From Epinephelus fuscoguttatus (Eukaryota > Chordata > Actinopteri > Perciformes > Serranidae), in NCBI RefSeq assembly GCF_011397635.1, contig NC_064766.1:43009510-43073509 (forward strand): a stretch of DNA of 64,000 nucleotides, in the 5' to 3' direction. The notes below the pieces were generated by a model that had not been told where the DNA came from, searched no databases, and saw nothing but the letters and a program-made list of their open reading frames with translations. Positions 1 to 64,000 of this stretch are shown in pieces; position 1 is the first letter of the stretch; the number at the start of each line of letters is the position of its first letter. The position numbers and the translations under genes are program-made.

Positions 1-3000
1 TTGATGAACCCCACGTTAAATCATAAACTGAGTCTGATGAACTCCACATTAAATCATAAATTGAGTTTGATGAACTCCACATTAAATCATAAACTGAGTT
101 TGATGAACCCCACATTAAATCATAAACTGAGTCTGATGAACTCCACATTAAATCATAAATTGAGTTTGATGAACTCCACATTAAATCATAAACTGAGTCT
201 GATGAACTCCACATTAAATCATAAATTGAGTTTGATGAACTCCACATTAAATCATAAACTGAGTCTGATGAACTCCACATTAAATCATGAGCTGAGTCTG
301 ATGAACTCCACATTAAATCATAAATTGAGTTTGATGAACTCCACATTAAATCAGAAACTGAGTCTGATGAACTCCACATTAAATCATAAATTGAGTCTGA
401 TGAACTCCACATTAAATCATTAACTGAGTCTGATGAACTCCACATTAAATCAGAAACTGAGTTTGATGAACTCCACATTAAATCATAAACTGAGTCTGAT
501 GAACTCCACATTAAATCATGAACTGAGTCTGATGAACTCCACATTAAATCATAAACTGAGTCTGATGAACTCCACATTAAATCATAAATTGAGTCTGATG
601 AACTCCACATTAAATCATAAACTGAGTCTGATGAACTCCACATTAAATCATAAATTGAGTTTGATGAACTCCACATTAAATCATGAACTGAGTCTGATGA
701 ACTCCACATTAAATCATAAACTGAGTCTGATGAACTCCACATTAAATCATAAATTGAGTTTGATGAACCCCACATTAAATCATAAACTGAGTCTGATGAA
801 CTCCACATTAAATCATAAATTGAGTCTGATGAACTCCACATTAAATCATGAACTGAGTCTGATGAACTCCACATTAAATCATAAATTGAGTCTGATGAAC
901 TCCACATTAAATCATAAACTGAGTCTGATGAACTCCACATTAAATCATAAATTGAGTCTGATGAACTCCACATTAAATCATAAATTGAGTTTGATGAACT
1001 CCACATTAAATCATAAACTGAGTCTGATGAACTCCACATTAAATCATAAATTGAGTCTGATGAACTCCACATTAAATCATAAATTGAGTTTGATCATTAA
1101 ATCATAAATTGAGTCTGATGAACTCCACATTAAATCATAAACTGAGTCTGATGAACTCCACATTAAATCATAAATTGAGTCTGATGAACTCCACATTAAA
1201 TCATAAATTGAGTTTGATGAACTCCACATTAAATCATAAATTGAGTCTGATGAACTCCACATTAAATCATAAACTGAGTCTGATGAACTCCACATTAAAT
1301 CATAAATTGAGTCTGATGAACTCCACATTAAATCATAAACTGAGTCTGATGAACTCCACATTAAATCATAAATTGAGTCTGATGAACTCCACATTAAATC
1401 ATAAACTGAGTTTGATGAACTCCACATTAAATCATGAATTGAGTTTGATGAACTCCACATTAAATCATAAACTGAGTCTGATGAACTCCACATTAAATCA
1501 GAAACTGAGTCTGATGAACTCCACATTAAATCAGAAACTGAGTCTGATGAACTCCACATTAAATCATAAATTGAGTTTGATGAACTCCACATTAAATCAT
1601 AAACTGAGTCTGATGAACTCCACATTAAATCATAAATTGAGTTTGATGAACTCCACATTAAATCATAAACTGAGTCTGATGAACTCCACATTAAATCATG
1701 AACTGAGTTTGATGAACTCCACATTAAATCATAAATTGAGTTTGATGAACTCCACATTAAATCATAAATTGAGTTTGATGAACTCCACATTAAATCAGAA
1801 ACTGAGTCTGATGAACTCCACATTAAATCATAAATTGAGTTTGATGAACTCCACATTAAATCAGAAACTGAGTCTGATGAACTCCACATTAAATCAGAAA
1901 CTGAGTCTGATGAACTCCACATTAAATCATAAATTGAGTTTGATGAACTCCACATTAAATCATAAACTGAGTCTGATGAACTCCACATTAAATCATAAAC
2001 TGAGTTTGATGAACTCCACATTAAATCATAAACTGAGTTTGATGAACTCCACATTAAATCATAAACTGAGTCTGATGAACTCCACATTAAATCATGAACT
2101 GAGTCTGATGAACTCCACATTAAATCATAAATTGAGTTTGATGAACTCCACATTAAATCATAAACTGAGTCTGATAAACTCCACATTAAATCATGAACTG
2201 AGTCTGATGAACTCCACATTAAATCATAAACTGAGTCTGATGAACTCCACTTTAAATCATAAACTGAGTTTGATGAACTCCACTTTAAATCATAAACTGA
2301 GTTTGATGAACTCCACATTAAATCATAAACTGAGTTTGATGAACTCCACATTAAATCATAAACTGAGTCTGATGAACTCCACATTAAATCATAAATTGAG
2401 TTTGATGAACTCCACATTAAATCATAAACTGAGTCTGATGAACTCCACATTAAATCAGAAACTGAGTCTGATGAACTCCACATTAAATCATAAATTGAGT
2501 TTGATGAACTCCACATTAAATCATGAACTGAGTCTGATGAACTCCACATTAAATCATAAATTGAGTTTGATGAACTCCACATTAAATCATAAACTGAGTC
2601 TGATGAACTCCACATTAAATCAGAAACTGAGTCTGATGAACTCCACATTAAATCATAAATTGAGTCTGATGAACTCCACATTAAATCATGAACTGAGTCT
2701 GATGAACTCCACATTAAATCATAAATTGAGTTTGATGAACTCCACATTAAATCATGAACTGAGTCTGATGAACTCCACATTAAATCATAAATTGAGTTTG
2801 ATGAACTCCACATTAAATCATGAACTGAGTCTGATGAACTCCACATTAAATCATAAATTGAGTTTGATGAACTCCACATTAAATCATAAATTGAGTTTGA
2901 TGAACTCCACATTAAATCATGAACTGAGTTTGATGAACTCCACATTAAATCATGAACTGAGTTTGATGAACTCCACATTAAATCATAAATTGAGTTTGAT

Positions 3001-6000
3001 GAACTCCACATTAAATCATGAACTGAGTCTGATGAACTCCACATTAAATCATAAATTGAGTTTGATGAACTCCACATTAAATCATGAACTGAGTTTGATG
3101 AACTCCACATTAAATCATAAATTGAGTTTGATGAACTCCACATTAAATCATAAATTGAGTTTGATGAACCCCACATTAAATCATAAACTGAGTCTGATGA
3201 ACTCCACATTAAATCATAAATTGAGTCTGATGAACTCCACATTAAATCATAAATTGAGTTTGATGAACTCCACATTAAATCATAAATTGAGTCTGATGAA
3301 CTCCACATTAAATCATAAATTGAGTTTGATGAACTCCACATTAAATCATAAATTGAGTTTGATGAACTCCACATTAAATCATGAACTGAGTTTGATGAAC
3401 TCCACATTAAATCATAAATTGAGTTTGATGAACTCCACATTAAATCATAAATTGAGTTTGATGAACTCCACATTAAATCATAAACTGAGTCTGATGAACT
3501 CCACATTAAATCATAAATTGAGTTTGATGAACTCCACATTAAATCATAAACTGAGTCTGATGAACTCCACATTAAATCATGAACTGAGTCTGATGAACTC
3601 CACATTAAATCAGAAACTGAGTCTGATGAACTCCACATTAAATCATAAATTGAGTTTGATGAACTCCACATTAAATCATGAATTGAGTCTGATGAACTCC
3701 ACATTAAATCATAAATTGAGTTTGATGAACTCCACATTAAATCATGAACTGAGTCTGATGAACTCCACATTAAATCATAAATTGAGTTTGATGAACTCCA
3801 CATTAAATCATAAATTGAGTTTGATGAACTCCACATTAAATCATGAACTGAGTCTGATGAACTCCACATTAAATCATAAATTGAGTCTGATGAACTCCAC
3901 ATTAAATCATAAATTGAGTTTGATGAACTCCACATTAAATCATGAACTGAGTTTGATGAACTCCACATTAAATCATAAATTGAGTTTGATGAACTCCCAT
4001 TAAATCATAAATTGAGTTTGATGAACTTTAAATCATAAACTGAGTCTGATGAACTCCACATTAAATCATAAATTGAGTTTGATGAACTCCACATTAAATC
4101 ATAAACTGAGTCTGATGAACTCCACATTAAATCATAAATTGAGTTTGATGAACTCCACATTAAATCATAAATTGAGTCTGATGAACTCCACATTAAATCA
4201 GAAACTGAGTTTGATGAACTCCACATTAAATCATAAATTGAGTCTGATGAACCCCACATTAAATCATAAACTGAGTCTGATGAACTCCACATTAAATCAT
4301 AAATTGAGTCTGATGAACTCCACATTAAATCATAAACTGAGTCTGATGAACTCCACATTAAATCATAAACTGAGTTTGATGAACTCCACATTAAATCATA
4401 AACTGAGTTTGATGAACTCCACATTAAATCATGAATTGAGTTTGATGAACTCCACATTAAATCATAAACTGAGTCTGATGAACTCCACATTAAATCAGAA
4501 ACTGAGTCTGATGAACTCCACATTAAATCATAAATTGAGTTTGATGAACTCCACATTAAATCATAAACTGAGTCTGATGAACTCCACATTAAATCATAAA
4601 TTGAGTTTGATGAACTCCACATTAAATCATAAACTGAGTCTGATGAACTCCACATTAAATCATGAACTGAGTTTGATGAACTCCACATTAAATCATGAAC
4701 TGAGTTTGATGAACTCCACATTAAATCATAAATTGAGTTTGATGAACTCCACTTTAAATCATAAACTGAGTTTGATGAACTCCACATTAAATCATAAACT
4801 GAGTTTGATGAACTCCACTTTAAATCATAAACTGAGTTTGATGAACTCCACATTAAATCATAAACTGAGTCTGATGAACTCCACATTAAATCATAAATTG
4901 AGTTTGATGAACTCCACATTAAATCATAAATTGAGTCTGATGAACTCCACATTAAATCATAAACTGAGTCTGATGAACTCCACATTAAATCATAAATTGA
5001 GTTTGATGAACTCCACATTAAATCATAAATTGAGTCTGATGAACTCCACATTAAATCAGAAACTGAGTCTGATGAACTCCACATTAAATCATAAATTGAG
5101 TTTGATGAACTCCACATTAAATCATGAACTGAGTCTGATGAACTCCACATTAAATCATAAATTGAGTTTGATAAACTCCACATTAAATCATAAATTGAGT
5201 TTGATGAACTCCACATTAAATCATGAACTGAGTCTGATGAACTCCACATTAAATCATAAATTGAGTCTGATGAACTCCACATTAAATCATAAATTGAGTT
5301 TGATGAACTCCACATTAAATCATGAACTGAGTTTGATGAACTCCACATTAAATCATAAATTGAGTTTGATGAACCCCACGTTAAATCATAAATTGAGTTT
5401 GATGAACCCCACATTAAATCATAAACTGAGTCTGATGAACTCCACATTAAATCATAAATTGAGTTTGATGAACTCCACATTAAATCATAAATTGAGTCTG
5501 ATGAACTCCACATTAAATCATAAATTGAGTTTGATGAACTCCACATTAAATCATAAATTGAGTTTGATGAACTCCACATTAAATCATGAACTGAGTTTGA
5601 TGAACTCCACATTAAATCATAAATTGAGTTTGATGAACCCCACATTAAATCATAAATTGAGTTTGATGAACCCCACATTAAATCATAAACTGAGTCTGAT
5701 GAACTCCACATTAAATCATAAATTGAGTTTGATGAACTCCACATTAAATCATAAACTGAGTCTGATGAACTCCACATTAAATCATGAACTGAGTTTGATG
5801 AACTCCACATTAAATCATAAATTGAGTTTGATGAACCCCACATTAAATCAGAAACTGAGTCTGATGAACTCCACATTAAATCATAAATTGAGTTTGATGA
5901 ACTCCACATTAAATCATGAACTGAGTCTGATGAACTCCACATTAAATCATGAACTGAGTTTGATGAACTCCACATTAAATCATAAATTGAGTTTGATGAA

Positions 6001-9000
6001 CCCCACATTAAATCAGAAACTGAGTCTGATGAACTCCACATTAAATCAGAAACTGAGTCTGATGAACTCCACATTAAATCATAAATTGAGTTTGATGAAC
6101 TCCACATTAAATCATGAATTGAGTCTGATGAACTCCACATTAAATCATAAATTGAGTTTGATGAACTCCACATTAAATCATGAACTGAGTCTGATGAACT
6201 CCACATTAAATCATAAATTGAGTTTGATGAACTCCACATTAAATCATAAACTGAGTCTGATGAACTCCACATTAAATCATAAATTGAGTTTGATGAACTC
6301 CACATTAAATCATAAACTGAGTCTGATGAACTCCACATTAAATCATAAACTGAGTTTGATGAACTCCACATTAAATCATAAATTGAGTTTGATGAACCCC
6401 ACATTAAATCATAAACTGAGTCTGATGAACTCCACATTAAATCATAAACTGAGTCTGATGAACTCCACATTAAATCATAAATTGAGTTTGATGAACTCCA
6501 CATTAAATCATGAATTGAGTCTGATGAACTCCACATTAAATCATAAATTGAGTTTTATTAACTCCACATTAAATAATTAACTGAGTCTGATGAAACACAC
6601 CTTAAATCATAAATTGAGTTTGATGAACTCCACATTAAATCATAAATTGAGTTTGATGAACTCCACATTAAATCATGAACTGAGTCTGATGAACTCCACA
6701 TTAAATCATAAATTGAGTCTGATGAACTCCACATTAAATCATAAATTGAGTTTGATGAACTCCACATTAAATCATGAACTGAGTTTGATGAACTCCACAT
6801 TAAATCATAAATTGAGTTTGATGAACTCCACATTAAATCATAAACTGAGTTTGATGAACTCCACATTAAATCATAAACTGAGTTTGATGAACTCCACATT
6901 AAATCATAAATTGAGTTTGATGAACTCCACATTAAATCATAAACTGAGTCTGATGAACTCCACATTAAATCATAAATTGAGTTTGATGAACTCCACATTA
7001 AATCATAAACTGAGTCTGATGAACTCCACATTAAATCATAAATTGAGTTTGATGAACTCCACATTAAATCATAAACTGAGTCTGATGAACTCCACATTAA
7101 ATCATGAACTGAGTCTGATGAACTCCACATTAAATCATAAACTGAGTCTGATGAACTCCACATTAAATCATAAACTGAGTCTGATGAACTCCACATTAAA
7201 TCATAAATTGAGTCTGATGAACTCCACATTAAATCATAAACTGAGTCTGATGAACTCCACATTAAATCATAAACTGAGTCTGATGAACTCCACATTAAAT
7301 CATAAACTGAGTCTGATGAACTCCACATTAAATCATAAATTGAGTTTGATGAACTCCACATTAAATCATAAACTGAGTCTGATGAACTCCACATTAAATC
7401 ATAAACTGAGTCTGATGAACTCCACATTAAATCATAAATTGAGTTTGATGAACTCCACATTAAATCATAAACTGAGTCTGATGAACTCCACATTAAATCA
7501 TAAACTGAGTTTGATGAACTCCACATTAAATCATAAATTGAGTTTGATGAACTCCACATTAAATCATAAATTGAGTTTGATGAACTCCACATTAAATCAT
7601 AAACTGAGTTTGATGAACTCCACATTAAATCATGAACTGAGTCTGATGAACTCCACATTAAATCATAAACTGAGTCTGATGAACTCCACATTAAATCATA
7701 AATTGAGTTTGATGAACTCCACATTAAATCATGAACTGAGTCTGATGAACTCCACATTAAATCAGAAACTGAATCTGATGAACTCCACATTAAATCATAA
7801 ATTGAGTCTGATGAACTCCACATTAAATCATAAACTGAGTTTGATGAACTCCACATTAAATCATGAACTGAGTTTGATGAACTCCACATTAAATCAGAAA
7901 CTGAGTCTGATGAACTCCACCTTAAATCATGAGCTGAGTCTGATGAACTCCACATTAAATCATGAACTGAGTCTGATGAACTCCACATTAAATCATAAAT
8001 TGAGTTTGATGAACTCCACATTAAATCATGAACTGAGTCTGATGAACTCCACATTAAATCATAAACTGAGTTTGATGAACTCCACATTAAATCATAAACT
8101 GAGTCTGATGAACTCCACATTAAATCATAAACTGAGTTTGATGAACTCCACATTAAATCATAAACTGAGTCTGATGAACTCCACATTAAATCATAAACTG
8201 AGTCTGATGAACTCCACATTAAATCATAAATTGAGTTTGATGAACTCCACATTAAATCATAAATTGAGTTTGATGAACTCCACATTAAATCATGAACTGA
8301 GTCTGATGAACTCCACATTAAATCATGAACTGAGTTTGATGAACTCCACCTTAAATCATGAGCTGAGTCTGATGAACTCCACATTAAATCATAAATTGAG
8401 TTTGATGAACTCCACATTAAATCATGAACTGAGTCTGATGAACTCCACATTAAATCATAAACTGAGTTTGATGAACTCCACATTAAATCATAAACTGAGT
8501 CTGATGAACTCCACATTAAATCATAAATTGAGTTTGATGAACTCCACATTAAATCATAAACTGAGTCTGATGAACTCCACATTAAATCATGAACTGAGTC
8601 TGATGAACTCCACATTAAATCATAAATTGAGTTTGATGAACTCCACATTAAATCATGAACTGAGTCTGATGAACTCCACATTAAATCATAAACTGAGTTT
8701 GATGAACTCCACATTAAATCATAAATTGAGTTTGATGAACTCCACATTAAATCATAAACTGAGTTTGATGAACTCCACATTAAATCATAAACTGAGTTTG
8801 ATGAACTCCACATTAAATCATGAACTGAGTCTGATGAACTCCACATTAAATCATAAATTGAGTTTGATGAACTCCACATTAAATCATAAACTGAGTTTGA
8901 TGAACTCCACTTAAAATCATAAACTGAGTTTGATGAACTCCACATTAAATCATAAACTGAGTCTGATGAACTCCACATTAAATCATAAACTGAGTTTGAT

Positions 9001-9340
9001 GAACTCCACATTAAATCATAAATTGAGTTTGATGAACTCCACATTAAATCATTAACTGAGTCTGATGAACTCCACATTAAATCATAAATTGAGTTTGATG
9101 AACTCCACATTAAATCATAAACTGAGTTTGATGAACTCCACATTAAATCATAAATTGAGTTTGATGAACTCCACATTAAATCATGAACTGAGTCTGATGA
9201 ACTCCACATTAAATCATGAACTGAGTCTGATGAACTCCACATTAAATCATAAATTGAGTTTGATGAACTCCACATTAAATCATGAACTGAGTCTGATGAA
9301 CTCCACATTAAATCATAAACTGAGTTTGACGAACTACATA
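1..9340. repeat. 33-bp minisatellite array, about 280 copies
   Basis: A head-to-tail array of a 33-bp unit (core tgatgaactccacattaaat, then cat(a/g)aa(a/t)tgagt) runs from the first base to about 9340. Units differ mainly at a few C/T and A/G positions, plus a cag-for-cat variant and rarer cccc, cactt and caccttaaat variants. Partial-unit deletions are seen near 1095, 3996 and 4026. Because 33 is a multiple of three and the core lacks stops, long open frames appear on both strands (11-residue periods NSTLNHKLSLM on + and WSSSDSVYDLM on -). These are not credible genes. The left edge lies outside the window. Confidence 0.98.
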
Positions 9341-9344
9341 TTAA

Positions 9345-10429
9345 AGCAGCTGTGTGGAACTGTGTGGTAGTTCGAATCACCCCCCCCCCCCCCCCCCCAT
9401 CCCCCCTCTTGAAAATCTGCATATTTATTTGAACCCAACAGGGACAAAAAACCTTTTCTCTATATGGTTATTTAGCTTAGCCTCAGTCGGGTCGGACACT
9501 GTGGAAGTCAGCAAACCAGAATACGGCACCTGGAGGTGGAAGTAAGTCTGCACGCCCGCAGCGGCCCACAGCCATTAAACCACAGAAGAAGAAGGAGCCG
9601 TATTTACGAGTAGGATTTATGAAACAGGCTAAATGACATGTAGTAGGGAGTAGTGAATGATTTCGGACACATTGCACACTCTTGTACAGTAGGTGATGGT
9701 ATATACCTGGAGGTTGTTTGCGATCTGCCAATAAATTGAGAGAACAAGAAGTGCCGTGTTTACAGAGAGTGTTCTTCGAGTAAGTGGTACGCAACTGGCA
9801 TTGCTGAACACATAACAGTTTTACCAGATGTTTCTACAAGGACCTGGTTGTACTTTCAATGTCATGGCGGATAAAGAAGGAGTACCATCTAAAAGAAAAA
9901 GAACAGAAGAAGGCTAAACAGGACAGTGATAGCGCTCAAGCCCAAACACGTGTAAACCTCGGTCGGGCATTCACCAAGTGGAGAGAGCTGAGAGAATTGA
10001 TAGGTTTTAAAACTGATCCTGAGTTGTCCCTTTTCCTAATCCACATGTATGTAATTTTTGTTTTTATTCAGAGAATATACCGCAACTTGTTAGACGTTGT
10101 TTCACTTCAATATATGACGACATGGAAGTTATAAGCAAGCTAAATGTAATGTTAGCTGCTTTTGTCTAGTAACGTTACAACAAATGCCACAAAATTATCT
10201 GTGACTGTGACCATGAACACAAATATACAGCAGGCAGTTGTCCTCAGTTTATAAGAAATTAGAGCTACACCAGAACATTTATGATTTTTCCTTTCGTTTT
10301 CCAAAACAAATGCATGCTGTAATTGCTGGTTGCAGTCAGAATTTTAAGACACCGGGCTGTGGGTGTCATACCGCTTCGACCAAAGGGGGCGCTATAATCA
10401 ACAAAAACGTAAAGTTCCGCACAGCTGCT
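9345..10429. mobile_element. TTAA-flanked non-autonomous DNA transposon with short inverted termini
   Basis: The ends are inverted copies of AGCAGCTGTGYGGAACT (left at 9345; right, reverse-complemented, ending at 10429). Each is flanked by TTAA (9341-9344 and 10430-10433), the target-site duplication used by piggyBac- and Kolobok-type transposons. Sequence outside both ends is the 33-bp minisatellite, so the element landed near the array's edge. Inside are a poly-C tract (about 9380-9404) and a short + strand open region from 9862 (MADKEG...) that soon stops. It reads on in another frame with RVNLGRAFTKWRELRE (about 9946-9993), a peptide type I associate with fish transposon-linked proteins without being able to name it. 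No transposase is visible. The superfamily is inferred from TTAA only. Confidence 0.7.
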
Positions 10430-10433
10430 TTAA

Positions 10434-10474
10434 ATAATGACCTCAGTCTGATGAACTCCACATTAGATAATTAA
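10434..10474 (+). repeat. Stray, decayed unit of the 33-bp minisatellite
   Basis: The stretch containing ctcagtctgatgaactccac followed by attagataatt is one diverged unit of the array that occupies 1-9340. It sits directly beyond the right end of the TTAA-flanked element. This shows that the array once reached this point and that the element interrupted it. Confidence 0.8.
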
Positions 10475-10476
10475 AA

Positions 10477-10909
10477 AATAAATAAAATTAAATAATAAAC
10501 TGACTGTACACTGTTTTTCTCTCCTCAGGACACGTTAGTTCTGAAATGTTTTTCCAGGTGAAATGACACGTTTCCTTCAGATGGTGTGAAACAAGCTTTG
10601 AGATATGTTTCCTCTCATTTGTGGTCATGGACAGTGGTGTCAGCCAATCATACAGTTCTGTGTTTCTCAGGTTGTTAATAAAGATCCTTTGAATTGAGTA
10701 GAAGTCAGCCTGCTTAGTGTTTCCGTAACACAACAGGATGTTTAACACATCTCTGTCTCTGTTTAAATAAATGTTTTGCTGCATATCGTCGGGGCTGAAT
10801 GGAGCTCGCTCTTCTATTTTGACATCACATCCTGTTTTTGGAACACTGTTCTTGGTTCGCTTTGATTCAGTGCGCCGGTTAACACATGACGGTGAGCGCT
10901 GGGTTAAGG
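10477..10909 (-). CDS. Unidentified protein-coding-like open region (possible terminal exon)
   Basis: The minus strand is open from 10910 down to a stop near 10488. The translation has ordinary protein composition, with segments such as NIYLNRDRDVLNILLCYGN and DFYSIQRIFINNLRNTELYD (from the Met at 10784), unlike the repeat-derived frames around it. A possible acceptor (CTTAACCCAG) lies at about 10899-10908, which would make this a 3'-terminal exon of a gene whose other exons would lie to the right. No poly(A) signal is evident and no upstream exon could be found before the Tc1 element. I do not recognise the family. A degraded transposon ORF is an alternative. Confidence 0.4.
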
Positions 10910-10984
10910 CTCATTTATTCTAATTAACATCATTGTCCTCACACTTCCATGTGTCCTTTATGTGGTCTGTGAGGTCATGAAATA

Positions 10985-12607
10985 CAGTACAGGCCAAAAG
11001 TTTGGACACACCTTCTCATTCAACGCGTTTTCTTTATTTTCATGACTATTTACATTGTAGATTCTCACTGAAGGCATCAAAACTATGAATGAACACATGT
11101 GGAGTTATGTACTTAACAAAAAAAGGTGAAATAACTGAAAACATGTTTTATATTCTAGTTTCTTCAAAATAGCCACCCTTTGCTCTGATTACTGCTTTGC
11201 ACACTCTTGGCATTCTCTCCATGAGCTTCAAGAGGTAGTCACCTGAAATGGTTTCCACTTCACAGGTGTGCCTTATCAGGGTTAATTAGTGGAATTTCTT
11301 GCTTTATCAATGGGGTTGGGACCATCAGCTGTGTTGTGCAGAAGTCAGGTTAATACACAGCCGACAGCCCTATTGGACAACTGTTAAAATTCATATTATG
11401 GCAAGAACCAATCAGCTAACTAAAGAAAAACGAGTGGCCATCATTACTTTAAGAAATGAAGGTCGGTCAGTCTGGAAAATTGCAAAAACTTTAAATGTGT
11501 CCCCAAGTGGAGTCGCAAAAACCATCAAGCGCTACAACGAAACTGGCACACATGAGGACCGACCCAGGAAAGGAAGACCAAGAGTCACCTCTGCTTCTGA
11601 GGATAAGTTCATCCGAGTCACCAGCCTCAGAAATCGCAAGTTAACAGCAGCTCAGATCAGAGACCAGATGAATGCCACACAGAGTTCTAGCAGCAGACCC
11701 ATCTCTAGAACAACTGTTAAGAGGAGACTGCGCTAATCAGGCCTTCATGGTCAAATAGCTGCTAGGAAACCACTGCTAAGGAGAGGCAACAAGCAGAAGA
11801 GATTTGTTTGGGCCAAGAAACACAAGGAATGGACATTAGACCAGTGGAAATCTGTGCTTTGGTCTGATGAGTCCAAATTTGAGATCTTTGGTTCCAACCG
11901 TGTCTTTGTGAGACGAGAAAAGGTGAACGGATGGATTCCACATGCCTGGTTCCCACTGTGAAGCATGGAGGAGGAGGTGTGATGGTGTGGGGGTGTTTTG
12001 CTGGTGACACTGTTGGGGATTTATTCAAAATTGAAGGCACACTGAACCAGCATGGCTACCACAGCATCCTGCAGCGACATGCCATCCCATCCGGTTTGCT
12101 TAGTTGGACGATCATTTATTTTTCAACAGGACAATGACCCCAAACACACCTCCAGGCTGTGTAAGGGCTATTTGACCAAGAAGGAGAGTGATGGAGTGCT
12201 GCGGCAGATGACCTGGCCTCCACAGTCACCGGACCTGAACCCAATGGAGATGGTTTGGGGTGAGCTGGACCGCAGAGTGAAGGCAAAGGGGCCAACAAGT
12301 GCTAAACACCTCTGGGAACTCCTTCAAGACTGTTGGAAAACCATTTCAGGTGACTACCTCTTGAAGCTCATGGAGAGAATGCCAAGAGTGTGCAAAGCAG
12401 TAATCAGAGCAAAGGGTGGCTATTTTGAAGAAACTAGAATATAAAACATGTTTTCAGTTATTTCACCTTTTTTTGTTAAGTACATAACTCCACATGTGTT
12501 CATTCATAGTTTTGATGCCTTCAGTGAGAATCTACAATGTAAATAGTCATGAAAATAAAGAAAACGCATTGAATGAGAAGGTGTGTCCAAACTTTTGGCC
12601 TGTACTG
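10985..12607 (+). mobile_element. Tc1-like transposon, complete ends, dead
   Basis: The element is bounded by TA dinucleotides at 10983-10984 and 12608-12609. It starts CAGTACAGGCCAAAAGTTTG and ends with the reverse complement. The inverted repeats are long, about 270 bp each (10985-11254 and about 12337-12607), and take in the 3' end of the transposase coding region. Size (1,623 bp), TA target and CAGT ends are typical of fish Tc1/mariner elements. It lies about 0.7 kb upstream of the amph start codon. Confidence 0.96.
11398..12444 (+). pseudogene. Tc1 transposase pseudogene
   Basis: The ATG at 11398 opens MARTNQLTKEKRVAIITLRN, the paired-type helix-turn-helix DNA-binding region, with the GRPR linker near residue 60. 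The frame is cut by TAA at 11734-11736. It continues in the same frame through WSDESKF (first catalytic Asp) to about 11961, then shifts frame to [15 protein letters not shown]. It shifts again before FQQDNDPKHTS (second catalytic Asp) and SPDLNPMEMVW (third acidic residue), ending at 12444. The DDE catalytic positions are still readable, but one stop and at least two frameshifts make it non-functional. Confidence 0.95.
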
Positions 12608-12609
12608 TA

Positions 12610-13233
12610 CATCCTGACATGTGGGCGGGGAATTCTTTTCACTGTATTACTGATTCTTTCTGTTCTGCCATTATCTAAATTTATTTGTTATTTCTTGCGG
12701 TAGCATCCCGCTTGAACCGCACCGCCTCCACCTTCTCTGATGGTTCAAGATGCATGGAGAAACAACAACAAAATGAACACAGAGTACGAACTGAGGGCTC
12801 TGTGTGTTTAACGATGAGCGTAAAGGATGCAGATGCAGATGCAGGAGCAGGCACAGACACAGATGTAGACGCAGATGCTGATGGAGGCGCAGACGTGCTG
12901 CCCTTTAACATAGCAGTCTGAATTCAAATCTGTAATCACTTTAATAACTTTATTGACACCCTGAGAAACAGATGTTTACTGTGCCAGAGTGAATATGAAA
13001 TAAAAACTGCGTACAGGAAGTCAACATCTACTAGAATTTGTTTTATACTCATGTCGCTGCTGATTGGCTGACACCTCTGACACACCCACCAAACCACAAG
13101 AAACGAACCTAAGAGATCCGTGAACACCTGAAAACAGAATCTGATCCACCGTCAGCATCCATTTTATTTCTACTGAACCTGTTTATCCCAACAATCAGCT
13201 GACTGAGTGTCGTCACTGTCAGCCCCGCCCCCT

Positions 13234-13273
<40 letters not shown>

Positions 13274-13332
13274 CCCTCCCCCTCCTGTCAGCCCTGTCTC
13301 CTGGTTAATCCGCCTCTCGGTTTGCAGTCATC
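12610..13332 (+). promoter_or_regulatory. 5' flank of amph, presumed promoter and 5' UTR
   Basis: This is the sequence between the Tc1 element and the amph ATG. It contains an imperfect gatgca/gacgca hexamer run (12826-12900) and a (CA)n tract (about 13237-13271) ending 60 bp before the start codon. I see no convincing TATA box. The start codon context (catcATGG) has G at +4. The transcription start cannot be located by eye. Confidence 0.4.
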
Positions 13333-13401
13333 ATGGCGGAAATCAAAACGGGAATCTTCGCGAAAAACGTGCAGAAACGGTTGAACCGCGCGCAGGAGAA
13401 G
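13333..13401 (+). CDS. amph exon 1: start codon and BAR N-terminal helix
   Basis: This exon gives 23 codons from ATG to AAG, followed by donor GTAAGA in phase 0. It encodes the amphipathic helix that inserts into the membrane ([19 protein letters not shown]), near-identical to vertebrate amphiphysin and BIN1. The start is fixed by the conserved MA(D/E)IKTG opening. Confidence 0.97.
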
Positions 13402-13941
13402 GTAAGAGCTACTGCTGCGGAGGATGATGAGGATGGTGGTGGCGGAGGGAAGGAGCTGACGGTGGGGGACAGATGGAGGAGGACAGAGATGTATGGATGT
13501 GTAGTCCGCTGCAGGCCTGAGCAGCTTTCCTTCCATCAGTCTCCTCCGATGTTTGTTTATTTATTTATTTTGTTTGTGTGTGTTTGTGATGATCAGACAT
13601 AGATCTGCACAGACAGGGTGACGTCATGTTTAAAATCAGCTCATAAAACCAGTCAGGTCATTAGCAAACGGCAGAGTGTGTTTTTCGGTTCAAACAGACC
13701 CACGGTGGATTTTAACGCCTCGCGATGACGTCACATACGAGGTGAAATATGTCACGCAGGTAATTCATGTTTTAAATGAATAAGGTGAGGAGGTGTTTTC
13801 CTGCTCCAAGGTCGGCAGAAGGGGGAATGCCCTGGCCGCGGCGTGATGACGTCATTTCTGACGCCAGATCAGCTACCTGCATGTTATTTATAGGAGAGGC
13901 TGAGAGAGTTAGCTGATCAACTGTCACTAAAACAACATGTG

Positions 13942-14003
<62 letters not shown>

Positions 14004-17000
14004 GTTCATCTACAGTGTGTGTTTTTTTATTTTTGGTTTGAATTCGAGATGAAATGAAAACGTTACATCACCACTCATTTACATTTAATTAACAGATAAA
14101 TAAATAAATAAAATCAGTTTCTTGGTGTTCAACTCAGAGAAACAGTTTTCTGTTGAAAAGACGTTTAAAAAAACAATGATGGTGAAAAGACGCAGGTTAA
14201 GAAGTTTGAAGACGATGAATGTTCATATTTAGAAAATTTTTCACAAAGATTTGATACTGCGAGATTTTTCAGTGTGTGAATACAAGTTTATCATTTTGAA
14301 ATCACAGGTTAACCCCTTACCCCTGACCTCTCTAACCCTAACCCACGGGTCAGGACGTCCTTACATTTGATCCAGTTGAAGCTGAAACTGTTCAGTCCCC
14401 ATGGTTCTGGTTCTCGTATGATAATGAGAACTGTCCATGGTGCTGAAGACGCACTATGGACAGTTCACTTTCTGGTTCACTCTCTGTGTGTGAAGCTAAG
14501 CCCCGCCCTCCTGCACACAGACAGTGAATGAGAGCAGCTCCTTATATGGACAGACAGCTGACCAATGAGATCACAGCAAGCTGACATTTGAGAATAAGCC
14601 CACCCAGCAAGAAGAAAAAATGTGTGCTGCGTTCAGGGACACGTTGATCTGAAATACAACCCAGACACTGCACATTATATAGCTGCTTCACAGCTCGCTG
14701 TTTAAAGGAAGGTCTGTCTGTCTGTCTGCTTGTTTCCTGTCTCTTAAACACACACTGATGTTCTTCATGCTGAAAACAAACTTCACCAAAACTGTATTTA
14801 CTTCCTGTTTGTTGGGTCATTATGTTCAGTTAACAACATGACATCACTGATGTTTAGGGATGCGCCGAAATGAAAGTTTGTGGCTGAAGCCGAAACCGAA
14901 TATTATTAAACACTTGGCCGAATACTGAGTACCGAATACTGAACATCATTGTTTAGTTTTTCATTAGTTTTTGCAGATGAAAAGATAAGATAAGATAAGA
15001 TACACCTTTATTGATCCCATAATTGAGAAATTCCAGATTAGTGTTGTCACGGTATCAAAAGTGGGACCCACTGTGCGATACCAATGAAAATATCATGGTT
15101 CTGAGTAGTATCAGGATACCACAGCGAAAATGAGGCAGATGTGCCTTTTGTCATTTATTTAAGCAATATCACACGAGAGGGAGTGATGTTGTACTGTGAT
15201 ATCGTCACGGCTGTGATTCGGTCGTAGGCACTCGGCCTGCGGCCTCGTGCCAAAGACAATTACAGCCGTGCTTTTATACAACAGTTCAACAATTAAATAA
15301 GCAAGGCTGATTAAGAAATGTTAAAAAATGAGGACAAAATAGATAATTTAAGCATTTTATTTGTCTTCCGCCAACAAAAATAGTTCCCTCAGGACTCCGC
15401 TGTCACCGTTGCTATGTAACGCAGACATGGTGCGCCAGGCACTTACTCTTTATACACATTTATCTGCACGTTTCCATATATTGTGCAGCCGGTGAAATAA
15501 GTCTGTGGTGACTGCATGGTGGACTGTGGCTTCACAGGCACAGCCGACTCTGCCTTCTGATCTGACAGTATGTTGGTTTTCTCCAAGTCATTGAGCTCCG
15601 CTGATGAAACACTGACAAACCTGGATGTGTGCTCAGATGGATTCAGCTTCTCCTCTCCCTCATCTTCCTCTGATGACCATTCATAGTTCAATTCAAAACT
15701 TATTTTAGGAAATAAATCCATATTTTTGGCTGTTTGACAGTGGATGAATGAATTAGCCTACAACGCAACTGCTGACCTAACTGACACTAACCGTCAGTTT
15801 TGATTTGATTGTTGATTGCAATCAGCTGTGAGGCGGAGTGATACATACACAGTGAAATATCCGTGACGCTGTACTCCAATATCATCACGGTTTTACTGTC
15901 TCTCGACCAATCAGATTGCAGGGCCGGAACTAACTGTTGTATAAAAAAAGATAAATCACTTTTCTATAATACATCAATGATATTTCAATGGAATAAATTA
16001 CTTATTGATTTATTCATACTTCAAAAACAGCATCAATAAGTGATTAACATAGGAGGGTTCAAAATAAAATAAATAAATAAAATAAGAATCAACCAGCCAT
16101 CCTCCTCCCCTGACAAGTAAAGTACAGTTCCTAAAGTGCGGTGAGGTTTGTGGACCGTGAACGGCTCGTTTCTCCGCTGATACATCACATGCCTGTGTTC
16201 GGCTGGCTCGGCTGTTCAGGTACTTCTGGCCAGTCATGATGCCAAGAAGAGGATATTATTGGAGCCGACTTATCCGTCGCCGGTAAGCCGATGGCCGCCG
16301 TATTTGACAGGAATACATTACCGTTACTGTCTGTGTCTCTGACCCCCGTTCAACCCACAATCGGTGGGATTCGCCTTTCGTTTCTGCTGCTGGTTGAAAT
16401 CTGTAGGCTGCTCGCACAGCGTGCTGAATGATTTTTGCCTATTTTGCTCGCTCAAAACTAGTTTTAGTCACAAATGCGAGTGCCGTGACGGACAGATCGC
16501 CACACTGCCGACATTTTATTCCGCCCGTCACGGCACGCCGTTTGATTGCGTTATCAAAATACACCGCTATTATTCGGCCTTGCTTTTAACTTATTCCACC
16601 GAATACCGAATGTGTGTTTTTTTTGCAATATTCGGCCGAATATATTCGGTTACCGAATATTCGGTGCATCCCTACTGATGTTTTCTGTTGGTTTTTATTT
16701 TTACACCTCAACAAAAACATGTTTATTATTTTGTGCTCAGTCACATTTTTCTTCTGACGACACATTTTCTGTTGAATGAAAGTGATGGCAGACATGAATC
16801 TGTTTCATCCTGTGTTTGGTCAGGTGCTGCAGAAACTGGGAAAAGCTGACGAGACCAAAGATGAGCAGTTTGAGCAAGTGGTCATCAATTTCAGGAGACA
16901 GGAGGTAAGCGATGTTTACAGACCAGCATCACCAAATCATTAGGTTGTTTTGATGTAAACAAGATTCATGGACCTGAGCACAGAATAACTTTGTGTAAGT

Positions 17001-20000
17001 TCATGACTCAAACTGACGCACACAGACACGCTGGACTGTCTGCTGGGAACATGAATGCACTTTGTCACCATAATGAATCTCACACCGTTAAAGACAAGAT
17101 GACCTCATGTACACGTGAGAGCGCCCGCTGTCGCAGGTTGGTCCTTATGTATAAACGTACCTGCTGACTGTGACGAACGATGGCTGGAGAAAAGACAAAA
17201 AGAGGAACAATCAGGGCAGAACTTGATTTTGAAAATAAAGTGGAGGTTCAGTTTGTAAGTAGGAAGATGGATGTAGGAGGGGCCAAAAACATTAATGGTC
17301 AGAACCAGTTAAAAGTGTGATTGTCCTTTAAGTCAAACCTTTCTCAATGACCTGAAGAGTTTCTACTGTAGATCGAACTCTACATGATGTTGGACAGGAA
17401 GTGATGAAAGACTTTATTTCTTATCAGTGAGGAAGCTTAATAAGAACAATGAAGCCTGTCTTCTTAAAGACTTGGGGTCCTGGGGTCAGGGCCAGGGTCA
17501 GGGTCAGGGCTGACCCCTGAAAGGAGTTATTGTGTGGTTGTTTCAGTCTCTGATGGACAGACATGCCGAACATTAACCTCCATATTGTGTTAAACTACAG
17601 AAGAAGTTCTGGACAGACATTGAATAACATTGTGACCACGAAACCAGATTCCAGACCTAACCCCGCATGCGGCAGATGACCAACCTGATTGTCAGAAAAC
17701 AGAAAGGCATCACGATCCGCCAAAATAAAAGCACTGATGTAGAATATTTCCGTGTGTGTTGTGTCAGTCTGAAGGCTCTCGGCTGCAGAGGGAGATGAAG
17801 GCCTACATGTCCGCCATTAAAGGTGAGAAAAACTTTATTGTTAAGTCTCACAGAGACAAAATGATTTAGAAAACTCTGTCCGTCAGCTGACTGAGTTTTT
17901 GTCCCTGCAGGGATGCAGCAGGCCTCCATCAACCTGACTCAGTCTCTGCATGAAGTCTACGAACCGGACTGGCACGGAAAAGATGACGTCATGGTCATTG
18001 GGAAGGTCAGAGTCACAGAATCACCCACATAACACCTGAACACATCACAGACAGATGAAGGTGTCTTCACAAACAGCCAAACTGAAACTTAAATCTTTGA
18101 GACGTTTGTGTTGTGGTGCCAAGAGTCGCCACGTCAGTGTTACCACAAACACTTGTAATGATCAGGTGATTAATGATAGCTGTTATCACATGATGTCATG
18201 TTTGTAACTGGTGACATCACAGTGAGGAGAAACAGAATCATGCCCTGTCTGAGAATCACCGCCTTGTTGTGGTTGAGGGGTTTGAGCTTCCCTGCGACAC
18301 TGGAGGCAACAGCTCCTCCAACAGGGTCTCCCAAGGCCACTTGGTCCCAGGTGAGGGGCCAGACCAAGAGCTACTGTCCGACCCTGAACATGGAGGTGGA
18401 GACTCCTCCTGGAGCCAGACCAGAGGGCGGAGCTTGCTAGCTTATCACCGTGGTTTAAATCAGCCCACCCCACAGGACACCAGGTGCCCCCCCAGACCAT
18501 TTTCTAATTCACAGAGAAAATGTGTTCATTCATGCAGAGATTTTTTTTTGCACTTTTCATATAATTAGCTTTTTCACCGCCCTGACAACTGTCTTGAAAA
18601 CCATTCTGACAGCCGCCCTTACATCTCAGTTGCTCTTCCTGAAGTTTCTACCGTTTTTTCCCCGTTAAAGGGTTTTTTGGGGAGTTTTTCCTGATCAGCT
18701 GTGAGGGTCATAAGGACAGAGGGATGTCGTATGCTGTAAAGCCCTGTGAGGCAAATTGTGATTTGTGATATTGGGCTTTATAAATAAAACTGATTGATTG
18801 ACAACTGTTCTGACAACTGTCCTGACATCAGCCCTGACAACTGTCCTGACAACCACCCTGACATCAGCCCTGACAACTGTCCTGACATCAGCCCTGACAA
18901 CTGTCCTGACAACCACCCTGACATCAGCCCTGACAACTGTCCTGACATCAGCCCTGACAACTGTCCTGACAACCACCCTGACAACAGCCCTGACAACAGC
19001 CCTGACAACTGTCCTGACAACCACCCTGACAACTGTCCTGACATCAGCCCTGACAACTGTCCTGACATCAGCCCTGACAACTGTCCTGACAACCACCCTG
19101 ACATCAGCCCTGACAACTGTCCTGACATCAGCCCTGACAACTGTCCTGACAACCACCCTGACATCAGCCCTGACAACTGTCCTGACAACCACCCTGACAT
19201 CAGCCCTGACAACTGTCCTGACAACCACCCTGACATCAGCCCTGACAACTGTCCTGACATCAGCCCTGACAACTGTCCTGACATCAGCCCTGACAACTGT
19301 CCTGACAACCACCCTGACATCAGCCCTGACAACTGTCCTGACAACCACCCTGACATCAGCCCTGACAACTGTCCTGACAACAGCCCTGACAACTGTCCTG
19401 ACAACAGCCTGACAACTGTCCTGACATCAGCCCTGACAACTGTCCTGACATCAGCCCTGACAACTGTCCTGACAACCACCCTGACATCAGCCCTGACAAC
19501 TGTCCTGACATCAGCCTGACAACTGTCCTGACAACCACCCTGACATCAGCCCTGACAACTGTCCTGACATCAGCCCTGACAACTGTCCTGACAACAGCCC
19601 TGACAACTGACCTGACAACCACCCTGACATCAGCCCTGACAACTGTCCTGACAACCACCCTGACATCAGCCCTGACAACTGTCCTGACATCAGCCCTGAC
19701 AACTGTCCTGACAACAGCCCTGACAACTGTCCTGACAACCACCCTGACAACAGCCCTGACAACTGTCCTGACAACCACCCTGACAACATCCCTGATAACC
19801 GTTCTGACAACCGACCTGACAACCGTCCTTACAACAGCCCTGACAACTGTCCTGACATCAGCCCTGACAACTGCCCTGACATCAGCCCTGACAACTGTCC
19901 TGACATCAGCCCTGACAACTGTCCTGACATCAGCCCTGACAACTGTCCTGACAACCACCCTGACATCAGCCCTGACAACTGTCCTGACAACAGCCCTGAC

Positions 20001-23000
20001 AACTGTCCTGACAACAGCCTGACAACTGTCCTGACATCAGCCCTGACAACTGTCCTGACAACAGCCCTGACAACTGTCCTGACAACCACCCTGACAACAG
20101 CCCTGACAACTGTCCTGACAACAGCCCTGACAACTGTCCTGACAACCACCCTGACAACAGCCCTGACAACTGTCCTGACAACCACCCTGACAACATCCCT
20201 GATAACCGTTCTGACAACCGACCTGACAACCGTCCTTACAACAGCCCTGACAACTGACCTGACAACTGTCCTGACAACCGTCTTTACCACAGCCCTGACA
20301 ACTGACCTGACAACTGTCCTGACAACCGTCTTTACCACAGCCCTGACAACTGCCCTGACAACCACCCTGACAACCGTCTTTACCACAGTCCTGACAACTG
20401 ACCTGACAACCGTCTTTACCACAGCCCTGACAACTGTCCTGACAACCGTCTTTACCACAGCCCTGACAACTGACCTGATAACTGTCCTGACAACCGTTTT
20501 TACCACAGCCCTGGCAACTGACCTGACAACTGTCCTGACAACCGCCCTGACAACCGTCCTTACAACAGCCCTGACAACCGAACTGACAGCTGTCCTGACA
20601 ACCACCCTGACAACCATTCTGACAACTGTCCAGACAACTGCCCTGACAACTGTTCTGACAACTGTCCTGACAACTATTCTGACAACTGTTCTGACAATCA
20701 TCCTTTCAACTGCCCTTACAACCATCTTTACCACCGCCCTGACAACTTCCCTGACAACCGTCCTTACAACCACCCTTTCAACGGTCTTAACGATCACCCT
20801 GACAACCGCCCCGACAATTGTCCTGACAACCATCCTGACAACCGCCCTGACAACCACCCTGACAACTGTCCTAGCAACTACCCAGAAGAGCATTCCCCCG
20901 ATGTGTTCATGGTGGCAGCAGCTGCTTCATACCCCCACTTGCCGTGTCTGACACTGCTTCGTGTCTGCTGCTTCCTTCTCTCTGAAATGACCGCAGGTTG
21001 CCCGTTCATGCTCAGTGCTATAAAAAGCAGCGTAAAGTGTCCAAGTGCATAAAAAACTCATCAAAATAAAACTTGTTTTTTAAAAAAAAAACTGCCAGGG
21101 GTGGATCTTTCAGATCCCCTGACAGTCGTCCAGGCTTACCCTGCCTACATGTGTGGGGCCACCGACTGGCCTCTGACCTCCTGGCATCGGCCCCCTGCCA
21201 GTAAAAGTTGACTGTCTTTTTCATAACAGAATAAAGTTTTGATGTGTCACTATGACAACATAAGTTGATGTGTGTTTGCCACAGGACTGTGATGCATTGT
21301 GGGAGGACTTTCATAACAAGCTGGTGGACTCGACGCTGCTGGACCTTGACGCGTACCTGCAGCAGTTTCCAGACCTCAAAGTAACAAACCGTTTGTTATC
21401 TGGTGAAAGATTCTTTGACAGTGTTGATGCAGAAGCTGATTCTTCAACGTAAAACTGAAACTTCGTGACATTTCAGACTCGTGTGGCCAAAAGAAGTCGG
21501 AAACTCATCGACTACGACAGCGCTCGTCATCATGTGGAGACTCTGCAGATGTCAGGGATGAAGAACGACCGTAAGATAACAAAGGTGAGCTTGGTGATCT
21601 GTGATGAAACATGGGTTTCATACAGCAGCTGTTACCTGTGGTGTGTTCAGGTGCTGCTTGGAGGTCAGTTTGTTAATCAGACTTGTTTCTGTTTGAAGGC
21701 AGAGGAAGAGTTGAAAAAGGCTCAGAAAGTGTTTGATGAGTTGAACGTTGGTCTACAGGACGAACTGCCGACTCTGTGGGACAGGTAATTCGTGTCTTAA
21801 GCCCTAATTGGACGGGATTATTTTAACATGGAGACGTGGGGTAAAGTAATTATTACCAGAGATTTTAGTCCCGTCTGAGCAAGCCGTGTCTGTAATCATT
21901 ATGGATAATGTCAGTAAAAATTACAGTGACTTTTACCTTCTGTAAACGGTCGGGAGAAAACACCTGGCCCAATATTAATCCCGTGCTAACGCGATCCTCT
22001 GTAAAAATGTGTGTAAAAATTTCTTCACGTCCTGTTTACAACCATTTTGCTGCGTTTACAACTGGTTTTACGCGTTTTTTCGATGATGGAGGTGCTTGAA
22101 GAAGCATTCCGTGTTGTCGGCAGTCATGATAGTGGACATTTTTCTAATGATGGCATAGCCCTACGTGGGAGACCCATCATAAAGGATGAGAAGAAAGCAC
22201 TTTTCAGAGCCACGAGACTTCTGGTTGCGTCAGGTCGGCCTAATATAAATCCATATTGCTAATCGTTGTGTACACACAATCTTGATCATGGGCAATATTT
22301 CATATTGGGCTAATCATTAGAGTCTGGGCAGCTAAGCTGCCAGGGCACTACTGTAATCCTAGGTATTCTTCTTCTTCTTCTTCTTCTTCCGAGGAAATCA
22401 TACTTCCCATGGGTGAAAACTCACCAAACTTTGCACAAAGGTCCAGTCTCATGCCAGATATCCTCAGCTGTAAACTCAAGCCAGTAGTCCTGATGGTGGC
22501 GCTACAGCAAGCCTCTAAAGTTCAAAACTTTGAAAATTCATAACAAATCAACCATACGTGCTACAACTTCACAACTTTCATCAAACTGTAGCCCCAATAC
22601 TGAAGAAACGTGTGTACATTTAAACCTATTAAAATGAAAAAAAAGACAAAATTCTAGAGTCATGGTAGATGATGTGTGGCAAATTTCAGAATTTTATCTC
22701 AAAAACTGAATTTTTGACAGCATTTTGAATTTTGCTCTAATGTGAACAATTGGAGTCAATGTAAAAATGGCAATTTTAAACATCAGTTTTTCACTTATGA
22801 AGCAAATCAATCATTGTTACAAACAAATTACCAACATCTCCATGCTGTCTAGATGCAATATGTGTATTTTCAGATTTTTGTTTCGATAACTGAATTTTTT
22901 ACAGAACATGACAGACACATGAACTGTCTCTGACTAATTAGCTCAGTGAGATAGAAATTGATTCTTAGTCTCAGAGGTTGTGAGTTCAAGCCTCAGCTGA

Positions 23001-26000
23001 TGCAAAAGGCAGATTGTGTTGCTAAATGTCTTCCAATTCTTCTGCTTGTTGCTCAGAATTGCCTAAAAATGCCCGGACACGACCCATCGCTGCGCAGCAG
23101 CTATAATTAACTATTATTATCCTTCAGCTGATGCTTTATGCCCTGCTCCACCAACATCCTTCACCACAGCATAGCACACACATGTTGACAGGGAGATGAC
23201 GCCAGGACACAAACTGAGTAGAATTATTTTGTCCTGTGTGAAGCGGACATTTATATTACAGACATCCTGTGGTAAATTGACATTATTCCACATCCCTATG
23301 TAAAACTAATCCCATCCTAATAGTACTCTATGCACACCTGTCTGACACAGGAACTGTGTCTGTCGATCGTCACTTCATGTGCTGTAAAATATTTTGATCG
23401 ATCGATCAAGAAACATTTAAATTATCTGAAGTCTAACCTTTAACTCTTTGGTCTCTGCAGCCGTGTCGGCTTCTACATCACCACCTTTAAGAGTGTGACG
23501 CACCTGGAGACCAAATTCCACCGTGAGATTTCCCTGGTGAGGGGGGGGGGGGGTCCTTTGTCTTTACATCAGACACTAAAGGGTTCAGCTGTGTGACCAA
23601 TGGGATTGGAGCACTTTGTGACATATCACTTGTTACCTCCCTGCAGGTTTGTCGGCAGCTGTACGAAGTGATGACCAAACTGAGTGAGCAGCACTCTGAC
23701 AAAATGTTCACCATCCAAGGAGCGCCGAGGTCAGTTTCATTTTGTCCCTGAATACTATTTGATGAAAACAGCTGGCCGTTTGTTTGATTGTTTGAATGAT
23801 GAAAAAAAAAAAAAAACCGAGATGATCTCAGAGACATAAGTCTTTTTGTGTTTGTTTCCTGAGTCTCATCCGTCTTCTGTCCTCAAAGCTGATGTTTGTA
23901 TGAAACATGTACAGGCACCATCTGCTGAGTCCGAAAACATCACAGGAAGGTTTTCTGTGCAGCTCATGTTTGAATAAAAATGAGGTTTATTTCTGCAGGA
24001 TATTTAGAATAAAAATGATCTTAATTCAGCACCAAAATGAATGGATCATTAATCTACATTATGTCTTCAGATTTAAACAGCTGTGATTTCTTTCAACATC
24101 TAATTGATTGTCATTAAATAAATAATTCAGTACATTTATCTCTGGTTAAACACACACTGTGAGACAGACAGATTAGAGACACACTGTAAGACAGACAGGT
24201 TAGACACACACTGTAAGACCGACAGGTTAGAGACACACTGTAAGACAGACAGGTTAGACACACACTGTAAGACAGACAGGTTAGAGAGACACTGTAAGAC
24301 AGACAGATTAGAGACACACTGTAAGACAGACAGGTTAGACACACACTGTAAGACAGACAGGTTAGACACACACCGTGAGACCGACAGGTTAGAGACACAC
24401 TGTAAGACAGACAGGTTAGACACACACTGTAAGACAGACAGGTTAGAGACACACTGTAAGACAGACAGGTTAGACACACACTGTGAGACCGACAGGTTAG
24501 AGACACACTGTAAGACAGACAGGTTAGACACACACTGTAAGACAGACAGGTTAGAGACACACTGTAAGACAGACAGATTAGAGACACACTGTAAGACAGA
24601 CAGGTTGGACACACACTGTAAGACAGACAGGTTAGAGAGACACACTGTGAGACAGACAGATTAGAGACACACTGTAAGACAGACAGATTAGACACACACT
24701 GTAAGACAGACAGGTTAGAGACACACTGTAAGACAGACAGGTTAGACACACACTGTAAGACAGACAGGTTAGAGACACACTGTAAGACAGACAGGTTAGA
24801 CACACACTGTGAGACCGACAGGTTAGAGACACACTGTAAGACAGACAGGTTAGACACACACTGTAAGACAGACAGGTTAGAGAGACACTGTAAGACAGAC
24901 AGGTTAGAGAGACACACTGTGAGACAGACAGATTAGAGACACACTGTAAGACAGACAGATTCGACACACACTGTAAGACAGACAGGTTAGAGACACACTG
25001 TGAGACAGACAGATTTGCGACACACTATAAGACAGACAGGTTAGAGACACACTGTAAAACAGACAGATTTGAGACACTGTAAGACAGACAGGTTAGAGAG
25101 ACACACTGTGAGACAGACAGGTTAGAGACACTGTAAAACGGGTTAGAGACACATTGTAAGACAGACAGATTAGAGACACACTGTAAGACAGACAGGTTCA
25201 ACACACACTGTAAGACAGACAGGTTAGAGACACACTGTGAGACAGACAGGTTAGAGACACACTGTAAAACACAGATTTGCGACACACTGTAAGACAGACA
25301 GATTAGAGACACACTGTGAGACAGACAGGTTCGAGACAGACTGTGAGACAGGTTCAAGAGTCATTGTAAGGCAGACAGGTTAGAAATACTGTTAGACAGA
25401 AAGGTTAGAGTGACATTGTATGACAGACAGGTTAGAGAGACACACTGTGAGACAGATAGGTTAGAGACACACTGTGAGACAGACAGGTTAGAGACACAAT
25501 GTAAAACAGACAGGTTAGAGAGATGCTGTAAGACAGACAGGTTAGAGACACACTGTAAGACAGAGAGATTAGAGACACACTGTGAGACAGATAGGTTAGA
25601 GACACAATGTAAAACAGACAGGTTAGAGAGATGCTGTAAGACAGACAGGTTAGAGACACACTGTAAGACAGACAGGTTAGAGACACACTGTAAAACACAG
25701 ATTTGCGACACACTGTAAGACAGACAGGTTAGAGACACACTGTGAGACAGACAGGTTAGAGACACACTGTAAAACACAGATTTGCGACACACTGTAAGAC
25801 AGACAGATTAGAGACACACTGTGAGACAGACAGGTTAGAGACAGACTGTGAGACAGGTTCAAGAGTCATTGTAAGGCAGACAGGTTAGAAATACTGTTAC
25901 ACAGAAAGGTTAGAGTGACATTATATGACAGACAAGTTAGAGAGACACACTGTGAGACAGATAGGTTAGAGACACAATGTAAAACAGACAGGTTAGAGAG

Positions 26001-29000
26001 ATGCTGTAAGACAGACAGGTTAGAGAGATGCTGTAAGACAGACAGGTTAGAGACACACTGTAAGACAGACAGATTAGAGACACACTGTAAGACAGACAGG
26101 TTGGACACACACTGTAAGACAGACAGGTTAGAGACACACTGTGAGACAGACAGATTAGAGACACACTGTAAGACAGACAGATTCGACACACACTGTAAGA
26201 CAGACAGGTTAGAGACACACTGTGAGACAGACAGATTTGCGACACACTGTAAGACAGACAGGTTAGAGACACACTGTAAAACAGACAGATTTGAGACACT
26301 GTAAGACAGACAGGTTAGAGAGACACACTGTGAGACAGACAGGTTAGAGACACTGTAAAACGGGTTAGAGACACATTGTAAGACAGACAGATTAGAGACA
26401 CACTGTGAGACAGACAGGTTCAACACACACTGTAAGACAGACAGGTGAGAGACACACTGTGAGACAGACAGGTTAGAGACACACTGTAAAACACAGATTT
26501 GCGACACACTGTAAGACAGACAGATTAGAGACACACTGTAAGACAGACAGGTTAGAGACACACTGTGAGACAGGTTCAAGAGTCATTGTAAGGCAGACAG
26601 GTTAGAAATGCTGTTAGACAGAAAGGTTAGAGTGACCTTGTATGACAGACAGGTTAGAAAGACACTGTGAGACAGATAGGTTAGAGACACACTGTGAGAC
26701 AGACAGGTTAGAGACACAATGTAAAACAGACAGGTTAGAGAGATGCTGTAAAACAGACAGGTTAGAGACACACTGTAAGACAGACAGGTTAGAGAGACAC
26801 TGTAAGACAGACAGATTAGAGACACACTGTAAGACAGACAGGTTGGACACACACTGTAAGACAGACAGGTTAGAGAGACACACTGTAAGACAGACAGATT
26901 AGAGACACACTGTAAGACAGACAGATTCGACACACACTGTAAGACAGACAGGTTAGAGAGACACACTGTGAGACAGACAGGTTAGAGACACTGTAAAACG
27001 GGTTAGAGACACATTGTAAGACAGACAGATTAGAGACACACTGTAAGACAGACAGGTTAGAGACACACTGTGAGACAGACAGGTTAGAGAGACACTAAGA
27101 CAGACAGGTTAGAGACACACTGTGAGACAGACAGGTTCGACACACACTGTAAGACAGACAGGTTAGAGAGACACACTGTGAGATAGACAGGTTAGAGACA
27201 CACTGTGAGACAGACAGGTTCGACACACACTGTAAGACAGAAAGTTCAGAGAAACACATTGTGAAACAGACAGGTTAGAGACACACTGTAAGACAGACAG
27301 GTTAGAGGGACACTGTAAGACAGACAGGTTAGAGGGACACTGTAAAACAGACAGGTTAGAGACACTGTAAAACGGGTTAGAGACACATTGTAAGACAGAC
27401 AGATTAGAGACACACTGTAAAACAGACAGGTTAGAGAGATGCTGTAAAACAGACAGGTTAGAGACACTGTAAAACGGGTTAGAGACACACTGTAAGACAG
27501 ACAGATTAGAGACACACTGTAAGACAGACTGGTTATAGACACACTGTAAGACAGGTTCAAGACTCATTGTAAGGCAGACAGGTTAGAAATACTGTTAGAC
27601 AGAAAGGTTAGAGTGACATTGTATGACAGACAGGTTAGAGAGACACACTGTGAGACAGACAGGTTAGAGACACACTGTAAGACAGACAGATTTGAGACAC
27701 ACTGCGAGACAGGTTCAAGACTCATTGTAAGGCAGACAGGTTAGAAATACTGTTAGACAGAAAGGTTAGAGTGACATTGTATGACAGACAGGTTAGAGAG
27801 ACACACTGTGAGACAGACAGGTTAGAGACACTGTAAAACAGGTTAGAGACACATTGTAAGACATACAGATTAGAGACACACTGTAAGACAGACAGGTTTG
27901 ACACACACTGTAAAACAGATTAGAGACACACTGTAAGACAGACAGGTTAGAGACACACTGTGAGACAGGTTCAAGACTCATTGTAAGGCAGACAGGTTAG
28001 AAATACTGTTAGACAGAAAGGTTAGAGTGACCTTGTATGACAGACAGGTTAGAGAGACACACTGTGAGACAGACAGGTTAGAGACACTGTAAAACAGGTT
28101 AGAGACACATTGTAAGACATACAGATTAGAGACACACTGTAAGACAGACAGGTTTGACACACACTGTAAGACAGACAGGTTAGAAACACACTGTGAGACA
28201 GACAGGTTAGAGACACACTGTAAAACAGACAGATTAGAGACACTAAAACAGGTTAGAGACACACTGTGAGACAGACAGATTAGAGACACTAAAACAGGTT
28301 AGAGACACACTGTGAGACAGACAGATTAGAGACACACTGTAAAACAGATTAGAGACACACTGTAAGACAGACAGGTTAGAGACACACTGTAAAACAGATT
28401 AGAGACACACTGTAAGACAGACAGGTTAGAGACACACTGTAAAACAGATTAGAGACACACTGTAAGACAGACAGGTTAGAAACACACTGTGAGACAGGTT
28501 CAGGACTCATTGTAAGGCAGACAGGTTAGAGAGACACACTGTGAGACAGACAGGTTAGAGACACTGTAAAACAGGTTAGAGACACATTGTAAGATATACA
28601 GATTAGAGACACACTGTAAGACAGACAGGTTTGACACACACTGTAAGACAGACAGGTTAGAAACACACTGTGAGACAGACAGGTTAGAGACACACTGTAA
28701 AACAGACAGATTTGCGACACACTGTAAGACAGACAGGTTAGAGACACACTGTGAGACAGACAGGTTAGAGACACTAAAACAGGTTAGAGACACACTGTGA
28801 GACAGACAGATTAGAGACACACTGTAAAACAGATTAGAGACACACTGTAAGACAGACAGGTTAGAGACACACTGTAAAACAGATTAGAGACACACTGTAA
28901 GACAGACAGGTTAGAGACACACTGTAAAACAGATTAGAGACACACTGTAAGACAGACAGGTTAGAGACACACTGTAAGACAGACAGGTTAGAGACACACT

Positions 29001-32000
29001 GTAAGACAGACAGATTTGCGACACACTGTAAGACAGACAGGTTAGAGACACATTGTAAAACAGACAGATTTGAGACACTGTAAAACGGGTTAGAGACACA
29101 TTGTAAGACAGACAGATTAGAGACACACTGTAAGACAGACAGGTTAGAGAGACACACTGTGAGACAGACAGGTTAGAGACACTGTAAAACAGGTTAGAGA
29201 CACACTGTAAGACAGACAGATTAGAGACACACTGTAAGACAGACAGGTTGGACACACACTGTAAGACAGACAGGTTAGAGACACACTGTGAGACAGACAG
29301 GTTAGAGACACACTGTAAAACAGACAGATTTGCGACACACTGTAAGACAGACAGGTTAGAGACACACTGTGAGACAGACAGATTAGAGACACACTAAAAC
29401 AGATTAGAGACACACTGTAAGACAGACAGGTTAGAGACACACTGTAAAACAGATTAGAGACACACTGTAAGACAGACAGGTTAGAGACACACTGTAAGAC
29501 AGACAGATTCGACACACACTGTAAGACAGACAGGTTAGAGACACACTGCGAGACAGTGTGTCTCACAGTGTGTGTAAGACAGACAGGTTAGAGACACACT
29601 GTAAGACAGATAGGTTAGAGACACACTGTAAAACAGACAGATTTGAGACACTGTAAGACAGACAGGTTAGAGAGACACACTGTGAGACAGACAGGTTAGA
29701 GACACTGTAAACGGGTTAGAGACACATTGTAAGACAGACAGATTAGAGACACACTGTAAGACAGACAGGTTCAACACACACTGTAAGACAGACAGGTTAG
29801 AGACACACTGTGAGACAGACAGGTTAGAGACTGTAAAACAGACAGATTTGCGACACACTGTAAGACAGACAGATTAGAGACACACTGTGAGACAGACAGG
29901 TTAGAGACAGACTGTGAGACAGGTTCAAGAGTCATTGTAAGGCAGGTTAGAAATACTCTTAGACAGAAAGGTTAGAGTGACATTGTATGACAGACAGGTT
30001 AGAGAGACACACTGTGAGACAGACAGGTTAGAGACACTGTAAAACAGGTTAGAGACACATTGTAAGACATACAGATTAGAGACACACTGTAAGACAGACA
30101 GGCTTGACACACACTGTAAGAGAGACAGGTTTGAAACACACTGTGAGACAGACAGGTTAGAGACACACTGTAAAACAGACAGATTTGCGACACACTGTAA
30201 GACAGACAGGTTAGAGAGACACACTGTGAGACAGACAGGTTAGAGACACTGTAAAACAGGTTAGAGACACATTGTAAGACAGATTAGAGACACACTGTAA
30301 GACAGACAGGTTGGACACACACTGTAAGACAGACAGGTTAGAGACACACTGTAAGTGTGTGTAGTGTATGTAGTTTGTGTCATTGGTGTTGTGTGTGTAG
30401 TTTGTGCAATTTGCATAGTGTGTTTGTGTAATTTGTGTAATGTGTGTAGTTTCTGTACTTTTTGTAATTTGCGCCGTGTGTGTAGTGTGTGTACTTTTTG
30501 TAGTGTGTGTTGTGTGTGTAGTTTGTGTAATTTGTGTATTGTGTGTAGTTTGTGTAGTGTGTGAAGTATTTGCAGTTTTTGTAATTTGTGAAGTGTGTTG
30601 TGTCGTGTGTTTAGTTTGTGTGTAGTCTGTCATTTGTGTATTATATGTAGTTTGACATTTGTGTAGTGTGTATACTGATACTGTAGTTTGTGTAGTTTAT
30701 GTAGTTTGTGTAATGTGTGTTGTGTGTGTGTGTGTGTAGGTTGTGTAATTTGTGTAGTTCCTGTAGTGTGTGTAGTTTGTGAAATTTGTATATTGTGTGT
30801 AGTTTGTGTAGTGTGTGAGGTATTTGTAGAATGTGTAATTTGTGTAGTGTGTAGTTTGTGTAATCTGTCTAGTGTGTGGAGTTTCTGTAATTTATGTTGT
30901 ATGAGTAGTTTCTGTTGTTTGGGTTGTGTGTAGTTTGTTTAGTGTCTGTAGGTTGTGTACTTGGTGTTGTTTGTGTCGTGTATTTTCTGTAATTTGTGTA
31001 GTTTGCGTAGTGTGTGAAGTTTGTGTTGTTTTTGTCATGTGTAGTTTGTGAAGTGTGTGTAGTTTGTGTAATTTGTGTATTGTATGTAGTTTTGTCATTT
31101 GTGTAGTGTGTGTACTGTATGTAATTTGTGTAGTTTCTGTAATTTATATAGTGTGTGGTGTGTACTTTCTGTAATTTGTGTAATTTGTGTAGTGTGTGTA
31201 GTTTGTGTAATTTGCATAGTTTGCGTAGTGTGTGCCGTATGTGTAGTTTGTTTTCTTTTTTGTAGTGTATAGTTTGCGTAATTTGTGCAGTGTGTGTGTG
31301 TGTATTTGGTGTAATGTGTAGTGTGTGTAGTTTGTGTAATTTGTGTAGTTTGTGTAATTTGTGTAGTTGGCGTAGTGTGTGTCGTATGTGTAATTTGCAT
31401 AGTGTGTGAAGTTTGTGTAACTTGTGTAGTTTGTTTTATTTGTGTAGTTTGTGTAATTTGTGTACTGCGTGTAGGGTGTGTGTAGTTTGTGCAGGGTGTG
31501 TAGTTTTGGGAGTGTGTGCAGTTTTGTAGTGTTTGTTGCGTGTGTAGTATGTCGGGCTTACACATCTTATATAATGAGTGTACAGATGCTGGGTTTCACT
31601 CAGGGACATTTCAAGGTCCCTGGAGGACGGTATGCCTGCACGTCACCTGGATGTCAGGTGGTCTCTGATTTAACTAAACAGAAATTAGTCACTGCTGTGA
31701 AACAATGTCCGGAGCATCTTTGTCTAGAAGACGATTACAGAGTCATTGGCTCAGCCTGCAGCTCCACCTGCAGCTCCACCTGTCACTGATCAGCCAATTA
31801 AAAGACTGTGTGATCATGTGGTTTCTGTCTCGTCCCTCAGTGATTCAGGACCACTGCGACTAGCCAGAACTCCGTCGCCACCAGAGGACGAGAGTCCACC
31901 TGACAGTCCAGACTTCAGATGATCTGAACTGGATCCTGACCTCAGTCACAGGTAGATGTTATCTGAACTGGATCCTGACCTCCGTCACAGGTAGATATTA

Positions 32001-35000
32001 TCTGAACTGGATCCACACCTCCGTCACAGGTAGATGTTATCTGAACTGGATCCAGACCTCAGTCACAGGTAGATGTTATCTGAACTGGATCCTGACCTCC
32101 GTCACAGGTAGATATTATCTGAACTGGATCCACACCTCCGTCACAGGTAGATGTTATCTGAATTGGATCCTGACCTCCGTCACAGGTAGATGTTATCTGA
32201 ACTGGATCCACACCTCCGTCACAGGTAGATGTTATCTGAACTGGATCCTGACCTCAGTCACAGGTAGATGTTATCTGAACTGGATCCTGACCTCCGTCAC
32301 AGGTAGATGTTATCTGAACTGGATCCAGACCTCAGTCACAGGTAGATGTTATCTGAACTGGATCCTGACCTCCGTCACAGGTAGATGTTATCTGAACTGG
32401 ATCCACACCTCCGTCACAGGTAGATATTATCTGAACTGGATCCACACCTCCGTCACAGGTATCTGAATTGGATCCAGATCTCCGTCACAGGTAGATGTTA
32501 TCTGAACTGGATCCACACCTCCGTCACAGGTAGATGTTATCTGAACTGGATCCTGACCTCAGTCACAGGTAGATGTTATCTGAATTGGATCCAGACCTCC
32601 GTCACAGGTAGATGTTATCTGAAATGGATCCAGACCTCCGTCACAGGTAGATGTTATCTGAACTGGATCCAGACCTCAGTCACAGGTAGATGTTATCTGA
32701 ACTGGATCCAGATCTCCGTCACAGGTAGATGTTATCTGAAATGGATCCAGACCTCCGTCACAGGTAGATGTTATCTGAATTGGATCCAGACCTCAGTCAC
32801 AGGTAGATGTTATCTGAAATGGATCCTGACCTCAGTCACAGGTAGATGTTATCTGAATTGGATCCAGATCTCCGTCACAGGTAGATGTTATCTGAACTGG
32901 ATCCTGACCTCAGTCACAGGTAGATGTTATCTGAACTGGATCCACACCTCCGTCCACTGGTAGATGTTATCTGAACTGGATCCTGACCTCAGTCACAGGT
33001 AGATGTTATCTGAACTGGATCCTGACCTCCGTCACAGGTAGATGTTATCTGAACTGGATCCAGATCTCCGTCACAGGTAGATGTTATCTGAAATGGATCC
33101 AGACCTCCGTCACAGGTAGATGTTATCTGAACTGGATCCAGACCTCCGTCACAGGTAGATGTTATCTGAACTGGATCCAGACCTCCGTCACAGGTATCTG
33201 AATTGGATCCAGATCTCCGTCACAGGTAGATGTTATCTGAACTGGATCCACACCTCCGTCACAGGTAGATGTTATCTGAACTGGATCCTGACCTCAGTCA
33301 CAGGTAGATGTTATCTGAACTGGATCCTGACCTCCGTCACAGGTAGATGTTATCTGAACTGGATCCAGATCTCCGTCACAGGTAGATGTTATCTGAAATG
33401 GATCCAGACCTCCGTCACAGGTAGATGTTATCTGAACTGGATCCAGACCTCAGTCACAGGTAGATGTTATCTGAATTGGATCCAGACCTCCGTCACAGGT
33501 AGATGTTATCTGAAATGGATCCAGACCTCCGTCACAGGTAGATGTTATCTGAACTGGATCCAGACCTCAGTCACAGGTAGATGTTATCTGAACTGGATCC
33601 AGATCTCCGTCACAGGTAGATGTTATCTGAAATGGATCCAGACCTCCGTCACAGGTAGATGTTATCTGAATTGGATCCAGACCTCTGTCACAGGTAGCTG
33701 TTATCTGAACTGGATCCTGACCTCAGTCACAGGTAGATGTTATCTGAATTGGATCCAGACCTCTGTCACAGGTAGCTGTTATCTGAACTGGATCCTGACC
33801 TCAGTCACAGGTAGATGTTAGGTTTTTTTCGGTTTTTGGTATTACCAGTTCAGTTCGGTACTCCGTCTTGGACCAGGTTTTTGTTTTTTTTTTTAGACTG
33901 ACCGGACTGCATACTCGGGCGGAATGTAGGCGGAGTGGACTCAGTGGAGGTCTGCCCGGTAAAAGCGGACTTTTGCAAGCCCTGTGCGTGCAAAGCACGA
34001 CCGCACGGACTGCGCACCAGTGTCACACAAAAGATTGCTCGGCATGTATTTTTCACATTGCGGGGATTTTTCACTGACATTTTTACCGGAAACTACAACG
34101 CGGTAGTGCGCTCGACTATGGAAGCCCGAATAACTGCGGACATTCCTGGCCTGGAGTCCGCTCCACTTATAGTACGCCCGAGTCTGTGAGCACCTATAGA
34201 TAGGAACAGAGTGCCGACATCAAAGGCCGTCGGAGTCTGTGAGCACCTATAGATAGGAACAGAGTGCCGACATCAAAGGCCGTCGGAGTCTGTGAGCACC
34301 TGTGTCTGCCTCTTCGCCAAGCGCACTGCGAGCAGGAGAGGGGGGGGTGGGGGTGGGGCGGGGACTGAGCTAGGGGGTGCGAGCGTGCACGCGCTGAGGC
34401 CTCTACTGCAGCCTGGAGAAATCAAAAAATGCACCAATATGGCAACACTTTGGCTTTGAGCCAGACGAAGGAGGCAACCCTTGTTTGCTCTGATTGAGTA
34501 AGCTGCAAAATTTATTTGTAAGGAATAAAAGAAACAACGTGTTTCTGTCACTCTGTTGTCCTATGGTCATTTTTTATTTTAAATGAGTCAATTGCTCCCC
34601 CAAGTGGCGAAAATCCGGTTTTACCGACTTGATGCAGTTTTTCACAAACAACGGACCTTTTTTTTTTCTCATACCGACCCAACCCTAGTAGATGTTATCT
34701 GAACTGGATCGCGACCTCTGTCACAGGTAGATGTTATCTGAAGTGATAAAAACGTGTTATAATCAGATAAATGATTTGTAGATATGGGTGATCAATCACA
34801 GGAAGTAGTATTGATGTAGAAGTATGGATGATTAACAGTATCAGACAGACGTTCTGTTTTTCTGTTCTCTTGACGACTGTTGAAACTTCTCAGTAACTTT
34901 CTGTGACTGTTTTTCTTTGCTGCAAACTATTGTCTGTAACTGGTGAGTGAACTTTGTTTCTGTCTCTGTCTGTGTGAGTGAATGTGAAATAGGTGACAGT

Positions 35001-38000
35001 AGAGTCAGTAGATGACTGCAGTCAATAGATGACAGTAGAGTGGACAGGTGACAGTAGAGTGGACAGGTGACAGTAGGGTCAATAGATGACAGTAGAGTCG
35101 ACAGGTAACAGTAGAGTCGACAGGTGACAGTAGAGTCAGCAGGTGACAGTAGAGTCGACCGGTTTCAGTAGAGTCGACAGTAGTCAATAGATGACAGTTG
35201 AGTCAATAGGTGACAATAGAATCGACAGATGACAGTAGAAGTGACAGGTGACAGTAGAGTCAATAGATGACAGTGGAGTTGACAGGTGACAGTAGAGTCA
35301 ATAGATGACAGTAGAGTTGACAGGTGACAGTAGAGTCAACAGGTGACAGTAGAGTCGACAGGTTTCAGTAGTCGACAGTAGAGTCAATAGATGACAGTTG
35401 AGTCAGTTGGTGACAGTAGAGTCGACAGGTGACAGTAGAAGTGACAGGTGACAGTAGAGTCAATAGATGACAGTGGAGTTGACAGGTGACAGTAGAGTCA
35501 ATAGATGACAGTAGAGTTGACAGGTGACAGTATAGTCAATAGATGACAGTAGAGTTGACAGGTGACAGTAGAGTCAACAGGTGACAGTAGAGTCTGTGAC
35601 AGTAGTCAGATGACAGTTGAGTCAGACGGTGACAGTGATGATGTGATGACAGTAGAATTGACAGGTGACAGTAGAGTCAATAGGTGACAGTAGAGTTGAC
35701 ATGTGACAGTAGAGTCAATAGGTGACAGTAGAGTCGATGTGTGACAGTAGAGCCGACAGGTGACAGTAGAGCCGACAGATGACAGTAGAGTCAATGTGTA
35801 ACAGTAGAGTTGACGTATGACAGTAGAGTTGACAGGTGACAGTAGAGCTGACAGGTGACAGTAGAGTCGACAGGTGACAGTAGAGTCAATAGGTGACAGT
35901 AGAATCGACAGGTGACAGTAAAGTCAATAGGTGACAGTAGAGTCGACAGGTGACAGTAGAATCGACAGGTGACAGTAGAGTCGACGTGTGACAGTAGAGT
36001 TGACGTGTGACAGTAGAGTCGATGTGTGACAGTAGAGCTGACAGGTGACAGTAGAGCCGACAGGTGACAGTAGAGTCAATAGGTGACAGTAGAATCGACA
36101 GGTGACAGTAAAGTCAGTAGGTGACAGTAGAGTCGACGTGTGACAGTAGAGTTGACGTGTGACAGTAGAGTCGACAGGTGACAGTAGAGCTGACAGATGA
36201 CAGTAGAGTCGACAGGTGACAGTAGAGTCAATAGGTGACAGTAGAATCGACAGGTGACAGTAAAGTCAGTAGGTGACAGTAGAGTCGATGTGTGACACTA
36301 GAGCCGACAGATGACAGTAGAGTCGATGTGTGAGAGTAGCATGATCTCCTACACACTGACACACAGACAGGTCAGACACAATAATGACAGACTCTGTTAA
36401 TGTTGGCAAAGAGGGTGGAGTTACACTTAGTGTGTATATGTGTATGAATGTGTGTATATTTGTGTGTATGCATTTGATGTTGGTAAACTGTGTGTTTGTG
36501 AAGTCATAGGTGTGTAACATTACAGGATCGTTTCACTCAATAAAATCAGACCGCACTGATTATCTGATCTGTGGACGTGTTGTGCCGACAGCCGCATACT
36601 GAGTGACACTAATGTGACACATGTGACACTAATGTGATACTAATGTGACATTATGTGGCACTAACATGACACTAAGGTGACAGTAACGTGACACTAATGT
36701 CGCACTAACATGATGCTAATGTGGCACTAACATGACGCTAATGCGACACTGATGTGATACTAATGTGACATTATGTGGCACTAACATGACACTAAGGTTA
36801 CAGTAACGTGACACTAATGTGGCACTAACATGACGCTAATGTGACACTAATGTGGCACTAACATAATGTGATACTAATGTGGCACTAACATAATGTGATA
36901 CTAATGTGACATTATGTGGCACTAACATGACAATAAATAATTCAGTACATTTATCTCTGGTTAGACACACACTGTAAGACAGACAGGTTAGAGACACACT
37001 GTTAGACAGGTTCAAGACTCATTGTAAGACAGACAGGTTCGACACACACTGTAAGACAGACAGGTTAGAGAGACACACTGTGAGATAGACAGGTTAGAGA
37101 CACACTGTGAGACAGACAGGTTCGACACACACTGTAAGACAGATTAGAGACACATTGTAAAACAGACAGATTAGAGACACACAGTAAAAGACAGATTAGA
37201 GACACACTGTAAGACAGACAGGTTAGAGACACACTGTGAGACAGACAGATTAGAGACACACTGTGAGACAGACAGATTAGGGACACACTGTAAAACAGAC
37301 AGGTTAGAGACACACTGTGAGACAGACAGATTAGGGACACACTGTAAAACAGACAGGTTAGAGACACACTGTAAGACAGACAGGTTAGAGGGACACTGTA
37401 AGACAGACAGGTTAGAGGGACACTGTAAAACAGACAGGTTAGAGACACACTATGAGACAGGTTCAAGACTCATTGTAAGGCAGACACGTTAGAAATACTG
37501 TAAGACAGACAGATTAGAGACACACTGTAAAACAGACAGATTAGAGATACACTGTAAAACAGACAGATTAGAGACACACTGTGAGACAGACAGATTAGAG
37601 ACACACTGTAAAACAGACAGATTAGAGATTAACTATAAAACAGACAGATTAGAGATACACTATAAAACAGACAGATTAGAGACACACTGTGAGACAGACA
37701 GATTAGAGACACACTGTAAAACAGACAGATTAGAGACACACTGTAAAACAGACAGATTAGAGATACACTATAAAACAGACAGATTAGAGACACACTGTAA
37801 AACAGACAGATTAGAGACACACTGTAAAACAGACAGATTAGCGATACACTATAAAACAGACAGATTAGAGACACACTGTGAGACAGACAGATTAGAGACA
37901 CACTGTAAAACAGACAGATTAGAGACACTGTAAAACAGACAGATTAGAGACACTAATGCAACATTGATGTGATACTAATGTGACATTATGTGGCACTAAC

Positions 38001-41000
38001 ATGATACTAAGGTGACAGTAACGTGACACTAATGTGACACTAATGTGACTCTAATGTATCCAAAGTAAAATGAAAAATACTGGTGAGTAAATCCGTTAAA
38101 TCTATGTCACAATGTCAGGGTCAGGCTCAGGGTTGGGGTCAGGGTCATATGACACAGTTTAATGTCAACAGGAGGCGCTCAGCTTACTCACATTGACAGG
38201 CTGTTGATGTGAGTGTGTGTTACCTGACTGTTCTGTCTGAACTCTGACAGCTGCTGTTGCATCACTGTAACACGATCACAAATGAATTCATCTCATGTTG
38301 TCCTCATGTTCACGTGTTCGTCGGTCTCAGATCAGAATTTGTCAAAGTTTAGGAGGAGTTATTTCTGATCAAATCTAATGACGACGACACATTAACAGTG
38401 TCCTCCATTGTCAGAGTATTGTCCAGCCTCATAAGATCCAACACGCTGTTGTCTTTTCTGCCACCAGGGGTCCTTGCTGTGTTTACACAGAGTAGTGATG
38501 AGTGTTGTATTTCATGAGGCTGGAGCATGTTGCATCTCTGTTGTGGCGCCATCCGAATAATGCCAACAGACTGAGTCATTGTTTCTGTATCGTCTACATG
38601 TGGCTTCATCCATCCTCTGATTTTAAGATGAAGCTGGAAAATGGATCAGAAATAATAGAAGCTGCTTAAATGAAATCTGCTCTGAGTTGATCTGATAACA
38701 GCTTGTCTTGTTTTTTTTTTGGGGGGGGGGGCAGCTTAAAAAGGGGCCGCCGGTGCCTCCACCACCAAAGGTCACACCTACCAAAGAGGTGGCGGAGGAG
38801 CAGATCATTGACCTGTTTGGAGGAGAATTTTTACCGGCACCTTCACCATCACAGGTCGGTGGAGTCTTCACATATATTCTGTGTTCCTAAAAAAGAGATA
38901 GTTTACATGCACCATGTGTTGTATACAATTGCTTCTTGTTTTACTGACGTTGTTGTTGTTGTTGTCCACAGCCCAATGAACGGCCAGGAGAATCACTTCT
39001 TGACCTGGACTTTGATGCTTTTCAACCGGATGACAGTGTTTCGCCAATACCACAGGTTCGAGTTCTTTAAATTAACTGCTTTACAGCGTACAACGTCCCT
39101 CAGTCCCTGGACCCTCTGTCCCTGGACCCTCTGTCCCTGGACCCTCTGTCCGTGGATCCTCTGTCCTTGGACCCTGTGTTCTTGGACCCTCTGTTCATGG
39201 ACCCTGTGTCCTTGGACCCTCTGTCCCTGGAACCTGTGTCCGTGGATCCTCTGTCCTTGGACCCTGTGTTCTTGGACCCTCTGTTCATGGACCCTGTGTC
39301 CTTGGACCCTCTGTCCCTGGAACCTGTGTCCTTGGACTCTGTGTCCCTGGATCCTCGGTCCTTGGACACTTGTACCCTCTGTTCCTGGATTCTCTGTCCT
39401 TGGACCCTCTATCCCTGGACCCTCTGTCCTTGGACCCTCTGTCCCTGTCCCTCTGTCTTTGGACCCTTTGTCCCTGGACCCTGTGTCCCTGGACCCTGTG
39501 TTCTTGGGCTCTGTGTCCCTGGACCCTGTGTCCTTGGGCCCTCTATCCCTGGACCCTGTGAAACCTAAGGAAGAGACAGTGAGGACAGATCAGTTTTCAG
39601 GACAAACTATTCTGTGGCACGTAGAGTGTTGTGATAAATAATTTGCTTTAAATAATGTCGTGTTTCTAGTTTTTATCTAAACCATACAGGTGTTTAAAAA
39701 TGAAACGCCTGTGCTCAGGAAATCGTAAAGTTTGGGTGGGAGGAGAGCAATATGAATGAAGGTTTGGTAGTCGCACCAGCAAGAGCTTCAATTTACTTTC
39801 ACTGCTGAAAACACGAATAATGTTACCGTTGGTAAAATCAAACAAAATCCATGCTCTACTTTAGAACTGCGGTGGTTGTGTCAAAGCAGGCGACTAGTCA
39901 TTTAAAAGTAAAACCTCTGCTGTTAAAGTGTGAAATAAAGTTTCTGAACGTGAGTAGTTGCTACTTAAATATTTTTAATGTTGTCAGGCAAACACTGACT
40001 GACTTTACTTTTTCACTCTTTAACTTTGAATGTTGCTAACGGCAACATGATGTGCTTAAATTTCCTTAATTATGATAGTAATAGTAAATATAGCCGCAAG
40101 CGGCAATTCCAGAGTTCGAGCCAGCATGGAAATTTGAGATTTGAAAGCTGGGTAGAATTAGCACCTTTGATAGTTCAGGACACCTACCTCTAAGATTATC
40201 AACAGGTTTGATGACAATCAGACAGTTGCTCATGCATTTATGTCCAAATCTTTATTGGGCCACGCTCTTCTTTGGAAGCACTGTCACTTTGTATTGGTCA
40301 ACTGCAGAAACATTTTGGAGAAATGCATTAATGGCTTAATTAAAAAAACATACACCACAGGATTGAAACTTCAGGCTCATCTAAAGATAAGTGTCTAATA
40401 AGAAGTACTTCCTTTCGCCACTAGGTGGCGCTATGACTATCACAGTATTTTGTCATATAAATGTGTTCAGGGTGGGACTAAAATTAATCATGTGAAGTTT
40501 GGTGGACATCGGACCATTTACTCCAAAGTCATAGCAATTTCCTGTTTCATGGCGAGACATCAAAATTAAACCCTCTGCAGCGGGCATGGACACTAATGAT
40601 ATGTCATGTTTGTGAACATCAAATATAGACCACAGCACTGAAATTTTATGTTAATCCAAAGATAAGTGTCTGATAAGAAGCACTTCCTTTTGACTAAAGG
40701 TGGCATTATGACTATCACAAAATATTGTCATATAAATGTTTCCAGGGCGGGACTAATATGACTGATGTTAAGTTTGGTGGAGATTGGACCACTTACGCCA
40801 AAGTTATAGCAATTTCGTTTTTCATGGTGAGACCTCAAAATTCAACGTTCTGCAGTGGGCGCACCATTCAACACTGGGCAGATCCTCTAATAACTTTTGG
40901 TCACAAGGTGGTCAGGCTCATAAACCAAGTTTGGAGCCAATCTGATCAAATCTGTAGGACAAGTTCATTAAAACACAACATGTGTGAAATGCCAAAAATC

Positions 41001-44000
41001 AAATCAAATCACAACAACTTTATTTGTCCCAAAGTGCAATTCAGTTTGACAGTTCACCAGGCCCACAGATATCCATGCACACAATCATACATCCACAGCA
41101 GCAATTAGTTGATGTCAGTGAGGCCCGCAGGCGGCCTTCTCTGTCTCCCACAGGGAACACACAAGAAATACACAGCACTACCAGTCGTTAGTCTAATGAT
41201 ACAACAAAAGTACACAAGAACATGCAGCAATAATACACAAGACAATAATAAGTCTGATGAACATCAAAGACAGGGTGTAGTACACCACGATAAATTCACA
41301 AGACAATAATAATATCTGATGATACATCAAAACAACATAAAAAAAAACATAGTGCACCCAAGTACACAAGCTAAGAATCCCTCAAGTCACTTCCATAGAC
41401 TTGAATCAAGGTTTAAAGTCTGATAGCAGACAGGATAAAAGATCTGGAGTGGCGGTTAGTTTTCCTAGATGGAGCTTTAATGCGACGCCCTGAGGGCATA
41501 AGTGAAAACTCAGTGGACAGAATATGGTCATGCTGAGCAATGATTCCCTTTGCTTTTCTGACCACACGTTTGTCCCAAAGGGAACTCAAATCTTCCTGCT
41601 TCACACCAGTTATCTTGGAACAGACCTTCACAATACCATTCAGGCAATTTTTATCTCTTACTCACAGGCCGTTAAACCAACAAATGAACGATAAGGTCAG
41701 AAGGCTTTCAATAAAGGATTTGTGAAACAAAAACTTAATGGTTTTGCTAACATTGAAGGAGTTCAACTTCCTAAGTAGATAAATCCTCTGTTGACCCTTC
41801 ATTGCAATAATATTAGTGTTCACATCAAATCTTAGCTGGGAATCAAATACTGTTCCCAAGTATTTATATGAATCAACAGTCTCCACCTCCTTGCCATGAA
41901 TAAAGTTTGCAACAGGCTTGGTACGATTCTTGCCAAAGTCAGTGATTAGCTCCTTAGTTTTAGACACATTAAGGTCCACAGAGTTATAGTCACACCAACT
42001 GATAAAGGCTGTAAGAGCACTGCCATGACCTGCTGCTGGACCTTGGAGAAGGGAAAGAAGAACCGTGTAATCTGAAAATTTGACTAAGTAGCTTTCTTCT
42101 TTGACAGACCTGCAGCTATCAGTGTATAGAATAAAAAGAAGGGGAGAGAGGACACACCCTTGGGGTGAGCCTGTGTTGGAAATCAGGACATCTGACATGA
42201 CTCCATTAACTAAAACCCGCTGTTTCCTCCCTGTTAAAAAGTTAAGAATCAATAATAGAAGCTGATGTGGTAGATTAAAATGCACACTGAGGTGATCGAT
42301 TGAAATGTGCGGTTGCATCTTATTGAAGGCCGATGAGAAGTCGGCAAACAAGAGTCTAGCATGAGAGTTTGGTTTCTCCAAATGCGTATAGATCTTATTT
42401 CGGTTGAACAATTTAGCATCCTCCAGCCCCCTCCCAGCCCGATCCAGATTTCCCGCAACCAGGGACGCAATCTCATCTTTTAAAATTCTTTCAAAGTGTT
42501 CAATAATTAATGATGTCAGGGCGACTGGCCTGAACTCATTCAAATCACTGGCTCTCTTTACTTTAGGAATGGGAATTATTGTGGAAGTCTTCCTAAGTGA
42601 GGGTGACACACAGCTATCAGCGCATAATTGAAAAATTTTTGAGAAGACTCAACTAACCTGATTGGCACAGTGATGTAGGACTCGCCCACCAATGGTATCC
42701 AGGCCTGCAGCCTTCCTAATATTTGTCCTCTTTAATGAGGCAGCTACATGCTCCTGTGATATCACTAAGGATTTGTGGGGTACAAGAGAGTTCCTTACCC
42801 TAGAGACATAATCAGCAACATCAGGTTTTTCAAAACGAGAAAAGAAAGAATTAAAACAATTTGACAGATCAGTATCATCAACCCCATTAATTCTGATGTG
42901 ATCCTCTGTTACATCAGTATAGTGATCAATAGATGCCATTGCCTTGATACCCTGCCAGGCAGCCCTCATAGTATTGCTGCTGAATTGCATTTCTATTTTC
43001 TTTTTGTACTCTATTTTGGCCTTGAAGATTTCATTTTTAAGTTCCCTGGCAACATTATTTTTCGTCTTTTCCAGAGGGTCCCCTGAGTAAAAAGTTCTTT
43101 TCTTTTTGTTAAGCACCGATTTAAGCTTCTTGGTCACCCAGGGTTTTTTATTAGGATATACAGTGGTTTCGGACACCCTTAAAATTTTACACAATCTCAA
43201 ATATAATCATGAAATATTTGTGAAAAAATCTTTTTTGTGTTTCAAAAGGTGTGGCTGCATTAGACAGATACAAACAAATACAAATTATATTTTTTTGTTT
43301 ATTGTTTACAAGAAAAACTAACAAAACTAAATTCTTGACAGTTTCAATATGTCAGTTCTCAACATTGTCGGTATCAAAGTCAACAAATAACAGAGAATGT
43401 GTTCAAAACTGAACACAAAATAAATAAACCATCACATCATCAAATTAATATTTAGTAGTCCTGCCATTGGCACGTAGTAGAGCTCTAATCCTGGCTGGCA
43501 TGTTCCCCACGAGCCTTTCACACTGTTGAGGGGTAATCTTGTCCCATTCTTCTTGAATTACTGCTTTTAATTCTTCTAAATTCTTTGGTTTATGCTTTGA
43601 AACAGACCTTTTGATAATCCACCACAGATTTTCAATGGGGCTCATGTCCGGGATTGAGCTGGCCACTCTAAGACCTGGATACTGTGCTCCTGCAGCCAAG
43701 TTCTACTGGCCTTGGATGTGTGGCAAGGGGCATTATCTTGTTGAAACATCCAGTTTTTACCTCGACAGAACAGTGCACGCGCAGAAGGGAGCATGTGGGT
43801 TTGGAGAATGGTACAATACTTGGTAGAGTTCAATGTGCCATCACAGACAGTGAGATGACCAACACCAGCAGCGCTCATGCATCCCCAAACCATGATACTG
43901 CCTCCACCATGCTTGACTGTAGGTACTGTACATGCTGGAGATAATGCTTCGCCTGGCCTTCTGCGTACCCTCACATTAGTAGGAGGAAGATAAAGCTGGA

Positions 44001-47000
44001 AACTGGACTCATCTGACCACAAAATCTTCCAGTTTCTGGCTGTCCAGTTCTTGTGTGCCTGGGCCCAACGACGCCAGGCTAACCTCTGTCTCTCATTGAT
44101 CAGGGGCTTCTTGATAGCCTTGTAGGACCTTAAGCCATGATCTAAATGTGCGGGTGGAACACTGGACACCAGTTTGGTTTGACCACTGCTGCTGAAGCTC
44201 CTGTGATGTCATTCGGCGGTTTTGCCTGCACATGCGGATCAGGATGCGGTCATTTCTTGCTGAAGAAACCCTTGGACGCCCAGATCTTGGTTTGTCTTCC
44301 AAGCTGTTGGTTCGTCTGTATTTCTGCAGAGTGTATCCAAATGCTGAAGGACTGCATCTGCACTTCCTGGCTATCTGGCGGCAGCTGTACCCTTCCTGGC
44401 TGAGAATCTTTATCTTCAGGCGTGTTTCCTGCATTAGGTTCCTTGTTTTAGCCATTTTTGTGTCTGAAGAACTTTCAAATGTGCTGGCTTTATGTAGACA
44501 CGAAGCTTGGCAACAAAAATTGTGTCTTTTAATAAAAAGAACGACCTTCATCACTGGTACCAAAATGACCCAATACTCAAAATGTCTTATGTATTTTTAT
44601 GGAACCAATCAATTTTAAGTTTTTAATGGCTTTTTTAGGATTTATTTAGTATTTTGGCTGTGACTGTACTAAAAGAAATTGCACTTGAAGACCTAAGAGT
44701 GATTCTTAATGCAATATTTCACAAATGCATGGGGTGTCCGAAAACTTTTTTCCACCACTGTATAATGACCTTTTTGGTGGGTATAATAGAGTCTACACAA
44801 AAGGAGATATAAGATGATACAACATCCGAGACTTAATCAATATCGTCATTACAGGTGTCAAAAAAACAGTCCCAATCAGTACAATCCATACATGCTTGAA
44901 GAGATAAGACAGCATCCTCAGACCAGGTTTTGACTGTCTTTTCCGTGCACTCAAGGTGCCTGAAGCAAGGCTTGTAGGTGGGCATTAGGTAGACGCTGTT
45001 ATGATATGGTGCTCCCAGAGATGGCATAGGAAGCGACTTGTAAGCACCACCCACCAAGCCATAACACAAGTCCAGGATAGAGTTATTTTTAGTAGTTGTA
45101 CAAGTTGTTCATAGGTCTTAAGGGTCGAATCCAGGGAGCAGTGATCAAAATCCCCAAGTAAGAATTTAGGTACCTCTGTGCAGATTGAGTCAAACCTGTG
45201 GGTGACGTAAGCGATCAGCTGCGTTGCCGTAGTAACATTAGCTTTGGGGTGAATGTAAACAATAGTGAAGAAGAGTTGCTGAAATTCTTGAGGCAGGTAA
45301 TGCGGACGGAGAGAGACGGTCAACAGTTCAATGTCAGGCGTACAAAGTCTCTCTCGAACAACAATGGTATTATAGTACCTGCGATTAATGTAAAGACATA
45401 CACCTCCTCCATGACTCTTCCCTGTGATGTCAGGATCCTCGTCCCAGTCAGCGTCACTGAGCCATGTTTCAGTGAAAGCAAAAAGACAGGTTTCTCTGAT
45501 TTCCCTCTTATACTTGACCCAAAGCTTCCAACTCGTCTACTTTGTTCCTAATAGACTGTGCGTTGGCGAGCAATATTGTAGGCAGAGGGGGGAGCCTGCG
45601 CCGGTTGTCAAGGCTGAGACTTTTCAGTCTCATTATTCTTCAGTTCATCCCATCAGGGGTTTGTGTTGATGTTTATCGATTATTGATATTTATTGGTTAT
45701 TGATATTTATCGGATATTGATATATATTGGTTATTGATATGATGTTTATCTGTTTTCTGTACAAACCGTATTGACACCATGAGCTTCATGAACATGTGCT
45801 CTGCCTCTTTCAGACAGCTGTTCCTTGGGATATGTGGTCGGTGAGTAAAATCTGTCTATTGGTGTTCGATCAAAAACATTCACTAAATTTATGATCCAGT
45901 TTTTTTGGGGGGTAAAATTTATTTGGAGATAAAAGTATGAATGACGTAAAATCAATCAGTATATTAAAAGACAGTACACAGATCTCTGAACATATGAACC
46001 ATCTTCTGTCCATTTTTTTAGGCAAACACACAAACAGCTGAGCCTGTAAGTAAAACACAACATCTGTTCTTCATCATTATCATCATCATCATCATCATCA
46101 CTAAAACCTTATGAATCACTGATAGAACTTCAGTATATTTACAGAACCATCCACTTGATTCTTGTTTTCAGTTGGTTCTGTTGGCACAAAGATAATTTTA
46201 TTTACAGAAGTCACAGTTTACCTCGGAGGGGTTGTAACAAACAACATTTCTCCGTCATCTCACAGATCCTTTCTTCTGTTGACACCAGTGTATGTACACC
46301 AGGGGCGATTGCTCTGAGACAACAGGGGAGGCTGAACTTCCCACAAAATTTCATAGAAGAAATGGTCAAATATGCACTATTGAATTTACATTAAAATAAG
46401 AATTTACATTGCATTAAACGTGCGCTAGGATGCATTTCACATCGTGACTATGATGTTCAAACGTCAGCTGTTTGTCACCAGTTTTCAAACGCGACCTCCC
46501 TGTCATACATGCTCGTGTCAGCACGGTGGATGCGGAGCCTCCAAGCATTCCAATGAGACAGCGCTGAGCAGGTTTTTTTCATGCAGCAAAGAGAGATGCT
46601 CATTGGATAAAGGCTCAGCCTCCTTGGGACCTAATGGAGCGGTAGGCAGGAGAGGACGCTCGGTGTCTGCATAATGATTGGAGGAACTGTCTAAAAGGCT
46701 GAACCCCTTTGTGATTGACAGCGCTTTGGAAATACACACCGGCATTGGCGACCCCTGTCTTCTGACAGAGTGTTTCCATAAAACATATAGCTCATTTTCA
46801 CTGTTTGTACAGTTCAGGAGTTTAAACCCATCTGAAAATCTCTGAGGTGTGTGTTGCTGTGGTTCTATGTCATGAGTGTGGTTGAAAAATAGCTTGAATT
46901 AAATGTTCCTTTTATAAGTTACTGCCTTGCTAAAATATGACGCGTTATGATGTAAACCTAAAGTGAGCCTCCCCTGTTTGAAAGACCAGCAGCCGCCACT

Positions 47001-50000
47001 GATATACAGTATATCTGAAAATTGATATTAAACTTATTTGATGCAGGTGAATCTTGTCTCTTCAGAGATAACCGCTTAGTCTTAATTTACCCAGAATTCA
47101 CAGTGATGGTTCTACTGACAGCAGTCAGGAACATGTTTTTTAATAACAGTTATGATCAGTCTGTCTTTGTGCAACCAGTCCTTGGATTCTCACATCGTTC
47201 CTGTCTATTGTCTTTGTCTTTGGGTGGGGGCGGGGTCACAATTTAACCCTACAATCCCTGCTTTTCCCGAGCAGGCTGCAGATACTGGCTTCATCGCTGA
47301 CTGGTCCGCTGACTTTGGTTCATTGTCAGCAAACGGAGATGCTGCTTCAGGAGCTGAGGCCCCTGCTGTAGGGCTGGAGAGGGCACAGGGCGGGGCACAG
47401 GGTGGGGCTCAGGGCAGGCCCCAGGCAGATGACTGGCAGCCAGGTGCAGACACAGCTACTACACATCCTCAGGACAGTGAGCCAACCACAGCAGCTCAAG
47501 ATGAGGTTAGCAGCTGGAACTCTCAAAGTAACCCCGACCTTCATCCCTCTGCAGTCAGAGGAGATGAAGATGAGACAAGACATGCAGATTCCGTGGGAGA
47601 TACAGCAGGGCAGGAAGACCGCAGGAAGTCTACCCCAGGTCTTATATTCACCAATGAGTACGGTGAACAGATTGAGGACAGCACAGAGGACAGAGTAGAC
47701 AAGTGGTCCAGGTCTCCAGATGGGTCTGGGTCTGAATATGAGACTGCTGAGGAGTGGGGTGATGGAGGTCAGGGTGGAGGCTGGGCAAGTGCAGATGATG
47801 AATTTTCTTATGAAGATCGTTCACCAGTGAATGTCTCAGAGGGATGGGGATCTGAAAACAATGGTGTAGCAGCAGATTGGTCTCAGATGGTAGGAAACAT
47901 TTCCCCAGAGAGCAATGCAGCAGACAGAAAGTGTTCAGGTGAAGAAGAGCCAATAGGAAACCAAACTGATATCACATCAAGTTGCAGAAAATATTCTGAA
48001 AGTCGAGGGAAAGGACACAAAAGCGTTTTTAAATCTGAAACACAGGGAGGAGGTGTGTTTGATTCAGTGACCTCAGCTGAAACACAGGGAGGAGGTGCGT
48101 TTGATTTAGATCCTTTTGCTGAAACACAGGGAGGAGGTGCGTTTGATTCAGTTCCATCAGCTGAAACACAGGGAGGAGGTGCGTTTGATTCAGTGACCTC
48201 AGCTGAAACACAGGGAGGAGGTGCGTTTGATTCAGATCCTTTTGCTGAAACACAGGGAGGAGATGCATTTGATTCAGATCCTTTTGCTGAAACTCAGGGA
48301 GGAGGTGCGTTTGATTCAGTTCACTCAGCTGAAACACAGGGAGGAGGTGCGTTTGATTCAGATTCTTTTGCTGAAACACAGGGAGGAGGTGCGTTTCATT
48401 CAGTTCCCTCAGCTGAAACACAGGGAGGAGGTGCGTTTGATTCAGTGACCTCAGCTGAAACACAGGGAGGAGGTGCGTTTGATTCAGATCCTTTTGCTGA
48501 AACACAGGGAGGAGATGCATTTGATTCAGATCCTTTTGCTGAAACTCAGGGAGGAGGTGCGTTTGATTCAGTTCACTCAGCTGAAACACAGGGAGGAGGT
48601 GCGTTTGATTCAGATTCTTTTGCTGAAACACAGGGAGGAGGTGCGTTTCATTCAGTTCCCTCAGCTGAAACACAGGGAGGAGGTGCGTTTGAGTCAGATC
48701 CTTTTGCTGAAACACAAGGAGGAGGTGCGTTTGATTCAGATCCTTTTGCTGAAGCACAGGGAGGAGGTGCGTTTGAGTCAGATCTTTTTGCTGAAACACA
48801 GGGAGGAGGTGCGTTTGAGTCAGATCCTTTTGCTGAAACACAAGGAGGAGGTGCGTTTCATTCAGTTCCCTCAGCTGAAACACAGGGAGGAGGTGCGTTT
48901 GAGTCAGATCCTTTTGCTGAAACACAGGGAGGAGGTGCGTTTGAGTCAGATCCTTTTGCTGAAGCACAGGGAGGAGGTGCGTTTGAGTCAGATCCTTTTG
49001 CTGAAGCACAGGGAGGAGGTGCGTTTGAGTCAGATCTTTTTGCTGAAACACAGGGAGGAGGTGCATTTGAGTCAGATCCTTTTGCTGAAGCACAGGGAGG
49101 AGGTGCATTTGATTCAGATCCTTTTGCTGAAACACAGGGAGGAGGTGCGTTTGATTCAGATCCTTTTGCTGAAACACAGGGAGGAGACAAGGGGGGTGGT
49201 TTTGAATTTGATCCATTTACTGAGACCTCAGGAGAAGATAGAGTTGGGTCCGCTGTGAATGCGAGAGGTGGGTGGGACACAGACTTGTTTGCCAGCAGTT
49301 TTCCAGAGGCCTTTGCAGGGACTGAAGGTAGTCACAGCAGTGGCTTCGACTCTTCTGTCACCCAACAAAACTCGACGTCTGCTGCTGTGTCTGGAACGGC
49401 AGAAGCAATCAAAGATGTAAATGTTACCAGAATTCACAAAGAACCAGAAAATTCAGACATGTCCGAAGATGAAGCTGCAAACCGGAGATTTGGAAAGTTG
49501 TACCAAGAGCTAGATACAGAAAAGGAAGAGGTACTTGACATCCTGCAGTCCTCAGTGTGGTAGATTAGAGTAGACTTTCTGTTGTCTACCCTCCCACAGA
49601 TTGAGAAACAGTGAAAGTAGTTGTCCTGAAACCTGGATCCCAGCCTGAGCTCCTCCTCCTGCCTCCCGCTTGCATTGTCTGCTTGTTCATGCCATACTTT
49701 TATTTTCACATCAAATCAATCTTCACTACTCATGTAAGACTTGTTTTACCTGAATGCTTCAAATGCTAATTAATGTTTTTGCGATTTAATTTAGGTGACC
49801 AATACATTTAATGGATTCTCGCAGGTAATTTTTGAAACTACTTTGAAACAACTTTTTTTTTCTTTTTTTAGTGAAGTCAACTTTATTTTTATGGCTCTTT
49901 TTGTCGAGCCAAAACATTGAAATCTGTAGTTTGTCCTGATGACAGTGATCACAGCATGCATCACATTTTAATTCCAGACTGTTCAGAGCAACGTCAGTCC

Positions 50001-53000
50001 ACAAGAACTTTTGATTTTAGTTTGATGTAATTTTTGACTGTTGCTTTTAGCATTCAGCCTTCCAGCTGTAAGTTTCAGTGTTCCAGACAGTAGTTAACTT
50101 TCAATGACTAGTGTTTATTTTCTACCTAGCTTATCAGTTTTATCTTTCAATGGAACAGGGCCACTGTAGAGGTCACAGCAGAGGTCAAAGGTCACTTCGA
50201 TGGTCAAAGGTTACTGCAGAGTTTTGGTGCATTAGACACTGACCTCACTTACCCAATCAAATCCTCAGAAGCCTTGTTCTCAGTAACGTCCTCTAGCTTA
50301 ATGTTTTCTATGAATGCTTTATAATCATGTGTTTGCAGGTCCTGATTGTCAGTTGTGACTCTTCTTCTTTTCAATTTTTAATGCCTGCGCTTCGAAGGAT
50401 GCCACTGTCCCATCATTTTTTGCTGATTTTGATAAGATGGTGAGTTTTAAATGTCATCATGTGACTTTGAATGCTGTGTTAATGTCCTATATGTACTGTT
50501 ATTTGCTTAATTTGGATGATGGCAGATGTGAAACTTTTCTACTTATTGTTTGTTCTAAAGTGTTTTTTTAACCTCAAAAATATAATCTGAAAGGTTTTCT
50601 TCTAATTGTAACAGTAAGTATAGCATAACTGGTTTGGGACTCACATCATGGTGTTAGTTCAGAACAATGGATCCACCCCCCCACCCATCAGTATCCATTT
50701 CTTTGAACAGAGAGTAGTGCAAATATGAAAGATGGATCCAATCCTGTCCTGTAAGCAATTTTCATCTGCAGATAAATTCCTACACAATGTCTAACTTTAA
50801 CTAAATTAATCAGTGTTTCAGTACCAGATGCCTCTCAGGCAAACTGTTGTGCAGAATACCCAGATGATATCAGAATCCATGTAGGAAGGAAGTATTTTGC
50901 TGCTTGGAGAAATCAAGCTGTTAGTTTGAGACCCGAGCAGGCAGTCAGATGAGCATGAAGAAATCCAACACTTTGGCTGGTGTCTGTGGTTCAGATCACA
51001 GGCTGGCTTTTGCAGTCCAGTAATATAGGGGGTAGCAGTTCTGTTGGCATAGATGCATGTAGGTCATACTTCCACCAGGAGGAGGGCAGGTGGCTGTAGC
51101 AGATCCTGAACCGGCCTGACTCCCTGCTGGATCACCAAATGCTGTGTTGCTGCCATTACACAGATTAGACCCAGTGCTTGCTTCCTGCCGCCCAAATAGA
51201 GCCCATGTTCTGGAGCTGAGGCCAGTTTTAGTGTCTGTGTGTGTGCTCTTGTGTTTGGGGCAAGGTGAGAGCCCAAGAAAGAAATTAAATAAACAACTTT
51301 GGAAAAACCTATTTGATCAAATAGGTAACCTATAAAGTAAATGTCTAAAGTGTCAAATGCTGAAGTGTATTCTCAACATGACAGTTATCACATTACCTTC
51401 AAAGATTGTGGACATCAAGGAAGTGTCAGTGCTGGATCTTGAAAAGCTGACGTTACATAAATGTTTAAGAAGAAGGTGCAGTCGCATGAAAAGCTGCAAA
51501 AGTAATCAGAATCAGAATCAGAAATACTTTATTGATCCTCGAGGGGAAATTATTTATGTTACAAATATATATATATATATATATATAAGAGCAGGTTTAT
51601 TAAGTGTAATTTATCATGATATATGAAAGATGTGGAATATTGTAAAACTCGCCCCCCCAGTACTTTCCAGACCTGAACATATACCCCGTACTGAAATCTC
51701 ACGTTCTCAGATGTCTGTCTGCTCAACACCTCCTGTGTCAACCTATGGACTTTCATGGGCAGAACCTTCAGTGTAGTGGCCTCCACCCTCTGGCAGAAAT
51801 TTGTGGACATCTTCAAAAATGTCACCTGTTCACAATCATCTACAGACTCAGTTAATCCTGTGAAACACAACATCATTTATGTTTGTGTGTTATTTGTTCT
51901 GCCTACATGTATGGAAAGAGTCAGTGGGTTCATTTAGTAGCGACATAAAATGAAATCTATTATTACTAATACTATCTACTGTATGTTGTCTATAGTGTGA
52001 CTGACCTTACAGCATGTTGGCAACATGTTGCTAAATGTGTCCAGGCAGAACTCATGCTTATGAACTTAAGTCTTACATCAGAGACTGTATGATCACCATA
52101 CCATGACCACCAAACTGTGACCACTAAACAATGACCACCAAACAGTGACCCCCCCAGTCATGATCACCAAGCTGTGACCATCTAACCATGACCACCATAC
52201 CAATGTTTTGGCAGCTACACATGAAGTGTTACAGCCCTTGCTGGTACATGATACTGATAATTTTAGCATATTTACGTTTTGTTTTTATATAATTTATTAA
52301 TAAGCAATGTAGTCATGACATCAGCTCTGTTCTGCCTGTCATCATTTCTTTTCCATGTTGTGTATCTAACGGTGAGGAGGGACTGAACGCTGATGAAGTT
52401 TAAGATGAAGAACATGAGCAGATACGAGGGCAGGACTGGAATTAATGAGCGGTCAATTGAGATGTTCAGAATTCTTTAATTGAATTTGATTTAAAAGGTC
52501 ACAGTTGAACAGTTTTGTGTTTGATCGCCATCTTTTTTACAAAAGAACGAAGTGACTGCTGAAACAACTGAGGCTCCAGAAGCCTTGGACACAGAAGTTT
52601 CTGAAGAACAAGACAAACCTGCAGCTCCCTCTGCTGGTGAGGAACCCACAGCTTCCTCTGCTGGTGAGGAACCCACATCTTGCTCTGCTGGTGAGGAACC
52701 TACAGCTTCCGCTGCTGGTGAGGAACCTACAGCTTTCCCTGCTGGTGAGGAACCTACAGCTCCCTCTGCTGGAGACGAGGAGGAGGAGGAACCTAAAGCT
52801 GGTGACGAACCTCCAAGTTCTCCTGCTGGAAAACAGATCGAAGAACCTCCAGCTCTGTCGGTTGGTGATCAAGATACAGGAAGTTTTGTCAGCGTGACAG
52901 AGAAGAAATCTGATGTGAGTTAACAAATTAATCACAATATCTCACTTCATCAATGTGTGATCTTCTCTTCATCATCACCATCATCATCATCATCATCATC

Positions 53001-55526
53001 ACCATTGTTATGATCATCTTTGTCATCATCATCATTATGGTGACCATCATCATCATCACCACCATCATTATGACGACCATCACCATCATGTGTGAATCAT
53101 TAAATTGTGTATTTACATTATAAATTATTGAATTGAGTTCATTGTTTATATCTGTTGTTTTGAGTTCCTCTCTGATTTAGTGTCTGTGAGTTTGTCTCTT
53201 TGAATTTGTTTCTGTGAGTTTGTCTCTTTGATTTTGTCTCTGAATTCGTCTCTTTGAATTCCTATCTTTGAATTCTTGTCTTTGATTTCATCTCTGTGAG
53301 TTCGTCTGTTTTAATTCTTGTCTTTGATTCAGTTTCTTTGAGTTCATCTCTTTGAATTCGTCTCTTTGAATTCTTGTCTTTGATTCTCTCTTTGAATTCT
53401 TGTCTTTGATTTTGTCTCTTTGAATTCTTGTCTTTGAATTCGTCTCTTTGAATTTGTATCTTTGATTTCGTTTCTGTGAGTTCGTCTCTTTGAATTCTTG
53501 TCTTTGATTTTGTCTCTGTGAGTTCGTCTCAATGAGTTTGTGTCCTTGATTTTGTGTCTGTGAGTTTGTCTTTTCTTCGTGAATGATGTTATTAAATGTT
53601 ATTTTTTGTCCAAAGTTGACTGTTGGATCTCCCGGAACTGAGAAGGCGGAGCTTGGTGAGGTGTGTAGTTCTGCTCTGAGTGTAGTTTTTGTTATTAATA
53701 AATAATGAATGTTTGTTTATTGTTAAAGATGTGTTACTGTGAAGAAGAGACATCCTTGATGCAGTGCTCAGATTCAAGACAACACGACAACATCCTTTAT
53801 GTTGCAGCTACAAAACACTTAAATTGAACTTTTTAGTTATGACAGCTGCTGATGTTAAAGGTTTATAATTAATCCTGGAATTAAAATTTCTTGATTAACA
53901 AGAATGTGTCAATGTGTGGAAATTGTCTTTCATAAGGATATTTATTTCTGTCTCAAATACTTTTTCATCGTTTGCTGAGGTTACACTGTGTACTGTGATG
54001 ACCCCTATGCTCCATTAGCTGATGTTTTATCTCTAATATTAATGAAGTGAAATACTGCAGCAGAATCTGTGATGCTAACAGCTACTGACCATGGATTATG
54101 TGATTCTGAAAAAGTTTCTGTTCCTGTTTTAATGAAATGATTTCTGTGATTCGGCACAGATTCCTCCTGTGGATGAAGCAAAACCATCTCCAGATGAAGC
54201 AGCTCCATCGGTAACTTTCACTTTACTTTGATTGTGACCATTAATATAAAAACAAAAATCACTAACTCAGACCCTGTCATTTCATCAGTCCTGAGTGAGT
54301 ATAATGAAACATTTTCCCAAATCAAAAGTGTCTGTCCATCCATCCATCCATCTCCAGTGCAGTGTAATCCTGTCAGTTCCTTCAACTTGATCAGTTAATT
54401 TAGTCATTTGTTGCTGCTGGCTTATAATCCTCCATGTTACCTGACAGTTCTGGTGATCTATTATTACTGGTTGTGGAGTGACTTAACTAATATTTAAATT
54501 ACTTTTAATTAAACACCATCCTACAACAACTAAAAAATGGTTGATAAAAATACAAATGTGGAGCTTAAACTAGTAAAAAAAAATGTGTTTGAGAATATAA
54601 ACATGAATACACTCATTAAACATTCTCTGTAAATTATATCATTACATTGCTTATTATTATAAATTAGGCATAGTAAGATAAAGAGATGATACAAAGGATA
54701 AAGACTAACTCGAATGAAAAAGTGAGACTGAGGCCCTTGAAAGTTTTGGAAACAAGTTCTTAGTTCTCTACATAAATATTTTTTTGTGTCTGGGTCACAT
54801 TTTTCTTCTTTATTATTATCATCACTGAGAGAAAGTAAAAAGTTATTCATGTGACAACTAAATGTTTTTTTATCTTCTGTAGGAAAAGATGCCAATCCCA
54901 TCTGTTGTGATTGAGCCTGCCTCCAGTAATGAAGGCGATGATGACCGTGATGCTGACATCATCTCTCCCACTGCCATCAGTGACAACGGTGTGACAGCTG
55001 GAAACCAGCCTATCAAACACATGAGTCCAAGTGGTGGAGTGTCGGGCCTTCCTGATGATTTCCTGTACAAGGTGGGTTTCGTCTAGATGCTAACAATCTG
55101 ACAATCAGCTGAAATCAGCAAATTGAAAAATACATTTGTATTGTTGTTATTATTATTTTGTAAAGAAATGGTTACCATGATTAATTGGATGATGGTGTTT
55201 CTCTCTCTGCAGGTGGAGACAATGCACGACTTTGAGGCTGCGAATTCAGATGAGCTCGAGCTGAAGAGAGGTGATATAGTGTTGGTGGTTCCTACAGCTT
55301 CAGTAGAGGATCAGGTGAGAACAACTGGTGATCCATACAAGTCCAGTAGTTTAAGTCCAACAGCATCCTGAAAGGAAGAGATGAAGAGTGTTGACAGTGA
55401 TGTTTGTGTTTGTTGTTGTAGGACGCCGGTTGGCTCACAGGGATCAAAGAAAGTGACTGGTTAAGACTCGGAGCTGGTGCTCACAAAGGACTGTTCCCAG
55501 AAAACTTCACTCAGCGTTTGGAGTAA
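13333..55526 (+). CDS. Amphiphysin (BAR-SH3 endocytic adaptor), whole gene span
   Basis: Amphiphysin bends membranes through its N-terminal BAR domain and recruits clathrin, AP-2, dynamin and synaptojanin during synaptic vesicle endocytosis. The exons listed below join in consistent phase except at exon 10/11. They read [19 protein letters not shown] (N-terminal helix), YDSARHH in the BAR domain, [21 protein letters not shown] clathrin box, PWDMW W-box, PSVVIEPAS, and an SH3 domain with [22 protein letters not shown] and [16 protein letters not shown] and PWDMW favour AMPH over its paralogue BIN1. The product is about 1,410 residues against 695 in human, mainly because of a 28-unit repeat in exon 15. 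Canonical AP-2 motifs FEDNF and DPF are replaced by FGGEF (exon 11) and DAF (exon 12). Introns are unusually rich in minisatellites and transposons. The exon 10 donor and the segment between exons 10 and 11 are unresolved. Confidence 0.96.
13402..14846 (+). other. amph intron 1, proximal part
   Basis: No gene is seen here. It contains a (CA)n tract at about 13943-13999 and otherwise single-copy-looking DNA up to the hAT-like element. A GC-richer patch at 13402-13500, just downstream of exon 1, may be part of the promoter region. Confidence 0.6.
14982..15036 (-). mobile_element. LINE 3'-tail fragment (gataa)n
   Basis: A run of agataagataagata followed by cacctttattgatccc reads, on the minus strand, as a 3' tail with an AATAAA-like signal and a short tandem tail. 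This is typical of teleost non-LTR retrotransposon or SINE ends. It is nested inside the hAT-like element. Confidence 0.5.
15037..15950. mobile_element. Unclassified repeat nested in the hAT-like element
   Basis: Two related stretches, near 15199 (gatatcgtcacggctgtgat) and 15882 (atcatcacggtttt), lie toward opposite ends of this segment. Its edges carry ttatacaacagtt (about 15275) and aactgttgtataa (about 15931), which are inverted copies of each other. This suggests a foldback or miniature element inserted into the larger one. It contains the small minus-strand open frame at 15443-15721. Confidence 0.45.
15443..15721 (-). CDS. Small unidentified acidic ORF inside a transposon
   Basis: A 92-residue minus-strand frame opens with [20 protein letters not shown], continues through an acidic/serine-rich stretch and ends [16 protein letters not shown]. 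It lies entirely inside the nested repeat, so it is probably transposon-derived, perhaps a fragment captured by the element. No domain is recognised. A chance frame is possible, although its amino-acid usage looks protein-like. Confidence 0.35.
   Translation of the reverse strand: MDLFPKISFELNYEWSSEEDEGEEKLNPSEHTSRFVSVSSAELNDLEKTNILSDQKAESAVPVKPQSTMQSPQTYFTGCTIYGNVQINVYKE
16824..16904 (+). CDS. amph exon 2 (BAR)
   Basis: The acceptor is tttggtcag and the donor GTAAGC, in phase 0-0, 27 codons. It encodes [18 protein letters not shown], the conserved start of BAR helix 1 directly following exon 1's AQEK. Confidence 0.97.
16905..17767 (+). other. amph intron 2
   Basis: No gene or clear mobile element is seen. 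It contains a short gggtcagggccagggtcagg run near 17480 and otherwise unremarkable sequence. Confidence 0.6.
17768..17822 (+). CDS. amph exon 3 (BAR)
   Basis: The acceptor is gttgtgtcag and the donor GTGAGA. It begins in phase 0 and ends one base into a Gly codon completed by exon 4. It encodes [18 protein letters not shown], matching the RLQRELRGYLAAIKG region of vertebrate amphiphysin. Confidence 0.95.
17911..18005 (+). CDS. amph exon 4 (BAR)
   Basis: The acceptor is gtccctgcag and the donor GTCAGA. It completes the Gly codon, then encodes [20 protein letters not shown], the conserved LHEVYEPDW loop of the amphiphysin BAR domain, and ends in phase 0. Confidence 0.96.
18200..18470 (-). mobile_element. 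Probable retroelement remnant
   Basis: Sequence with ccgccttgttgtggttgagg, then 'gggtctcccaaggccacttggtcccaggtg' spread over about 18260-18355, resembles a block I recall as widely repeated in teleost genomes, associated with LINE or SINE copies. No intact reading frame is present. The assignment rests on pattern memory only. Confidence 0.4.
18577..18625 (+). repeat. Outlying units of the 12-bp array
   Basis: The stretch ccctgacaactgtcttgaaa followed by accattctgacagccgccctt consists of diverged copies of the 12-bp unit that forms the large array beginning at 18796. It is separated from that array by the LINE tail at 18626-18795. Confidence 0.75.
18626..18795 (+). mobile_element. L2-type LINE 3' end (or derived SINE tail)
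   Basis: The segment carries ttggggagtttttcctgatc and ends with gtaaagccctgtgaggcaaa, then gggctttataaataaaactg and a tgattgattga tail. I recognise this as the 3' terminal region common to teleost L2/Maui-type LINEs, with the polyadenylation-like ATAAATAAA and a short tandem tail. It is 5'-truncated to about 170 bp. Units of the 12-bp minisatellite lie on both sides. Confidence 0.75.
18796..20885 (+). repeat. 12-bp minisatellite in amph intron 4
   Basis: About 170 tandem copies of a 12-bp unit alternate between three main versions: acaactgtcctg, acatcagccctg and acaaccaccctg. They are arranged in 24- and 36-bp higher-order blocks up to about 20030. Beyond about 20220, variants ending ctttaccacagccctg take over and the array becomes progressively degenerate. 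Open frames such as (DNCPDISP)n and ([11 protein letters not shown])n are artefacts of a period divisible by three. Confidence 0.97.
20886..21284 (+). other. amph intron 4, distal part
   Basis: No gene is seen. The segment 21090-21200 (gccaggggtggatctttcag and following) may be a small diverged repeat. The remainder leads to the exon 5 acceptor. Confidence 0.5.
21285..21380 (+). CDS. amph exon 5 (BAR)
   Basis: The acceptor is tttgccacag and the donor GTAACA; 32 codons in phase 0-0. It encodes [18 protein letters not shown], then LQQFPDLK, matching the conserved LWEDFHQKLVD...YLGQFPDIK of vertebrate amphiphysin. Confidence 0.97.
21477..21584 (+). CDS. amph exon 6 (BAR)
   Basis: The acceptor is gacatttcag and the donor GTGAGC; 36 codons in phase 0-0. 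It encodes [20 protein letters not shown], the signature (K/R)L(I/V)DYDSARHH of N-BAR proteins. Confidence 0.98.
21699..21784 (+). CDS. amph exon 7 (BAR)
   Basis: The acceptor is tctgtttgaag and the donor GTAATT. It begins in phase 0 and ends two bases into a Ser codon. It encodes [20 protein letters not shown] and ELPTLWD, the conserved third BAR helix. Confidence 0.97.
22330..22560. repeat. (TTC)n-associated dispersed fish repeat
   Basis: A run of ttc triplets (22364-22389) is followed by cgaggaaatcatacttccca and then 'gtgaaaactcaccaaactttgc'. I recognise the general pattern as a repeat frequently seen in teleost introns. It is not coding. Confidence 0.4.
22935..23010 (+). other. tRNA-like sequence (Pol III promoter boxes), not an intact tRNA
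   Basis: TTAGCTCAGTGAGATAGA resembles a tRNA A box and, about 50 bp on, GTGAGTTCAAGCCTC resembles a B box. The flanking sequences do not pair into an acceptor stem, so this is either a tRNA-derived SINE head or an internal promoter of the surrounding repeat. Confidence 0.4.
23461..23536 (+). CDS. amph exon 8 (BAR)
   Basis: The acceptor is tctctgcag and the donor GTGAGG. It completes the Ser codon begun in exon 7 and encodes [20 protein letters not shown], corresponding to RVGFYVNTF...EAKFHKEI. It ends in phase 0. The donor is followed at once by a poly-G run. Confidence 0.97.
23647..23729 (+). CDS. amph exon 9 (end of BAR)
   Basis: The acceptor is ctccctgcag and the donor GTCAGT. It encodes [20 protein letters not shown] and FTIQGAP, then two bases of a Ser codon. 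This closes the BAR domain at about residue 240 and enters the linker (IQGAPSDSGP in relatives). Confidence 0.97.
23730..24116 (+). other. amph intron 9, proximal part
   Basis: No gene is seen. It has a short poly-A run at 23802-23816 and AT-rich sequence leading into the 27-bp array. Confidence 0.6.
24117..24148 (+). repeat. 32-bp array border, copy 1
   Basis: This block (aataaataattcagtacatt, then tatctctggtta) immediately precedes the 27-bp array. An identical block sits at 36932-36963, immediately before the second, smaller array of the same unit. Confidence 0.9.
24149..30355 (+). repeat. 27-bp minisatellite, main array (amph intron 9)
   Basis: More than 200 copies of a unit based on ctgtaagacagacaggttag + agacaca occur here, with 27-, 28- and 29-bp variants (gagagacac, gacacacac) and frequent aaaacagac, gagacagac and gatttgcgac versions. 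A marker block (ggttcaagagtcattgtaag, then ggcagacagg and aaatactgttagacagaaag) recurs near 25351, 25856, 26575, 27553, 27711, 27968, 28498 and 29931, showing higher-order organisation. CVSNLSVLQ-type open frames on the minus strand are artefacts of the period. Confidence 0.97.
30356..31560 (+). repeat. GT-rich 9-bp degenerate array
   Basis: About 1.2 kb is built from 9-bp words tgtgtagtt, tgtgtaatt and tgtgtagtg, with many single-base variants. It directly follows the 27-bp array, whose last unit ends in gtaagtgtgtgtagtg. Cysteine/valine-rich frames here have no coding support. Confidence 0.93.
31561..31840 (+). other. End of amph intron 9
   Basis: Unique-looking sequence leads to the acceptor cgtccctcag at 31831-31840. 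It includes a short agctccacctgc duplication at 31757-31780. An open frame across 31478-31789 has no matching splice sites or recognised similarity. Confidence 0.5.
31841..31919 (+). CDS. amph exon 10 (linker), 3' boundary unresolved
   Basis: It completes the Ser codon from exon 9 and encodes [20 protein letters not shown] then DSPDF, matching the SDSGPLRIAKTPSPPEEPSP linker of human amphiphysin. The frame meets TGA at 31920-31922. There is no GT donor between the conserved residues and that stop. The 39-bp minisatellite starts at the same place. A donor-like CAG|GTAGAT occurs at 31951/31952 but lies beyond the stop and would leave phase 2, whereas exon 11 begins in phase 0. Ending at 31919 would give phase 0 but with no GT. 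Part of the linker seen in relatives (NHTL...RSPSQ region) was not found. Confidence 0.8.
31917..33819 (+). repeat. 39-bp minisatellite abutting amph exon 10
   Basis: About 49 copies of a 39-bp unit (gtagatgttatctgaactgg + atcctgacctcagtcacag) with a few recurring variants (cacacctcc, cagatctcc, aaatggatc, and an 8-bp deletion giving caggtatctg). The first unit begins within the last codons of exon 10. Every unit contains CAG|GTAGAT, which resembles a 5' splice site. The array was later split by a transposon at 33820. Confidence 0.97.
33820..34688. mobile_element. hAT-like non-autonomous element inserted in the 39-bp array
   Basis: It is flanked by the 8-bp direct repeat TAGATGTT (33812-33819 and 34689-34696), which is part of the minisatellite unit. 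The ends are imperfect inverted copies (AGGTTTTTTTCGGTTTTTGG against CTAGGGTTGGGTCGGTATGA). It contains a 53-bp segment (gagtctgtgagcacctatag...) tandemly duplicated at about 34181-34286. There is no transposase. The 8-bp duplication points to hAT. Confidence 0.8.
34689..34750 (+). repeat. Remnant of the 39-bp array beyond the hAT-like element
   Basis: One full diverged unit and part of another (gtagatgttatctgaactgg atcgcgacctctgtcacag) follow the transposon's right end. This confirms that it split an existing array. Confidence 0.9.
34751..34989 (+). other. Unique intron 10 sequence
   Basis: About 240 bp between arrays. I searched it for a missing linker exon and found no acceptor/donor pair with a suitable open frame. 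Confidence 0.5.
34990..36340 (+). repeat. 19-bp minisatellite (amph intron 10)
   Basis: About 70 copies of a unit based on gacaggtgacagtagagtc occur, with frequent atag for acag, gacgtgtga and tttcagtag variants. No coding potential. Confidence 0.95.
36341..36598 (+). other. Unique intron 10 sequence between arrays
   Basis: Contains a degenerate tgtgtatg-rich stretch (36430-36470). No exon was identified. Confidence 0.5.
36599..36931 (+). repeat. 11-12-bp degenerate array, left part
   Basis: Repeats of actaatgtgac with variants actaacatgac, actaaggtgac and attatgtggc. It is interrupted at 36932 by the displaced 27-bp array and resumes at about 37966. Confidence 0.9.
36932..37965 (+). repeat. 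Displaced second copy of the 27-bp array with its border
   Basis: The segment starts with the same 32-bp border found at 24117-24148, then about 38 units of the 27-bp repeat, mostly the gacagattagagacac version with gtaaaaca. Two copies of the ggttcaagactcattgtaag marker lie near 37010 and 37447. Both sides are the actaatgtgac array, so the block was inserted into it. Confidence 0.93.
37966..38055 (+). repeat. 11-12-bp degenerate array, right part
   Basis: Resumption of the actaatgtgac array, including tactaatgtgacattatgtg, which also occurs in the left part. Confidence 0.88.
38056..38734 (+). other. End of amph intron 10
   Basis: No gene is seen. It ends in an unusual acceptor region: a T run (38709-38720) followed by a G run (38721-38731), then cAG at 38732-38734. 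Confidence 0.6.
38735..38854 (+). CDS. amph exon 11 (proline-rich, dynamin/AP-2 region)
   Basis: 40 codons in phase 0-0 with donor GTCGGT. It encodes [20 protein letters not shown] and [18 protein letters not shown]. The KGPPVPP(P/L)PKVTPTKE block is diagnostic of amphiphysin. The position occupied by FEDNF in human reads FGGEF, so the AP-2 FxDxF motif is lost. Confidence 0.96.
38972..39055 (+). CDS. amph exon 12 (clathrin box)
   Basis: 28 codons in phase 0-0 with acceptor gttgtccacag and donor GTTCGA. It encodes [24 protein letters not shown] is a type I clathrin box. The DPF that follows it in human amphiphysin (LDFDPF) is DAF here. Confidence 0.93.
39098..39560 (+). repeat. 15-bp minisatellite (amph intron 12)
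   Basis: About 31 copies of a unit based on gtccctggaccctct, with cttgg, ttcatgg and cgtgg variants, begin 43 bp after the exon 12 donor. The LDPLS-type frames are open only because the period is a multiple of three. Reading on from exon 12 meets a stop within five codons. Confidence 0.95.
39561..40090 (+). other. amph intron 12, unique sequence
   Basis: No gene or recognised repeat is seen. Confidence 0.5.
40091..40985. repeat. Dispersed repeat with internal tandem duplication
   Basis: It begins tagccgcaagcggcaattcc, a short foldback motif that I associate with a common teleost dispersed repeat. Two related segments of about 290 bp (from about 40365 and about 40650) share aaagataagtgtct, gactatcaca, gtcatataaatgt and gtttggtgga, so the interior is a diverged tandem dimer. 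Confidence 0.55.
41662..43160 (-). pseudogene. LINE reverse transcriptase fragment
   Basis: Two adjoining frames, 42649-43160 ([20 protein letters not shown]...[12 protein letters not shown]) and 41662-42609 ([43 protein letters not shown]), give RT motifs up to the B motif. The C motif, normally (Y/F)ADDT, reads FSDYTVL, so one catalytic aspartate is replaced. A frameshift near 42610-42650 separates the halves. Confidence 0.93.
43161..44760 (-). mobile_element. Tc1-like transposon nested in the LINE
   Basis: TA flanks both ends (43159-43160 and 44761-44762). The left end reads CAGTGGTTTCGGACACCC and the right end is its inverted, slightly diverged copy (gggtgtccgaaaac...ccaccactg). Length is 1,600 bp, standard for Tc1. 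It interrupts the LINE reading frame just upstream of [10 protein letters not shown]. It is a different Tc1 subfamily from the element at 10985. Confidence 0.95.
43445..44455 (-). pseudogene. Tc1 transposase pseudogene (second subfamily)
   Basis: On the minus strand the Met at 44455 opens [20 protein letters not shown], with the helix-turn-helix and the GRPRVSS linker. A frameshift near 44100-44165 leads to [27 protein letters not shown] (first Asp) and [11 protein letters not shown] (second Asp). A second shift near 43640-43700 leads to [13 protein letters not shown] (Glu) through to RTTKY. The DDE residues remain, but two frameshifts inactivate it. Confidence 0.93.
44763..45323 (-). pseudogene. 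LINE endonuclease-side fragment
   Basis: The frames 44985-45323 ([13 protein letters not shown]...[20 protein letters not shown]) and 44833-45069 ([20 protein letters not shown]...ACMDCTDW) correspond to the end of the endonuclease domain and the following linker. The latter hits a stop at about 44836 (after DDID), then the frame continues readable ([12 protein letters not shown]) to the Tc1 insertion point at 44763. Confidence 0.85.
45814..45840 (+). CDS. amph exon 13, 27-nt microexon (clathrin W-box)
   Basis: The acceptor is gcctctttcag and the donor GTGAGT; nine codons TAVPWDMWS in phase 0-0. PWD(L/M)W is the W-box that binds the clathrin heavy-chain N-terminal domain in amphiphysin (PWDLW in human). 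Confidence 0.93.
46022..46045 (+). CDS. amph exon 14, 24-nt microexon
   Basis: The acceptor is ccatttttttag and the donor GTAAGT; eight codons ANTQTAEP in phase 0-0, following the W-box as a similar TTSTDLVQP stretch does in human. The strong polypyrimidine tract and consensus donor support it. Confidence 0.8.
46266..46289 (+). CDS. Possible additional 24-nt microexon (amph)
   Basis: The acceptor gtcatctcacag and donor GTATGT bracket eight codons ILSSVDTS in phase 0-0, so inclusion or skipping would both keep the frame. Support is splice-site shape and phase only; no family match is certain. Confidence 0.35.
46300..47001. mobile_element. hAT-like miniature element
   Basis: The left end (CAGGGGCGATTGCTCTGAGA ...caggggaggct) and the reverse complement of the right end (CAGTGGCGGCTGCTGGTC ...caggggaggct) are matching inverted termini of about 35 bp. 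Flanking 8-mers ATGTACAC and ATATACAG agree at 6 of 8 positions, a possible decayed target duplication. CAGNGGCG termini are typical of a fish hAT group. There is no transposase. Confidence 0.75.
47275..49530 (+). CDS. amph exon 15: giant linker exon with DPF repeat array
   Basis: The acceptor is cttttcccgagcag, in phase 0, and the frame stays open for 752 codons. The proposed donor is GAG|GTACTT at 49530/49531, also phase 0. If unspliced, TAG at 49561-49563 would end the protein. The first part ([20 protein letters not shown]...) is acidic and Gly/Gln rich, with GGAQGGAQG repeats. Codons from 48037 form 27 exact 14-residue units (consensus [14 protein letters not shown]) plus a longer final unit ending FEFDPF. 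About 15 of the 28 units carry DPF; the others end VPS, VTS, VHS, DSF or DLF. DPF is an AP-2 alpha-appendage ligand. The exon ends with a charged segment ([14 protein letters not shown]). Confidence 0.9.
48034..49218 (+). repeat. 42-bp coding minisatellite within amph exon 15
   Basis: 27 units of exactly 42 bp run from 48037 to 49170, followed by a 48-bp variant. The period is a multiple of three, so the frame is preserved. A six-unit block (252 bp) starting at about 48181 is repeated starting at about 48433 with the same order of unit endings: VTS, DPF, DPF with Gly-to-Asp, VHS, DSF, HSVPS. Confidence 0.97.
49564..50397 (+). other. amph intron 15
   Basis: No gene or recognisable mobile element is seen. 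It contains a poly-T run near 49850 and an aggtcaaaggtcac-type cluster (50171-50205) of no proven meaning. Confidence 0.5.
50398..50439 (+). CDS. amph exon 16, 42-nt exon
   Basis: The acceptor follows a pyrimidine-rich stretch (ctcttcttcttttcaatttt) and reads ttcgaag. The donor is GTGAGT. 14 codons [14 protein letters not shown] in phase 0-0. The FFADFD core resembles short aromatic/acidic adaptor-binding motifs. Confidence 0.75.
51505..51590 (-). mobile_element. Retroelement 3' tail
   Basis: Reading on the minus strand, ggatcaataaagtatttctg and gattctgattctgatt form an AATAAA-containing 3' end with a short tandem tail typical of fish LINE/SINE copies. A (TA)n tract (51567-51587) adjoins it. 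Confidence 0.6.
52085..52200 (+). repeat. Degenerate 12-bp repeat
   Basis: Short run of tgaccaccaaac/tgaccactaaac-like words with irregular spacing. Confidence 0.6.
52546..52914 (+). CDS. amph exon 17: acidic linker with 9-residue repeats
   Basis: The acceptor is tcttttttacaaaag and the donor GTGAGT; 123 codons in phase 0-0. Five to six tandem copies of a 9-residue unit (SAGEEPTAS and variants) are followed by an acidic run ([15 protein letters not shown]) and SVTEKKSD. The composition fits the Glu/Ala/Pro-rich central part of amphiphysin. The 27-bp period makes this a second coding minisatellite. Confidence 0.9.
52966..53090 (+). repeat. (ATC/CAT)n microsatellite
   Basis: Imperfect runs of atcatc/catcac triplets. 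Confidence 0.85.
53160..53580 (+). repeat. Degenerate 15-16-bp minisatellite (amph intron 17)
   Basis: Words tttgaattcttgtctttg, ttgattttgtctctgtg and gagttcgtctc alternate over about 420 bp. Non-coding. Confidence 0.85.
53616..53660 (+). CDS. amph exon 18, 45-nt exon
   Basis: The acceptor is ttttttgtccaaag and the donor GTGTGT; 15 codons [15 protein letters not shown] in phase 0-0. Supported by splice signals, phase and acidic linker-like composition. Confidence 0.7.
53661..54159 (+). other. amph intron 18
   Basis: No feature was recognised. Confidence 0.5.
54160..54210 (+). CDS. amph exon 19, 51-nt exon
   Basis: The acceptor is gattcggcacag and the donor GTAACT; 17 codons [17 protein letters not shown] in phase 0-0, an acidic/proline linker. 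Confidence 0.75.
54211..54882 (+). other. amph intron 19
   Basis: No gene is seen. A short (CCAT)n run lies at 54334-54353; the remainder is AT-rich. Confidence 0.5.
54883..55071 (+). CDS. amph exon 20 (conserved linker before SH3)
   Basis: The acceptor is tatcttctgtag and the donor GTGGGT; 63 codons in phase 0-0. It encodes [20 protein letters not shown], then ...[19 protein letters not shown] and LP(P/D)(G/D)FLYK flank the SH3 domain in vertebrate amphiphysin and separate it from BIN1. Confidence 0.96.
55213..55314 (+). CDS. amph exon 21 (SH3, first half)
   Basis: The acceptor is tctctctgcag and the donor GTGAGA; 34 codons. It encodes [20 protein letters not shown] and DIVLVVP. HDFEA is the ALYDY-equivalent motif, and the acidic RT loop (NSDELEL) is intact. 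Confidence 0.98.
55422..55526 (+). CDS. amph exon 22 (SH3, second half, stop)
   Basis: The acceptor is gttgttgtag. It encodes [13 protein letters not shown] and [14 protein letters not shown], then TAA. The conserved Trp of the ligand groove (GWL) and the FPENF motif are present, so the domain should bind PxRPxR ligands such as dynamin. Confidence 0.98.
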   Translation, partial: DAGWLTGIKESDWLRLGAGAHKGLFPENFTQRLE

Positions 55527-56101
55527 GAACCGTATGCAGCTGAGTAGAAGTTCAAGACATTGTTGTCCAAGCTGCCCTGTCAGCATGTAGCCAGCCCCAG
55601 AAAAAACCCTTTTAACCTGCTGCAACTGTCTGCTGGACAACTTACGGCTTTCTCTGGTAGATGAAACTTCACAAAGTCACGCTTAATAAGTACTACTATT
55701 CCCAGGACAACTGAAGATTATAAGCATGTTGTTAAGAGTGTGGTCTGCGCTCTTCTGGAATTAAAATGTTTTTTGTTTTTGTTTGTTTTTTTGCTGTTGA
55801 AAGAAAGACAAAAACATGTATGATGTATTTATTGGGAATGTTGCAATCTCAACATGTTCACGCCTACAAAAAGCAGAAAAAAATGTTTCAGAAGAAAAAA
55901 AGAACTGTACCTCCTTTGCACCGAGTGTGTTGTACTGATTTTGTTGCTCTGCTGTGGAATATATCAGAATCTGTAGTGCTGTGATCTATTTAAATGTTAC
56001 TGAGTGTTTCATAAAACTCCTGATTTTTCTTTCCAGATGTTATGACTGTTTGTTTTGAATCACTGTTTGTGTATTTCTGTAACATCATGGTTAATTGTGT
56101 G

Positions 56102-56143
<42 letters not shown>

Positions 56144-56650
56144 TTATTTTTTCTTTGGTAGATGTGGTGATGATTTAAGTCACTGATGAGTGTTGCTGTG
56201 TTTTTGCCAAAATAATATTGATATTTGTCATCTGAGCATTGGCAAATGAACCAGTGCACATTCAGAATGATAATCTTTAATATTTTATGAAAATGAGTAT
56301 TTGAAGATAAAAAGTCTAAAGATTTTGCCCACTATTGCAAATGTCATTGTATAGCTGTAGAAGTCACGTCTAATGAAAAATTATATTTGCGAGAAACAGA
56401 GTCAAGTAAAAGACATTTTAATGTTATCAGCTATTTTAAGTATATTATCACAAGGAGGGTGTCAACAAATGCAATATGCAATCTATGTCATTAGTAAATT
56501 TCAGGTCTCCATATTCCAACAGTTCTGTAGATCAACAAATATGATGTCACTTCCTTTGACAGTGAAATGAAATCTTAATGTAGACATTTTTGTGATGTAC
56601 ATACCATAAACATTTATGTCAATATCAATAAAGACTTAATAGTGAAAAAA
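55527..56650 (+). other. amph 3' UTR
   Basis: About 1.1 kb from the stop to just past the poly(A) signal. It holds a (GT)n tract at 56107-56140. No competing reading frame is supported. Confidence 0.75.
56627..56632 (+). terminator. amph polyadenylation signal AATAAA
   Basis: AATAAA at 56627, with a T/G-rich stretch (gttttgttgggttgtc) about 30 bp downstream, is a canonical cleavage and polyadenylation site placed sensibly after the last exon. Confidence 0.75.
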
Positions 56651-57023
56651 ATGTTAAGAGTTTTGTTGGGTTGTCCACAGTTCAGTGTTCAGCAACATGA
56701 GTGATTTGATAAATGAGATCACAAATCACTCTCATGCTGTGTTCACATCAAACATGATGAACGTGATTTACTCGTGTGAGTAAATGAAAATTCATCATGC
56801 TACTCGCTCAAGTTCGGATGCTGGGCCATGATGTAAAATTCGGGTTATTTCATCAGACGCGCGAGTATGAGCCTGCCCATCTTTACTAGATAACAACAAC
56901 ATTACTTCCGCCATTTCTTTCTCTCATCGACTGTGGCTGAGATCACCACGATTGCTGCACTGTATCTGCTCTAAAGGTTCCAGATTCGTCAAATAGATTC
57001 AAGCTATTCAAGCTCCTGACAAC

Positions 57024-57410
57024 ATGGGATCCCAGTTCTTTAATTACATGGAGGGATTTTCCATTGTCCTCTTGGCCGTCGTGGATGCCAGGTATTGCTT
57101 CCAGGTGATTGATGTCGGGGGGCTACGGGAGGACGAGCGATGGTGGCATTCTGGCCAACTCAGCCTTTGGTCAGGCACTTCGCTCTGGCACCCTCCATCC
57201 GAGAGGTGTGTGAAGGTGACCTGTGTTCCTGTGGAAGACGACCCCTACGTGGAGTGGTGACATGGAGCTGCTGCCAGGTCTGGGCAGAGTTGCAGCAAAC
57301 ACTTCTACAAGAGAGGCCATCAGGGTTTGGGAGACCTTCACAGCGTACTTCTCCACAGAGGGAACGGTCCTGTGGCAAGCCAACGTTGAGTTCACAAGCA
57401 CTCCTACAAC
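57024..57410 (+). pseudogene. Harbinger-type DDE transposase fragment
   Basis: The segment starts GSQFFNYMEGFSIVLLAVVD then ARYCFQVIDVGG, resembling the ...(Y/F)NYKGFFSIVLMA(I/V)(A/V)DA...F..(I/V)DVG region containing a catalytic Asp in HARBI1-like nucleases. A frameshift follows (the matching GRTSDGG-like part is in another frame). REAIRVWETFTAYFSTEG near 57313-57365 matches the C-terminal end. N-terminal and middle parts are missing. Confidence 0.8.
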
Positions 57411-57479
57411 GGTTCTTTTAAGAGCCACCCACATATCACTATTGAGCAAACATCCCGCAGTATTACTATATTGACATTA

Positions 57480-58280
57480 AAATTGAAATAAAAATGAAAT
57501 GAATGAATGTATATAAGCACCAAAAATAATATGCCAGTTCATGCATGCTAGGTTATCAATTGATATCATATTGTGAGATAATAAAGCTTTAATTTGGCAT
57601 GTCTACACTGCAACATAATACAGTAAACATCAAAATAAAAGCAGACACCACCAATATGCTGACTATCATATCAATGGTGCTATCTTGTATTACTGTAGAC
57701 ATAAATATAGCATTTAAAATTTTAATTTAGAGAAGGACAACATGTCCATTTGATGTCCAGAACTGGTACTTTTTCTGTAGTAGCTGTGTATCCTGCACAA
57801 TTGCATGACAGCGCACAAGCGCTTTGGGGTTGCATTTGATGTATGAAAAGGCTCTATATAAATAAAGTTTGATTGATTGATTGACAATTCAATTGTCCTA
57901 CAGTATACATTATGCACTATATCCAGTGCAGATATTGTGACTCAGTATGACCACATTTAGCAGCAACCCAAACACATGTACACGGTACACGGTAAGTAAA
58001 TAATCAATAGCAATTTGGAACATGTCACATGTACTTACTATTTTATGTATTTAAATGTATATACTGTTTTACTGATGAGGTGAATAATAACAAGAGTCTG
58101 TTAACTCTTCCTATATACATTTATTTTGTCTCCTTTTATAGATAGACCAGATTAGGGCTGCTTGATTATGGAAAAAATAATAGTATTAAAAAAACAATAA
58201 GACTCAGAAAATGTGTGGAACATATGTACAATATATACAGTGGCTCGATGTGAAGAGCCTCAGGGACACCTGGGATTATT
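57480..58280. other. AT-rich spacer within the Harbinger remnant
   Basis: No gene is seen. A short retroelement-like tail (ctctatataaataaagtttg then attgattgattga) lies at 57851-57883. Confidence 0.5.
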
Positions 58281-58282
58281 CC

Positions 58283-58639
58283 TCAACAGCCTGGTTTGTT
58301 CCATGCAGAGATTGTTGCCCCAGTAGCTAATAAGCTATTCAGCACGCTCCAAATTAAGCAGAACAGTGCTAGATTCATAAATAAGTTTATGAATTTGGAA
58401 TTTAACGTATTCCTTTGGGGTGACAATCTCTGAAGGAAAGGAACCAGGCTTCTGAGGAATAAATCATCCTCTGAGGGGGGAGGTTGAGGGGCAGGAGGAG
58501 TCCGACGGAGGGATTCGAGGAGAAGCCGCTCAATCTGTGCCTGCCTGTCTTGCTCACCCACCCCCCTGGCTCTCTTCCTGGTCCTCCTCGTCAGTGTATG
58601 AAATGGACACATCGTATTTTGTGAAACTACTGCTTCCAA
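58283..58639 (-). CDS. BESS-motif protein fragment, probable Harbinger accessory protein
   Basis: The 118-residue minus-strand frame contains EDDLFLRSLVPFLQRLSPQR followed by NTLNSKFINLF, which fits the BESS motif (D-x-x-F-x-x-S-L-x-P-x-x-x-x-L...K). This motif usually sits C-terminal to a MADF/Myb-like DNA-binding domain. Basic sequence (TRRTRKRARG) precedes it. The MADF part is not visible here, so it is partial, and its C-terminus is extended by a hydrophobic tail of doubtful reality. Confidence 0.6.
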   Translation of the reverse strand: MEAVVSQNTMCPFHTLTRRTRKRARGVGEQDRQAQIERLLLESLRRTPPAPQPPPSEDDLFLRSLVPFLQRLSPQRNTLNSKFINLFMNLALFCLIWSVLNSLLATGATISAWNKPGC

Positions 58640-58845
58640 TCACCACAAAAGATGAAAATATCCAAGTTAATATTTGTTAAACTATTGAAATCAGGCAACA
58701 GACAAAAAGACATGAGTCAAACAAGAAAGGTAATCAATACAGTACTTGTCACAGTGTCACAGTACACTTAATGAAAAAAATATACTCGTACCATTAAACA
58801 TGCAATCCAACTTTCGTCATGTACATACCGTTGGGTGGTCTTGCA

Positions 58846-59035
58846 GCAGCAGCCGGGTCCAGCAGAAGGGACAGCAGCAGCAGGGGCAGCAGCAGGGACA
58901 GCGGCAGCAGGGACAACAGCAGCAGGGACAGCAGCAGCTGGGTCCAGCAGCAGGGACAGCAGCAGGGGCAGCAGCAGCAGGACCAGCAACAGGACCAGCA
59001 GGGACAGCAGCAGCAGGGACAGCATCATTGCTATC
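58846..59035 (+). repeat. CAG-rich 12/15-bp repeat
   Basis: Interrupted cagcagcagggacag repeats give Gln/Gly-rich frames on + and Ala/Val or Leu-rich frames on -. The expansion lies next to the BESS-like ORF and could be an expanded part of the same accessory gene, but no continuous frame supports this. Confidence 0.85.
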
Positions 59036-59090
59036 TGCCTCAATTTCAGAGGACAGATATCGTGGCTGGTCTGTAGTAGTGACAGAGATG

Positions 59091-59630
59091 TCTTAGTTTT
59101 TGTACATAGAGTATATTAATTGTCTATGTCATTCTAACTTTCAGTGTCAATTACAGCACAGAAAGCATTTAATGCACCCATTAATACATCATACAGTTCC
59201 ACTCATAGTAATATCCTTAATGTACAGAAAGAAATGATCACAGACTCACTAAAATTTCTGTTATGTATTGTTAATTCTAGATATTGAATATTTAAAGAAA
59301 TAATTTTCAGTCATAAATAAATTTAACCAATATAGTAACTTCTTGTGTTTTTGTGTTTTTCAGTTGGGTTGTTCTATCCATTCTTCACATGTTTTGTTCT
59401 TCCTTGACCCGACCAATGTTACTGCTCGTCTCCCTCAGTACAACATACATATACTGTGTTTGTCTTCCTTTGTTCTTCTTCTTCTGTTTGTCCTTCTTGC
59501 TGTCTCCTTCCCATCTATTTCCTGTTCCTTCTTATGTCGTGTTCTAAACTTAGACTCCTATGAACTGATATTTTTATCCTTTTTATCAATTAGTATTTTT
59601 AGCTTACTGTTTTTAAACTTTTTTTTAGAG
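59091..59630. other. AT-rich intergenic sequence
   Basis: No feature was recognised. The open frames at 59343-59636 are of low complexity (Leu/Phe-rich) and unsupported. Confidence 0.5.
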
Positions 59631-59672
59631 GGTTAGGGGTTAGGGTTAGGGTTGGGTTAGGGTTGGGGTTCA
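59629..59672 (+). repeat. Short interstitial TTAGGG-like tract
   Basis: agggttaggggttagggtta followed by ggg-ttgggttagggttgggg: about seven imperfect copies of the vertebrate telomere hexamer. Too short and degenerate to be a telomere. Confidence 0.8.
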
Positions 59673-59777
59673 TGGGATTATTGGATAATGTTGATGGCAC
59701 GGGCAACACCATCACACCTGTGCCCCGAAGTCGGTTACTGGGTAAACAGGAAAAAAAAGGGTGCTGGGGGAACTAAG

Positions 59778-59855
59778 AGATGGTGGCGAAGCCAGGAGGG
59801 AAGGCGACCGCCACGCAGGAGGCCCGGGTTCGAATCCGGCCGGGAACAGGGCCGA
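59778..59855 (+). other. tRNA-like module 1
   Basis: GATGGTGGCGAAGCCAGGAG (A-box-like) is followed about 50 bp later by CCCGGGTTCGAATCCGGCCG, which contains a perfect B box (GGTTCGAATCC) inside a T-arm-like stem (gcccggg/ccggccggg). Acceptor-stem pairing is not convincing, so I call it a tRNA-derived SINE head or tRNA pseudogene. Confidence 0.5.
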
Positions 59856-60002
59856 AAAGGAATCATTTTGATGGTGAAGGGAGAAGTGGTAGTGGAATGG
59901 GACAGAGGAAGCGCCCAAGCACAGGTCAGGAGAGAACAATCATGATATGGAGGGAAGGGGGGGCTTAGTGATTAAGGTCAACGGCAGCAGAAAATCATAA
60001 AT

Positions 60003-60075
60003 GAGCGGTGGCGAAGTGGACTAGGAGCAGGGGTGGCAAACGGGGGCCCCGGGTTCAAGGCCCGTCCAGGACAAC
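60003..60075 (+). other. tRNA-like module 2
   Basis: GCGGTGGCGAAGTGGACTAG fits the A box (TGGCGAAGTGG, as in class II tRNAs). GGGTTCAAGGCCCG fits a B box with a small stem. Together with module 1 about 225 bp upstream it suggests a composite or tandem tRNA-derived repeat. Confidence 0.5.
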
Positions 60076-60179
60076 GGCATTTTTCTAAATGTAATAGTGC
60101 GAAAAGTATAAAGAGTCTGAAAGTAAACAAACAGAGGATTAATTGTGATGATAAATTATAAAATATAAATTAATGCAGA

Positions 60180-61250
60180 GGAAAGGGTTGGGGTGTGGCA
60201 TCAGGAGCAGGAAGGAAGGGAATAGGATGGAGTGAAGGCGGGAGAAAGAAAAAGCAACCAGGGGCGTTAAATTAAAAGAGGTAAAAGGAGTAATGAGGAG
60301 AGAGGCAGTAATGTAGACAATAACAGGGGATCAAGATGTGTAGTGTTTGGGTGTGACTTATTTCTGCAAGAGAGTGATAATATGGATATTATACAGTGGA
60401 CAAAAAAAGAAAAGAGAACCAGTTGAAAATATTTTATTGGGTTTGGATTTTGAAACAAAAAAAAACAAAAAAACGTCGATAGCAGGGACGGCACCGTCGC
60501 TGTGGAGAAAAAGTGAAGGAGTGAGGTATTAGGTTGAGGGGGAATGACAGGTGGGAGAAGGGGAAGAGGTGGGAAAGCTAGATCTAAGGGGGAAGGAAGG
60601 AAGAGGAGAGGAAGAGGGTCAGGGAACTAAGGGAAATAAAAGGTACGAATGGGAAGGGTGGGAATAAGGGAGGGGAAAGGAGAAGAGGTGGGTGGGGAGG
60701 ACCTTAGGGTGAGGGTCAGGGTCAGTGTGGGGGATGGGAAGTAGAAAAAGGAGGCGGGGAAGAGCAAGGGGAGGGGATGGGAGGGATGATGATGATGGGA
60801 GAAGAGTGTGCGGAGGAATGGAGGGGGGGAGGGTTAGGATAGGGGAATTGAGCCCTTCTCCCCTTGTGAGGGAAGGGAGGTGCACGGTCCTTCCACCCAA
60901 AGGACCCCCCATACCACTGGTCCCTTGCACCTTGGCGGGTGGGTTGGCGTCTCCTGCCGTAACGGACCTCGGTCCACCCCCCGTCCATGTTCGTATTGTT
61001 TTTGATTTTAATGTAGGCTTTGTTATTTTTATTGTTGTTTATTTTTATTGATATGTAATGAAATTAAGAAGCCTTATTTATTTGTTTTAAAATAATATGA
61101 ACTAAAAGCGCTCTCCAAATTTTAGAAGAGGAAAATGTCTTTTTAAATGAATATAAAGTAAATGAATTTCTTTTAAACTATAAACTGAAAGTGCTTTCCT
61201 AAATTTTTGGAAAGAATAAACTGTTTTTAAAGCAAAAAATGAAATATGAT
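60180..61250. other. Purine-rich sequence of unknown nature
   Basis: Strongly G/A-rich on the + strand from about 60180 to 60860, then ordinary AT-rich sequence. Two related stretches (about 61085-61130 and 61185-61235, both with gctctcc/gctttcc...aaattt) form a short diverged tandem pair. No gene supported. Confidence 0.4.
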
Positions 61251-61299
61251 TATGTTAAATGAACTCAAGGAGTTCAAAAAAAGGTTCAAAAGGAAACAA

Positions 61300-61360
61300 G
61301 GTGTGCCTCAGGACGACGTTTCGACCCTGTAAGGGTCTTCCTCAGGTCCGGCACACTGTA
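61300..61360. repeat. Foldback fragment of a dispersed repeat
   Basis: gtgtgcctcagga at 61300 and tcctcaggtccggcacac at 61339 are near-inverted copies flanking acgtttcgaccctgtaaggg. This motif block is one I associate with a common fish repeat. Confidence 0.5.
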
Positions 61361-61680
61361 CAAACTGTAAAAAAGAGCAATGGATCTGGCTGTGCAGAGA
61401 GATGTGTCTCCTACGAGCATCAGAGCAGAAATGAACTGGCTCTGTGGCTCCTCCCAATTTATAGCCTCTGTTCCCTCTTTGTTTTAGTGATTTTCAATTT
61501 TAACGGTAAACTGAACTTTCTTATATAAAACCCCTATTATTCAATTTTAACCTTATATTCCCCTTATGAAATGAAATATATGAAATTTATGTTTTCAATC
61601 ACCTATGAATTTTTAATCTTTATTCGTAAATTTGTCCTTTTAGTATTAATTAGTTGTTTGTAACAGTTATTTATAAATTG

Positions 61681-62444
61681 ACTAGGGTTAGGGTTAAGAG
61701 AACAAGGGTTATAATTAACTGGGGATTAGATAAGGACAATAGTGGGACTAAATTTAGGATAAAAATGTGGTTTTTAATAGGGACAAATAATAGATATAGG
61801 AGTTAGGGGGTTAGGGTTAGGCATGGAAATAGAGAAGTTAGTTAGGTTAGTAGGTTAAAGTTAGAAGAAGAAGTAGTTAGGTTAGTAGGGTTAGGTTAGG
61901 TTAGGTTAGGTTAGGTTAGAAGAAGAAGAAGAAGAAGAAGAAGTTAGGTTAGGTTAAAGAAGAAGAAGAAAGGTTAGGTTAAAGAAGAAGTTAAGAAGAA
62001 GAAGAAGAAGAAGGTTAGGTTAAGAAGAAGAAGAAGAAAGAAGTTAAAGGTTAGGTTAGGTTGGTGTTAGGTTGTGCTAGGTTGTGTTAAGAAGAAGAAG
62101 TTAGGCAGTTGTGCTGTGGTTGTGGTTAAGAAGAAAGAAGAAGAAAAGTTGTGTTAGGCTAGGTTGTGTTAGGTTAAAGAAGTTAGGTTAGGTTGAAGAA
62201 GTTAGAGGTTGTGTTAGGTTAGGTTAGGTTAAGAAGAAGAAGAAGAAGAAGAAGTTAAGAAGAAGGTTAGGTTAGAAGAAGAAGAAGAAGAAGTAGGTTA
62301 GGTTAAGAAGAAGAAGAAGAAAAAAGAAGAAGTTGTGCTGTGGTTAGAGAGGAGGTGTAGGTGTGAGTTGTGAAAGAAAGAGAGGTTGTGGTTGTGCTAA
62401 GGTTGTGTTGAAGAAGAAGAAGAAGTTAGGTTAGGTAAGAGTTA

Positions 62445-62475
<31 letters not shown>

Positions 62476-63251
62476 TAGGTTAGTTAAAGAAGAAGAAGTT
62501 AGAAAGAAGAAGAAGAAGAAGAGTTAAAGAAGAAGAAGAAGAAGAAGAAGAAGAAGAAAGAAGAAGAAGAAGAAGAAGAAGTTGTGTTAGAGAAGAGGTT
62601 GTGAGAAAGAAGAAGTTGTGCTGTGCTGTTAGGTGTAGTAGGTTGTGCTAGGAGTTGTGGTTAGGTTAGGCTAGTTAAGAAGAAGTTAGTTAGGTAGGTT
62701 AAAGAAGAAGAAGTTAGGTTGAAGAAGAAGTTAGGTTAAGAAGAAGAAGAAGAGGTTAGGTTAAGAAGAAGAATTAGGTTAAGAAGAAGAAGAAGAAGAA
62801 AGAAGTTAAGAGGTTAGGTTAAGAAGAAGAAGAAGAATAGGTTAGGAGTTGGTTGTGAGTGTGCTGTGAGGCAGGTTGTGCTAGCTAGGCTAGAGGTTGT
62901 GTAAGAAGAAGAAGAAGAAGAAGTAGGTAGTTGTGTTGTGCTAGGTTGTTAGGTTAAGAAGAAGAAGAAGAAGAAGTTAGGTTGTGTTAAGAAGAAAAGA
63001 AGAAGAAGTTAGGTTAAAGAAGAAGAAGAAGAAGAAAGTAGGTTAGGTTAAAGAAGAAGAAGTTAGGTTAAAAGGTTAGGTTAGGTTAGGTTAAAGAAGA
63101 AGTTAGTTAGGTTAGGTTAGGTTAGGCTGAAGTTGTGCTAAAGAAGTTAAGAAGCAGTTGTGCTAAAGAAGTTGTGCTAGTTGTGCTGAAGAAAGAAGAA
63201 GAAGGTTGTGTTAAAGAAGAAGAAGTTAAAGAAGAAGTTAAGAAGTTAGGT

Positions 63252-63289
<38 letters not shown>

Positions 63290-63358
63290 TAGAGTTAGTT
63301 GTTAGGTTAGGTTAGGTTAGAGGTTAGGTTAGAGGTTAGAAGTTGTTAGGTTGTAGGT

Positions 63359-63402
<44 letters not shown>

Positions 63403-64000
63403 TAGGTTGTGCTAAAGGTTGTGCTGTGCTAGGTTGTGCTAGGTTAGGTTGTGAAGAAGAGTTGTGCTGTGTTAGGCTGGTTAGGTTGTAGGTTAGGTTG
63501 TGCTAGGTTGTGTTAGGTTAGGTTAGGTTAGGTTAGGTTAGGTTAGGTTAGGTTGAAGAAGAAGAATAGGTTAGGTTAGGTTAGGTTAAAGAAGAAGAAG
63601 AAGTTAGGTTAGGTTAGTTAAGTTAGGTTAGGAAAGAAGAAGAAGAGGTTAAGAAGAAAGAAAGAGTTAGGTTAGGAGTTAAAGAAGAAGAAGAAGAGTT
63701 AGAAGAAGGTGTGTTGTGTTGGTTGTGCTAAGTTGTGCTAGGTTAGGTTGTGCTGTTAGGTTAAGGTTAGGTTGTTAGGTAGGTTAGGTTGTGAGGTAGG
63801 AAGTAGGAGGTTGTGAGTTAAGAAAGAAGTTAGGAGGTTAGGTTAGGTTAGGTTAGGAGGTTAGGAAGAAGAAGAGAGTTAGTTAGTTAGGAGGTTAGGT
63901 TAGGTTAGGTTAAGTTAGGTTAGGCTAGGTTAGTTAGGTTAGGTTAGAAGTTAGGTTAGGTTAGGCTAGGTTAGGTTAGGTTAGGTTAGGTTAGGTTAGA
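61681..64000 (+). repeat. Mixed TTAGG / GAA / TTGTGCTAGG satellite-like block
   Basis: About 2.3 kb is composed almost entirely of ttagg pentamers (in runs of up to about ten), gaa triplet runs (up to about 15), and ttgtgctagg- or ttgtgttagg-like decamers, shuffled without a fixed higher-order period. The block reaches the window edge. The ttagg share rises toward the right end. Confidence 0.93.

Follow-up and report, generated by a model that had tools for sequence, protein, structure and literature searches.

A predicted retinal insert exon with an amplified DPF repeat as a putative multivalent AP-2 docking arm of amphiphysin 1 in Epinephelus fuscoguttatus

Introduction

The locus described here raises the question what a long tandem array of DPF motifs might contribute to an amphiphysin, a protein of synaptic-vesicle recycling, and in which tissue it would do so. 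In the original prediction, made for the window (the whole stretch of 64,000 nucleotides of the Epinephelus fuscoguttatus genome that was analysed), about 15 DPF motifs were placed in a single large exon and proposed to turn a protein of low AP-2 valency into a multivalent AP-2 binder, with brain suggested as a tissue for the check. Two elements of this picture are already known, namely the retinal type of amphiphysin insert exon and the principle that multiple DPF motifs act by avidity. Among the matches listed in the open-licence literature, however, no report joins a DPF array with amphiphysin or with its retinal insert.

Results

Judged from its BAR domain and exon order, the gene on the forward strand of the window is amphiphysin 1 (amph). 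When the joined BAR exons were searched against PDB chains, human amphiphysin (4atm) was the top match to the N-BAR domain (397 bits, 2.6e-118), with lower matches to amphiphysin 3sog (321 bits), BIN1 (302 bits) and BIN2 (250 bits), and the Pfam BAR family was recognised at 3.3e-47; the original assignment to amphiphysin is thereby borne out. Pfam also detects a C-terminal SH3 domain, and this match, with the solved SH3 chains listed being all BIN1/amphiphysin 2 and none AMPH1, is evidence for an SH3 and not for the AMPH1 SH3 specifically. Both a clathrin box (LLDLDFD) and a W-box (PWDMW, of the form PWxxW), which are features of AMPH, are present in the model. The W-box stands alone on a 27-nt microexon (45814-45840) and could hence be included or skipped on its own.

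Genome-wide, 15 BAR matches were obtained, eight of which are the amph of the window while seven fall on four other loci. As joined exon pieces, two of these loci score best as BIN1 (332 bits against 289 for amphiphysin on contig C13, 280 against 241 on C24) and two as BIN2 (157 against 133 on C1, 228 against 207 on C7), so that the window gene is the only amph found; a second copy was not detected by the BAR search in the 1.05-Gb genome (26 contigs, with the window at positions 43009510-43073509 of C15).

The features of the gene are collected in Table 1. Workable boundaries exist for 18 of the 19 model exons, the exception being exon 10. This exon adjoins a 39-bp array (31922-33820), and the donor-like string CACAGGTAGATG is found in the units of that array; since the exon ends against it, an assembly fault is possible, and the missing donor may also reflect an unrecognised exon or real damage. 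The large exon, labelled exon 15 before, becomes the 14th coding exon in the present model, in which the end of exon 10 is uncertain. One could suppose that the gene or the exon is degenerating, in which case the frame of the array would be a relic and a full-length protein would not be produced, given that by eye exon 10 has no compatible GT donor before the TGA and that the counterparts of the human FEDNF and DPF motifs (see below) are absent. Against this stand the workable boundaries of all other exons, the intact BAR and SH3 domains, the position of exon 10 against an array where the assembly may be at fault, and the fact that this is the only amph found, with the other BAR loci best as BIN1 or BIN2. 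We therefore regard degeneration as highly improbable.

Table 1. Coordinates of the amph features in the window.
Feature	Position	Strand	Basis or remark
amph exons 1-9, N-BAR domain	13333..23729	+	splice sites, phases; Pfam BAR; human 4atm
exons 1-9 individually	13333-13401, 16824-16904, 17768-17822, 17911-18005, 21285-21380, 21477-21584, 21699-21784, 23461-23536, 23647-23729	+	
exon 10, 3' end uncertain	31841..31919	+	by eye, no compatible-phase GT donor ahead of in-frame TGA
exon at the position of human FFEDNF, here LFGGEF	38735..38854	+	FxDxF absent
exon with clathrin box LLDLDFDAF	38972..39055	+	human LLDLDFDPF; DPF absent here
27-nt microexon TAVPWDMWS, clathrin W-box (PWxxW)	45814..45840	+	splice sites, motif scan
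100 nt upstream of insert exon, 12 PTB-type YCU/UCY	47175..47274	+	motif count
predicted retina-insert exon, 2256 nt, 752 codons, phase 0-0	47275..49530	+	AG acceptor, GTACTT donor
42-bp tandem array, 27.4 copies	48035..49186	+	Tandem Repeats Finder
two identical 252-bp six-unit blocks (units 4-9, 10-15)	48163..48666	+	252/252 bases equal
divergent seed copy, 14 residues, at the 3' edge of the array	49192..49233	+	0/1000 shuffles reach alignment score
22-residue tail matching human neural-retina AMPH insert peptides	49450..49515	+	gapless alignment
intron start, 4 UAG (three within 13 nt), Musashi-type cluster	49531..49630	+	motif count
downstream acidic exon with second in-frame array	52546..52914	+	27-bp unit, 5.8 copies
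SH3 domain exons (55213-55314, 55422-55526) and stop codon	55213..55526	+	splice sites; Pfam; PDB

Several of the amph introns are taken up by long arrays with short units (18799-20879, 24144-31552 and 34991-38057), and a 27-bp unit of the TTAGAGACACACTGTAAGACAGACA type recurs in two different introns (24144-30355 and 36961-37953). A second minisatellite is itself coding: at 52616-52772, 5.8 copies of a 27-bp unit encode, in frame, a 9-residue acidic repeat of the AGEEPTA type. Remnants of Tc1/mariner-like transposases at 11290-12441 (forward strand) and 43642-44596 (reverse strand) were named by eye from their translations, as were LINE-like reverse transcriptase/endonuclease fragments that lie inside amph on the reverse strand (41662-43206 and 44985-45536).

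The large exon begins at 47275 after CCCGAGCAG, ends at 49530 before GTACTTGA, is in phase 0 at both ends and is free of stops across all 752 codons, which agrees with the claim that the array lies within one open exon flanked by splice sites. The phase symmetry is not special to this exon, because every exon that follows exon 10 in the model has a length divisible by three. The open frame of the array is likewise weak coding evidence, since its period is a multiple of three and a 33-bp array at 2-9345 (9.3 kb, 283.6 copies) also runs for hundreds of codons without a stop, and this on both strands. The unrepeated flanks of 759 and 345 nt are both open in the exon frame, as are 76 of 54,388 and 739 of 61,042 other windows of the respective length, counted on both strands with the long arrays, the insert exon and 52500-53600 masked and the other amph exons unmasked. 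By sequence search, each flank occupies a single place in the genome. Scans of the exon region and its flanks revealed no Pfam family, a search of viral contigs yielded no relatives, and a PDB search with the exon gave chance-level matches only (best E 0.21). From our point of view, the strongest coding evidence for the exon is its homology to peptides from human retina.

Terada 2002 and Hosoya 2004 reportedly deal with retinal amphiphysin variants. Titles cited in the literature refer to an amphiphysin I variant specific to retina (Ir) and to splice variants expressed there (PMC11536687, PMC6952364), and a proteogenomic study of human neural retina describes AMPH transcripts that carry, downstream of BAR, an insertion of 102, 406 or 415 residues, together with five novel peptides; that study found no domain in the insert and, in the portions covered, does not state that it is absent from brain (PMC11450717). 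Two overlapping human peptides from that source, which belong to the 406-aa insert, join as DQDINNSDLSEDEIANQRYGLLYQEIEA, which aligns without gaps to the 22-residue tail of the fish exon (49450-49515) with a score of 85, a value reached by none of 1000 shuffles (maximum 43) and to be compared with 28-30 in the other five frames. The other three human peptides have no match in the exon (three of four peptide queries unmatched), and the homology thus rests on 22 residues. Outside the array, the fish exon codes for about 360 residues, as compared with 406 in a human insert.

The splicing context points in the same direction. Photoreceptor exons are described as having UAG clusters downstream (Musashi), with a reported UAG spacing of 10-15 nt, and PTB clusters upstream (PMC4991804). 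At least three UAG shortly after the donor were taken as the mark of a Musashi-dependent exon. In the first 100 nt after the donor of the insert exon there are four UAG, compared with none or one at 15 other exons, a density reached by 2.7% of 24,990 background windows; within 300 nt the insert exon has five and two other exons reach four. The UAG spacing after the insert-exon donor, 5 nt, is tighter than the reported one. Upstream, 12 PTB-type YCU/UCY motifs are found within 100 nt, compared with 2-6 at the 15 other exons; exons 1, 10 and 19 were excluded from both comparisons. The tail homology and this UAG/PTB context lead us to predict retinal, perhaps photoreceptor, inclusion of the exon in E. 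fuscoguttatus. The tissue in which to check the original prediction would hence be retina and not brain. It could still be argued that the exon is constitutive or used in brain and makes neuronal amphiphysin a multivalent AP-2 hub, as first proposed, since it is open with splice sites on both sides and since amphiphysin 1 is a neuronal protein. Considering, however, that the homologous insert was detected in human neural retina and that the UAG/PTB context differs from that of the 15 other exons counted, we hold this to be very unlikely. Most likely, we are dealing with the retinal amphiphysin insert, enlarged by about 380 residues.

Within this predicted retinal exon, Tandem Repeats Finder delimits an array at 48035-49186 with a period of 42, 27.4 copies, 89% matches and 0% indels. 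In the exon frame it contains 28 unit starts of the form E[TA]QGG, all 27 spacings of which are exactly 14 residues, and hence 27 complete units, representing 16 distinct sequences. DPF is read in 14 of them, DSF in two, DLF in two and a V-x-S tripeptide (VTS, VPS or VHS) in nine, such that 13 of the 27 lack a DPF. Together with one further motif in the seed copy (FEFDPF, with its DPF at 49210-49218), the exon holds 15 DPF motifs, and the shortest linker between any of them is 11 residues. The previously announced figures, i.e., 28 in-frame units (28 starts in our count), about half of the units with DPF and about 15 motifs in one exon, were thus reproduced by counting. The statement that the array doubles the length of the protein stands only in part: the protein does more than double relative to the 624-aa model, but this is due to the whole exon (752 aa) and not to the array (about 380 aa).

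The 3' flank of the array starts with a divergent copy of the unit, the alignment score of which was matched by none of 1000 flank shuffles, whereas the 5' flank yielded no unit copy (815 of 1000 shuffles reach its score). The array consequently seems to have grown from its 3' side. The complete identity of units 4-9 and 10-15 over 252 bases would reflect either recent segmental growth of the array or a duplication in the assembly. Elsewhere in the genome, no other good match to the unit was seen among 34 candidates scored; nine of the ten matches listed are the insert exon itself, and the tenth has an E value of 0.124 and an internal stop.

Outside the insert exon, the remaining 624-aa model (with the end of exon 10 assumed at 31919) retains LLDLD and PWDMW and contains no DPF, DPW, FxDxF or WxxFx[DE]. 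We take FFEDNF and LLDLDFDPF of human AMPH, the latter with a DPF after the clathrin box, to be the counterparts of the fish LFGGEF and LLDLDFDAF; FEDNF and the clathrin-box DPF thus read FGGEF and DAF in the fish, and our scan of the model found the FxDxF and DPF motifs for AP-2 absent from the constitutive middle region. As all recognised alpha-ear motifs are in the insert exon, the protein would have them only in the form that includes it. The array would accordingly not raise a low AP-2 valency, as had been thought, but would be the sole source of recognised alpha-ear motifs.

Whether the DPF motifs have been kept by selection can be approached through the differences among the units. When the unit types are joined in a minimum spanning tree, 25 changes are implied, nine synonymous and 16 nonsynonymous, and the synonymous share is in line with the 30% expected without selection (p=0.51). 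The three DPF codons take 12 of the 25 changes, compared with a share of nine in 42 positions (p=0.003), and are the most variable part of the unit; the invariant part lies nearer the unit start, where E, Q, GG and F never vary. In this test, which is small and ignores gene conversion, neither purifying selection nor preservation of the DPF motif is visible among the array units, and near-neutral expansion in a length-tolerant exon therefore becomes a serious rival explanation.

According to this explanation, the retinal insert is indeed translated, but its array is a minisatellite that expanded in a near-neutral manner within a disordered, length-tolerant region, with the DPF motifs carried along from the seed and their valency unselected. 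Apart from the neutral-like substitutions and the variable DPF codons, the nine V-x-S units, the identical 252-bp block, the many long arrays in the amph introns and the second coding array at 52616-52772 are all in its favour, and retina-specific repetitive exons such as RPGR ORF15 do exist (PMC10706286). It fits less well that a DPF is already found in the seed, that the 12 C-terminal units keep nine of the 14 unit DPF plus two DLF, that every unit is in frame and open, and that canonical AP-2 motifs are absent elsewhere in the protein. None of these points proves selection, and a neutral origin is compatible with AP-2 binding. We consider an unselected array a realistic alternative, if not a probable one.

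Discussion

Taken together, we lean, with some reservation, towards the reading that a retinal insert exon with an amplified DPF seed forms a putative multivalent AP-2 docking arm of amphiphysin. A seed bearing one DPF at the 3' edge would have given rise, presumably through unequal exchange, to about 27 units of fourteen residues. Musashi, acting on the UAG repeats behind the donor, would bring about inclusion of the exon in photoreceptors and/or bipolar cells, and the 624-aa protein would thereby become one of about 1376 aa. The arm gained in this way would be long, probably disordered and rich in Gly, Ala, Ser, Asp and Glu, and its 15 DPF motifs are separated by 11 residues or more. Binding of a single motif to the AP-2 alpha appendage would be weak, and many motifs together would bind by avidity, so that the arm might link the BAR-coated membrane, dynamin (via SH3) and clathrin (via LLDLD and PWDMW) to AP-2 at the ribbon synapse.

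For binding to the alpha appendage, values of about 100 uM for a single DPF peptide and of about 21 nM for a long region of Eps15 are reported (PMC4731787), and the DPF motifs of Eps15 are described as binding AP-2 alpha appendages by avidity (PMC4921775). The analogy to Eps15 drawn in the original prediction is thus a reasonable one. The multivalent binder itself is favoured by 15 DPF motifs in one exon, and spoken against by the 13 units without DPF and by the variability of the DPF codons. Binding to the muHD of FCHo/SGIP1 was considered as the main mode and rejected, as the sites described for it have linkers of 2-5 residues; linkers of at least 11 residues fit the single-DPF mode of the alpha ear and not the tight pairs or triads of the muHD.

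One could speculate further that in this fish AP-2 docking has moved from the constitutive linker to a spliced retinal exon, such that splicing toggles between a clathrin/dynamin form without recognised alpha-ear motifs and a form that serves ribbon synapses as a highly multivalent hub for AP-2, the valency of which is set by a fast-evolving minisatellite. We regard this extended scenario as rather doubtful. The docking arm as such, if it held, would represent a natural case of tunable adaptor valency, residing in one array of one exon, at a synapse with continuous vesicle turnover, and array length could differ between species or alleles. An AP-2 docking arm would also offer a possible role for the retinal amphiphysin insert, for which the human study found no domain. 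Two reviews differ on whether amphiphysin takes part in bipolar-cell endocytosis: the retinal variant is tied to the fast mode by one, whereas the other states that a dominant-negative amphiphysin construct affected neither mode of endocytosis in these cells.

Among known systems, BIN1/amphiphysin 2 resembles the fish amph in its N-BAR and SH3 domains and also has clathrin motifs, but it is encoded at separate loci in E. fuscoguttatus (C24 and C13), where a search of three forward frames over 20 kb each found no DPF array. For amphiphysin Ir with the human neural-retina insert, the gene is the same, a large insert lies downstream of the BAR domain, its C-terminal segment is conserved and it is reported in retina. 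The differences are that the human inserts comprise 102, 406 and 415 aa compared with 752 aa in the fish (PMC11450717), and that no DPF array is described for the human or rat insert in the literature covered. In this comparison, we infer that the human retinal insert corresponds to the rat Ir insert. RPGR ORF15 offers a parallel in that a photoreceptor-specific isoform arises from a long, repetitive, low-complexity exon, although in a different gene and with glutamylated Glu-Gly repeats (PMC10706286). Lastly, Eps15/Eps15R likewise have 15 DPF motifs in an unstructured region and are described as binding AP-2 alpha appendages by avidity (PMC4731787, PMC4921775). Compared with these proteins, the fish amph shows a regular 14-residue periodicity and N-BAR membrane anchoring, has no tightly spaced DPF pairs and hence no predicted FCHo/SGIP1 muHD site, and Pfam scans of the insert-exon parts, BAR and SH3 revealed no EH domain. 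The likeness to Eps15 proposed here is one of mode of action, in that the arm may work as the Eps15 DPF region does.
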